A program made the position numbers and the translations under genes. From NCBI RefSeq assembly GCF_029931775.1, contig NC_079312.1, positions 16,871,821 through 16,935,820 of the forward strand: 64,000 nucleotides of DNA, read 5' to 3'. Below the pieces are notes generated by a model, which was given only the letters and a program-made list of their open reading frames with translations, searched no databases and was not told where the DNA came from. The DNA comes from Euleptes europaea. Lineage: Eukaryota; Chordata; Lepidosauria; Squamata; Sphaerodactylidae. Numbering within the stretch: the stretch's first letter is position 1; every line of letters starts with the position of its first letter. Below are positions 1 through 64,000 of the stretch, piece after piece.

Positions 1-240
1 GCAGCTTTGAGTCCCCATGGGGGAGAAAGGCGGGGTATAATTGTGATAAAGTTTACTGTCTGTGGCCGAAGGCCATCACAGTCCACCATACAAAACATTA
101 AAATAACATAAAATAACATTAAAATAACTTTAGAACGGTCTCACACACAAGAAACTAATATTTAAATATGTCACGTTCCCTGATTAGAAACAGCTTTAGC
201 TCAAAGGTGGGGTATAAATAAAGTAAGTAAATAATTTTCA
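1..240 (+). repeat. Fragmentary CORE-SINE tails
   Basis: Two short pieces of the 3' tail of a CORE/MIR-like SINE are visible, at about 1-47 and 195-235. They are recognised by the phrase gggagaaaggcggggtataa and its variant, which recurs at the end of full copies elsewhere in the window. The AT-rich DNA between them shows no gene. Confidence 0.55.
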
Positions 241-595
241 TGAGAACACAGTGGGTTAACTACAGTTAAAAATTGGAAGAAAACTGATTAACCTGGGATG
301 TCTGGAATCTCCATTGCAAGGCTTATTTCACACAGAAAGGCATGAGCAGCCAGACTGTCCACTAGTGTGTAATCAGCCCGGGGGTGGGGGTGGCTATAAC
401 TGGATGCCACACAGCTTGCCTGGCCCATTAGAAGCCTCTGCACAACTTGCATGACTTAGCCAAGTCTGGCAGTGCCTTCCACACAACTCACTTGAGCAAC
501 CTGTACCATATAACTTTGGTACCTTGGTCAGACTTTTCCTACGAAGAAGGTTTTATGCAGAGGGAAGGAAGGAAAATTGTGTGTCATGCTTGAAG
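241..595 (+). other. Conserved flank upstream of finger exon A
   Basis: No gene is seen. The block is shared, by eye, with the DNA upstream of finger exons B (about 17310-17600), D (about 44830-45180) and E (minus strand, about 57710-57960). It is therefore ancestral intron sequence of the duplicated gene module. Confidence 0.6.
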
Positions 596-800
596 TGTTC
601 GATTAGGATCTGCAAGATCCAGGCTCAAATGCCCACTGTGCCATGGAAGATTACTGGGTGATCTTGAGCCAGCCACACGCTCTCAGCCTAAGTAACCTAT
701 CGTGGTTGTTGTGAGGATGACATGATGGAGAGGAGAATGATGTAAGTTGCTTCGGGTCCCTATTGGGCAAAAAGGTGGAGTATAAATTAAGATACGGAAT
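596..800 (+). mobile_element. CORE/MIR-like SINE
   Basis: A tRNA-like B-box region (gctcaaatgcccactgtgcc) is followed by the CORE-type stretch with tctcagcc and ggttgttgtgagg and an L2-like tail ending ggtggagtataaatta. The family is judged from resemblance to MIR. The copy is diverged and lacks a clear A box. Confidence 0.65.
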
Positions 801-1061
801 GATAAATAAAGCTGAAGACCGGGCAAACGGACAAAAGAAAGGTTGGTTGTTAAGTGGAGAGAAAGCAAGGAAAGGGAAGAGGATATGGAGGCTGCTTGGA
901 GGAGGGAAAGAGGAAATAATGTGGGGGAGGGGATACAGGAGGAAAAGTAGTGACCCCAGAAGTCCTTGTGTGTTCCCTGCTTGTAAATTTGATCCTTAGC
1001 TGCTTTCTGTCGGGAAGGGAAGAACTGTGACTATGTTCTTCATTACTTTTCTCCCAAATAG

Positions 1062-2899
1062 GTGCTGAGCAGGTAAAAGAGAAGGAGAAGTCTCTGCCAG
1101 CAGAAAATGCTTCAGTGGTGACCCCAAAAGGGACAGCATTGCAGGGGGTCAAAGAAGGAACTTCCCAGGATCGAAAGGAAGGTGGACAGTATGAGACTTT
1201 GGGACGACCAGGGAGGTCCCAACGAAAACGTTCTCAGAAGAAAGCTGGTCTTTGTGTGGTAAGCCACGACGACCTCTATGAAGAAAGAGTCCAAGAGGGG
1301 AGTCGCAAAGATGGGACTCAGAAGCCACTTCAAGATCAGGCAAGAACCTCCTCCCTTAACACCAGCAAGATAACCCATGCAGCAGCAAAACAGTTTCAAT
1401 TCTCAAACTGTGGGAGAAGCTTCCAGCATTGCGGTCCACTCGTTATACACGAGCGAACCCACACAGGGGAGAAACCCTATGCATGTTCAGTCTGTGGGAA
1501 AGGTTTCAGCTGCAGATCAAACCTTTCTAGCCATCAGAGGGTGCACACAGGAGAAAGACCCTATAAATGTTCTGATTGTGGGAAACGTTTTAAAGCTGCT
1601 TCAGACCTCAAAGGTCACAAAAAGGTCCACACTGGAGAGAAACCATACCCATGTCCAGAGTGTGGGAAAAGGTTTGGTGATAAGGGGCATCTTCTTAGAC
1701 ATGAGAAAACGCACACTCAAGTGAAACCATTCAAATGCTCACACTGTGGAAAGGGCTTCAGAGAGCGAGAGCACCTTATTGTTCATGAGAGAATCCACAC
1801 TGGAGACAAACCTTATAAATGCTCAGACTGTGGGAGAAGCTTCAATTGCCTGTCAAATTTCAATAGGCACAAGAAAATCCACGGAGGAGAGAAACTGCAT
1901 AAGTGTTCAGATTGTGGGAAAAGCTGCAGGAATAAGGCTGACCTTACACTGCATAAGAGAATTCACACTGGTGAGAAACCTTACCACTGCACAGAGTGTG
2001 GGGAAAACTTTCGGAGCAGCTCAAACTTTATAATGCATAAGAGAACCCACCGAGAAGACAAACCATACGAGTGCCTGGAATGTGGCAAACGTTTCCGTCA
2101 TAGGGTTTCTCATATTAACCATGAGCAGAGAATGCATAAATACCGGTGCTCAGGTTGTGGGGAAAGTTTCAGTCAAAGTTCAGCCCTTCAACGTCATACA
2201 ACTAAACACACAGGAGAGAAACCATTTAGGTGCTCACATTGTGGGAAAGGCTTTGATCAGAGAAAAATACTGACTCTGCACGAGAGAATCCACACAAGAG
2301 AGAAAGTGTTCAGTTGTCTAGAATGTGGGAAAGGATTTATAACAAAACCTAAACTTATTCGACATGAGAGAGTCCACACTGGAGAGAAACCATACTCTTG
2401 TTCAGAGTGTGAGAAGAGTTTCAGCGAAAAATCAAGCCTCCGTCAACATATGAGAGTCCACACAGGAGAGAAACCGTACGAATGCTCACTCTGCGGGAAG
2501 AGATTCAGGCAGAGATCGCATTTTGTTGCGCATGAGAAATTCCACCCTGGAAAGGAATCCTATGAGTGTTCAGAGTGTGGGAAAAGCTTCAACAATTCCT
2601 TAAGTTTGCTGAGACATCAGAAGATCCACATGGGTGAAACCCCCTATAAATGCTTGGAATGTGGGAAAAGCTTTGCCTCAAAGCGCAGTCAAGAGCGACA
2701 TCAAAGAATCCACACAGGAGAGAAGCCATATCAGTGTCGGGATTGTGGGAAGAGGTTCCGTTTCAAAGCAAACCTGCGGACACATGAAAAAGGACACACT
2801 GGAGAGAAGCCATTTAAATGCATGGAGTGCGGCAAAAGCTATTTTAGTAGTTCAGGCCTCATTAACCACCATAAAATCCACGCAGGAGAAAACATCTAA
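1062..2899 (+). CDS. Gene A: C2H2 zinc-finger exon (18 fingers), 5' exons outside window
   Basis: This is the 3' coding exon of a KRAB-type zinc-finger gene, predicted to encode a nuclear DNA-binding repressor. The acceptor AG is at 1060-1061 and the reading frame is open from the splice site (phase 1; first residues AEQVKEKEKS), so no internal methionine is needed. A spacer of about 110 residues ends near AAKQFQFSNC. Eighteen C2H2 units of 28 residues follow, joined by TGEKP-type linkers. Finger 1 has lost its first zinc cysteine (FQFSNC against FQCSNC in paralogues). Finger 7 has Cys in place of the core Phe (CGKSC). Finger 9 uses an HX4H spacing and joins finger 10 through a short linker. 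Compared with gene C, a 2-nt deletion near 2888 gives an early stop, so the last finger is lost. The KRAB exons should lie upstream of base 1. Confidence 0.93.
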
Positions 2900-3117
2900 A
2901 TGCTCAGATGAGGGGTAAGGTTCCAGAAAGATGACTTACCTGCTCCAGTGTGAGAGAGTCCACACAATGGACTCAGTGCACAGTGTGAGAAGGAGTTTGC
3001 CAAGAAAGAACATCTGTCTGCACATGAGAAAACACAGAGACAATAAGGGAAGCATTAGAAAAATAGTCGGAAAGGGAATCTTTGCTGGAGATCATAGATA
3101 ATTATGGGTTGAAGAGT
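2900..3117 (+). pseudogene. Decayed terminal finger and 3' end of gene A
   Basis: Past the early stop, the sequence still resembles the final spacer and nineteenth finger of gene C (agtgtgagaaggagtttgcc, then cacatgagaaaacacagaga), but out of frame and eroded. It probably now serves as 3' UTR. Confidence 0.75.
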
Positions 3118-3630
3118 CTGTTGAACACATGAATTTGCCTTATACTGAATCAGACCCTTGGTCCATCAAAGTCAGTATTGTCTACTCAGACCAGCAGCAG
3201 TTCTCCAGGGTCTCACAGGCAGAGGTCTTTCACATCACCTACTTGCCTAGTCCCTTTAACTCACTGGTTCCCAACCAGGGGTCCGTGGACCCCCAGGGGT
3301 CTGCGAGAACTAAATTAAGGTCCGTGAAACAAAGTTATAAACCCATAATAAATTAATATTTTCAATTAAATGTTCTCTATTATAAAATATATATATTCAA
3401 ATATTATTCTAAGTTTAATGTTTAACTAACAGTTATGATTAAAGTTTATTTTCAAATTCTCAGAATTTTTATTATGAACCTTGGGGTCCCTGCACCGAAC
3501 AAAAAAGTCCTAGTGGTCCCTGGTCAAAAAAAGGTTGGGAACCACTGCTTTAATTGGAGATGCCAGGGATTGAACTTGGGATCTTCTGCATGCCAAGCAG
3601 ATGCTGTACCACTGAGCCACAGCCCAACTC
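3118..3630 (-). mobile_element. tRNA-derived squamate SINE, split by a hAT MITE
   Basis: Read on the minus strand, the head carries an A-box-like run (gctgtggctcagtggtacag) and a B box (gttcaatccctgg). The body ends in the phrase complementary to cttatactgaatcagaccct. The same SINE lies 3' of finger exons C, D and the remnant at 55 kb, so it predates those duplications. A MITE (3262-3547) interrupts it. Confidence 0.8.
3262..3547. mobile_element. hAT-type MITE with 8-bp target repeats
   Basis: The 14-15-bp terminal inverted repeats are near perfect (cactggttcccaacc and ggttgggaaccactg). The flanking 8-bp copies ctttaact and ctttaatt differ at one base. The interior is AT-rich and non-coding. 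It is inserted into the SINE at 3118-3630, so it is younger than that SINE, and it is absent from the paralogous SINEs at 34.4 and 48.1 kb. Confidence 0.85.
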
Positions 3631-3856
3631 AGTTTTCTTCGACAACAGGGCTGATATTCTCTTCTTAATTCCTATGGGCCTATCCCAGCTTCCTTTGTTC
3701 ACCAACCCCATAGCTTTCTGTGCCCACCCCAATATTATTTTGTAGGCGCTCTGCCCCTCTGCATGCTCCATGGGCTAATCCCCAAAGCAGAGTATTTTAA
3801 ATATATTTTGTTTGACAAAACGCACACACAAAAACTATTCTGTCAAAGAAATCAAC
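3631..3856 (+). other. Gene A 3' flank
   Basis: No gene is seen. The block is shared with the 3' flanks of genes C (about 34645-34890) and D (about 48295-48510). Confidence 0.6.
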
Positions 3857-3871
3857 CAGAACTGTAGCATT

Positions 3872-4109
3872 GGTTCTCATAGGTTATCCAGGATGTGTAA
3901 CCGTGGTCTTGGTATTTTCTTTCCTGACGTTTCGCCAGCAGCTGTGGCCGGCATCTTCAGAGGAGTAACACATTGTGTTACTCCTCTGAAGATGCCGGCC
4001 ACAGCTGCTGGCGAAACGTCAGGAAAGAAAATACCAAGACCACGGTTACACAGCCCGGATAACCTACGAGAATCAATGAACTCTGACCGTGAAAGCCTTC
4101 GACAATATT
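3872..4109 (+). mobile_element. Penelope-like element fragment: inverted pLTR pair with tail
   Basis: Two arms of about 101 bp (3872-3972 and 3974-4074) are almost perfect reverse complements around a one-base centre. A tail of about 35 bp (4075-4109) follows on the right only. The whole is bounded by a 15-bp target repeat, cagaactgtagcatt, at 3857-3871 and 4110-4124. The paralogous flanks of genes C (about 34868) and D (about 48497) are uninterrupted at this site. Inverted pLTR copies, a short one-sided tail and hammerhead motifs are known hallmarks of Penelope-like elements. No reverse transcriptase is present. Confidence 0.75.
3982..4024 (+). ncRNA. Hammerhead ribozyme-like fold (right arm; mirror copy on minus strand at 3922-3964)
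   Basis: The invariant core CTGAAGA (CUGANGA) lies at 3986-3992. Stem II pairs 3994-3999 (gccggc) with 4007-4012 (gctggc), with one G-U pair and a seven-base loop. GAAA is at 4013-4016. A minimal two-base-pair stem III (AC/GU) comes next, then the cleavage base C at 4020. Stem I pairs tcct (3982-3985) with agga (4021-4024). The very short stem III matches the minimal hammerheads described in Penelope-like elements, which are thought to act as dimers. Activity is not shown. Confidence 0.7.
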
Positions 4110-4124
4110 CAGAACTGTAGCATT

Positions 4125-4744
4125 TGGATTTTAATTAGTTTTTGTTAAGAAATTTAGACAAATACTACATATTTTAGGTATATAACGTAATGTAACTATT
4201 TTCTATGTGTATATGGTGAAGAATCATAACTTAACAACAAATGAATTAAATGACAAATGTTAAATAGCAGTAAATTAGGGAAATTAAAGAGCATGATCTT
4301 TATGGTCGCAAGGCTTTGTTATATACCACATTGATAGTCCTACCATGAAGTGCTAAAATAAATAGTTTTCTTCCGTCATCTTTACTTGAACTTCCCACAT
4401 AAAATTCTCTGTGAGCAAAGCAAAGGTCCCGAGAATCAAGACAACTATATTTTAATGATTATACTGGAGATTTTTAGACCAGTGTGTAGTCTAAAGCTTC
4501 TAACGCAGCCTTGTGAGACACAGTGCACTCATCCCACACTATTTAGTGTTATTTTGTGTATTTAATGGAAGTTTGATTACTGAAAGAGCCTTTTTGCCTC
4601 TTGCCGAAAGCATCACAGCAATACCTGATGAAGCAGCAGCCAGAATGATCATCCTTTTTTGGCAAGCTGTAGCCAAAAGCAGATTAAGAGATGTCTTTCC
4701 TGGTCCCCCGCAGCAGCATCTGTGAAAACTGTGGAACCCACTGA
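4125..4744 (+). other. Gene A 3' flank, AT-rich
   Basis: No gene is seen. It is shared in part with the DNA 3' of gene C (about 34890-35345), and the piece around 4490-4740 also recurs near 49260-49376 and, inverted, near 54250-54440. Confidence 0.6.
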
Positions 4745-6065
4745 TTACTAAGAGCCAGCATAGGTTTCTCAAGAAGTCATGTCAGACTAATCTTATCTCC
4801 TTTTTTTGGAGAAAGTTACTACCTTGCTGGATCAGGGGAATGCAGTAGACATAGTTTATCTAGATTTCAGTAAGGCTTTTGATAAGGTTCCCATAATATT
4901 CTTGTTGACAAATTAGGAAAATGTGATTTAGATCCTGTTACTGTTAGGTGGATCTGTAATTGGTTGACAGATCGCACCCAAAGATGGAACCCAAATGGTT
5001 CCTCATCTACTTGGAGAGGAGTGACTAGCAGAGTGCCTCAGGGATCTGTCCTGGGCCTTGTGTTGTTCAATATCTTTATAAATGATTTAGATGAAGGAAT
5101 AGAGGGGATGCTTATTAAATTTGCAGATAATACTAAATTGGGACGGGTAGCAAATATGGTAGAAGACAGAGCCAGGATGCAGGATGATCTTGACAGGCTG
5201 GAGAATTGGGCTAAACCCAATAAAATGCATGTCAACAGAGATAAATGTAAAGTTCTGCATTTAGGTAGGAAAAATCAAAGGCATAATTATAGGATGGGGG
5301 AGATTTGTCTCAGCAGTAGTGTGTGCGAAAAGGCTCTTGGGGTCTTAGTAGACCAAACACTGAACATGAGTCAGCAGTGTGATGCAGTAGCTAAAAAGGC
5401 AAATGCGATCTTGGGCTGCATCAACAAAAGTATAGTGTTCAGATCACATGAAGTGATGGTATTGCTTTAATCTGCTCTGGTTAGACTTACCTAGAGTATT
5501 GTGTTGTTTTGGGCACCACAATTTAAGAAAGATGTGGACAAGCTACAACATGTCTAGAGGAGGGCAACAAAGATGGTGAGGGGTCTGGAGACCATCCTAT
5601 GAGGAGAGGTTGAAGGAGCTGGGTATGTTTAGCCTGAAGAGGAGAAGACTGAGAGGGGATAAGATAACCATCTTCAAGTACTTGAAGGGATGTCATATAG
5701 AGGATGGTACCATTTCTGTTGCCTCAAAAGGTCAGACCAGTACCAACGGGTTAAAATCAAAAGAGTTTCCATCTAGACATTAGAAAGAATTTTCTAACAG
5801 AGCGGTTCCTCAGTGGAACACGCTTCCTTGGGAGGTGGTGGGCTCTCCTTCCCTGGAGGTTTTAAAGCAGAGGCTAGATGGCCATCTGTCAGCATTGCTG
5901 ATTCTGTGACCTTAGGCAGTTCATGAGAGGGAGGGCATCTTGGCCATCTTCTGGGCATGGAGTAGGGGCTGCTGGGTATGTGTGTGTGGGGGGGAGGTAG
6001 TTGTGAAATTCCTGCATTGTGCAGGGGGTTGGACTAGATGACCCTGGTGGTCCCTTCCAATTCTA
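4745..6065 (+). mobile_element. CR1 LINE, 3' part
   Basis: This is the C-terminal half of a CR1 reverse transcriptase: the frame 4964-5470 contains [19 protein letters not shown] and, in place of the catalytic FADD, FADN (diverged). It continues into the CR1 3' UTR with ggttggactagatgaccctg and ends at the attctatgat tail. It is truncated at the 5' end and interrupted by stops, so it is a dead copy. Related CR1 pieces lie 3' of B, C and E. Confidence 0.88.
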
Positions 6066-6151
6066 TGATGTGGTGAGGGCTGCCAACATGGAAGGCCGTG
6101 AAATGGGAGTGGAGAAATCCATGGAGGGCAGGGCTCTCAGTGGTTACTAAT
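6066..6151 (+). mobile_element. CR1 3' end, left half of a copy split by the chromovirus
   Basis: The phrase gatgtggtgagggctgccaa and its continuation are standard CR1 3' sequence. The copy resumes at 10874. Uninterrupted paralogues lie at about 36960-37200 and on the minus strand at about 53950-54220. Confidence 0.8.
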
Positions 6152-6632
6152 TGTCAGACTTCAGTACCTCGTTGCATCTCAGTAATAGTAAACTTCACTC
6201 CATACGTTGCAGAGAGTTTAAAGTTTTATTTAAGAAAGCAAACGGGTTCAGTAGGTCTATACAAACTTAAGGTCACAATACAGATGGGGGAAATACTGGT
6301 TGTCTTTATAGGGGACATGCAATAGGATTGATTACACTAATGTCAGAACACAAAAGGCTGAGGTGCAGCGGAGCTGTCTTGGATGGGAAGGATACAAGTT
6401 TACAATAAGGAGGTGTTTGCCGGAGATTACCCATTAGACACATACTTGTGAAATTGACTAGTAAATGACCGGGCGATCTCTCGGCTCTCAGGCATTGTTC
6501 CGCGGCCCCAGAGGCTTAACAGCGGAACTCTATTGAAACGCTGATGTCGAGCGGGTGAAACAAAGGGCACGGGGGGGGGGGAGCTACACGGAGCCTGCTT
6601 ATCCGGGGCTTGACTGGACGCCCTCGCTGACA
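6152..6632 (-). repeat. Chromovirus 3' LTR
   Basis: It begins tgtcag and ends ctgaca on the plus strand. On the element strand it carries a TATA-like box (ccctataaag) and a polyadenylation signal (aataaa) near the R/U5 side. It matches the LTR at 10392-10873. Confidence 0.9.
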
Positions 6633-7363
6633 CTCCGCCTCCCCAAAGACCCCTCCTTGGGGTTTCTCAGTTTGGCGGGGTAATGCCGATGGAATTCCGC
6701 TACCAGGTTGGGGGCTTTTACGTGCACAGCGGACACCCACTCATCGTGGCTGGAGTTCAGATGTTTCCAATGCACAAGATACTCCAGCTGGCCCCGCCGC
6801 ACCCGAGAATCTAACACCTTGGAGATCTCAAAGTGCTGTTCCCCTTGCACCATAATTGGGGTCGCAGCTGCTGGTTCCGGGTGCCATTCAGGGGCCAGTA
6901 CAAAGGGTTTTAACAGACTCACATGGAATACTGGGTGCACCCCCTGTAAGGTTTTTGGCAGTTCCAACTCCACAGTAACCTCATTGATAACCTGGGAGAT
7001 TGGGAACAGCCCCACAAATTTTTGACTCAGTTTCTTGCACAGACGTAAAGACCTGAAATTTTTGGTGGAAAGGTATACCTTCCCTCCGACCTTTAATTCC
7101 CATTGGGGCGCCCTGTGTTTGTCTGCCTGCGTCTTGTATCTCTCCTTCGCCTGCTCCAAATTTTTTATAAGCCAGGGCCAAGTGTTCCTCACTGTGTTGG
7201 CCCATACTGACACCTCGGGGGGGGGGGGTCGCCACTCAGCGGGAGGGGTACGGCTCCTAAGGGCCCGAATTCCATTCCATAGACCGCTTTGAAAGGGCTT
7301 ATACCAGTAGCAGAGTGTACCGAGTTATTATAGGCATATTCCGCCAATGGCAGCAGGTCGACC

Positions 7364-8684
7364 TGAAGTGGGTCGTGCTGTTCAGATGACAGGCTCTTAG
7401 AATGTTTCACTTACTGAGAAGTGAAGGTATCTTATTCAGCCAGTCATTGATTAAGCAGGACTCAACAACTTTACTTACTTTTAAAAAGCAAGTCTTTTTA
7501 TTGATAAAAATGCAGATTATCAAGTCTTTAACACTTCTATAAAATGCAGATTATCAAGTCTTTAACACTTCTACAAAAACTCTTATAAAAATACAATGTA
7601 TGTATGTACAATATATGCAGTAAAAGCAAGCAAGTCTTACATACTATTCAGTTTCAAAATCCAACTTCTAAAATATAACAGTCAAATTATTCTGATTCAG
7701 TTCCAAGTATCTAATTCACAAAGTCTAGAGTAAAGTATTTAAACCATACATATCATTCAGCCTTTTCTGAGAGCCTTTTGGAAGGTTCTAAATCTCTGGG
7801 CTAACTGTAGCTGTATTTACACTGTTTCTAGACTCATTAAGAGTGAAGAGAAATCTTTTATCCCCACTTTCTTATCCATCAAGAGGGATACCTTTTATTC
7901 CCTCTGTCAGATATGATGAGCAGTTCAGTAATGTTTTAGTAGCAGCTGCTCAGCTCTCCACGACCATATATGGGCTTCCTTTCCTTTCAGTCTATTTTGC
8001 TTAAAGTATAAACACTTATTTCTGAGTTTCATGATCACATTATATGCATAATTTTTACACCATCCTCTTTGTTAGGACAATACACATTAAATGAGACTAC
8101 TTAGAAATATGTAGCACAACATTTAACTATATAACTCATAAAACACAATTATAATTTACATTTATCACTTGCAAAGTGACATTGTTTACATTGGTCAGTT
8201 GCATAGCCTTGAGTGAGATTACAGAAGAGCAAGAAAGCATATTATTCATATCTTTGAGAGAACTTTAATGCCTTTAAGCTATAAAAAGCAAAGTTTAAGC
8301 TATTAATGCACTCTTAGTACATTAAGATATCTTGAGACCTTGAGAAGGGCAAAAGTGTTCTGCTTTTGAGATTCTGACAGCTGGCAGCTGAATCAGAAAG
8401 GTGATTTTGGTTACATCTTATTGATAGATAAGGAAAGGTGCTCTGCTCTTCCCCTTCAAGGACAAGACCAGAGTGACATAATTAGTTAGCTTCTTGATAG
8501 AGCTGACCTTGAGAGAATTCTGTCAGCATTTTGTAAGCTGACAGGCTTTTCATTACACATTACACAAACTTCTGCAGTATGTGGCTCAGTTTGCATGTTA
8601 TGTTCAAGCTCTACATATGGAATTACATGGAATTAATTCTGCACATGTTCACAAAATACCATGATTATGTCAGAGACCGTGACA
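7364..8684 (-). mobile_element. Nested solo LTR (family unknown)
   Basis: A 1,321-bp AT-rich block interrupts the integrase region. On the minus strand it runs from tgtcacgg to cccacttca, giving TG...CA ends, and it has an aataaa signal near its 3' end. A 4-bp target repeat, gacc on the plus strand, flanks it (7360-7363 and 8685-8688). A short tandem repeat of about 37 bp lies near 7510-7580. No coding domain is seen, so a solo LTR is the simplest reading. Confidence 0.6.
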
Positions 8685-10391
8685 GACCCAATTGTCCTGG
8701 TGGTAATTTACAAAACAGTGCATGCAACACTCTACTACAGCTTTAACCCTTTCGGTCTGCCCATCTGTCTGTGGGTGATAGGCCAAAGACAAACCCTGTT
8801 GCACACTCACAAGTCCTAAAAATGCTTTCCAAAACTTTGACACGAAAACGGACCCCCTGTCACTCATGACCTTCTGCGGAAAGCTGTGTAATCTGAAGAT
8901 CTGGTGCACAAATAAGCGAGCCAGTTTGTGTGCAGAGGGCATCCCCTCGCACAGAACGAGATGAACTTGCTTTGAGAAGAGATCTGTGCCGTAAGGGCAT
9001 GCTTAATAGCCATGGCTTCCTTTCCCCCAATCGGCCAGTTTAGCTCCGGGCCGGAGAATTTCCTTAAAATTTCCATGAAATGGCCCATCCTCCCACACTG
9101 GAGACATGCTCCTTCCTTGAAACGGCGTGCCCTGTCCAGGCTGAAGGCCCCTTGGTTCCTTCTGTCTCGCCGCAGTTCAGCTGCAGTGCCCCCTTTGGCG
9201 GGAGCTGCAGGGGGTACCTTTGACGGGCTATCCTTGGAGAACTGGAGGGTTAGCTTGCGATTCTCCACCAAGGCCGCCAGTTTAATCCAGTCCTCTACCG
9301 ACTCTGGGTCTCCCAGGGTTAAACAGCCGTCCAGCACTTCCCAACGCAGTCGTTCGCGGAAGTGCTGGACCTTGGTGGCTGCACTCCATGCCCTTATCTT
9401 GCAGGATAGCGATTGAAAGTCCTGGGCGTACTCACTTACTGAGTGGGCCCCCTGCTTCAAATGACGCATGGCAATCTTTGCCTTCTCCCCCCCTATGAGG
9501 GTCCTCGAAATGGGGTCGCAAAGCAGACATAAAGTCATTCAGGGACTTCAAGACCCTGGGCATAGTCTCTGCCACCGTCACTGCCCATTCCACTGCCTCC
9601 TTCTCTAGTAGGCTGATCACTTACTTGACCCGGGCTTCCTCCGAGGGAAAGGTCTCTCCTTGATCCTTCATGAAACCAGACACTTGGAGTAGGAAATGGG
9701 GTAGCTGTGTGCTGGATCCGTCGAAGAACACCTTCAGATCCCTGGCAGTAGGGCGCCTGGGTGGGGGCGCCTCCCTGCAGACGGGTGGTTCCGCGGCAGG
9801 TAGGGAGCTGGCTCGGGGTTGCTGCGAGGGCTGTCTGAGCTCTCTCACTACCCCCAAAAATGCAGTCAAATTCCTCTGCAGAGCGCACAGCTGTGCCTGC
9901 AGGTCCTGGTTCTGTAGGGTCAACGTCTGGTTCTGTTCATGTAGCAGGATAATTTCCTCCGTGGTGATGGCGGCTGGGGTGGTCATAGCATGGATGATTG
10001 AGGGTCCTTCCAACCATTCTCTAGGCACAACCTCTCGGTTCCACTCTTCCCCTTCACCGTACCAGGTGGTTAGCGGTCCCGGTAGAAACCGCCACATGGG
10101 TCCGATGCTGCCCGTTCGCTGGCCCCGACTCTCCGTCGCTGCTCTGCTTGCGTGGGCAAGGAGGTCCACATCGGCATCCCAGGGAAGTCGGTAAGCCTGG
10201 GCAGGCGCTGCTCCAGGGTCGTTTCTTCCAGACCAATATCGATAAGGAGGGTTGCCCCTCGTTCGTCGCTCTGGCGGAGGTCTTCCCCCATAAGGAGCGA
10301 CTGTGTGGATCGCGCAGACATACTAATACTAACTATTTACTAAACACAAAAATAAAAAAGAAAGCTAAGGAATTCTGAGATTCTGACCTAC

Positions 10392-10873
10392 TGTCAGACT
10401 TCAGTACCTCGTTGCATCTCAGTAATAGTAAACTTCACTCCAGACGTTGCAGAGAGTTTAAAGTTTTATTTAAGAAAGCAAACGGGTTCAGTAGGTCTAT
10501 ACAAACTTAAGGTCACAATACAGATGGGGGAAATACTGGTTGTCTTTATAGGGGACATACAATAGGATTGATTACACTAATGTCAGAACACAAAAGGCTG
10601 AGGTGCAGCGGAGCTGTCTTGGATGGGAAGGATACAAGTTTACAATAAGGAGGTGTTTGCCGGAGATTACCCATTAGACACATACTTGTGAAATTGACTA
10701 TTAAACGACCGGGCGATCTTTCGGCTCTCAGGCATTGTTCCGTGGCCCCAGAGGCTTCACAACGGAACTCTATGGAAACGCTGATGTCGAGCGGGTGAAA
10801 CAAAGGGCACGGGGGGGGGGGGAGCAACACGGAGCCTGCTTATCCGGGGCTCGACTGGACGCCCTCGCTGACA
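10392..10873 (-). repeat. Chromovirus 5' LTR
   Basis: This is the partner of the LTR at 6152-6632, with the same ends and near-identical sequence. The downstream target repeat ctaat is at 10874-10878. Confidence 0.9.
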
Positions 10874-11075
10874 CTAATCGTTAGGGAAATCTGCTCCCTC
10901 CAGTTCATATCACTTGCTGGGGAGGCCAGAGAGGTGGATGCTGTTGCAGCTTTCCTGCCTGTGGGCTTCTTAGAGGCAGCTGGTCGGCCACCATGTGAAC
11001 AGACTGCTGGACTTGATGGGCCTTTGGTCCGGCATTCAGTGTGGCTCCTCTTACATTCTTATACCACCTGCCGTG
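10874..11075 (+). mobile_element. CR1 3' end, right half of the split copy
   Basis: It continues the CR1 tail broken at 6151, with gtgggcttcttagaggcagc and ggacttgatgggcctttggt, as in other CR1 ends in the window. Confidence 0.8.
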
Positions 11076-12318
11076 TTGAAAACAAGGCGACTGTTCCTTT
11101 GGCCCCATTATAAGTTTGGCCTGTTTTCTCAGATAAAGAGTCCAAGCTGTCCAGGTGATCATATGCAGTCTCTTTGACAAATTCACTTGCAAGTGCGCTA
11201 ACTGTCTCCTCTCTGTATTTCTGGAAGGCCAAATGTTTTCAAATGAGAGCCAGACATGGCTGGAACACAATCGTCAGTAATTCTGATGACTCGATTAGAA
11301 ATTGGGTAGTTATTTAGTTTATTTAAAATATCTCTGCTGCCTTTCCACCCCATTCAGGCTCCCCCAGGTGGTGAACGTTAGAACGTTTCAAATATTAAAA
11401 GACTTTTCAAATGCATGGAGACATCGTGAACAACTAAAACATATAAACACATGAAACTATACAAAGGAAGGATAAGAGTCAGCGAGGGGACGCTCGCCAA
11501 AAAGCTAACAAAAAAAAAACCTGTTCCCCCTCTGGCGGAAGTCAATGATGGAGAGAGACAGATCTGTGGGCGGGTGGGGGAAGTACATCGTTTCACTATC
11601 TGGATTGTATATTCTGACTTGATTTGAAATGAAAAACACTTGCAGAATACTAGCAAACAGAGTTTTGTAGCGCTTTCAGAAGGTAGACGTGTCAGTCTGC
11701 AGGAGAACAGCCAAATTTGAGTGAAGGAGCGCCTTGGAGACCAAGAAGCTTTTCCGAGTATCTGGGGAAGGGAGTTTTGATTCTCGAAAGCTGATAGCCC
11801 CAAAAGGTTTGTTGGTCTCTGAAGTGCTGCTGGACTCAAATCTAGATGTTGTCACATTTGAGGTGACTCTGTGACTGCCGATTCCTCAACAGTATTACTC
11901 TGTTGAGCATCATCCTCGGGAAGACCTCTTCAGTGGCAAACTTGTCTGAAGGTCTGTGTTGTAAAGGAGGGGATATACTGCCCCACTCCTTGCTAGCACT
12001 GCCTCTACCTGTCTGGGGAGGAGGAGGTAAGCCGCTGTGGGTGGAGAAAGGCGGCCACGGTGAAGGAGAGCTTGACTCAAGCGAAGCCATGTTGGGTGCC
12101 TCATGAACTCAGAACCTCTGGCAGGGAAGCATCAAACTGCCAGCCTAAGTTGAGCTGGTGTCCGCCTGCCTGGAAAGACCCAGTAAGAAAATAAAGTGGG
12201 AAAGGAGTTTTGGCCTGCGCACAAAGGGAGCTGCATTTCCCCAAACACCAAGAGGAATTGGCTGGTCGAAAATTGTTCCTAAGAGATGCGTGTCTTGTGG
12301 ATTCAGTAATGCCAATGT
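11076..12318 (+). other. Distal 5' flank of gene B
   Basis: No gene is seen. The block is duplicated in inverted orientation at the right end of the window (about 62.8-64.0 kb) and in diverged form at about 53.0-53.95 kb (minus) and 23.0-23.6 kb (plus). It contains an L2-like tail on the minus strand near 11300-11350 and a SINE-tail-like piece near 12015-12060. Confidence 0.65.
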
Positions 12319-12327
12319 ATTGAGATG

Positions 12328-12622
12328 AGCCCCGTAGCGCAGAGTGGTAAGCTGCAGTATTGCAGTCCAAGCTCTGTTCACGACCTGAGTTCAATCCCAA
12401 TGGAAGTCGGTTTCAGGGAGCCGGCTCAAGGTTGACTCAACCTTCCTTCCTTCTGAGGTCGGTCAAATGAGGACCCAGCTTGCTGGGCGTAAAGGGAAGA
12501 TGACTGGGGAAGGCACTGGCAACCCACCCCACAAACAAAGCCTGCCTAGGAAACGTCGGGATGTGACGCCACCCCATGGGTCAGGAATGACCCGGTGCTT
12601 GCACTGGGGACCTTTATCTTTT
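12328..12622 (+). mobile_element. Sauria-type SINE with target repeats
   Basis: The tRNA-like head (cgtagcgcagagtggtaagc, then gagttcaatccc) leads into a body containing ccggctcaaggttgactcaa. A BovB-like tail follows (gggtcaggaatgaccc, then gcttgcactggggacctt). The 9-bp target repeat attgagatg lies at 12319-12327 and 12623-12631. Paralogous sites near 38113-38135 and on the minus strand near 62790 are empty, so this insertion is private to module B. Confidence 0.82.
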
Positions 12623-12631
12623 ATTGAGATG

Positions 12632-12899
12632 GAGACGGGGATCTGAGAAAAGAGCGCTGCGTCAGGCAGGCAGAACTTTTCCTCCCAGGCAGAAGTTCTC
12701 AGCGCCCATGGCCATCGGGATAAGAACCGCGTGGTTTCCTTGGCCAGAGGGCATCTACCTGTTGAACCCCACTCCGAAAAGGAGGATCCAAGGAGACAAT
12801 GCTCCGTCAAGGGGGGGGGGTTTAAAAATGAAGCAAATAAACAATCCCATGGGTTACGAAAGCCACATGAAGTCAGTAGTGGCTGTTGAGGAATAGACG
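12632..12899 (+). other. 5' flank of gene B promoter
   Basis: No gene is seen. It is shared with module C (about 24130-24400) and, inverted, with module E (about 62330-62600). Confidence 0.6.
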
Positions 12900-13600
12900 T
12901 ATTGTTTTCATGGGTTTGCATGCAGTTTTATTCAGCGTTGAGAAAAAGCCTCCCCCCCTCCCGCAGTCTCCAGTGGTGCCGCCCGCCTCCCCTCCCCTCT
13001 GCCCCGGGGTCGCAGCCGCGGAGCTGCCCTTTGCAAGGCGAGGACCGGGCAGGCAGGTCGCGGGGCGCCTCCGGGGGGAGCGTCTCGCCTCGTCCCGCAC
13101 GGCTGCCGGGCTGGCTGGGGCTGCCTGCCGGAGAGGTCGAGCTGCTGCCGCCCCTTCGCCCCCCGAGGAGTGGAGAGGGAGGGACGGGGGGCTCTGAAGC
13201 CGGGCGAGCTTGGAGCAGGTGGGGAGACATGCCTGGCGGCTCGGTAAGCGCTTCCCTCCGCGCCTCCCCCCCCCCCATCGCCTTTCGTGCCGGGGGGTTC
13301 CCCTCTCCCGACTTACTCCTTTTCTGCTTGGGCTTCAAGCAAGGGCTGGGGGGCTGTGCCAAGGGCGCATTCTGCGTACGCTCAGGAGCCCCCTGCAGTT
13401 GTGGGCTGGTTTCCTGCGCTCCAGGTCTGAGGTGGGGCTTTTGCAAAATGCGTGGAAATCCAGCCCGAAAGGCGCCCGTCTGAGCTGCACACCGAAGAAG
13501 ACCCGCTTTCAAGGCGCCGCTGTAGCCAGCGGGGCGGCTCTGGCGGGACTGGCCGGCTTCGGGTTGCACCGACGGGGTGGGGGGATCACCTTTTGGATCC
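12900..13600 (+). promoter_or_regulatory. CpG-rich promoter region of gene B
   Basis: The stretch is strongly GC- and CpG-rich compared with its surroundings and straddles the first coding exon. The same block surrounds the first exon of modules C, D and E. A CpG-island promoter is inferred; no TATA box is obvious. Long open frames here on both strands are composition effects. Confidence 0.55.
13229..13243 (+). CDS. Gene B exon 1 (MPGGS)
   Basis: The start codon atg at 13229 begins five codons, MPGGS, followed by the donor gtaagc at 13244. The exon ends in phase 0, which fits the phase-0 start of the KRAB-A exon. The same ATG, codon number and donor are kept in all five modules (24756, 38467, 52114 minus, 61994 minus), which supports a real first coding exon of a KRAB gene. 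The 5' UTR start is not determinable. Confidence 0.75.
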
Positions 13601-13711
13601 CCCCCCCTTGCTAGAAAGTCCCTGGGAAAATACCGGAAAGGGTCTGGTGCAGCAACCGGGCGACTCTCTGGACTGATTATCACAGAGAGGCTGAAGTCTT
13701 CTTTTCTTATG

Positions 13712-13935
13712 AGTGTGTGCAAAGTGCCTTCAAGTCGCAGCCCACTTATGGCGACCCCCTTTTGGGGGTTTTCATGGCAAGAGACTAACAGAGGTGGTTT
13801 TGCCAGTGCCTCCCTCTGCACAGCAACCCTGGACTTCCTTGGTGGTCTCCCATCCAAATACTAACCAGGGCTGACCCTGCTTAGCTTCTGAGATCTGATG
13901 AGATCAGGCTAGCCTGGGCCGTCCAGGTCAGGGCC
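13712..13935 (-). mobile_element. 5S rRNA-derived SINE in intron 1 of gene B
   Basis: On the minus strand the head is 5S-like (agatctcagaagctaagcag, then ttggatgggagacc). A body with ctcttgccatgaaaacccc and a BovB-like ending follow. It is flanked by a target repeat of about 9 bp (tttcttatg). Module E has the same insertion (61348-61540). Modules C, D and the minus-strand dead module are empty at this site. Confidence 0.85.
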
Positions 13936-15618
<1,683 letters not shown>

Positions 15619-15744
15619 CCAGAAATGCAGGATATCCAGTTCCAAAGCCATACCTGATCTTCCACCTCGAAGGAGGGGAGGTGATTAGGCTACCTGATCC
15701 GCCAGAGATTGCCGAGAGGCAGGAGGCTTCAGTCTCCAGCTCAG
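15619..15744 (+). CDS. Gene B KRAB-B exon
   Basis: This is a 126-nt phase-1 to phase-1 exon with acceptor ttccttccag and donor gtaagg. It encodes RNAGYPVPKPYLIFHLEGGE and then VIRLPDPPEIAERQEAS. The GYPVPKP-LI--LEGGE core is the KRAB B box (its b/B form follows A in most KRAB genes and strengthens repression). Here the usual SRLE is FHLE, a diverged form compared with modules C and D. Confidence 0.88.
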
Positions 15745-17045
15745 GTAAGGAGTCTGCAGTGCCAGCTGAGATTTCCCTTGCCGATGGTGGCGTGGGCCAT
15801 TTTCCCTCCACCCCTCACAGTATTAAATGCACACAGAAATGGTTAGAGGTTTGTCTCCGCCTCCTGTGGCAGCCATTTCCAGTTGTGGCCCACCACTCTC
15901 TGTCAGAATTGCAAAGGCCCTGGGAGGCTTAAAAAACTGGGGACTCCTGCTTGAAATGTTCCAGTAAAACGTCCTCAGCTGTACTTGGAGAAGAGGAATG
16001 CGAAGCAAGGATCAGTCAGTAATCTTTAAGCAGCCATTGGATGCAACCAGTAAAAGTGAAGTCCGAAGTCCTCCAAATCCAGTGTATTGAAGACACCATA
16101 GATGTTCTAAAGCATAATACTATGACCATCCACGACATTATTCTTAACATAGTTCCATCTGTGGATGCTTAAATCCAGAGACTGCATCCACAAAGTTATA
16201 AGACAGATATTTCTACAAACAAGAGAAAAGCCCCATGTATTATAAAAATCTGAAAACTTTTAAAAAAAATACACCAGGGGTTTAAAATCCCCCCCCAAAT
16301 ACTAGCTGTTACCTTTATGAAATGAATTCCCTCTGAGACCTCAGAAGCCATTCTGGAGGTTGTTGTGGAGGCAACCACAACAATAATGCCAGCCTTTAAA
16401 CCTTAGTTTCCTAGGAAAAAAGGAGGGGAGGGGCAGGGCCCTTACCAAGTCCACCCCTGCTCCCCTACCTCCTGCCCTGGAAGGAGGATTCATCAGGCTC
16501 AGGGCCAGCTCCAACCAGGCAACTTGCGCCATGCCGCTTGCCCAATTTACCCAGTGCTGCTTTCATACCAAGGACGTCCCATGTTTCAGCCGCCTGAATG
16601 GTGCTTCTTTTAATGTTTCCACATGACATCACCTTCTGTTTTTGCACGGACCATAATAAGTAGCCGTTGCTTCTACAAAAAAACCAACAACCATCTTGTT
16701 TTGTTTTAAGTTTTTAAAAATGGTGTTTCCTGGGGGGGGGGGACACCGTCAGCAGGAGCAGTTTCTTGTGTCTGAAGGGGAAACAGCAGTAATTGCAGGA
16801 CTTTGTTGTCTCTCTTTTCATTTGCGGATGACCGTAGGGGGCCGGTCCTTTGCAGAAATTTGCAAAACAGAAGAGAATCCCCTGCCTTTTAGACAAAAGG
16901 GAGGGGAATTCCAGAAGTGTCTGGAGATGTCTTTGCAAGTACATGGAATTAAAAGAAGTTTTGTAAAAGGTATTGTGTATTTCTATGCAGCAATACCCAT
17001 GGGCCTCAAAACAAAACAGGGTGGGCTGAGAATCCTGAGGGCTGA
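15745..17045 (+). other. Gene B intron 3, linker exon absent
   Basis: There is no coding exon here. The segment that carries the linker exon in C and D is missing, with the join near 16025-16050. Blocks at about 16050-16660 are shared with 29830-30360, 44035-44580 and, inverted, with 58560-59230. A block at about 16815-17045 recurs at 31520-31745 and, inverted, at 58240-58450. Confidence 0.65.
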
Positions 17046-17275
17046 GCCAGTGTGGTATAAGGTTAAAAGAGTCAGAGTAGTATTTGGGAGGCCCAGGTTT
17101 GAATCCCCAGTTGTGCCATGGAAGCTTGCTAGGTGACCTTGGGCCAGTCACAATCTCTCAGCCTAAACTACCTCACAGGGTTGTTGTGAGGATAAAATAG
17201 AGGAAAGGAAAAGAATGTAAGCTGCTTTGGGTCCCCATGGGGGAGAAAGGTGGGGTATAAATCAAGTAAGTAAAT
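17046..17275 (+). mobile_element. CORE/MIR-like SINE
   Basis: Near-full copy: tRNA-like head (gtgtggtataaggttaaaag, then aggtttgaatccccag), CORE-type middle (cctcacagggttgttgtgag) and L2-like tail (aaaggtggggtataaatcaa). It is present at the matching place in module E (57965-58215, minus), so it is older than the B/E duplication. Confidence 0.8.
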
Positions 17276-17758
17276 ATTTTTTTTAAATATTATTAAAAAT
17301 AATAAATTAATTAATTGCATGATAACACAAGCGGAAGAAAACTGATAACCTGGAATGTCTGGATTCTCCATTTCAAGGCTGATTTAACACAGAATGGCAT
17401 GAGCAGCCAGACTGTTCCCTAGTAGAATCAGCCCAGGTGTGGCGATGGCTGTCACTGGGTGCCGCACAGCTTGTCTGGGCCCAGAAGGAGCCTCCGTACA
17501 ACTTGTGCGACTTGGCCAAAGAGCCTGGCAGTGCCCTCCACGCAACTCCTCTGAGCAGTTTGTATTGTACAACATTTGAAAGTTGGCCAGACTTGGGAAA
17601 GAGGAAATAATGTGGGGAGGGAGATACAGGAGGAAATGAAGTGACCCCAGAAGTCCTTGTGGGTTCCCTGCTTGTAATGTCCACATTTGGTCCTTAGCTG
17701 CTACCTTCTGACAAGAAGGGAAGAATGTGAATATGTTCATTACTTTTCTCCCAAATAG
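17276..17758 (+). other. Intron flank before finger exon B
   Basis: Conserved module sequence ending in the polypyrimidine tract and acceptor of the finger exon. No gene is seen. Confidence 0.6.
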
Positions 17759-19137
17759 GTGCTGAGCAGGTCAAAGAGAAGGAGAAATCTCTGCCAGCAG
17801 AAAATGCTCCACCGGTGACCCCAAAAGGGACAGAATTGCACTGGGTCATAAAGGGAACTTCCCAGGATCAGAGGGGAGGGGAACAATCTGAGACTCAGGA
17901 AAGTCCAGGGAGGTCCCAACAAAAACGTCCTCAGAAGAAAGTCAGTTTTTGTGTGGAAAGCCATAATGACCACCATGAAGAAAGAGTCCAAGAGGGGAGT
18001 CGCAAAGATGGGACTCAGAAGCCACTCAAAGATCAGGCAAGAGCCTCCTCCCTTTATACCAGCAATGCAACGCATGCAGTAGCAAAACGGTTTCAATGCT
18101 CAAACTGTGGGAGAAACTTCATGTATCACAGTGTACTTGTTATACACGAGCGAACCCACACAGGGGAGAAACCCTTTGCGTGCTCAGTCTGTGGGAAATG
18201 TTTCAGATGCAGATCAACCCTTTTTCACCATCAGAGGGTGCACACAGAAGAAAAACCCTATAAATGTTCCGATTGTGGGAAAAGTTTTAAAACGGCTTCA
18301 TATTTCAAAGGTCACAAAAAGGTCCACACAGGAGAGAAAGTGTTCAACTGTCTAGAATGTGGGAAAGGATTTATAACAAAACCTAAACTTATTCGACATG
18401 AGAGAATCCACACCGGAGAGAAACCATACTCTTGTTCAGAGTGCGAGAAGAGCTTCAGCGTAAAATCAAGCCTCCTTCAACATATGAGAATGCACACCGG
18501 AGAGAAACCGTACAAATGTTCACTCTGCGGGAAGAGCTTCAGCGTAAAATCAAGCCTTGCTGTGCATGAGAAATTCCACCCAGGAAAGGAATCCCATCAG
18601 TGTTCAGAGTGTGGGAAAAGCTTCAACAATCCTTTACGCTTCCTGAAACATCAGAAGATCCACACAGGTGAAACTCCCTATAAATGCTTGGAGTGTGGGA
18701 AAAGCTTTGCCTCAAAGCGCAGTCAAGAGCAACATCAAAGAATCCACACAGGAGAGAAACCATACCAGTGTCTGGACTGTGGGAAGAGATTCAGTTATCA
18801 ATCAAACCTGCAGGTACATAAAAAAAGACACACTGGAGAGAAACCCTTTAAATGTATGGAGTGCGGCAAAGGCTATATTACTAGTTCAGGCCTCATATAC
18901 CACCATAAAATCCACACAGGAAATAAACAATCTGAATGCTCAGATGAGGGGGAAGGTTCCAGAAAGAGGACTGATCTGCCCCAATGTAAGAGAGCCCGCA
19001 CACAGGGAAAAACCTTTTCAATGTTTACAGTGTGGGAAGACGTTTGTGAAGAAAGCAAATCTGGCTGCGCACAAGAAAATGCACAGATGAGAAGCATTAG
19101 AAAACAAGCTGAAAAGGAATCTTTGCTGAGGTCATAA
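17759..19137 (+). CDS. Gene B C2H2 zinc-finger exon (10 fingers)
   Basis: This is the terminal coding exon. The acceptor AG is at 17757-17758 and the frame is open from the splice site (AEQVKEKEKS). After a basic spacer it encodes ten C2H2 units of 28 residues, from FQCSNC to FKCMEC. Against C and D, fingers 4-11 are absent, an in-frame loss of eight units. The region after finger 10 reads LPQCKRARTQGKTF and runs to a stop at 19135-19137, because a 1-nt insertion relative to gene C puts the ancestral last finger out of frame. Gene E shows the same shift, so it predates the B/E duplication. Spliced with 13229-13243, 14782-14908 and 15619-15744, the protein would be 548 aa. It is predicted to be a nuclear DNA-binding repressor. 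Confidence 0.93.
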
Positions 19138-19228
19138 ATAATTATGGGTTGAAAAGTCTGTTGTGAGTTAATCTTTGTCCAACTCAGTTTCCACCAACAA
19201 AAACATAAAGAGCAAAATTTTTATGGTA

Positions 19229-20112
19229 GCAGGGGAATGGTGTAGACATAGTTTATCTTGATTTCAGTAAGACTTTTGATAAAGTTCCCCATAATATTCT
19301 TGTTGACAAATTGGGAAAATGTCGTTGAGATCCTATTACTGTTAGGTGGATCTGTAACTGGTTGACACCCAAAGAGTGCTTGTTAATGGTTCCTCATCCA
19401 CTTGGAGAGGAGGGACTAGTGGAGTTCCTCAGGAATCTGTTCTGGGCCCTGTGTTGTTCAACATCTTTACAAATGATTTGGGTGAAGGAATAGAGGGGAT
19501 GTTTATTAAATTTGCAGATGATACTAAATTGGGAGGGGTAGCAAATACGGTAGAAGACAGAGCCAGGATACTGGCTGATCTTGACAGGTTGGAGAATTGG
19601 GCTAAACCCAATAAAATGCATTTCAACAGAGATAAATGTAAAGTTCTGCATTTAGGTGGGAAAAATCAAATAATTATAAAATGGGTGAGACATGTCTGAG
19701 CAGTAGTGTGTGTGCAAAGGATCTTGGGGTATTAATAGACCAAACACTGAACATGAGTCAGCAGTGTGATGTGGTAGCTAAAAAGGCAAATGCGATCTTG
19801 GGCTGCATCAACAGTACTATAGTGTCCAGATCACATGAAGCTCTTCTCTGCTCTGGTTAGACCTCACCAAGAGTACTGTGTTCAGTTTTGAGCACCACAA
19901 TTTAAGAAGCATATAGACAAGCTGGAATGTGTCCAGAGGAGGGCGACAAAAATGGTGAGGGGTCTGGAGACCAAGTCCTATGAAGAAAGGTTAAAGGAGC
20001 TGGGTATGTTTAGCCTGAAGAGGAGAAGACTGAGAGGTTATATGATAACCACCTTTAAGTACTCGAAGGGCTGTCACATAGAGTGTGGTGCTGAATTGTT
20101 TTCTGTTGCCCC
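19229..20112 (+). mobile_element. CR1 LINE fragment 3' of gene B
   Basis: The reverse-transcriptase part contains [20 protein letters not shown] and an intact FADD motif ([10 protein letters not shown]), followed by CR1 downstream coding sequence. It is 5'-truncated and broken by stops. The same insertion, with the same flank, lies 3' of gene E on the minus strand, so it predates the B/E duplication. Confidence 0.87.
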
Positions 20113-20262
20113 AGAAGGTTCAATAGAGCATGCCAAAGTACCAACAGAATCAATACTCTTAACTTTAGATGTAACATCTTTATATACTAAAATACCTCAT
20201 GATGAAGCCCGCATAATGGCAGAGGAAATATTTGACTCTAGAATTTCAGTGAGCCCCTCCAA
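20113..20262 (+). mobile_element. Penelope-like reverse transcriptase fragment
   Basis: About 150 bp between two CR1 pieces encode [17 protein letters not shown]. This matches motif A of Penelope-like reverse transcriptases (pattern DVSSLYTNIPH) and not CR1. It reads in the same frame as the CR1 upstream by chance. It is too short to place in a subfamily. Confidence 0.6.
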
Positions 20263-21590
20263 CAATGGAGGGATGTAAGCAGTGGGGTCCCTCAGGGAAC
20301 TGTATTGGGACCGGTGCTTTTCAACCTGTTCATCCGTGACCTGGAGTTGGGGGTGAAAAGCGAGGTTGCCAAGTTTGCAGATGACACCAAATTATTTAGA
20401 GTGGTTAAAACAAGAACAGACTGTGAAGAGCTCCAAAAGGATCTCTTCAAACTGGAAGAATGGGCATTAAAATGGCAAATGAGATTCAATGTGCGCAAGT
20501 GAAAAGTAATGAACGTTGGGGCACAAAAAATCCCAACTTCACATATACACTGATGGAATCTGTGCTGGAAGCGACAGACCAAGAAAGGGGGTAGTGGATA
20601 GCTCAATGAAGATGTCAACCCATTTGTGAAAAAGGCAGATTTCATGCTGGCCATAATTAGACGAGGATCAAAAATAAAACTGCTGCTTTCATACTGCCTT
20701 TGTACAAATCTGTGTTGAGACCACACTTGGAATACTGTGTACAGTTCTGGTCACCACACCTAAAAAAAGAATATTGCAGAGCTTGAGAAGGTGTAGAAAA
20801 GAGCAACCAAAATGGTCAGAGGACTAGAGCAACTCCCCTATGAGTAGGCTTGCCAGGCCCCGTAACTCCACTGGCGGGAGCTTTCTCGGGACCTGGCTGC
20901 GGAGCCTGGCTCCATAGAGTTTTAGCTGGTGTTGTGTCCACGTCGCGTCCGGGCGCGTGCAGCACCAATGTGCACATGTGTGTCTTGCCCGCTGGCCCTC
21001 AGCTGGTCAGCGGGCAGCTCGGTGGTTGGGTGGGATTTTACTCGCCACCACCAGGCACTTGGCAACCCTACCTATGAGGAGCAGTTAAAACGCTTAGAGA
21101 TGTTTAACTTGGAAGGGTGGTTAAGGGGAGACATGATAGGAGCTATAAAATGTCTATAAAATATAGGATGTCTATAAAATTCTGCATGGTGTGGAGAGAG
21201 TAGACAGGGAGAAGCTCTTCTCCCTCTCCCATAATACCAGAACACAGGGTCATCTGCTGAAGCTGGAGGGTGAGAGATTCAAAGCATAAAAGGAAGCATT
21301 TGTTCACACAATGCATAGTTAAACTGTGGAACTCCCTGCCCCAGGATGTGGTGATTACTGCCAATTCGGAAGGCTTTAAGAGGGGAGTGTGCATGTTCAT
21401 GGAGGAGAGGGGTATTCATGGCTACTAGTCATGATGCATCCCTATTCTCTCCAGGATCAGAGGAGCATGCCTAGTATACTAGGTGCTGTGCAACCCAGGC
21501 AGAATAATGGTGCTGCAGTTGTCAGGTTTGTGGGCTTCCTAGAGGCAGCTGGTTGGCAGCCTAACCACTGATCACCTCCTGTTGACCCCA
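20263..21590 (+). mobile_element. CR1 LINE, 3' part, split by a MITE
   Basis: The reverse-transcriptase end reads [20 protein letters not shown] with FADDTKLF. It is followed by the 3' region with tgtggaactccctgccccag and ctagaggcagctggttggc. It is a dead, diverged copy from a different CR1 lineage than the one at 19229. A 226-bp MITE is inserted at 20845. Confidence 0.85.
20845..21070. mobile_element. hAT-like MITE (TAGGSTTGCCA ends), 8-bp target repeat
   Basis: The ends taggcttgcca and tggcaaccctac form terminal inverted repeats. A perfect 8-bp target copy, cctatgag, lies at 20837-20844 and 21071-21078. Removing the insert restores normal CR1 sequence. A longer relative is at 50858-51742. 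Confidence 0.82.
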
Positions 21591-21609
21591 TTCTCAGCTG
21601 ACTCAACAC

Positions 21610-22179
21610 CAGAGACGGGTCTACTGTGGAACTAATGAAGCTTAAGCTTCAGGGCCCCTAATCCTGGAGGGCCCCCCTGAAGCAACTTTTTTTAAATGAG
21701 TGAATTTCTCCACAAAATCTATGGGTTTTTTTAGTGATAGAATCATAAGCCAATGGCTTGAAGTACTTAATACTGACCTTAAAATATGTTCTAATACCCA
21801 TTTCACATGGCCTCAAAATGTCCCTGTAATTGGTCAAATTTCAAAATCTTCTCGGGGGCTTGCAGTGCCCGAATCCCAAGCTGTATGGGCTCTCTGAGCT
21901 CGAATCCATTCATAGCCTACATTTGGGCAGCTGGATCCTTAAATCCTTCGTGGGTGCACGACTTAATAGTTCTATAGTTTTATTTCATCACTGTATGGCC
22001 CATTTTCCAGGACTCCACCCCACCACCCTCTTCTCCACCATTTGGGCCTGGAGGTCCTCGCAAGGGCAGCTGGGCCTTTTGGACCTTGTTGGATGTTGCC
22101 CTATTGTTGCTGGTTGCAAAGGGGCTCCCAGAAGAGTTCAAGCTTCAGCCCCCCCCCCCCAAATGTAGGTCCGCCACTG
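21610..22179. mobile_element. hAT-like non-autonomous transposon, 8-bp target repeat
   Basis: A 570-bp block starts cagagacgggtcta and ends taggtccgccactg, imperfect terminal inverted repeats. It is flanked by perfect 8-bp copies of ctcaacac (21602-21609 and 22180-22187). No transposase frame is seen. The resemblance to Tip100/Zaphod-type ends is a guess. Confidence 0.75.
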
Positions 22180-22329
22180 CTCAACACTAACTTGAGACGA
22201 GGGGGACTTTTCAGGGCCAATTTTATGGCCAACGTCCCTGTGAGCGGGCCTATCAGGAAGAAAAGCGGGGGAGGTCGGTTTCAACGAAGCCAGTAAATAA
22301 TCTATAGGTCATGGAAGCTAATGTGGTGT

Positions 22330-22678
22330 TGCAGGAGAGTGTTACGTATACCCTGGACCGCCAAAAAACCAAATCTGGGTTTTAGATCAAATCAAGCCTG
22401 AACTGACCCTAGAAGCTAAAATGACTAAACTGAGGCTGTCGTACTTTGGACATATTATGAGAAGACAAGAGTCACTGGAAAAGACCATAATGCTAGGGAA
22501 AGTTGAAGGCAGCAGGAAAAGAGGAAGACCCAACAAGAGATGGACTGACTCAATAAAGGAAGCCACAGCCCTCCGTTTGCAAGATCTGAGCAAGGCTGTT
22601 AAGGATAGGACACTTTGGAGGACAATGATTCATAGGGTCACCATGAGGGGGAAACGACTTGACGGCACTTAACACACA
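22330..22678 (+). mobile_element. BovB (RTE) LINE 3' end
   Basis: The frame 22421-22672 reads LSYFGHIMRRQESLEKTIML and then GRPNKRWTDS, the C-terminal end of BovB ORF2. The 3' tail ggggaaacgacttgacggca, then cttaacacacac, is typical of squamate BovB. It is a severely 5'-truncated copy. Confidence 0.85.
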
Positions 22679-23647
22679 CGCATTCGATGCCAAGAAAACG
22701 CCTGCTTCCCCCCCCCTCCTCCAGCTGCCTCAAGTGGTGCAGTCCACTTCCCCTTCTCCTGTGGGTCATTTTGCACTGCGGGTCTGCAGTCCAAAGAGTT
22801 TCCCTTTGCAACTCACCTTGCAACGAGGGGAAAGGGTGGCAGGGGGTGGCTGTTTGGGGAGCGCTTCCCAGAGCTGCAGGACAAGAGCCGGAGCAGCGGA
22901 GTTGTTTGTACGGCTGCCGCCCCGTCCCCTGAAAGTGGGAAGGGGGAATCTCTGCTGAAGGAAGGAAAGAAACAGGGCAATAGTAGAGGGAGACCAGAGA
23001 TATCTTTGGGTGGAGGGAAGACATCATTTTGCTATCTGGGTTTTATATGTTGACTTGACTTTAAATGGAAAACACTTGCAGCATACCAGCAAGCAGATTT
23101 TTATAGCACTTTCAGGGGGGAAGCCATGACAGTCTGCAGTAGAACAGTTAGATTTGAGTTAAGGTGCACCTTGACCAAGAAGAGTTTCCGAGTATCTGGG
23201 GAAGGGAGCTTTGACTCTGGAAAGATGATAGCCTGAAAAGCTTGTTGGTCTCTGAGGTGCTGCTGGACTCGAATCTAGATGTTGTCGCATCTGTGGGGAC
23301 TCTGTGACTGTGGCGTCCTCTACAGTATTACTCCATTGAGCATCATCCTTACTGCATACATAACACTTAGGAAGACCTCTTCAGTGGCAAACTTGTCTGA
23401 AGGTCTGTGTTGTAAAGGAGGTCTGTGTTGTAAAAGAGGGGGTTATACTGCCCCACTCCCTGCTGGCGCTGCCTCCACCTTTCTGGGGTGGAGGAAGTAA
23501 GCCGCTGTGGGTCCCCCTCCTTGGGGAGAAAGGTGGCCAGGGTGGAGGAGAAGCTTGACTCAGGCGAAGCCATGTCGTTTGCCTCATGCACCCAGAACCT
23601 CTGGCAGGGAAGCCGCAAACTGCCAGCAGGGCTGGAAATACCTGAGG
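22679..23647 (+). other. Distal 5' flank of gene C
   Basis: A diverged copy of the promoter GC-rich block (about 22690-22960) is joined to the distal flank also seen at 11.5-12.1 kb (here about 23000-23620). No exon 1 is recognisable in this copy. It contains a SINE-tail-like piece near 23495-23545. Confidence 0.55.
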
Positions 23648-24000
23648 CAGGGCCGGATTTAGGTTTGATGAGTCCTAATCTATTGAAGGTAATGGGGCCC
23701 TTTATATGTCCAGCTGTCCTTTGTCAACAACAAATTGTGGCTGTTTTTTGTATTGAATATATGCTGTATGGTAATTTATGGACCTAATAGGTATCTAAAG
23801 CCATTTGCACATAACAAAATATGTATTTTATCAAAGTAAAACACTGTTGCTGTATGTAGGTTTTATTTTATTTGGTTTTTATCTTATATTTTGGAAATGT
23901 ACATCCAGGTTTTATTTTCTTTAAATGTTTTCGGGGGCCCCCAAGAGAGTGGGGCCCTACGCTACAGGTTGTTTAGCTTATAGGTAAATCCGGCACTTTT
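23648..24000. mobile_element. hAT-like MITE
   Basis: The ends cagggccggattta and taaatccggcact are inverted repeats, and the interior is AT-rich without coding capacity. It interrupts module C flank sequence that is continuous in other modules. A clean 8-bp target repeat was not found. Confidence 0.6.
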
Positions 24001-24755
24001 AAAGGACGTGGAAAAGGAGTCTTGGTCCGGCGCACGGAGGCGGCTGCAGTTTCCCAGACACCGAATGGAAGCGGCTTGTCGAGAGTTGTTGTTGCTCCTG
24101 AGATGCGGGTCTTGCGGATCCAGTAATGCCGATGCATTGAGGAGGAGCTCAGAAAAGAGCGCCGCGTCGGGCAGGCACAGCTGTCCCTTGAAGGCAGAAG
24201 TTCTCAACTCCCACGATCCTCATGATCATCACCGTGTGGTTTCCTTGGCCAAAGGGCATCTACCTGTTGAGCCCCTCCAAAAAGGAGGAGCCCTGGAGGC
24301 AAGGCTCCGGCAAGACAAAGGGGGTATAAATGAAGCAAATAATCCCATGGGCCACGAAAGCCACATAAAGTCAGCCGTGGCTCTTGGGGAATAGACGAGG
24401 AACTTCCCCGTGTTGGTTTGCACGGAGTTTTATTCAATGTCGAGAAAAAGCCTCCCCCCCCCTCCCGCAGTCTCCAGTGGTGCCGTCAGCCTCCCCCTCC
24501 CCTCCCCTCCCCTCCGAGTTTGGGGTCTGCAGCCACAGAGCTGCCCTTTGCAAGGGAGGGAAGGGGGGCTGGTCGCAGGGGGGCTCTTGGGGAGCGTCTC
24601 GCAGGGCAGGATCCGGAGCAGTGGGGCTGGCTGGGGCTGCCTGCCGGAGAGGTCGCTCGGCTGCACACACACCCCCTTCGCCCCCCGAAATGCGGGCAGG
24701 AAGGGGGAGCTCTGAAGCCGGGCGCCTTTGGAGACGGCGGGGAGACGCCCGCCCC
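24001..24755 (+). promoter_or_regulatory. 5' flank and CpG-rich promoter region of gene C
   Basis: CpG-rich from about 24440 onward, homologous to the promoter block of gene B. The GC-rich block extends past exon 1 to about 25130. The promoter role is inferred from position and composition. Confidence 0.5.
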
Positions 24756-24770
24756 ATGCCTCGTGGCTCG
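24756..24770 (+). CDS. Gene C exon 1 (MPRGS)
   Basis: The five codons atg cct cgt ggc tcg are followed by the donor gtaagc at 24771. They are homologous to the first exon of gene B, with Gly to Arg at codon 3. Phase 0 end. Confidence 0.73.
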
Positions 24771-26721
<1,951 letters not shown>

Positions 26722-27528
26722 ACTGGCCTCTATTATCGCTATTTGATGACTAGATCTATGGGATGTATACTTGATTGACAAGTATGGTTCCGTAGTAGTA
26801 GTAGTCTCTAGGGTAACTATTGCTAGTTCAAGATATTAAAAGCAGGTTCAACGCATGTACAGAAAATAACATAAATTTCTTAGGCAGAGTCACACAACAG
26901 ACTATTACAGAAAATTGCACAGAGTATACAGATCATTACTTATACTTTTCCATACATTACCAACATCATCCAGGAGTCCTCGATTAGGACTCTCAATTTT
27001 TAACAAATCCGGGTTCCTGTTATAGTCTTTGGCATGGGAAGAGTCTCTATAAAAATGCCCCCATGACCCTTCTTCAAGGTTTTTCATAAGGGTCTCATAA
27101 CATCCTAATCTTTATAATGGCATTTTAATCACCACACCTGTTTCATACCACTGATATGGCCAGATGTACGACCAGCTGCTCCGCTGATAAGAATGTTATC
27201 AGATATTCAGTGTCCAACCCATCTGCCAGGTGTGAAACAAGTTCAAGGAAAGGACAAGGATGACATCCTTCAAGGTCTTTCAATGCATTCAGGACACCCA
27301 CAGAACATTGCTATCTTAATGTTATGAGTACTGGCAAGATCACTGGCAATATGCCCAGTCTTCCAGCTGCAGTAACAGATGACATAATGGTTTGGGGTTG
27401 TCTCTGTGTGCCAGCTAACTAATAGAGAAAACTGGCTGTTTATTGGCAAATAATATATAAAAATCCATCCTTTAATACTGAAATATAACTAGAAACTCGG
27501 TAAATATATCTAATCCACTACAACCTCT
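26722..27528. mobile_element. Unidentified 0.8-kb insertion in gene C intron 2
   Basis: About 807 bp interrupt intron sequence that is continuous in gene B (near 15510). The ends, cttgtactgg and ccactacaa, give TG...CA termini and a short imperfect inverted repeat. No convincing target repeat or coding domain was found. A solo LTR or another non-coding element is possible. Confidence 0.45.
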
Positions 27529-27631
27529 TCGATGGACAAATGAAAATCAGCTCTGGCTTCACCAGCTGTGAGCCCCGGTACATGACAGAGATACAAAAGT
27601 GCTCCTGACCCTTTTTTCTGTTTCCTTCCTG

Positions 27632-27757
27632 CCGGAAATGCAGAATACCCAGTTCCAAAGCCAGACCTGATCTCCCGCCTCGAAGGAGGGGAGGCGATTT
27701 GGCTACCTGATCCGCCAGAGATTGCCGAGAGGCAGGCGGCTTCCGGCTCCAGCTCAG
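27632..27757 (+). CDS. Gene C KRAB-B exon with damaged acceptor
   Basis: The 126-nt exon is open and encodes GNAEYPVPKPDLISRLEGGE and then AIWLPDPPEIAERQAAS, a good B box. The donor gtaagg is intact. The acceptor is not: other modules read ttccttccag where this copy reads ttccttcctg, so the invariant AG is TG at 27630-27631. The exon is therefore probably skipped, or spliced to a nearby AG (gcag at about 27640-27643, which would change the frame). Skipping is harmless to the frame because the exon is phase 1 to phase 1. Alternatively, the loss is a single-haplotype or assembly difference. Confidence 0.7.
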
Positions 27758-28408
27758 GTAAGGAGTTTTTAGTGCTGGCTGAGATTTCCCTTGCTGATGC
27801 TGGTGTGGGCCATTTCCCCTCCACCCCTGGCAGTATTAAATGCACGCATAAATGGTTAGAGGTTTACCTCTACCTCTTGTGGCATCCATTTCAAGCTGGT
27901 TCCCACTGCTCTCTCACAGAATTGCAAAGGCCCTGGGAGGCTCAACAAATTGGGGACTCGTGCTTGAAATGTTTTCAGAAAAACTTCTTCAGCTGTATTT
28001 GGAGAAGAGGAATGTGAAGCAAGGATCAGTCATTTATTACAAACCTATATATTCCAGGATACTACCAAGTCACACAAGACACTTATTTGTTAAAGAAATG
28101 AGGCGACTGTCTTTTGAGCCATTCTTTATAGATAATACCATCTTGTCATCATCGGCTATTTTGTCCATATGTGCAAATCCACTGTGTAAATCCAGTTCCT
28201 GATTCTTAAATTCAAGATTTTCTATCAAGAAGCTGGGTTTCTTTGATCTAATGTCAGCTGCAGGTCAGAGCAAATAAAGATACCACAACAAGCCAGTTTT
28301 ATATTTGAATAAAATTGCCCCTCATCAATATGCAAACAAACCACCTTTCCAATCTTCTCTTTCTTTCTCATTTTTCTGATGTTGTAATGATTTATGCACC
28401 CTGACCTT

Positions 28409-28600
28409 GATGGCCCAGACTAGCCTGATATCCTCAGATCTCAGAAGCGAAGCAGGGTTGGTCTTGGTTAGCGCTTGGATGGGAGACAATCAAGGAAGCG
28501 GCAGAGAGGCAGGCAATGGCAAGCCATCCCCTCAGCATCTTGTATCTTGAAAACCCCATGGGGTCGCCTTGAGTCAGCTTAGGGTTGGTGGCTCTATCCA
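28409..28600 (+). mobile_element. 5S rRNA-derived SINE
   Basis: The 5S-like head (agatctcagaagcgaagcag, then ttggatgggagac) leads into a body with gcaggcaatggcaagccatc and cttgaaaaccccatggggtc. It is at the matching place in gene D (41372-41575), so the insertion predates the C/D split. Confidence 0.82.
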
Positions 28601-30551
28601 CCACCAATGGTTTGTTCTGCTTTGTCAGTCTCTGTTAGTCAAAAGATGGTCTTCAGATCCTCTAAATAAATGAAATCGATTAGTATCCTCATCACATACT
28701 CGCTTCTTTGCTGAAGTCAGGATTTGTTCTTAATCTTCCTGTTTATTCCAGCAGATAACAACCATCCAAGTGAGAACACAGAGGAGCTTCACTCACCAAA
28801 GAAAGAAATTAAAATAATATTGCACAGAGTCCAAGAGAGCATTTCCAAACATCAACAGAGAGGAGAAAATTCTGGGATACCCTGTGGACCACAGAGACCT
28901 CAAGGAGGGCACGATAGAAAGAAAAGGGCTAAAACCTCTCCTCACAAGGAGAACGGTGGGGATATTAGCGAACCATCACATGAAAAGAGAAGACACGGGA
29001 GTGAGAGACCAAAGGCCTGCACAGCAGGGGGGCAAGAATCCTCCCCCAAAGATGGTAAGAGGGAAGGGTTCTTTGGCAGAAGGGTGGGACATAGATAATA
29101 GGAGAATTCTTAGAGCAGCAAAACCACCTGTGTCCTCAAACTGTGGATGAACATCTTGTCCATAACTCGTGATGTTATTTGTGTGCTGCCCCCAAACTGG
29201 AGATAAATGGTATCAGTGCTTGACTGGAAACATCTCCAAGAGATTTATTGCTCGCCAAACATGAGGCAAAGTGGTAAAGCTCTGCCAGGACTCTACCACC
29301 ATGGATTGCAAGTAATGCCTCACGTGAAGGAATATTCCACTATGAAAAGAAGCTTTCTACGTGTAGAAAACTACCATGTCAGAGCCTTCTCTGTAACATC
29401 TAGTGTTCTACCTGCGTGGTTTTTATTTATGTGGGGAGGGGTGGATCCTGCGAGCACCTGAAGCGGACCAACTACCGTGTTTAGTGGTTATGGTTACGGA
29501 ATTCATATCTCCCTAAGGAGATATATTATCTTACTTAACGTAACCACATCAGATAGAGACACAACCCATTTGAACTGTTAACGTTCTTTTTATTGCTAAA
29601 GCGTTAAAATAATAAATGTATACATGTAAAAGGAGAGTAATGAAATAAAGTAAGTTGCATGAAAAGTTCTAACAGATTCTAACAGATCTGAATATAATGT
29701 CTTTAAAGAATGAAATAAGAGTTTATATACCCCATCACAGAATACAAGATTACCATACTGGGAGAATTGTGTCAGACAGCATGTCTGGTCAGAAAACCTC
29801 CAACTCTTTTTCTAAATTTTAAGTCCTCCAAATCCATCGTAGTCAAGCCACCACAGATGTTAAAAGGTATCATACTATGACCATCCATGACAAAAAATTT
29901 AACATAGTTCTATCTGTGGATGCTTAAATCCAAAGATTGCAGCCACTGAATGATAGGACAGATCTTTCTACAAATGAGAGAAAAGCTCCATGTCTCAGAA
30001 AAATCTGTAATCTTAAAAAATTATACACCAGGGGTTTAAAATCCCCCCAAATAATAGTAGTGCTGTTACCTTTAGGAAATGAATTCCCTCTGAGATCTCA
30101 GTGGCCATTGTGAAGGTTTCTCAGCAACCACAAAAATACTGCAAGCCTTCAAACCATCGTTTCCTAGTAAAAGGGAAGGGGAGGTAGAAAGGCTGTTTCC
30201 AAGGCTATTTTAGCCTCCACCCCTGCTCCTCAACCTCCTGCCCTGGAGGGAGGACTCATCAGGCTCAGGTCCAGCACCAACCAGGCAATTTGCTTCCATG
30301 CCGTTTGCACAATTCACCCAGTGCTGCTTTCACACCAGGGACTTCCCACGGTTCTGTTGCAGACTTTGACATATGGGACCATATGGAACGTTGTATTTTA
30401 TGTATTCTTCGTTAATGTTAATCATAGACAGAATTTTCCTCATTTCTTGAATCATCGAGCTCCCTTCTCTCCTTAATATTAGTTCAAGCAGTCAGAAACT
30501 GCTTTCAGCTAAATTGAATGTAAGAGACCTTGAAAATATGCCAAATCTTAC
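28490..30551 (+). repeat. Interlocus duplication, copy 1 (partner 42704-44763)
   Basis: About 2.06 kb, starting inside the 5S-derived SINE and including the linker exon, is nearly identical by eye to 42704-44763. This copy is more similar to the second than to the first linker region of gene D, so a late copying event between the two genes is inferred. Confidence 0.75.
28752..29054 (+). CDS. Gene C linker exon
   Basis: A 303-nt open segment runs between acceptor gtttattccag and donor gtaagagg, phase 1 to phase 1. It encodes 101 residues, including HPSENTEELHSPKKEIK, RAKTSPHKENGGD and CTAGGQESSPKD. It is rich in Lys, Ser, Glu and Arg with no zinc-binding or other known domain, so it is probably a disordered linker between the KRAB boxes and the fingers. 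It is repeated twice in gene D. Exon status rests on conserved splice sites, conserved frame and conserved length in three copies. No homologous named domain is recognised. Confidence 0.75.
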
Positions 30552-30696
30552 AACAGCAGTAAGGAACGTCTCCTTCGACTGCTCAGTAGAATGAACTGAG
30601 AAGTGCTTAACAGTTTATAAACATATAAAGCTTAGCTTTATAAAATAATCTTAGCTTTATAAAATATAGGTATTCAATACAGTTGTGATTTTAGAC
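29055..30696 (+). other. Gene C intron after linker exon
   Basis: Intron, mostly within the 2-kb duplication. Blocks at 29830-30360 match gene B intron 3. No gene is seen. Confidence 0.6.
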
Positions 30697-31395
30697 CAGG
30701 GGTGGGGAACATCAGGCCCAGGACCCATATAAGGCCCACGAAAGCATTTGGTCTGGCCCTTCGTGGGTCCTGGCAGATCGCTAGCTCAGAAGGTTCTAAG
30801 ACTGGTGATCCGCCCCCTCCCACGGATAGGAATAGCCTCTGTTCAAGGCGGATGTTTGTTTGTTTTGATGATGTTTGTTTGTTTTTTCCCCTTGCATGAG
30901 AGTAGTTAGCTATGGAACTGCTAAGACCGCCCAAGAAACTGTGTTAACCCTTTCCCACCCAGGCCATGGAGAAACGTATTCCCGCTGTACTCCAAGAGGG
31001 CTGGGAGAGGAAGTGGCGACAATGGAGGGGAGTTAAAGGGGGCAGGGCCAGAATGTGTGTGTGTGTGTATGTGTTTTGGGTTTTAGCCAGTGTGTCCTAA
31101 TTTCATCCCTACAGGCAGAGGTAGCAGGAGCCAGCTGTAGAATCTGGCCCTGAACATACGGAGCAAAAGCAACTCCAGCATGCGGCTGGACGGCTATGAC
31201 GGGCTGGTGCAACAGACCATTCTGCGCCACCGGTTGGATGCCTCCCTCCTTGCCCGCATGGGGGGTCGGTCATCTGGGACAGCTGCCTGCTTGGGGCTTG
31301 GTCGGCTAATTTTTAGGTTGATAATTTTGTATGGCCCGCAAATGAGGCTGTAAATATCCAAATGGCCCCTGGCGGAAAGAAAGTTCCCCACCCTG
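30697..31395. mobile_element. hAT-type (Charlie-like) non-autonomous transposon
   Basis: The ends caggggtggggaac and gttccccaccctg are terminal inverted repeats of the common caggggtggg type. Inside is a short (TG)n run near 31052-31068. No transposase is recognisable. Clear 8-bp target copies were not found. Confidence 0.65.
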
Positions 31396-31762
31396 CCTTA
31401 TGGCATTGCTTCCAGCTTCGCTGACACACACAAATCCCTCTCCCCATGTTAAGGTGTGCGTCCAAAAAGAGGACGTCCAAAAGGTAGAGGGGGGGCATCC
31501 AAAAGGTAGTCACTTACTCTTTCCATTTGCTGATGACCACAAGGGGCCAGTCCTTTGCAGAAATTAGCATAACAGAAGATGATTGCCTGCCTTTTAGGAA
31601 AAAGGGAGGGGAATTTCAGAAGTGTGTGGAGATGTCTCTGCCAGTACATGGACGTAAAAGAAGTTTTGTAAAAAGTATTGTGTTATTTCTATACAGCAAT
31701 GGCCATGGTCTTCAAAATAAAATAAGATAAAACAGGGTGGGCTGAGAATCCTGAGGGTTGAG
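31396..31762 (+). other. Gene C intron, conserved block
   Basis: About 31520-31745 matches gene B (16815-17045) and gene E (58240-58450, minus). It is non-coding as far as can be seen. Confidence 0.55.
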
Positions 31763-31900
31763 CCTGTGTGGTGTAGTGGTTAAAAGTGTCAGCCTAGTAT
31801 CTGGGAGGCCCAAGGTCGAATCCCCACTTGTGCCATGGAAGCTTGCTAGGTGACGTTGGGCCACTCACAGAAAGGTGGAGTATAAATTAAGTAAATGGTA
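31763..31900 (+). mobile_element. Internally deleted CORE/MIR-like SINE
   Basis: The head (gtgtggtgtagtggttaaaa, then ggtcgaatccccacttgtgc) and the last part of the tail (agaaaggtggagtataaatt) are present. The middle is missing. Confidence 0.7.
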
Positions 31901-31916
31901 AATAAAGCTGATGACT

Positions 31917-32137
31917 GGGGGAGGGGCTGTGGCTGAGTGGTGGAGCATCTGCTTGGCATGCAGAAGGTCCCAGGTTCAATCCCCAGTGGCATCTCCAGTT
32001 AAAGGGACCAGGCAAGTAGGTGACATGAAAGACCCCTGCCTGAGACCCTGGAGAGCCACTGCCGGTCCGAGTAGACAATACTGACTTTGATGGACCAAGG
32101 ATCTGATTCAGTAGAAGGCAGCCTCTTGTGTTCATGA
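31917..32137 (+). mobile_element. tRNA-derived squamate SINE
   Basis: The head gctgtggctgagtggtggag and B box ggttcaatcccc lead to a body with gagtagacaatactgacttt, ending cttgtgttcatg. It is shared with gene D (45557-45797) and absent from gene A. Confidence 0.82.
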
Positions 32138-32353
32138 GTGGAGAAAAGAAAACTTGGTTGTTAAGTGGGGAGAAGAGAAGAAAGCAAGGAAAGAGGAAAT
32201 AATGTGGGGAGGAGATACAGGAGGAAATGAAGTGACCCCAGAAGTCCTTGTGGGTTCCCTGCTTGTAATGTCTAAATTTGGTCCTTAGTTCCTACCTTCT
32301 GAAGAGAAGGAAAGAATTGTGACTATGTTCTTCATCACTTTTCTCTCAAATAG

Positions 32354-34347
32354 GTGCTGAGCAGGTAAAAGAGAAGGAGAAATCTCTGCAAGCAGAAAAT
32401 GCTCCACTGGTGACCCCAAAAGGGACAGCATTGCAATGGGTCAGAGAGGGAACTTCCCAGGATTGCGGGGAAGGGGGACAATATGAGATTCGGAGAGGGT
32501 CAGGGATGTCCCAACAAAAACGTTCTCAGAAGAAAGCCGGTCTTTGCGTGGAAAGCCACGATGACCTCTATGAAGAAAGAGTGCAAGAGGGGAGTCGCAA
32601 AGATGGGACTCAGAAGCCACTCAAAGATCAGGCAAGAACCTCCTCCCTTAACACCAGCAAGATAACCCATGCAGCAGCAAAACGGTTTCAGTGCTCAAAC
32701 TGTGGGAGAAGCTTCCACTATCGCGGTCTGCTTGTTATACACGAGCGAACCCACACAGGGGAGAAACCCTATGCATGTTCAGTCTGTGGGAGAAGTTTCA
32801 GCTGCAGATCACAACTTTTTAGACATCAGAGGGTGCACATAGAGGAAAGGCCGTATAAATGTTCTGATTGTGGGAAAAGTTTTAAAGCTGCTTCAGACCT
32901 CAAACGTCACAGAAAGGTCCACACTGGAGAAAAACCACATCCATGTCCAGAGTGTGGGAAAAGCTTTGGTGATAAGGGGCATCTTGTTAGACACAAAAAA
33001 ACCCACACTCAAGTGAAACCATTCAAATGCTCACACTGTGGAAAGGGCTTCAGAGAGAGAGGGAGCCTTAGTGTTCATGAGAGAATCCACACGGGAGACA
33101 AGCCTTATAAATGCTCAGACTGTGGGAGAAGCTTCAGTTGTCTGGCAAATTGCATAACACACAAGAAAATCCATGGAGGAGAGAAACTGTATAAGTGTTC
33201 AGATTGTGGGAAAAGCTTGAGGAATAAGTCAAGCCTTACAGTGCATAAGAGAATTCACACTGGTGAGAAACCTTACCACTGCACAGAGTGTGGGGAAAAC
33301 TTTCGGAGCAGCTCAAACTTTATAAGGCATAAGAGAACCCATCGAGGAGACAAACCATATGAGTGCCTGGAATGTGGCAAACGTTTCCGTCTTAGGTCTT
33401 CCCATATTCGCCATGAGCAGAGAATGCATAAATACCAGTGCCCTGATTGTGGGGAAAGTTTCAGTCAAAGTTCAGCCCTTCAACATCATACAAGTAAACA
33501 CACAGGAGAGAAACCATTTAGGTGCTCACATTGTGGGAAAGGCTTTGATCAGAGAAAATTACTGACTCTGCACGAGAGAATCCACACGAGAGAGAAAGTA
33601 TTCAATTGTCTAGAATGTGGGAAAGGTTTTATAACAAAAGCTGATCTTATTCGACATGAGAGAATCCACACAGGAGAGAAACCGTACTCTTGTTCAGAGT
33701 GCGAGAAGAGCTTCAGTGTAAAATCAAGCCTCCATCAACACATGAGAGTCCACACAGGCGAGAAACCATACAAATGCTCGCTCTGCGGGAAGAGATTCAG
33801 GCAGAAATCGAGTCTTGCTATACATGAAAAATTCCACCCCAGAAAGGAATCCCATGAATGTTCAGTCTGTGGGAAAAGATTCAACAATCCTTTGCGCTTG
33901 CTGAGACATCAGAAGATCCACACGGGTGAAACTCCCTATAAATGCTTGGAATGTGGGAAAAGCTTTGCCTCAAAGCGCAATCAAGAGCAACATCAAAGAA
34001 TCCACACAGGAGAGAAACCATACCAGTGTCTGGACTGTGGGAAGAGATTCAGTTATCAATCAAACCTGCAGGTACATAAAAAAGGACACACTGGAGAGAA
34101 GCCGTTTAAATGCATGGAGTGCGGCAAAAGCTTTATTAGTGGTTCAGGCCTCATAAACCACCATAAAATCCACACAGGTGAGAAACCATCTAAATGCTCA
34201 GATGAGGGGGGAGGTTCCAGAAAGAGCACTGACTTGCCCCAAAGGGAAAAAGTCCACACACAGGAAAAACCTTTTCAGTGTGCATGGTGTGGGAAGACGT
34301 TTGTGAAGAAAGCACATCTGGCTGCACATGAGAAAACACACAGATGA
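32354..34347 (+). CDS. Gene C C2H2 zinc-finger exon (19 fingers)
   Basis: This is the most complete array in the window. The acceptor AG is at 32352-32353, and the open frame runs from AEQVKEKEKS through a basic spacer to nineteen C2H2 units. Fingers 1-18 match A and D one for one. After an acidic/serine interval (SDEGGGSRKSTDL) comes finger 19, FQCAWCGKTFVKKAHLAAHE, and the natural stop. Finger 9 has HX4H spacing and a short linker to finger 10. Finger 7 has Leu for the core Phe. With 24756-24770, 26028-26154, 27632-27757 and 28752-29054 the protein is 854 aa, or 812 aa if KRAB-B is skipped. It is predicted to be a nuclear sequence-specific repressor; the target is unknown. Confidence 0.95.
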
Positions 34348-34427
34348 TAAGGGAAGCATAGGAAAAATAGGCTGAAAGGGAATCTTTGCTGTGAGGGCAT
34401 AATTATGGGTTGAAAAGTTTGTTGAAC

Positions 34428-34645
34428 ACATGAACACGTGAAGCTGCCTTATACTGAATCAGACCCTTGGTCCATCAAAGTCAGTATATTGTCTACTCAG
34501 ACCAGCAGCGGTTCTCCAGGGTCTTAGGCAGGGTCTCACCTAATGACCTTGTCTCTTTAACTGGAGATGCCAGGGATTGAACCTGGGACCTTCTGCATGT
34601 CAAGCAGATGCTCTGCCACTGAGCCTCAGCCCAACTCAGTTTCCT
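34428..34645 (-). mobile_element. tRNA-derived squamate SINE 3' of gene C
   Basis: Read on the minus strand it has the same head, B box and end as the SINE 3' of gene A. It is at the same place relative to the gene and lacks the hAT insertion. Confidence 0.82.
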
Positions 34646-35344
34646 TCAAGAACAGGGCTGATATTCCCTCCTTAATTTCTATGGGCCCATCCCAGCTTCC
34701 TTTTCACACCAACCCATAGCTTTCTGTGCCCACCCCAATATTATTTTGTAGGGGCTCTGCCCCTCTGCATATTCCATGGGCTAATCCCCAAAGCAGAGTA
34801 TTTTAAACATATTTTGTTTGACAGAAAACACACACACAAAAACTATTCTGTCAAAGAGATCAACCAGAAATGTAGGATTTGTGTTTTAATTAGTTTTATT
34901 AAGAAATTCAGACAAATACTACATGTTTTGGGTATATAACATGATGTAACCATTTTATATGTGTATATAGTGAAGAATCAACTGTTAACAACAAATGAGG
35001 AATTAAATGACAAATATTAAATAGCAGTTAATTAGGGAAAATAATGTTAAATAACAGTTAATTAGGGAAATTAGTGGTCTAAAGCTTCTAACACAGGCTT
35101 GTGAGGCACAGTGCACTCAACCTACACTATTTAGTGTTATTTTGTGTATTCCATGGAAGTATGATTGCTGAAAGCCGTTCTGTCTCTTGCCGAAAGCATC
35201 GCAGCAATACCTGATGAAGCAGCAGCCAGAATGATCATCCTGTTTTGGCAAGCTGTAGCCAAAAGCAAATTAAGAAATGTCTTTCCTAGCCCCCCAGAGT
35301 GGCATCTGTGAAAACTGTGGAACTCACTGCCACTGATTACTAAG
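34646..35344 (+). other. Gene C 3' flank
   Basis: AT-rich, shared with the 3' flank of gene A. It contains the empty site for the Penelope-like insertion near 34868. No gene is seen. Confidence 0.6.
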
Positions 35345-35478
35345 AGCCAGCACGGGTTTCTCAAGAACAAGTCATGTCAGACTAATCTTATCTCCTTTTT
35401 TGAGAAAGTTACTACCTTACTGGATCAGGGTAATGCTGTAGACATAGTTTATCTAGATTTCAGTAAGGCTTTTGATAG
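35345..35478 (+). mobile_element. CR1 LINE fragment
   Basis: It reads gagccagcacgggtttctca to tttcagtaaggcttttgata, which is CR1 reverse-transcriptase coding sequence as at 4750-4890. It is cut off by an LTR at 35479. Confidence 0.8.
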
Positions 35479-35796
35479 TGTGATACCAGGTCCCGCGGAA
35501 CAATACCTGGGAGCCCGGGAGATCATCTAGCTATTGTACGCTTTTAATTCTTGTATGCGTTTTCTTAAGTCGTTACCGGCAGTTAACTTCTGTATTGTCT
35601 CTCTGTATCTAAACTCAATCAACCTCATTGTATGTACCCTATATATGTACCAGTATTTCCCCATGCCTGTATTCTAGCCTTAAGTTTCTATGACTTGCTG
35701 AACTCACTGGCTTTCTCAATAAAACTTTCAACTCGCGATTACGTCTGAAGTGAAGTTCCCTATGCTTGAAACGCAATGAGGTACTGAGGTCTGACA
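35479..35796 (+). mobile_element. LTR related to the chromovirus LTR (fossil)
   Basis: About 318 bp run from tgtgatacc to tctgaca, and share cgcggaacaat, a Gypsy-like aataaaactt signal and the terminal gaggtactgaggtctgaca with the LTRs at 6152 and 10392. It is a diverged relative of that family. CR1 sequence does not resume directly after it, so it is not a clean solo LTR. Confidence 0.7.
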
Positions 35797-36876
35797 TTAC
35801 GCCAAGCACAGGGGGTCTCCTTTTATTGGGGGAAATTAGCTGGAGACTAGATAGAGCTTTGCAAGAGGCTGGCGTGAGGATCTTGTTAAACCAATTCTTC
35901 CCCTAGGTGAGCTAGCCAAATGGAGAGCAACCCAATAATGAGGAGGCTTTTATTAATTTTAAGGCTTTTATTAAAAGTAATCAAATAGGGTAAAAAACAC
36001 ACACGCAAACAATTCCCGACACACATAGAGCTAAGAAAAAAAAGATTTGAGATTCCCAAGCGGTTCATAGTCACCTTTCCTGCAGAACAAGTTTCCAGGA
36101 CGGCAGCTGCATGAGAGAAGGGGAAAAAGAAGTACACACCGGGTGTAGGGCTCACATCTTGTGTTCTGGATCCAAAATAAGAAGCCACTGGCATGTGCCA
36201 GAGTGCCAATATTTAAGGCTGAATTCTGCCCTGGGGCAGGGTGATTCACCGAGCATGTGTACAGTGGGGCACAAAGGTAAGATTGCTTCAAAATTGGAGA
36301 AAGATTGAATGGTGAAAAGGTGGGAGCGAGGTTGATCGGAATATGAGGGGATTATTGATGACTGTCAATCACTCAGTGATTGTGTTATTGAAAGCTGGCA
36401 GGAACTGGGGGAGAGGAGAAGGAGAAAATGGGATTAGCCTGTAATCAGACTATCCCAGAGAAGGGATGCAAAGTGGGGGAGGGGAACTGTCACTGTTCTG
36501 AGTCTGAAGTCATAAGGCAGATCTTGATAGGCTGGCCATCTTCTTGGTTATGCAAAGGCAGTTGTTCCAGGGTTGGGTCACAGGTGAGGAGAGGCGGGAG
36601 CAGAATCTGGAGTCCTGCTTGGCATCCACCTCCAAGATGGAATCCAGGTCACGCCCCTTTCTCCGGGTCCAGGTGCTGTGTGTGCGCCATTCGCAGGATC
36701 TGGCAGGCTCCGCACAGCGATGTCCGGTGGGGTATCTGGGGTACTCCTGTGCCTTGGAGTGTGGTGTTGTGTCTCTCCACGCCTCCCCTGTCATTCAGCA
36801 GCAGTTCCCATGTACAAATATGAGAGTCCAAGAGTGTCCATATTTATAGGGCATATGCAAGGGTGCCGTTAAGCGT
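35797..36876. other. Unidentified 1.1-kb block beside the LTR
   Basis: The block lies between the LTR and a CR1 3' tail and matches no other part of the window. It has a polyadenylation-like region on the minus strand near 35960-35970 and a TATA-like phrase (ccctataaatatgg, minus) near 36835-36850, so it may be another non-coding LTR-type piece. No coding domain is seen. Confidence 0.35.
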
Positions 36877-37200
36877 GGGGGAGGTAGTTGTGACATTCCT
36901 GCATTGTGCAGGGGGTTGGACTAGATGACCCTGGTGGTCCCTTCCAACTGTATGATTCTATGATGTGGTGAGGGCGGCCAACTTGGAAGGCCATGAAATG
37001 GGAGTGGAGAAATCCATGGAGGGCGGGGCTCTCAGTGGTTACTAATCATGATGGAGATCTGCACCCTCCAGTTCATATCACTTACTGGGGAGCCCAGGGA
37101 GGCAGATGCTGTTGCAGCGGCCTGTGGGCTTCCTAGAGGCAGCTGGTTGGCCACCATGTGAACACAACGCTGGACTTGATGGGCCTTTGGAGAGAGGTAG
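36877..37200 (+). mobile_element. CR1 3' ends (two joined copies); empty chromovirus site
   Basis: The tail with ggttggactagatgaccctg and attctatgat is followed by a second CR1 end (gatgtggtgagggcggccaa and onward). The uninterrupted ctaat at 37042-37046 is the paralogous empty site of the chromovirus at 6152. Confidence 0.82.
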
Positions 37201-37479
37201 ATGCAGAACATGTCTAGAGTCCGTGAAAAAAACAGATGAATTGGGAGCCTCCTTTGTCTTCTGCCTCGGTCACGGTAGAACAAAGGATTTCATTTTACCC
37301 GGGCCAGAGGGAATTGTGGGAAGAAGCAGCTCTGATAGCCAATTAGCGTTCAGTTCAGACACATCTGCCCTAGTGTTGGTCTGGACTACATTTCCCACGA
37401 TTGTAAGTCTTAAAGGGCTAACTACTACAAACATTTTCTATGTAACACCTCGCTTTCTGCTGGGGCAGCACACCACCAA
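37201..37479 (+). other. Unassigned sequence
   Basis: No gene. A short inverted motif pair (ggaattgtgggaa and ttcccacgatt) spans about 37310-37400, hinting at a small DNA-transposon remnant, but the ends were not fixed. Confidence 0.3.
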
Positions 37480-38110
37480 TGGTGGACCTGCCAAAAAACC
37501 CAGAAATATTGGAAGCGAATTCATAAAGAGATCGTGGCAATACTCCCGGTGGAATTTGATTTAAATCCAAACTTCATGCTCTTAGGGATGATTCCAACTC
37601 AACTACAAGTTATGCAGAAGGAATTTTTTCAGTATGCGGTTACTGCAGCGAGGGTTTTATATGCAAGATATTGGAAAAACAAAGAGGCCCCAGGACTAAC
37701 GGAATGGATTGCAAAAATGATGGAATTTGCCACCATGGCAAGGCTCACCAGCCAACAGAATGAAGAGCACCAACAGAAATGGCAATTGTTTTAGGCTAAG
37801 TACGGATGCTAGTGTTCTTATTTCAGATTTGTTCATAATACCATTATGAATAGTGTTGTATGTAAGTTACAGTTGAGTGTAGAAGTAAAGCAATCGATAT
37901 AAAGCAGCAATAACTTGACGAGCTTAGGATGGTTAATGGTTTATAGTAAGGAAACATTTGATTTAAATGAAAAGTTTCATTTTGTATGGCTTCAAACTGA
38001 AGATGGGTTGCAGGGTGCGCGCATGTAATACGATCTTTCCCTGTTTTCCCTTTTCCCCTTTAATCTCCCCCCCTTTTTTAAATTCTGTATCCTAAAAACT
38101 AATTTTAAAA
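37480..38110 (+). mobile_element. L1 LINE 3' end
   Basis: The frame around 37480-37794 reads KTQKYWKRIHKEIVAILPVE and later YARYWKNKEAPGLTEWIAKM, the C-terminal end of L1 ORF2. A 3' UTR ending in an A-rich run follows before module D promoter sequence resumes. It is a 5'-truncated copy. Confidence 0.82.
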
Positions 38111-38466
38111 AAAGTAATGCCAATGTATTGAGATGGAGACGGGGGTTTGCATGGAGTTTTATTCAACGTAGAGAAAAAGCCTCCCCCCCCTTGCAGTCTC
38201 CAGTGGTGCCGTCCGCCTCCCCCCTCCCCCCTGCAGCTGGAGTCTGCAGCCACAGAGCTGCCCTTTGCAAGGGAGGGAAAGGAGGGGGGTGGTCGCGGGG
38301 GTGGCTTTCGTGGGACCGTCTCGCGGGGCTGCGGGGCAGGAGCCGGAGCAGGGGGGCTGCCTGCCGGAGAGGTCGCTCGGCTGCACCACCCCACTTCGCC
38401 CCCCGTTAAGCGGGGAGGAAGGGGGAGCGCTGAAGCCGGGCGTGTTTGGAGGAGGCGGGGGGAGAC
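38111..38466 (+). promoter_or_regulatory. CpG-rich promoter region of gene D
   Basis: Homologous to the promoter blocks of genes B and C. The GC-rich block extends past exon 1 to about 38870. It begins with the uninterrupted site (near 38113-38135) where gene B carries a Sauria SINE. Confidence 0.5.
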
Positions 38467-38481
38467 ATGCCTCGTGGCTCG
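38467..38481 (+). CDS. Gene D exon 1 (MPRGS)
   Basis: Five codons starting atg at 38467, donor gtaagc at 38482, phase 0 end, same as gene C. Confidence 0.73.
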
Positions 38482-40687
<2,206 letters not shown>

Positions 40688-40813
40688 CTAAAAATGCAGG
40701 ATACCTAGTTCCAAAGCCAGACCTGATCTCCCGCCTCGAAGGAGGGGAGGTGCTTTGGCTACCTGATCCGCCAGAGATTGCCAAGAGGCAGGTGGCTTCA
40801 GGCTCCAGCTCAG
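40688..40813 (+). CDS. Gene D KRAB-B exon
   Basis: A 126-nt phase-1 exon with intact acceptor cttccag (40686-40687 AG) and donor gtaagg. It encodes KNAGYLVPKPDLISRLEGGE and then VLWLPDPPEIAKRQVAS, a normal KRAB B box. Confidence 0.9.
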
Positions 40814-41049
40814 GTAAGGAGTCTGCAGTGCCAGCTGAGATTTCCCTTGCTGATGCTGGTGTGGCCCAGTTCCCCTCCACCCCTGGCAGTATTAAATGCA
40901 AGCATTAATAGTTAAGAGGTTTGGCTGTAACCATTTCAAGTTGATGCCCGCCACTCTCTCAGAATTGCAAAGGCCCTGGGAGGCTCAAAAAATTGGGGAC
41001 TCGTGCTTGAAATGCTTTCAGTAAAACTTCTTCAGCTCTATTTGTAGAA

Positions 41050-41275
41050 GGTTTGGGACCTCTACCCCCAAAAATGCCCCCCCAGAGCCGTGGAAAGGGG
41101 CGGTTGTGTTTTTAATGGCTTTATTCGGCCGAATTTTTTTCCCGAACTTTGAATTCCCGCCGAATTGCACGGACCCGAAGTGGGGGAGTTCGGACTTCGG
41201 CATATTCCGAATCTAAACAGGCCGAATTCAGCCGAATCCGAACTATACTGAATTTTTAAAAATTCAACAGCCCTA
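41050..41275. repeat. Unidentified repeat with gccgaattc motifs
   Basis: About 225 bp replace intron sequence seen in gene C. They contain several self-complementary cggccgaatt/gccgaattc motifs and end in aacagccctaat. A non-autonomous DNA transposon is likely but the family is not recognised. Confidence 0.4.
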
Positions 41276-41371
41276 ATTTGAATAAAATTGCCCCTCATGA
41301 ATATGCAAACAGGCTCCCCTTCCAATCTTCTCTACCTTTCTACTTTTTCTGGTGTGGTAACAGTTTGTTCA

Positions 41372-41575
41372 CCCTGACCTTGATGGCGCAGACTAGCATG
41401 ATCTCCGCAGAATCTCAGAAGCTAAGCAGGGTTGTTCTTGGTTAGCATTTGGATGGGAGACCATCAAGGAAGGGACACAGAGGCAGGCAGTGGCAAAACA
41501 CCCCCTGAGCATCTCATGCCTTGAAAACCCTGTGTGGTCACCAAGAGCCGGTTGCGGCTTGATGGCTCTTTCCAC
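41372..41575 (+). mobile_element. 5S rRNA-derived SINE
   Basis: Same head and body as at 28409, at the homologous place in gene D, more diverged. Confidence 0.8.
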
Positions 41576-41715
41576 CACCAAAGGTGTGTTCTGCTTTGTA
41601 GGTCTCTGTTAGTCAAAAGATGGTCTTCAGATCCTCTGAATAAATAACACTGGTGGTCAGCCTCATCAGAGTCTTCCTGGCAGAAAGCAGGATTCATTCT
41701 TCCCGTTTATTCCAG

Positions 41716-42018
41716 CAGTCAGTGGCCATCCAGGTGAGAACAAAGAGGAGCTTCGCCCACCAAAGAAAGGAAAGACAATAATACTGTGCAGAGACAAAAA
41801 GAGCATTTCCAGACATCAAGAAAGAGGAGAAAATTCTAAGCTTCCATGTAGATCAGAGAGACCTCAAGGAAGGCACTCCGGAAAGAAAGGTGCCAAAACA
41901 TCTCCTCACAAGGAGAGTGGTGGGGATTTTATTGACCCATCAGATGAAAAGAGAAGTTACAGGAATGAGAGACCAAAGGCATGCACAACAGGGAGGCAAG
42001 AATCCTCCCCCAAAGATG
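41716..42018 (+). CDS. Gene D linker exon 1
   Basis: 303 nt, phase 1 to phase 1, acceptor tttattccag (AG at 41714-41715), donor gtaagagg. It is open throughout and encodes SGHPGENKEELRPPKKGKTI, KKGAKTSPHKESGGDF and CTTGRQESSPKD. It is more diverged from the gene C linker than linker exon 2 is, so it looks like the original gene D copy. No known domain; basic and probably disordered. Confidence 0.68.
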
Positions 42019-42703
42019 GTAAGAGGGAAGGGTTCTTTGGCAGAAGGGTGGGACAAAGAAAGTGGGAGAACTCTTAGAGCAGCAAAATCAGCTGTATTCT
42101 CAAACTGCAAATGAACGTCTGTAAATAACCCGGGATTATATTTGTGAGCAACCCCCAAACTGGAGAGTAAGGGTATCAGTGTTTGACTGGAAACATCTCT
42201 AATAGATTTATTTCTCACCTAATGTGAGACAAGGTAAAGCTCTACCTGGACTCTACAGCCTTGGATTGTAGGTGAAGCCTCACGTGGTGAAATACGCTTC
42301 TAGTGAAAGAAGCTTCCTAAAGGGTAGAAAACTAGCATGTCAAAGGCTTCTGTGTAACAGGTGGTTTTTGTGTGTACTGCATGGTTTTTGCTTATTTGGG
42401 GAGGGGTGGATCCCACAAGGCTCTACCCCCAGTTTGAATGGCTTGGATACAGGTTGAGTGCCTCATCTCCAGTTCTGTGAGGACTGGGCCTGGGAAATAG
42501 GTCAAACTCTTCCCCTACCCACATGGACCCATTTTTCAGAACTCCTCAGAATTTTCTGGGTCAGCTTCTAGCTGTGAGGCAGTGATGTGAGTAGATTCAG
42601 GTGTAACATTAGTCATGTCCCCTATGTGCTAAACAGCTGCTTTAGGCTTGCGCCCCATGAGATTTACTCCCTCACAGCTGAGCCCTGGTTAAGGAGGACC
42701 ATC
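42019..42703 (+). other. Intron between linker exons of gene D
   Basis: No gene. It is a diverged version of the DNA after the gene C linker exon (29055-29460). Confidence 0.55.
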
Positions 42704-44763
42704 ATGGAAGCGACAGAGAGGCAGGCAATGGCAAATCATCCCCTCAGCATCTTGTATCTTGAAAACCCCATGGGGTCACCATGAGTTGGCTGTGGGTTGG
42801 TGGCTCTTTCCACCACCAATGGTGTGTTCTGCTTTGTCAGTCTCTGTTAGTCAAAAGATGGTCTTCAGATCCTCTAAATAAATGAAATCGATTAGCATCC
42901 TCATCAGATACTCGCTTCTTTGCTGAAGTCAGGATTCATTCTTAATCTTCCTGTTTATTCCAGCAGATAACGACCATCCAAGTGAGAACACAGAGGAGCT
43001 TCACTCACCAAAGAAAGAAATTAAAATAATATTGCACAGAGTCCAAGAGAGCATTTCCAAACGTCAACAGAGAGGAGAAAATTCTGGGATACCCTGTGGA
43101 CCACAGAGACCTCAAGGAGGGCACGATAGAAAGAAAAGGGCTAAAACCTCTCCTCACAAGGAGAACAGTGGGAATATCAGCGAACCATCAGATGAGAAGA
43201 GAAGTCAGGAGAGTGAGAGACCAAAGGCCTGCACAGCAGGGGGGCAAGAATCCTCCCCCAAAGATGGTAAGAGGGAAGGGTTCTTTGGCAGAAGGGTGGG
43301 ACATAGATAATAGGAGAATTCTTAGAGCAGTAAAAACCACCTGTGTCCTCAAACTGTGAATGAACATCTTGCCCATAACTCGTGATGTTATTTGTGTGCT
43401 ACCCCCAAACTGGAGATAAATGGTATCAGTGCTTGACTGGAAACATCTCCAAGAGATTTATTGCTCACCAAACATGAGTCAAAGTGGTAAAGCTCTGCCA
43501 GGACTCTACCACCTTGGATTGCAAGTAAGGCCTCATGTGATGGAATATTCCTCTATGAAAAGAAGCTTCCTACGTGTAGAAAACTAGCATGTCAGAGCCT
43601 TCTCCGTGACATCTAGTGTTCTACCTGCATGGTTTTAATTTATATGGGGAGGGGTGGATCCTGCGAGTGCCTGAAGCGGATCAACTACTGTGTGTAGTGG
43701 TTATGGTTACAGAATTCATATCTCCCTAAGGAGATATATTATCTTACTTAACATTACCACATCAGGTAGAGACACAACCCATTTGAACTGTTAACGTTCT
43801 TTTTATTGCTAAAGCTTCAAAATAATAAATGTATAAATGTAAAAGGAGAGTAATGAAATAAAATAGGTTACGTGAAAAGTTCTAACAGATTCTAACAGCT
43901 GAATATAATGTCTTTAAAGAATGAAATAAGAGTTTATATACCCCATCACAGAATACAACATTACCATACCGGGAGAATTGTGTCAGACAGCATGTATGGT
44001 CAGAAAATCTTCAACTCTTTTTCAAAATTCTAAGTCCTCCAAATCCATCGTAGTGAAGACACTATAGATGTTATCAGGTATCATACTATGACCATCCATG
44101 ACAAAAAAATTAACATAGTTCCATCTGTGGATGCTTAAATCCAAAGATTGCAGCCACTGAATGATAGGACAGATCTTTCTACAAACGAGAGAAAAGCCCC
44201 ATGTCACAGAAAAATCTGTAATCTTAAAAAAATAATACACCAGGAGTTTAAAATCCCCCCAAATAATAGTAGTGCTGTTACCTTTAGGAAATGAATTCCC
44301 TCTGAGATCTCAGTGGCCATTGTGAAGGTTGCTCAGCAACCCCAACAATACTGCAAGCCTTCAAACCATTGTTTCCTAGTAAAAGGGAAGGGTAGGTAGA
44401 AAGGCTGTTTCCAAGGCTATTTTAGCCTCCATCCCTGCTCCTCAACCTCCTGCCCTGGAGGGAGGAAGTATCAGGCCCAAGTCCAGCACCAACCAGGCAA
44501 TTTGCTTCCATGCCGTTTTCACAATTCACCCAGTGCTGCTTTCACACCAGGGACTTCCCACGGTTCTGTTGCAGACTTTGACATATGGGACCATATGGAA
44601 CGTTGTATTTTAAATATTCTAAGTTAATGTTAATCATAGACAGAATTTTCCTCATTTCCTGAATCATTGAGTTCCCCTCTCTCCCTAATATTAGTTCAAG
44701 CAGTCAGAAACTGCTTTCAGCTAAATTGAATGTAAGAGACCTTGAAAATATGCCAAATCTAGT
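42704..44763 (+). repeat. Interlocus duplication, copy 2 (partner 28490-30551)
   Basis: It starts within a 5S-derived SINE body lacking its 5S head and carries a second linker exon and its downstream intron. It is nearly identical by eye to 28490-30551. Confidence 0.75.
42964..43266 (+). CDS. Gene D linker exon 2
   Basis: 303 nt, phase 1 to phase 1, acceptor tattccag (AG at 42962-42963), donor gtaagagg. It encodes HPSENTEELHSPKKEIK, then RAKTSPHKENSGNIS and CTAGGQESSPKD, nearly the same as the gene C linker exon. Including both linker exons keeps gene D in frame (921 aa predicted). Confidence 0.72.
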
Positions 44764-45189
44764 GTTGTTGTGAGGATAGAGGAGAGGAGAAGGATATAAG
44801 CTGCTTTGGCTCCTCATGGGTGGGGGGAGAACACAGTGGGGGGGCTCAGTGCACATCTGGTTTAAAAGGAAAACCATGGCTAAAAACCAGAAGAAAATTT
44901 TTAACCTGGGATGTCTGGAATCTCCATTCCAAGGTTGATTTCACACAGAATGGCATGAGTAGCCAGACTACCACAGAAAATCCCCCTAGCGTGGAATCAG
45001 GCCAGGTGTGGCGGGGGCCATAACTGGGTGCCACACAGCTTACCTGGTCCCAGTAGGAGGCTCCGCACAAGTCTGGCAGTGCCCCTCCACACCACTCACT
45101 TGAGCAATATGTACATTACAACTTTTGTAGCTTGGCCAGACTTTTCACAGGAAGAGGCTATTAGCAGAGGGAAGGAAGGAAAGCTGAGT
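44764..45189 (+). other. Intron flank before finger exon D
   Basis: It begins with a CORE-SINE tail piece (gttgttgtgaggatagagga) and continues as the conserved upstream block shared with genes A, B and E. No gene is seen. Confidence 0.6.
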
Positions 45190-45412
45190 GTGTATCATGT
45201 TGCCGTGTTAGATTTGGATCTGCGAGATCCGGGTTCAAATCCCTACTCTGCCATGGATGTTTTGCTGGGTGACTTTGGGACAGCCACACACTCTCAGCCT
45301 CATCAACTTCTTGTGGTTGTTGTGAGGATAACATGATGGAGAGGAGAATGATGTAAGTTGCTTTGGGTCCCTATTGGGCAGAAAGGTGGAGTATAAATTA
45401 AGTAAATAGTAA
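45190..45412 (+). mobile_element. CORE/MIR-like SINE
   Basis: Matches the copy upstream of finger exon A (596-800): ccgggttcaaatccctactc, then cttgtggttgttgtgaggat, then aaaggtggagtataaattaa. The insertion is shared, so it is old. Confidence 0.75.
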
Positions 45413-45426
45413 ATAAAGCTGAAGAC

Positions 45427-45556
45427 TGGGGAGGGGGTGTGGCTCACTAGTAGAGCCTCTGCTTGGCATGCAGAAGGTCCCAGGTTCAATCCCCAGTGGC
45501 ATCTCTAGTTAAAGGGACGAGGCTAGCAAGTGATGAGAAAGAGACCCTGGAGAGCG
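45427..45556 (+). mobile_element. tRNA-derived SINE, 3'-truncated
   Basis: The head ggtgtggctcactagtagag and B box ggttcaatcccc are present. The body breaks off and joins a second copy of the same family. Confidence 0.75.
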
Positions 45557-45797
45557 ATGGAGAGGGGCTGTGGCTGAGTGGTAGAGCCTCTGCTTGGCAT
45601 GCAGAAGGTCCCAGGTTCAATCCCTGGAATCTCCAGTTAAAGGGACCAGACAAGTAGGTGACGGGAAAGACCCCTGCCTGAGACCCTGGAGAGCCGATGC
45701 CGGTCTGAGTACCATTCTTGATTCCATGGAGTAGACAATACTGACTTTGATGGACCAAGGGTCTGATTCAGTAGAAGGCAGCCTCTTGTGTTCATGA
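45557..45797 (+). mobile_element. tRNA-derived squamate SINE with small insert
   Basis: The head gctgtggctgagtggtagag and end tcttgtgttcatg match the copy at 31917. A short extra stretch (about 45708-45727) interrupts the body. Confidence 0.8.
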
Positions 45798-46013
45798 GTG
45801 GAGAAAAGAAAACTTGGTTGTTAAGTGGGGAGAAGAGAAGAAAGCAAGGAAAGAGGAAATAATGTGGGGAGGAGATACAGGAGGAAATGAAGTGACCTGA
45901 GAAGTCATTGTGGGTACCCTGCTTACAATGTCTAAATTTGGTCCTTAGTTCCTACCTTCTGAAGAGAAGGAAAGAATTGTGACTATGTTCTTCATCACTT
46001 TTCTCCCAAACAG

Positions 46014-47905
46014 GCGCTGAGCAGGTAAAAGAGAAGGAGAAATCTCTGCAAGCAGAAAATGCTCCACTGGCAACCCCAAAAAGGACAGAATTGCAATGGG
46101 TCCAAGAGGGAAATTCCCAGGAATGGGGGGAAGAGGGACAATATGAGACTCAGAGAGGGCCATTGAGGCACCAAAGAAAGCAACCTCAGAAGAAAGCCAG
46201 TGCTTGCGTCGAAAGCCACAACGACCGCCATGAAGAAAGAGTCCAAGAGGGGAGTCGCAAAGATGGGACTCAGAAGCCACTCAAAGATCAGGCAAGAACC
46301 TCCTCCCTTAACACCAGCAAGACAACCCATGCAGCAGCACAACCGTTTCAATGCCCACATTGTTGGAGGAGCTTCAAGCATCACGGTCCACTTGCTATAC
46401 ACGAGCGAACCCACACAGGAGAGAAACCCTATGCATGTTCAGTCTGTGGGAAAAGTTTCAAGTCTACATCAAACCTTTCTAGCCATCAGAGGGTGCACAC
46501 AGAGGAAAGGCCGTATAAATGTTCCGATTGTGGGAAAAGTTTTAAAGCTGCTTCAGGCCTCAAACATCACAAAAAGGTCCACACTGGAGAGAAACCATAT
46601 CCATGTTCAGAATGTGGGAAAAGGTTTGGTACTAACAACCATCTTGTTAGACACGAGAGAACCCACACTCAGGTGAAACCATTCAAATGCTCACACTGTG
46701 GAAAGGGCTTCAGATTGCGAGACAGCCTTGTTGTTCATGAGAGAATCCACACAGGAGACAAACCTTATAAATGCTCAGACTGTGGGAGAAGCTTCAATTG
46801 CCGGTCAAATTTCAGTAGGCACAAGAAAATCCATGGAGGAGAGAAACTGTATAAGTGTTCAGACTGTGGGAAAGGCTGGAGGAATAAGGCAGGCCTTACA
46901 GTGCATGAGAGAATTCACACTGGTGAGAAACCTTACCACTGCACAGAGTGTGGGAAAAACCTTCGGTGCAGTTCAAGCTTTATAATGCATAAGAGAACCC
47001 ACCGAGGAGACAAACCATATGAGTGCCTGGAATGTGGCAAACGTTTCCGTCATAGGGTTTCTCGTATTAACCATGAACGGAGAATGCATAAACATCAGTG
47101 CTCAGTTTGTGGGGAAAGTTTCAGTCAAAGTTCAGCCCTTCAACGTCATACAACTAAACACACAGGAGAGAAACCATTTAGGTGCTCACATTGTGGGAAA
47201 GGCTTTGATCAGAGAAAAATACTGACTCTGCACGAGAGAATCCACACAAGAGAGAAAGTGTTCAGTTGTCTAGAATGTGGGAAAGGATTTATAACAAAAC
47301 CTAAACTTATTCGACATAAGAGAGTCCACACTGGAGAGAAACCATACTCTTGTTCAGAGTGCGAGAAGAGTTTCAGCGAAAAATCAAACCTCGGTCAACA
47401 TGAGAGAGTCCACACAGGAGAGAAACCGTACAAATGCTCGCTCTGCGGGAAGACATTCAGGCAGAAATCGAGTCTTGCTATACATGAAAAATTCCACCCA
47501 GGAAAAGAATCCCATGACTGTTCAGAGTGTGGGAAAAGCTTCAGCAATCCTTTACGCTTGCTGAGACATCGGAAGATCCACACAGGTGAAACCCCCTATA
47601 AATGTTTGGAATGTGGGAAAAGCTTTTCTTCAAAGTGGGGTCAACAGCAACATCAAAGAATCCACACAGGAGAGAAGCCATACCAGTGTCTGGACTGTGG
47701 GAAGAGGTTCCATTTCAAAGGAAACCTGCAGGAACATGAAAAAGGACACACTGGAGAGAAGCCGTTTAAATGCATGGAGTGCGGCAAAAGCTTTATTAAT
47801 AGTTCAAGCCTCATAAGCCACCATGCAATCCACACAGGAAAGAAACCATCTGAATGCTCAGATGAGGGGGAAGGTTCTAGAAAGAGGACTGACCTGCCTC
47901 AATGA
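46014..47905 (+). CDS. Gene D C2H2 zinc-finger exon (18 fingers)
   Basis: The acceptor AG is at 46012-46013, and the frame is open from AEQVKEKEKS. A spacer of about 115 residues is followed by eighteen C2H2 units in the same order as A and C. Finger 1 is FQCPHCWRSF (Trp in place of the usual Gly), finger 7 has Trp and finger 8 has Leu for the core Phe. The frame ends at a TGA (47903-47905) just after RKRTDLPQ, where gene C continues into finger 19. Remnants of that finger lie out of frame to about 48000. With the upstream exons (38467-38481, 39699-39825, 40688-40813, 41716-42018, 42964-43266) the protein is 921 aa. It is predicted to be a KRAB-dependent nuclear repressor. Confidence 0.94.
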
Positions 47906-48077
47906 AACAGTACATACACAGGAAAACCCTTTTCAATGTTTAAGGTGTGGGAAGAAGTTTGTGAAAAACACATCTGGCTGCACATGAGAAAACACACAGA
48001 CAATAAGGGAAGCATTAGAAAAATAGGCTGAAAGCGAATCTTTGCTGTGAAATCACAGAATAATTATGGATTGAAGA

Positions 48078-48292
48078 GTCTGTTGAACACATGTACACAT
48101 GAAGCTGCCTTATAGTGAATCAGACCCTTGGTCCATCAAAGTCAGCATTGTCTACTCAGACCAGCAGCGGTTCTCCATGGTCTCTCACATAACTTACTTG
48201 CCTAGTCCCCTTTACTGGAGATGCCGGAGATTGAACCTGGGACCTTCTGTATGCCAAGCAGATGCTCTACCACTGAGCCTCAGCCCAACTCA
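48078..48292 (-). mobile_element. tRNA-derived squamate SINE 3' of gene D
   Basis: Same family, place and orientation as the SINEs 3' of genes A and C. Confidence 0.8.
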
Positions 48293-49376
48293 GTTTCCTC
48301 CGACAACAGGGCTGATATTCTCTTCTTAATTCCTCTGGGCCCATCTCAGCTTCACCAGCCCCTTAGCTTTCTGTGCCCACCACCATATTATTTTATAGGG
48401 GCCCTGCCTCTGTACATACTCCAGGGGCTAATTCCCAAAGTAGAGTATTTTACATATATTTTATTTGACCAAAAAAAAATCTATTCTGTCAAAGATATCA
48501 ACTAGAACTGTAGCATTTGGATTTTAATTAGTTTTATTAAGAAATACGTTTTCTTCCATCTCCTCCACTTGAGCATCCTACATAAAGTTCCCCGTGTGTA
48601 GAGCAAAGGCCCTGCGAATCAAGCCAACAGTTTTTTAATGATTATACCGGATATTTATCGATGCTGATTGCAAAACTTAATCGGATGGGAAATAGAAGAC
48701 TCTTAAATTGAAATGGAAAGTCTGTAGGTATTATAGGCGTTATTAGAATAAATACATTCTGGACTAATTGTTAATCACACCTACAGCATCATTTCTGGAT
48801 ACTGAAACGGCCCTTTGGAAATGCTGAGTTCTGTAGATCTTCCAACTTCTCTGCCATATTCCCCGTGTTTTTCATGGATATTTCTACTATTCTACCAGGT
48901 GTTATAGCACCATTACCTAATCTCAAGAGATTCCATGCACATTCACAATGTGTAGCATAACCAGTAAATTGTATGGTTCTATTTTTCCTTCGGCATCATT
49001 TTAGGACGCTACTCCAAATTTATGACGACTTGATGCAGACCTGCAACTAATCAGAGTTAGTTCCTCCTCCTGAGGTAACAAGAAGACACCCCCAGCCAGT
49101 ACAATGGTGACTCCTCCCATAGTTACGTCAGCTTCTGTTTTTTGGCTTCTCTTTTTAATATAGTGATTTTGAATTGCAAGTTGTCTCGAGCAGGATTCTG
49201 AAGAGGTGGCATAAAAATATTCTAAATGAATAAATACACTTAAGTTATTTCTTTGTAAATACTACAGTGTGTGGTCTAAAGCTTTTAACGCAGCCTTGTG
49301 CGACACAGTGCACTCATCCTAAACCTGCATTTAATGTTATTTTGTGTACTTAATGGATGTTTGATTACTGAAAGAG
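48293..49376 (+). other. Gene D 3' flank
   Basis: AT-rich 3' flank shared at first with genes A and C. The part 48600-49130 is unmatched elsewhere in the window. An L2-like tail (gttgtctcgagcaggattct, then ggcataaaaatattctaaat) ends near 49250. No gene is seen. Confidence 0.5.
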
Positions 49377-49488
49377 CTGCTCTGTCTCCCTCGGTTTCCT
49401 TCCTGCTTGTACAGGACTTTCACTAGAGGGGGAACAGTTTTTGTGGGTTTTTTGGCTTGGCGTTCCCTCGCTAACTCTTATCCGGGCC
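49377..49488. other. Junction between plus-strand and minus-strand gene groups
   Basis: To the left is plus-oriented 3' flank of the gene A/C/D type. In the middle, cactagagggggaacagttt and ggcttggcgttccctcgcta match the far 5' flank of the minus-strand modules (about 63570-63630). To the right, from about 49488, is the KRAB-A intron of the minus-strand dead module. Three unrelated module parts meet here. Confidence 0.6.
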
Positions 49489-49754
49489 TTAAAACACACT
49501 CGAAGCTCCTCGCATCCCTTGCCCCAGAGCATAACGCAAGGTGCGGTCAGCCTGTTGGTTGGGCAAGCTGACTTTCAGGGAACTTTGTCTGCCATGTCTG
49601 ATCTTTTCACTGATAAGCTTCCAAAGGACCCCAGAGTGGCCCAGAGCAGTTTGATGGGGAAGGAAAAGGAGACCGTCTTGCCACATTGGCCATTGAGGCC
49701 TGACCCTGGTGGGAATCCATGGGCCCAGGAAATGAGTAGGTTAAGGACCCTTAC

Positions 49755-49880
49755 CCAGGGAGGACACGGCGCTGTAGTTCTCCTGCATGACCTCCTCATA
49801 GAGGGCTCTTTGCTCTGGATCCAGCAGGGTCCACTCCCCTTCTGTGAAATACACGCCACATCTTCAAAACACATGGGTTC
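49755..49880 (-). pseudogene. KRAB-A exon of a dead module, frameshifted
   Basis: On the minus strand, splice sites are intact (acceptor ttctcag, donor gtaagg), but the exon is 126 nt instead of 127. The missing base, in gatgtggc(c)gtgtat, shifts the frame after EPMCFEDVA. Ser to Cys at the fourth position is a further change. No KRAB-B, linker or finger exon follows before the junction at 49.4-49.5 kb. This is the remains of a sixth module, not a working gene. Confidence 0.88.
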
Positions 49881-50857
49881 CTGAGAAAGAGAGCACAATT
49901 GGTCAAGGTCGCCCCATGAGTGAAAAGGGAAAGGATGGACAAGAAGGCGGGGGCATCTGGGTGGGTGGGCAGTGTGGCAATAAAACAAGTAGCCCCCAGA
50001 CCCTCATGCAACTGGAATGTGTTATAAACATTATGTGGTTTTGAGGCAGCGTTCTCTTGACTCCGTGGTCTTGAAGCAAAAACGTGCCTGTCAGCATGAG
50101 CGATGCCTTTTTTTTTCTTGCTGAGAGCGAAGAAGGAACTTTTGTACCTGCCTGAAGAGTTAGCAGAATGACAGGAAGGTGCTTATTAGAAGTTAATGCC
50201 ACAAATCCATTGTAGGCCGTTAGCTAGGCAAGTGAGTTCTGGCAGACAAATGGATGCATTGCATCGCTATGGTAGTGGTAGGAAAGGAGAGGATGTCACA
50301 ATGATGTAAAAAAGGAGTATAAATACATGTATTCAGAGGGGCGGGACTCAGGAGAATAGTCAGGAAAGATTATTTGACCACGGCACAATAAAGTTGTCTT
50401 AGAACTTTTACTGCCTCCGAGTAAGTAATCCGGATAGTAAACTCCTTGTTGGGACCCAAGATTTTCACCCTCAGTCCGAATTCTCTCCCTGCAGATTGGA
50501 TGCATGGCATTGCTGTGCTCTGTTAGTGGTGGGAAAGGAGATGATGATGTCCACAACGATGTAAAAAGGGGTATAAATGCAGGTATTCAGAGGGGTGGGA
50601 CTCAAAGAACGCCCTGTATCTTTGTAGCGAGGAAGGATTCTTTGGCCACCATGTCGCCTTCCCTCCCAAGGTTCCCAGCACCAACCAGTCTAAGGAAAGA
50701 CTTTCCCCCTGTGGCAAGTTTACAGTCCTCCGTAACAAACCAGATTTCAGCCTCTCTATGATAATCAGTCCAGAGAGTTCGCCCCATTGCTACACTGGGG
50801 CCCTTTTCGTTATTTTTCTAGCAAGGGGGAGGGGACTCCCAAGACATGACCCCCAGC
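49881..50857 (-). other. Intron 1 of the dead module
   Basis: Homologous to intron 1 of the other modules in reverse orientation. The 5S-SINE site of B and E is empty here. No gene is seen. Confidence 0.6.
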
Positions 50858-51056
50858 TAGGGTTGCCAGGTCCCTCTTCGCAATCGGTGAGAGGTTTTGG
50901 GGGCAGAGCCTGAGGAGGGCGGGGTTTGGGCAGGGGGGGACTTCAATACCATAGAGTCCAATTGCAAAAGCAGCCATTTCCTCCAGGTGAACTGATTTAT
51001 ATCGGCTGGAGATCAGTTGTAATAGCAGGAGATCTCCTGCTGCTACCTGGAGGTTG

Positions 51057-51718
51057 ACTGAAGAAAATAGGCACTGGGTACTACTAGTCGTTTGGAGAAG
51101 GGAAAGTACCACAAAGTTGATCAATGCAAATACAAAATTTAGTGACAGTGCAGTGAAGCAATGAGTGCAAAAAAGACGAACAACGAACAGACAATACAAT
51201 ACTAATTATCTCCACTTAGCTCCAAAGGGAGTCAATAATATTCCATCTCAAATATTGTCCAATGAGTCCTGCCGGACTTCCTGTGTGAACTTGATATTGA
51301 AGACGGTAAGAAAAATCAAGTTGCAAGTTGGAACGCAGTCCGGATTAACTTTGCGTTTTCACCGCCACGCTGGCGGCTTCATCAGCGAATAGTTCAACTT
51401 CAGGAGACCAAAGCTCCTACAGGAATAACAATACATTAAGCGGAATTCTACATGTTGAAAGTTAATCCGGACTGCGTTCCAACTTGCAACTTGATTTTTC
51501 TTACCGTCTTCAATATCAAGTTCACACAGGAAGTCCGGCAGGACTCATTGGACAATATTTGAGATGGAATATTATTGACTCCCTTTGGAGCTAAGTGGAG
51601 ATAATTAGTATTGTATTGTCTGTTCGTTGTTCGTCTTTTTTGCACTCATTGCTTCACTGCACTGTCACTAAATTTTGTATTTGCATTGATCAACTTTGTG
51701 GTACTTTCCCTTCTCCAA
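51057..51718 (-). mobile_element. Penelope-like element fragment: large inverted repeat with tail
   Basis: Arms of about 259 bp (51092-51350 and 51459-51718) are near-perfect reverse complements around a single-copy centre of about 108 bp. A tail of about 35 bp (51057-51091) is on the left only. A perfect 15-bp target repeat, gctacctggaggttg, lies at 51042-51056 and 51719-51733. The same design (inverted arms, one-sided 35-bp tail, 15-bp target repeat) as at 3872-4109 supports a Penelope-like origin, although the sequences differ. Confidence 0.7.
51346..51390 (-). ncRNA. Degenerate hammerhead-like motif
   Basis: On the minus strand the core CTGATGA lies at 51385-51379. A stem-II hairpin pairs ccgcca with tggcgg around a three-base loop (51376-51362), and GAAA follows (51360-51357). 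A short stem III (AAC/GUU) can form. Stem I pairs poorly, so this is probably a decayed or incomplete ribozyme. It lies in the single-copy centre of the inverted element. Confidence 0.45.
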
Positions 51719-52099
51719 GCTACCTGGAGGTTGGCAACCCTACCCCCACCCCGTCTGTGCCATCCGAAGTCGGCCAGTCCTGCAAGAGCCGCCCCGCTTG
51801 CTACAGCGGCGCCTTCAAACCGGGTCTTCTTCGGTCTGCAATTTAAACTGGCGGCTTTAAGGTTTCATTTCAAGGAATTGTGGCCCCCTGGGACCTGGTT
51901 TGCAGCGCCTGACCTCAGTCCTGGAACACACACCACAAGCCCACAAGGGCAGCGTGCTCCTGAGCATACGCAGAATGCTCCCTTCGGACAGCTCCCCCCA
52001 GCCCTTGCTTTAAGAGACGGGCCCAAGCAGAAAAGGAATAAATCAGAAGAGGGGGCACCTCTCGGCACAAAAGGGGGGCACGCAGAGGGAAGCGCTCAC

Positions 52100-52114
52100 C
52101 GAGGCGCCAGGCAT
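52100..52114 (-). pseudogene. Exon 1 of the dead module (MPGAS)
   Basis: On the minus strand, atg at 52114 begins MPGAS, followed by donor gtgagc. It is homologous to exon 1 elsewhere. Its downstream intron holds the MITE and Penelope-like inserts, and the next exon is frameshifted. Confidence 0.65.
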
Positions 52115-52330
52115 GGGGCGCGCGTCTCCCCGCCTGCTCCAAACGCGCCCGGCTTCAGAGACTGCAGGAGTGGGGGGGGGGAGGCTTTTTCTCAACGTTA
52201 AATAAAACTGCATCCAAACCCATGCAAACCAACACGGGAAAGAAGAAAAAGGCCAGGGGAAGTTTCTTGTCTATTCCTCAAGAGCCGCTACTGACTTTAT
52301 GCGACCTTTGGCTTTCCTGACCCATGGATT
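52115..52330 (-). promoter_or_regulatory. Truncated promoter region of the dead module
   Basis: The promoter block is present, but the roughly 200-230 bp of CpG-rich DNA that precedes exon 1 in gene B (about 12980-13190) is missing; the C-rich run joins directly to the last bases before exon 1. Confidence 0.5.
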
Positions 52331-52699
52331 ATTTGTTGGCTTCACTCATACACCACCCCCCCCCCCGTGGCGGAGACTGGCCTCCGAGGATCCTCCTTTT
52401 CGGAGGGGGGTTCAAAAGGCTGATGCCCTTTGGCCAAGGAAATCACACGGGTTTTTGTTTTTTTTATCGTACTCCTGATCGGGCCAATACAAGTCTGGAA
52501 ATCAAGTTCCAAGCACACAACTCCCAGAACAAATCTATCACAGGACCTGGGACAGACTTGGAAGCCAGGCATTGTGTAGTGCGGGCCTTGCATGGTTTCC
52601 GGCACCAGGATGGACGGGGGTCCAGGGTGGAAAGGGGTGGCCTTCATGGGTCCCAAGGTCTTGTCAATGTTAACAATGGGGGCTGGATTTAAATGATCC
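52331..52699 (-). other. 5' flank of the dead module
   Basis: Partly homologous to 12640-12860 in reverse. The section 52470-52680 is unmatched. No gene is seen. Confidence 0.45.
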
Positions 52700-52910
52700 C
52701 TAAAGGGATGGCCCAGCCTAGCCTGATCTGGTCAGATCTCAGAAGCTAAGCAGGGTCAGCCCTGGTTAGTATTTGGATGGGAGACTACTAAGGAATACCA
52801 GGGTTGCTGTGCAGAGGAAGGCACTGGCAAACCACCTCTGATAGTCTCTTGCCATAAAAACCCCAAAAGGGGTCGCCTGAAGGCACTTCACACACACACA
52901 CACACAAAGG
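52700..52910 (+). mobile_element. 5S rRNA-derived SINE
   Basis: The head ctcagaagctaagcagggtc and tatttggatgggagac lead to tctcttgccataaaaacccc and a BovB-like end, then (CA)n. This is an insertion private to this module flank. Confidence 0.85.
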
Positions 52911-53945
52911 GACCAGTCATCCTGCCTAAGTTTCCTCATGTCTTAACTCTATCTTCAGCAACCTCCAAATCAGACCATCTCTGGTAGGTCTGAGAGCTTC
53001 TGCCTGGAAGGAAAAGTTCTGCCTGCCTGATGCAGTGCTCTTTTCTGACATCCGGTCTCCATCTCAATACGTCAGCATTACTGCATCCGCAAGACACACA
53101 TCTCTTAATTCCTTGCGGTGTTTGGGAAAATGCAGCTCCCTTTGTGCTCATGACCAAAATTCCTTTCCCACCTTCTTATCGGGTCTTTCCAGCCAGGCTC
53201 AAAACGGCTCAACTCAGGGTTGCAGTTTCATGCTTCCCTGCCAGAGGTTCTTTGTTATCACCGTTCGAGATTCAAAGCTCCCTTCCCCAGATACCTGGAA
53301 AAGCTTCTTGGTCTCTAAGACGCTCCTTGACTCAAATCTACCTGTTCTACTGCACACTGGCACAGCTACCCTGTGAAAGCGCTATAAAAATCTGCTTGCT
53401 AGTGTGCTGCAAGGGTTTTCCATTTCCAATCAAGTCAGAATAGAAAATCCAGATAACAAAATGATGTATTGCCCCCACCCAAAGAGCCGTCTGTCTGCCT
53501 CTATTATTGCCTTCTGCCAAACGGTGAACAGGTTGTTTTGCTTGGTGTTCCCTCGCTAACTCTTATCCTTCCCACTTGTACAGTTTCACGTGTTTATGTT
53601 TTAATTATCCTGATTATTTTCATGCTGTTGAAAAGCTTTTTAGTATCTGAAACTTTCTAATGTTCACCACCTCAGGGAGTGGAAAGGCGGCACAGATATT
53701 TCAAATAAAATAATGACCCAATTGCTAATCATGTCAGAATTACGGACGATTGTGTTCCAACCATGGCTGGCTCTCATCTGAAGACATTTGGTCTTCCAAA
53801 ACCACACAGGGATGACCGCTAATGCACTTGGAAGCGAATTTGCAATGAAAAGATCCTGCACAGCTTGGTTACTTTATATGAGAAAATTAGCCAAATTTTT
53901 AACAGGATCAAAGGAACAGTTGTGAAGAAATTACTGGTCTTGTTT
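52911..53945 (-). other. Distal 5' flank of the dead module
   Basis: Homologous in reverse to 11.1-12.3 kb and 62.8-64.0 kb. No gene is seen. Confidence 0.6.
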
Positions 53946-54265
53946 TCAACACGGCAGGTGGTATAACAACATAAGAGGAGCCACACTTGATGCCGGACCA
54001 AAGGCCCATCAAGTCCAGCGTTGTGTTCACATGGTGGCCAACCAGCTGCCTCTAGGAAGCCCACAGGCAGGAACACTGCAGCAGCATCCACCTCCCTGGG
54101 CTCCCCAGCAAGTGACATGAACTGGAGGAAGCAGATCTTCGTCACGATTAGTAACCACTGAGAGCCCTTCCATGGATTTCTTCACTCTCATTCCCAAGCC
54201 TTCCATGTTGGCAGCCCTCACCACATCCTGTGGCAGGGAGTTCCACAATTTTCACAGATGCTGCT
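53946..54265 (-). mobile_element. CR1 3' end; second empty chromovirus site
   Basis: On the minus strand it reads the CR1 tail including gatgtggtgagggctgccaa. The uninterrupted attag at 54147-54151 is the complement of the ctaat target used by the chromovirus at 6152. Confidence 0.8.
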
Positions 54266-54897
54266 CCAGGGGAACAGGAAAGACATTTCTTAATCTGCTT
54301 TTGGCTACAGTTTACCAGAAAAGGATAATCATTCTGTCTGTTGCTGCATCAGGTGTTGCTGCGATGCTTTCGGCGAGAGACGTACACAAAATAACATTGT
54401 GTCTCACAAGGCTGCGTTAGAAGCTTTAGACCACACACTGACTGTAGTATTTGCAAAGCAATAACTTAAGTGTATTTATTCATTTAGAATATTTCTATGC
54501 TGCCTCTTCAGAATCCTGCTTGAGGCAACTTACAATTCAAAATCACAACATTAAAAAGAGAAGCCAAAAAACAGAAACAGACATAACTATGGGAAGAATC
54601 ACCATTGTATTGGATGGGGATGGCTTCTTACCTCAAGTAACAAGAAGGTCCCAGATTCATATTCATAAAATTTATTGCCGTCTTTGACCAGTACAATAAA
54701 AGTTATCACAAGATTTAACAAAAGTTCCAGATTTAAAACAATGATTCAATACAACAGAAGAATAACAGTCTACAGCTTTACTACCGTTCCCCGAGTCTTA
54801 CATAATCTGAGGCAAAATTTGGCAGCTTGTCTGGGTGCCCAGGGATTTTTATCAGGCAGTATGTTTTCCAAATTAATTTCATCGTATTGGGTAGCAG
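54266..54897 (-). other. 3' flank of a lost minus-strand gene
   Basis: The part 54266-54560 matches the gene A/C/D 3' flanks in reverse and includes an L2-like tail near 54470-54540. The part 54650-54890 is unmatched. No gene is seen. Confidence 0.5.
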
Positions 54898-55065
54898 ATT
54901 CAATCCCCAGAATTTCCAGTTAAAGGGACCAGGCAAACAGGTGATGTGAAAAATCTCTGCCTGAGTCCCTGGAGAACTGCTGCTGGTCTGAGTAGACAAT
55001 ACTGACTTTGATGGACCCCGGGTCTGATTCAGTATAAGGCAGCTTCGTGTGTACATGCGTTCAAC
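54898..55065 (+). mobile_element. tRNA-derived SINE, head truncated
   Basis: It runs from the B box (gattcaatccccag) to the end (cagcttcgtgtgtacatgcg). It has the same relation to the minus-strand finger remnant as the SINEs 3' of genes A, C and D. Confidence 0.78.
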
Positions 55066-55089
55066 AGACTCTTCAATGCATAATTATTT

Positions 55090-55735
<646 letters not shown>

Positions 55736-55823
55736 AATTGCTCTTTATGTTTTTGTTGGTGGAAACTGAGTTGGACAAAGATTAACTCACAACAGACTTT
55801 TCAACCCATAATTATTTATGACC

Positions 55824-57532
55824 TCACAGCAAAGATTCTCTTTCAGCCTGTTTTCTAACGCTTCTCGTCTGTGCATTTTCTTGCGGGCAGCCAGATTTGT
55901 TTTCTTCACAAACGTCTTCCCGCACTGTAAACATTGAAAAGGTTTTTCCCTGTGTGCGGGCTCTCTTACATTGGGGCAGGTCAGTCCTCTTTCTGGAACC
56001 TTCCCCCTCATCTGAGCATTCAGATTGTTTCTTTCCTGTGTGGATTTTATGGTGGTTTATGAGGCCTGAACTAGTAATATAGCCTTTGCCGCACTCCATG
56101 CATTTAAAGGGTTTCTCTCCAGTGTGTCTTTTTTTATGTACCTGCAGGTTTGATTGATGACTGAATCTCTTCCCACAGTCCAGACACTGGTATGGTTTCT
56201 CTCCTGTGTGGATTCTTTGATGTAGCTCTTGACTGCTCTTTGAGGCAAAGCTTTTCCCACATTCCAAGCATTTATAGGGGGTTTCACCTGTGTGGATCTT
56301 CTGATGTTCCAGCAAGCGTAAAGGATTGTTGAAGCTTTTCCCACACTCTGAACACTCATGGGATTCCTTTCCTGGGTGGAATTTCTTATGCTTAGCAAAA
56401 TGCGATCTCTGCCTGAATCTCTTCCCACAGAGCGAGCATTCGTACGGTTTCTCTCCTGTGTGGATTCTCACATGTTCATGAAGGCTTGATTTTACGCTGA
56501 AGCTCTTCTCACACTCTGAACAAGAGTATGGTTTCTCTCCGGTGTGGATTCTTCGATGTTTCTCTTGATGGCTCTTTGAGGTAAAACTTTTCCCACACTC
56601 CAAGCATTTATAGGGAGTTTCACCTGTGTGTATCTTCTGATGTCTCAGCAAGCGTAAAGGATTGTTGAAGCTTTTCCCACACTCTGAACACTCATGGGAT
56701 TCCTTTCCTGGGTGGAATTTCTCATGCACCGCAAGACCTGATTTCTGCCTGAATTTCTTCTCACAGAGTGAGCATTTGTATGGTTTCTCTCCTGTGTGGA
56801 CTCTCATATGTTCATGGAGGCTTTTTTTTACTCTGAAGCTCTTCTTGCACTCTGAACAAGAGTATGGTTTCTCTCCGATGTGGATTCTCTCATGTTTAAT
56901 AAGATTAGGTTTTGTTATAAATCCTTTCCCACATTCTAGACAGTTGAACAGTTTCTCTCCTGTGTGGACCTTTTTGTGAATTTTGAAATATGAAGCCATT
57001 TTAAAACTTTTCCCACAATCGGAACATTTATAGGGTCTTTCTTCTGCGTGCACCCTCTGATGGCGAGAAAGGTTTGATGTGAATCTGAAACATTTCCCAC
57101 AGACTGAGCACGCATAGGGTTTCTCCCCTGTGTGGGTTCGCTCGTGTATAACAAGTACACTGTGATACATGAAGTTTCTCCCACAGATTGAGCATTGAAA
57201 CCGTTTTGCTGCTGCATGGGTTGCATTGCTGGTGTGAAGGGAGGAGGTTCTTGCTTGGTCTTTGAGTGGCTTCTGAGTCCCATCTTTGCGACTCCCCTCT
57301 TGGACTCTTTCTTCATGGTGGTCATCATGGCTTTCCACACCAAAACTGACTTTCTTCTGAGGACGTTTTTGTTGGGACCTCCCTGGCCTTTCTTCAGTCT
57401 CATACTGTCCCCCTCCCCTCCGATCCTGGGAAGTTCTCTCTTTGACCCATTGCAATTCTGTCCCTTTTGGGGTCACCAGTGGAGCATTTTCTGCTGGCAG
57501 GGATTTCTCCTTCTCTTTGACCTGCCCAGCGC
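55824..57532 (-). CDS. Gene E C2H2 zinc-finger exon (14 fingers)
   Basis: Minus strand; acceptor AG at 57534-57533; frame open from AGQVKEKEKS. After the basic spacer come fourteen C2H2 units. It shares with gene B the loss of the middle fingers and the frameshifted tail (LPQCKRARTQGKTF). It differs by an internal tandem duplication of a four-finger block: fingers 5-8 (56864-56529) and 9-12 (56528-56193) are each 336 bp. The copies have since diverged at contact positions. The ancestral last finger is still readable out of frame (FQCLQCGKTFVKKTNL). With exons 61980-61994, 60363-60489 and 59519-59641 the protein is 657 aa. It is predicted to be a nuclear repressor of unknown target. Confidence 0.94.
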
Positions 57533-57964
57533 CTATTTGGGAGAAAAGTAATGAACATATTCACAATTCTTCCCTTCTCGTCAGAAGGTAGCAGCTAAGG
57601 ACCAAATGTGGACATTACAAGCAGGGAACCCCAAGGACCTCTGGGGTCACTTCATTTCCTCCTGTATCCCCCTCCCCACATTATTTCCTCTTTCCCAAGT
57701 CTGGCCAACTTCCAAATGTTGTACGGTACAAACTGCTCAGGGGAGTTGCGTGGGGGGCACTGCCAGGCTCCTTGGCCAAGTTGCGCAAGTTGTGCAAAGG
57801 CTCCTACTGGGCCCAGGCAAGCTGAGTGGCACCCAGCTACAGCCATCGCCACACCTGGGCTGATTCTACTAGGGAACAGTCTGGTTGCTCATGCAGTTCT
57901 GTGTTAAATCAGCCTTGCAATGGAGAATCCAGACATTCCAGGTTAATCAGTTTTCTTCCGGTTG
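57533..57964 (-). other. Intron flank before finger exon E
   Basis: Reverse-oriented homologue of 17276-17758. No gene is seen. Confidence 0.6.
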
Positions 57965-58215
57965 TGTTCTCATGCAATTTATTTACTTACTTTATTTATA
58001 CCCCACCTTTCTCCCCCATGGGGACCCAAAGCAGCTTACATCCTTTTCCTTTCCTCTATTTTATCCTCACAACAACCCTGTGAGGTAGGTTAGGCTGAGA
58101 GATTGTGACTGGCCCAAGGTCACCTAGCAAGCTTCCATGGCACAAGTGAAGATTCGAACCTGGGCCTCCCAAATACTACTCTGACTCTTTTAACCACTAC
58201 ACCACACTGGCTCAG
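57965..58215 (-). mobile_element. CORE/MIR-like SINE
   Basis: The counterpart of 17046-17275 in the inverted duplicate; tail, CORE middle and head are all present. Confidence 0.8.
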
Positions 58216-59518
58216 CCCTCAGGATTCTCAGCCCACCCTGTTTTGTTTGAAGGCCCATGGGTATTGCTGCATAGAAATAACACAATACCTTTTACAAAAC
58301 TTCTTTTAATTCCATGTACTTGCAAAGACATCTCCAGACACTTCTGAAATTCCCCTCCCTTTTGTCTAAAAGGCAGGGGATTCTCTTCTGTTTTGCAAAT
58401 TTCTGCAAAGGACCGGCCCCCTACGGTCATCCGCAAATGAAAAGAGAGACATCAAAGTCCTGCAATTACTGCTGTTTCCCCTTCAGACACAAGGAACTGC
58501 TCCTGCTGATGGTGTCCCCCGCAGGAAAAACCTTTTTTTTAATAACTTAAAATAAAGCAAGATGGTTGTTCTTTTGTAGAAGCAATGGGCTACTTATGGT
58601 CTGTGCAAAAACAGAAGGTGATGCCATGTGGAAACATTTTAAAAAAGCACCATTTAGGCGACTGAAACATGGGACGTCCATGGTATGAAAGCAGCACTGG
58701 GTGAATTGGGCAAGCGGCATAGCGCAAGTTGCCTTGTTGGAGCTGGCCCTGAGCCTGATGAATCGTCCTTCCAGGGCAGGAGGTAGGGGAGCAGGGGTGG
58801 ACTTGGTAAGGGCCCTGCCCCTCCCCTCCTTTTTTCCTTAGGAATCTAAGAAACTAAGGCTGGCAGCATTGTTGTGGTTGCCTCCACAACAATCTCCAGA
58901 ATGGCCTCTGAGGTCTCAGAGGGAATTCATTTCATAAAGGTAACAGCACTACTAGTATTCGGGGGGGGGGGTTATACCCCTGGTGTATTTTTTTTTTTTA
59001 AGTTTTCAGATTTTTATAATACATGGGGCTTTTTTCTAGTTTGTAGAAATATCTGTCTTATAACTTTCTGGATATAGTCTCTGGATTTAAGCATCCACAG
59101 ATGGAACTGTGTTAAGAATTATGTCGTGGATAATCATAGTATGATGCTTTAGAACATCTATGGTGTCTTCAATACACTGGATTTGGAGGACTTCGGACTT
59201 CACTTTTACTGGTTGCATCCAATGGCTGCTTAAGATTACTTACTGATCCTTGCTTCACATTCCTCTTCTCCAAGTACAGCTGAGGATGTTTTACTGAAAC
59301 ATTTCAAACAGGAGTCCCCAATTTTTTAAGCCTCCCAGGGCCTTTGCAATTTTGACAGAGAGTATAGTGGGCACCAAGTGGAAATGGCTGCCACAGGAGG
59401 TGAAGACAAACCTCTTAACTATTAATGCTTGCATTTAATACTGTGCCAGGGGTGGAGGGGAACTGGGCCACACCAGCATCAGCAAGGGAAATCTCAGCCG
59501 GCACTTCAGACTCCTTAC
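58216..59518 (-). other. Gene E intron 3, linker exon absent
   Basis: Reverse-oriented homologue of gene B intron 3, including both conserved blocks. No linker exon or other gene is seen. Confidence 0.62.
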
Positions 59519-59641
59519 CTGAGCTGGAGACTGAAGCCGCATGCCTCTCGGCGATCTTTGGCGGCTCAGGTAGCCAAATCACCTCCCCTCCTTCAAAGCA
59601 GATCAGGTCTGGCTTTGGAACTGGGTATCCTGCATTTCTGG
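59519..59641 (-). CDS. Gene E KRAB-B exon
   Basis: Minus strand, acceptor ccttccag and donor gtaagg intact. It is 123 nt, three fewer than its paralogues: DLICFEGGE replaces DLISRLEGGE, an in-frame one-codon loss in the B box. It otherwise reads RNAGYPVPKPDLI and VIWLPEPPKIAERHAAS. It is phase 1 to phase 1, so the frame is kept. B-box function may be weakened. Confidence 0.87.
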
Positions 59642-61347
<1,706 letters not shown>

Positions 61348-61540
61348 ACCAGGACGGCCCAGGCTAGCCTGATCTCGTCAGATCTCAGAAGCGAAGCAGG
61401 GTCAGCCCTGGTTAGTATTTGGATGGGAGACCACCAAGGAATAGCAGGGTTGCTGTGCAGAGGGAGGCACTAGCAAACCATCTCTGTTAGTCTCTTGCCA
61501 TAAAACCCCCCAAAAGGCACTTTACACACACTCCTAAGAA
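61348..61540 (+). mobile_element. 5S rRNA-derived SINE in intron 1 of gene E
   Basis: The same insertion as in gene B (13712-13935), in opposite orientation to the gene in both. Head, body and the flanking ctaagaaacc/ataagaaacc repeats are visible. Confidence 0.85.
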
Positions 61541-61979
61541 ACCAGACTTCGGCAGTTCTGTGATCATCAGTCCAGAGAGTCGCCCGGTTGCTGCAAGTGG
61601 CCCTTTTCGGTATTTTCCCAGAACTTTCTAGCAAGGGGGGGGGACTCCAAAACATGATCCCCCCACCCCGTCCTTGCAATCCAAAGCCGGTCAGTCCCGC
61701 CAGAGCCCCCCCGCTTTTGCTACAGACCCGCCTTCCAAGCGGGTCTTCTTCGGTGTGCAGCTCAGACGGGCGCCTTTCGGGCTGGATTTCCACGCATTTT
61801 GCAGAAGCCCCACCTCAGACCTGGAGCGCAGGAGACCAGCCCACAACTGCAGGGGGCTCGTGAGCGTACGCAGAATGCGCCCTTGGCACAGCCCCCCAGC
61901 CCTTGCTTGAAGCCCAAGCAGAAACGCGTAAGGTGGGGAACCCCCGGCACGAAAGGAGGCGGCGGAGGGAAGCGCTTAC
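61541..61979 (-). other. Gene E intron 1, exon-1 side, GC-rich
   Basis: GC-rich continuation of the promoter block, homologous to 13244-13700. No gene is seen. Confidence 0.55.
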
Positions 61980-61994
61980 CGAGCCGCCAGGCAT
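61980..61994 (-). CDS. Gene E exon 1 (MPGGS)
   Basis: On the minus strand, atg at 61994 begins MPGGS, followed by donor gtaagc. It is identical to gene B exon 1. Confidence 0.74.
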
Positions 61995-62280
61995 GTCTCC
62001 CCACCTGCTCCAAGCGGCCCCGGCTTCAGAGCTCCCTCCCCTCTCCTCGGGGGGCGAAGGGGCGGCAGCAGCGCGACCTCTCTGCAAGGCAGCCCCAGCC
62101 AGCCCGGCAGCAGTGCCAGACGAGACGAGATGCTCCCCCCGGACCTGCCTGCCCGGTCCTCGCCTTGCAAAGGGCAGCCCCGCACCTGCGACCCCAGGTG
62201 CAGAGGGGAGGGGGAGGCGGGCGGCACCACTGGAGACGGGGGGGGGGATGAGAGAGGCAGGCGTTTTCTCTACATTGAAT
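61995..62280 (-). promoter_or_regulatory. CpG-rich promoter region of gene E
   Basis: Reverse-oriented homologue of the gene B promoter block, GC- and CpG-rich up to about 62270. The role is inferred from composition and position. Confidence 0.5.
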
Positions 62281-63998
62281 CAAACTCCATGCAAACCCAT
62301 GCAACTCAACACGGCCGGGGAAAGTTCCTCGTCTATTCCTCAACAGCCACTACTGACTTTATGTGGCTTTCGTGGCCCATGGGATTGTTTGTTTGCTTCA
62401 TTTTTAAACCCTCCCCCCCCCTGACGGAGCATTGTCTCCAGGGCTCCTCCTTTTCGGAGGGGAGTTCAACAGGTGGATGCCCTCTGGCCAAGGAAACCAC
62501 GCGGTGATTACCATGATCATGAGCGCTGAGGACTGCGCTGCCTTCAAGGAAAAGGGCTGCCTGCCTGACGCAGCGCTCTGGCTTCCTAGTAGAGTTTGGA
62601 AATGTTATATAAAAACATTGCTTTAAAAGGGTTTTTGGATGCCACGGCTAAAAAATGGTTGGAAGACGTCTTCACAGCTCAAGGGGCCAAACAAAGTGCG
62701 AACAGTATTTTTTATAACATTTTCAAACTCTTGATACATCGCTGGGAGTAAAAGTGTGGTAACCTCTGCCGTAACACCTGTCTCCGTTTCAATATATCGG
62801 CATTACTGAATCTGCAAGGCCCGCATCTCTTACGAACAACTCTGAACCAGCCGATTCCTTTCGGTGTTTGGCAAAATGCAGCCGCCTCTGTGCGCAGGAC
62901 CAAAACTCCTTTCCCCACGTTCTTGTCTTACCGGGTCTTTCCAGCCAAGCTGTCAGTCTGATGCTTCCCTGCCACAGGTTTTGGGTGCATGAGGCAAACG
63001 AGGGGGCTTCGCCTGAGTCAAGCTTCTCCTTCACCCAGGCCGCCTTCCTCCCCCAAAGGGGACCCACAGCGGCTTACCTCCTCCTCGCCAGAAAGGTGGA
63101 GGCTGCGCAAGCAGGGAGTGGGGCAGTATATCCCCTGTGTTTACAACACAGACCTTCAGACAAGTTTACCACTGAAGAGGTCTTCTCAAAGATGATGCTC
63201 AACAGAGTAATAGTGTTGAGAGGGATCAGCAGTCACAGAGTCACATCAAATGTGACAACATCTAGATTCGAGTCCAGCAGCACTTCTGAGACCAACAAGC
63301 TTTTTTCAGCTATCAGCTTTCAAGAATCAAAAAATTTCCCCAGATACACAGGAAAGCTTGTTGGTCTCTAAGATGCTCCTTGACTCAAATCTAGCTGTTC
63401 TACTGCACACTGGCACGGCTACCCTCTGAAAGCGCTATAAAAATCTGTTCACTAGTATGCTGCAAGTGTTTTCCATTTCAAAACAAGTCAGAATATAAAA
63501 TCCAGATACTGAAAGGATGTACTCTCCCTCACCCAAAGATCTGTCTCTCTCCCTCTATCATTGACTTCCGCTAGAGGGGGAACAGTTTTTGTGTTTGTTT
63601 TTTTGGCTTGGCGTTCCCTCGCTATCTCTTATCCTTCCTCCTCATATAGTTTCATGTGTTTATATGTTTCAGTTGTTCTAAATATTTACATGAATTTGAA
63701 AAGCTTTTTAACATCTGAAATGTTCTAATGTTCACCACCTCGGGGAGCCTGAATGGGGTGGAAAGGCGGCAGAGATATTTTAAATAAAATAAATAACAAC
63801 CCAATTGCTTATTGAGTAGTTAGAATTACTGACGATTGTGTATCCAACTATGGCTGGCTCTCATTTGAAAACATTTGGCCTTCCAGAAATACAAAGAGAT
63901 GACCGTTAGCGCACTTGCAAGTGAATTTGTCACAGAGATCGTATATGATCCTGAACAGCTTGGACTCTTTATCTGTGAAAATAAGTCAAACTTAAAAT
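62281..63998 (-). other. Distal 5' flank of gene E
   Basis: Inverted homologue of 11.1-12.9 kb, lacking the Sauria SINE of gene B (empty site near 62790). About 62590-62760 is unmatched elsewhere. The window ends inside this block. Confidence 0.62.
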
Positions 63999-64000
63999 AA

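What the first reader, a model, noticed from the sequence alone, without database searches (positions are those of the whole stretch)
3872..4109. Penelope-like inverted pLTR with a hammerhead fold on both strands
The sequence shows 101-bp arms in perfect inverted arrangement, a one-sided 35-bp tail and a 15-bp target duplication. Each arm can fold into a hammerhead with core CTGAAGA, a six-pair stem II, GAAA, a two-pair stem III and a paired stem I. Hammerheads in Penelope-like elements are established knowledge. A back-to-back pair means a transcript in either direction carries one ribozyme, and a read-through transcript would form a long hairpin. It sits in the 3' flank of gene A only.
Basis: partly seen in the sequence, partly recalled or inferred. 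Interest (0 to 1): 0.75.

Follow-up and report, generated by a model that had tools for sequence, protein, structure and literature searches.

The report
Inverted Penelope-like retrotransposon fragment
A 238-base scrap of a known kind of lizard jumping gene (a Penelope-like retrotransposon) landed downstream of a zinc-finger gene as two mirror-image copies of its first part; it is an ordinary member of a known family, but its end points hint at how such mirror-image copies are made.

Summary
The feature is real and the identification holds: 3872-4109 is a retrotransposed fragment of a Penelope-like element (PLE) of the Poseidon kind. It is a clean 238-bp insertion: paralogous flanks of two other zinc-finger genes in the window show the empty site with one copy of the 15-bp target. 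The sense arm plus tail aligns without gaps, 86/124 identical, to the template RNA of the in-vitro-active Anolis PLE 'PAc' (PMC11167929). The start codon and the hammerhead cleavage site fall at the same positions. The right end is ORF position 118 (PAc starts reverse transcription at 111-118); the left end is position 83, a 35-nt tail offset (PLE tails: 30-40).

Corrections: the arms are 96% identical (97/101), not perfect. The hammerhead is the minimal PLE type: a loopless ACGU stem III, an extra U after A9, and no Rfam hit. PLE hammerheads of this kind are reported to work as dimers or with protein. A read-through RNA folds into a -200 kcal/mol hairpin that buries it, so 'one ribozyme per direction' has little functional meaning.

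Head-to-head pLTRs with a one-sided tail are already described for PLEs. What remains open is how they form: double-ended priming (favoured) or cDNA snap-back.

The parts
3857..3871 (.). Left copy of the 15-bp target-site duplication, CAGAACTGTAGCATT; ends in ATT, the motif most often cleaved by the Anolis PLE protein
   Evidence: PMC11167929
3872..3972 (-). Left arm: PLE 5' region (5'UTR end + ORF positions 1-83) in antisense orientation on the + strand, without tail
3922..3964 (-). Minimal type I hammerhead motif on the - strand (C3 at 3960, ATG 3954-3952, predicted cleavage 3' of 3926)
   Evidence: mirror of the + strand motif
3973..3973 (.). Single-nucleotide centre of the palindrome; the two arms end at the same template position
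3974..4074 (+). Right arm: PLE 5' region in sense orientation, ORF positions 1-83 from ATG 3992
3982..4024 (+). Minimal type I hammerhead motif on the + strand: stem I 3982-3985/4021-4024, core CTGAAGA 3986-3992, extra U 3993, stem II 3994-3999/4007-4012, GAA 4013-4015, loopless stem III ACGT 4016-4019, predicted cleavage 3' of C4020
   Evidence: same layout in PAc (PMC11167929)
3992..4109 (+). First 118 nt (39 codons + 1 nt) of the PLE ORF, open, MPATAAGETSGKKIPRPRLHSPDNLRESMNSDRESLRQY; PAc reads MPAIDVGETSGENASGTWPHSPKDIQQPCDPGHESLRQH
4075..4109 (+). 35-nt one-sided tail; ends at ORF position 118
   Evidence: PAc RT start sites at 111-118 (PMC11167929)
4110..4124 (.). Right copy of the 15-bp target-site duplication
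34865..34879 (+). Empty site in the paralogous 3' flank of gene C: single copy of the target, CAGAAATGTAGGATT
48503..48517 (+). Empty site in the paralogous 3' flank of gene D: single copy of the target, TAGAACTGTAGCATT

Best explanation
This is a short, non-coding retro-insertion of a Penelope-like element of the Poseidon type, in what is most likely a squamate genome. Shown here: one clean insertion with a 15-bp TSD into a site that is empty in two paralogues; both arms are the same 5' region of the element (end of the 5'UTR, start codon, first 83 or 118 nt of the ORF); the outer ends fall at ORF positions 118 and 83. Inferred: the GIY-YIG endonuclease made a staggered cut leaving 3' overhangs. 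The bottom-strand 3' end primed reverse transcription at the distal (tailed) start site. The top-strand 3' end (...GCATT) primed at the proximal (tail-less) start site, helped by four complementary bases (CATT to AAUG, ORF 84-87). Both cDNAs ran to the same template end 12 nt upstream of the hammerhead core and were joined head to head. Both arms read through the hammerhead cleavage site, so the template RNA had not been cut by its ribozyme. The copy has no demonstrable function at its present site. (Identity as a PLE insertion: about 0.97. Double-ended priming as the source of the inversion: about 0.5.)
For: Empty sites with one target copy in genes C and D. Ungapped 86/124 identity from C3 of the hammerhead to the end of the tail with the PAc template RNA printed in PMC11167929. 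Same ATG-in-hammerhead layout, and cut site 26 nt after the start codon in both. Stem II keeps pairing with PAc through a two-sided change (G-U against U-G) and a one-sided change (G-C against G-U). Right end = ORF 118 and left end = ORF 83, against PAc start sites at 111-118 and a 30-40 nt tail defined as the stretch between its two RT start sites. PAc protein cuts and extends both target strands with the same start sites, and prefers ATT (PMC11167929). Published PLE anatomy: inverted pLTR, optional 31-bp tail on one of the inverted pLTRs, 8-10-bp TSDs (PMC3846280).
Against: One copy only; no other copy of this family could be fetched, so the tail-less start site of this family is inferred from PAc. 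Two independent cDNAs ending at the same template nucleotide needs a fixed RNA 5' end; a snap-back gives this for free. The inner 79 bp of the arms are identical, which fits self-copying equally well. The bottom-strand cut (...TTCTG) is not at an ATT.
Confidence: 0.55

Rival explanations
1. Same PLE insertion, but the inversion arose by self-priming: one cDNA was made from the tailed start site, its 3' end snapped back (AACAC-ATT-GTGTT, around the centre at 3973), and the hairpin was copied from the top-strand primer, which annealed by the CATT/AATG microhomology.
For: Arms meet with a 1-nt centre and the same inner end; inner 79 bp perfect; 4-nt microhomology at the left junction. Self-priming was proposed for PLE inverted repeats with palindromic junctions, though on an antisense template (PMC3846280).
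Against: Gives no reason why the short arm ends at ORF 83, i.e. one tail length short, an offset of about the same size as PLE tails elsewhere. PAc extends both target strands in vitro.
Confidence: 0.37
2. A bidirectional ribozyme device: the locus makes a self-cleaving RNA in either direction and was retained for that purpose (3' processing of the zinc-finger transcript).
For: Hammerhead core intact on both strands.
Against: Any read-through RNA has the antisense arm first and folds into a -202 to -208 kcal/mol hairpin, against -13 for the hammerhead. Stem III has no loop, and PAc's own hammerhead is inactive without protein. Absent in paralogues C and D. A polyadenylation-like AATAAA lies upstream at 3347.
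Confidence: 0.03
3. A fold-back DNA transposon or MITE with long terminal inverted repeats.
For: Inverted repeat flanked by a direct repeat.
Against: Homology to a PLE 5' region, asymmetric tail, 15-bp TSD, open PLE reading frame.
Confidence: 0.02

Closest known systems
Poseidon_Ac (PAc), Penelope/Poseidon-clade PLE of Anolis carolinensis (PMC11167929)
   Same: 5'UTR-ORF junction with a hammerhead spanning the start codon; ORF start MPA...GETSG...HSP...ESLRQ; cut site 26 nt after the start codon; loopless ACGU stem III; end at ORF 111-118; 30-40-nt tail; ATT target
   Different: 69% identical over 124 nt (86/124); only the 5' region is present; arranged as two inverted arms with nothing between them
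Adineta vaga Penelope families Pen2a/Pen2/Pen5/Pen6 (PMC3846280)
   Same: Head-to-head inverted pLTRs, optional 31-bp tail on one, short TSD, palindromic junction; empty-site proof used for a Pen3a-mobilised gene
   Different: Those copies keep an ORF or cargo between the pLTRs; the TSD here is 15 bp, theirs 8-10 bp
Minimal type I hammerhead ribozymes of PLEs (Cervera and de la Pena 2014; Lunse et al. 2017, both cited in PMC7761336)
   Same: CUGANGA...GAAACGUH with no non-conserved nucleotides in helix III; open stem I
   Different: Published dimeric action needs two sense copies in one RNA; here the two copies lie on opposite strands

Membership tests
Penelope-like element (EN+ canonical, Poseidon type) | Sequence homology of the pLTR/5' region to a known PLE | tested here: met
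   86/124 ungapped to PAc; BLAST of PAc against the window hits 3983-4105, E=4e-14
Penelope-like element (EN+ canonical, Poseidon type) | ORF with telomerase-like RT and GIY-YIG endonuclease | tested here: inconclusive
   Only the first 39 codons are present in this copy, no Pfam hit on them. No matching ORF body was found in the window; the source element could not be searched
Penelope-like element (EN+ canonical, Poseidon type) | Optional 30-40-nt tail ending at an RT start site | tested here: met
   35 nt, ending at ORF 118; PAc 111-118
Penelope-like element (EN+ canonical, Poseidon type) | Short target-site duplication, AT-rich target | tested here: met
   15 bp, confirmed by two empty sites; target ends in ATT
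Penelope-like element (EN+ canonical, Poseidon type) | pLTRs in tandem and/or inverted arrangement | tested here: met
   Inverted, 97/101 identical
Hammerhead ribozyme, minimal type I (PLE) | Conserved core CUGANGA / GAA / A-U 15.1-16.1 / H17 | tested here: met
   Both strands; extra U after A9, shared with PAc
Hammerhead ribozyme, minimal type I (PLE) | Stem II and stem I pairing | tested here: met
   6 and 4 pairs; stem II pairing preserved against PAc with a two-sided change
Hammerhead ribozyme, minimal type I (PLE) | Covariance-model match | tested here: not met
   No Rfam hammerhead at E<=10; PLE types usually lack helix III; no positive control was possible
Hammerhead ribozyme, minimal type I (PLE) | Self-cleavage | not testable with these tools
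   Needs in vitro transcription, with and without PLE protein

The most novel reading that the evidence does not exclude
The copy is a sequence-level fossil of double-ended target-primed reverse transcription: each of the two target-strand 3' ends primed its own cDNA at one of the two RT start sites that PLE RNA offers. This would give the general origin of head-to-head inverted pLTRs with a one-sided tail.
Probability: 0.45. Interest if true: 0.5.

Novelty: new member of a known kind. Interest (0 to 1): 0.3.

Why it matters
As an insertion it is ordinary. Its use is as a clean test case. It has no internal body, an exact empty site and two outer ends that can be mapped to base positions on a PLE RNA. 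How PLEs make inverted pLTRs is unsettled (self-priming was proposed in 2013; extension of both target strands was shown in vitro in 2024). The end positions of copies like this one, counted across a squamate genome, would decide between the two. It also shows two cDNAs reading through an uncleaved hammerhead, in line with in vitro work saying that ribozyme cleavage is not needed for insertion.

Tried and rejected
Searching for relatives: the window's own genome is not held. Pattern scans of viral contigs and prokaryote genomes and a plasmid BLAST gave no PLE; the 18 tail-pattern hits in prokaryotes match only short stretches of about 16-32 nt and were discarded as chance. Rfam at E<=10 gave only long-hairpin microRNA families and one lncRNA, all below their gathering scores, an effect of the near-perfect inverted repeat and not evidence of a microRNA. 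Perreault et al. 2011 was checked for a precedent for the extra U after A9; the passages returned did not describe one. Cervera 2014, Lunse 2017 and Craig 2021 are not held. A foldback/MITE reading was rejected on homology. The idea that the RNA 5' end was made by hammerhead cleavage was rejected: both arms extend 47 nt 5' of the cleavage site.

Full report
What is there. The inverted repeat lies at 3872-3972 / 3974-4074 with a single base (3973) between the arms, a 35-nt tail at 4075-4109 on the right side only, and a 15-bp direct repeat on both flanks. The arms are not perfect: 97 of 101 positions match, and all four mismatches (4053, 4056, 4067, 4073) lie in the outer part; the inner 79 bp are identical. 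If mutations fell uniformly over the 105 aligned positions, all four landing in the outer 26 would have a probability of about 0.003; this is unexplained (see below).

It is one insertion. The 3' flank of the zinc-finger gene at 1031-2899 ('gene A') is paralogous to the flanks of the genes ending near 34347 ('C') and 47905 ('D'). Joining the A flanks and aligning them shows C (89.8% identical over 492 bp) and D (85.5% over 346 bp) running straight through the site with one copy of the 15-mer each, at 34865 and 48503. So the 238 bp plus one 15-mer were gained in A after it split from C and D. Arm divergence (4/105) is lower than A-C flank divergence (about 10%; Fisher p = 0.04), as expected for an insertion younger than the duplication. 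The homologous segment is missing in genes B and E, so nothing can be said there.

What it is. The sense arm plus tail aligns without any gap to the template RNA of PAc, the Poseidon element of Anolis carolinensis whose sequence is printed in PMC11167929: 86 of 124 nt identical from the hammerhead C3 to the end of the tail. An ATG at 3992 opens a frame that runs to the end of the insert, MPATAAGETSGKKIPRPRLHSPDNLRESMNSDRESLRQY, against PAc MPAIDVGETSGENASGTWPHSPKDIQQPCDPGHESLRQH. [quoted passage not shown] both are true here. The insert ends at ORF position 118 on the right; PAc reverse transcription starts at positions 111-118, and its tail is the stretch between its two RT start sites. The left arm ends at ORF position 83, giving a 35-nt offset, within the 30-40 nt stated for PLE tails. 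Inverted pLTRs with an optional 31-bp tail on one of them and a short TSD are the described anatomy of Penelope elements in Adineta vaga and other animals (PMC3846280). The finding is therefore a new member of a known kind.

The hammerhead. On each strand: CTGAAGA, one extra U, a six-pair stem II, GAA, ACGT, and GTC before the cleavage point (4020 on +, 3926 on -). A strict descriptor (core, stem II of at least 4 pairs, stem III of at least 2 pairs, stem I of at least 3) finds only these two sites in 64 kb, and one in 100 dinucleotide shuffles of the window. Against PAc, stem II keeps its pairing through a two-sided change at pair 4 (G-U against U-G) and a one-sided change at pair 5 (G-C against G-U). 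The extra U and the loopless stem III are shared with PAc. PLE hammerheads are described as minimal type I motifs usually lacking the non-conserved nucleotides of helix III, thought to act as dimers in tandem (PMC7761336; PMC6466107); PAc's is inactive without the element's protein. No Rfam hammerhead model reports it even at E up to 10. The predicted lone fold of one arm is not the hammerhead (-15.8 against -13.0 kcal/mol) and is not significantly more stable than shuffles (z = -1.36). So the motif is real, but monomeric self-cleavage should not be expected.

What the back-to-back arrangement does. On either strand the antisense arm is transcribed first and the sense hammerhead second. The read-through RNA folds into one long hairpin (-202 and -208 kcal/mol). 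The ribozyme is buried, and no RNA from this copy carries two sense hammerheads that could dimerise in cis.

How it was probably made. With a TSD, both target strands end in 3' overhangs at the break. The top strand ends ...GCATT-3' and is followed by antisense PLE sequence; the bottom strand ends ...TTCTG-3' and is also followed by antisense PLE sequence. That is what two reverse-transcription reactions, one on each target strand, would leave. PAc protein cuts and extends both strands with no difference in start site, and prefers ATT. The top-strand end CATT is complementary to AAUG at ORF 84-87, just downstream of the left arm's first copied base (sequence). Against this, both arms end at the same template base, which needs a fixed RNA 5' end; a cDNA snap-back would give the shared inner end and identical arms directly, and self-priming has been proposed for PLE palindromes. 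I favour double-ended priming (about 0.5) over snap-back (about 0.37) because the short arm ends one tail length short. One copy cannot settle it. The excess of mismatches in the outer arm parts fits neither model specifically; conversion between the arms near the palindrome centre, or a template switch, are possible and untested.

Template state. Both arms extend 47 nt upstream of the hammerhead cleavage site, so the RNA that was copied had not been cleaved there. This agrees with the in vitro result that unprocessed RNA is the main substrate.

Limits. The source genome is not held, no eukaryotic collection is available, and no relative was found in viral, plasmid or prokaryote data. 'Squamate' is an inference from similarity to the Anolis PLE and from the repeat content. 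The statement that tail-less copies of this family end near ORF 83 rests on PAc and on general PLE descriptions, not on other copies of this family.

Noticed in passing
3266-3547: hAT-like MITE in the 3' flank of gene A, with terminal inverted repeats CAGTGGTTCCCAACC and an approximate 8-bp duplication CTTTAAYT, absent from the paralogous flanks of C and D.
   Followed up: partly
1031-2899(+), 17731-19137(+), 32323-34347(+), 45983-47905(+), 55824-57560(-): Tandem cluster of C2H2 zinc-finger genes (Pfam on the first ORF); a KRAB box at 14659-15087 and similar exon-like ORFs near 25905, 39576, 50003(-) and 60687(-).
   Followed up: partly
4886-5470 (+); similar at 19230-19981 and 55307-55723: Non-LTR (LINE) reverse transcriptase fragment repeated next to three of the zinc-finger copies, 85-87% identical (RVT_1).
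   Followed up: partly
20154-20275 (+): Short frame [26 protein letters not shown] resembles, from memory, the PLE reverse-transcriptase motif; no Pfam hit. Possibly a scrap of another PLE, cut by a LINE.
   Followed up: partly
3555-3626(-), 31923-31994, 34562-34633(-), 45433-45504, 45564-45635, 48216-48287(-): Six tRNA-like sequences of one kind without signs of being genes, probably heads of a tRNA-derived SINE.
   Followed up: no
13815-13926(-), 52701-52812(+), 61350-61456(+): Three 5S rRNA-like sequences, probably 5S-derived SINE heads.
   Followed up: no
6599-10322 (-): Decayed chromodomain LTR retrotransposon (Tf2-1-like SH3, Chromo, weak gag).
   Followed up: partly
4053-4073 against 3873-3893: All four mismatches between the arms lie in the outer 26 bp (p about 0.003 if uniform); unexplained.
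   Followed up: partly
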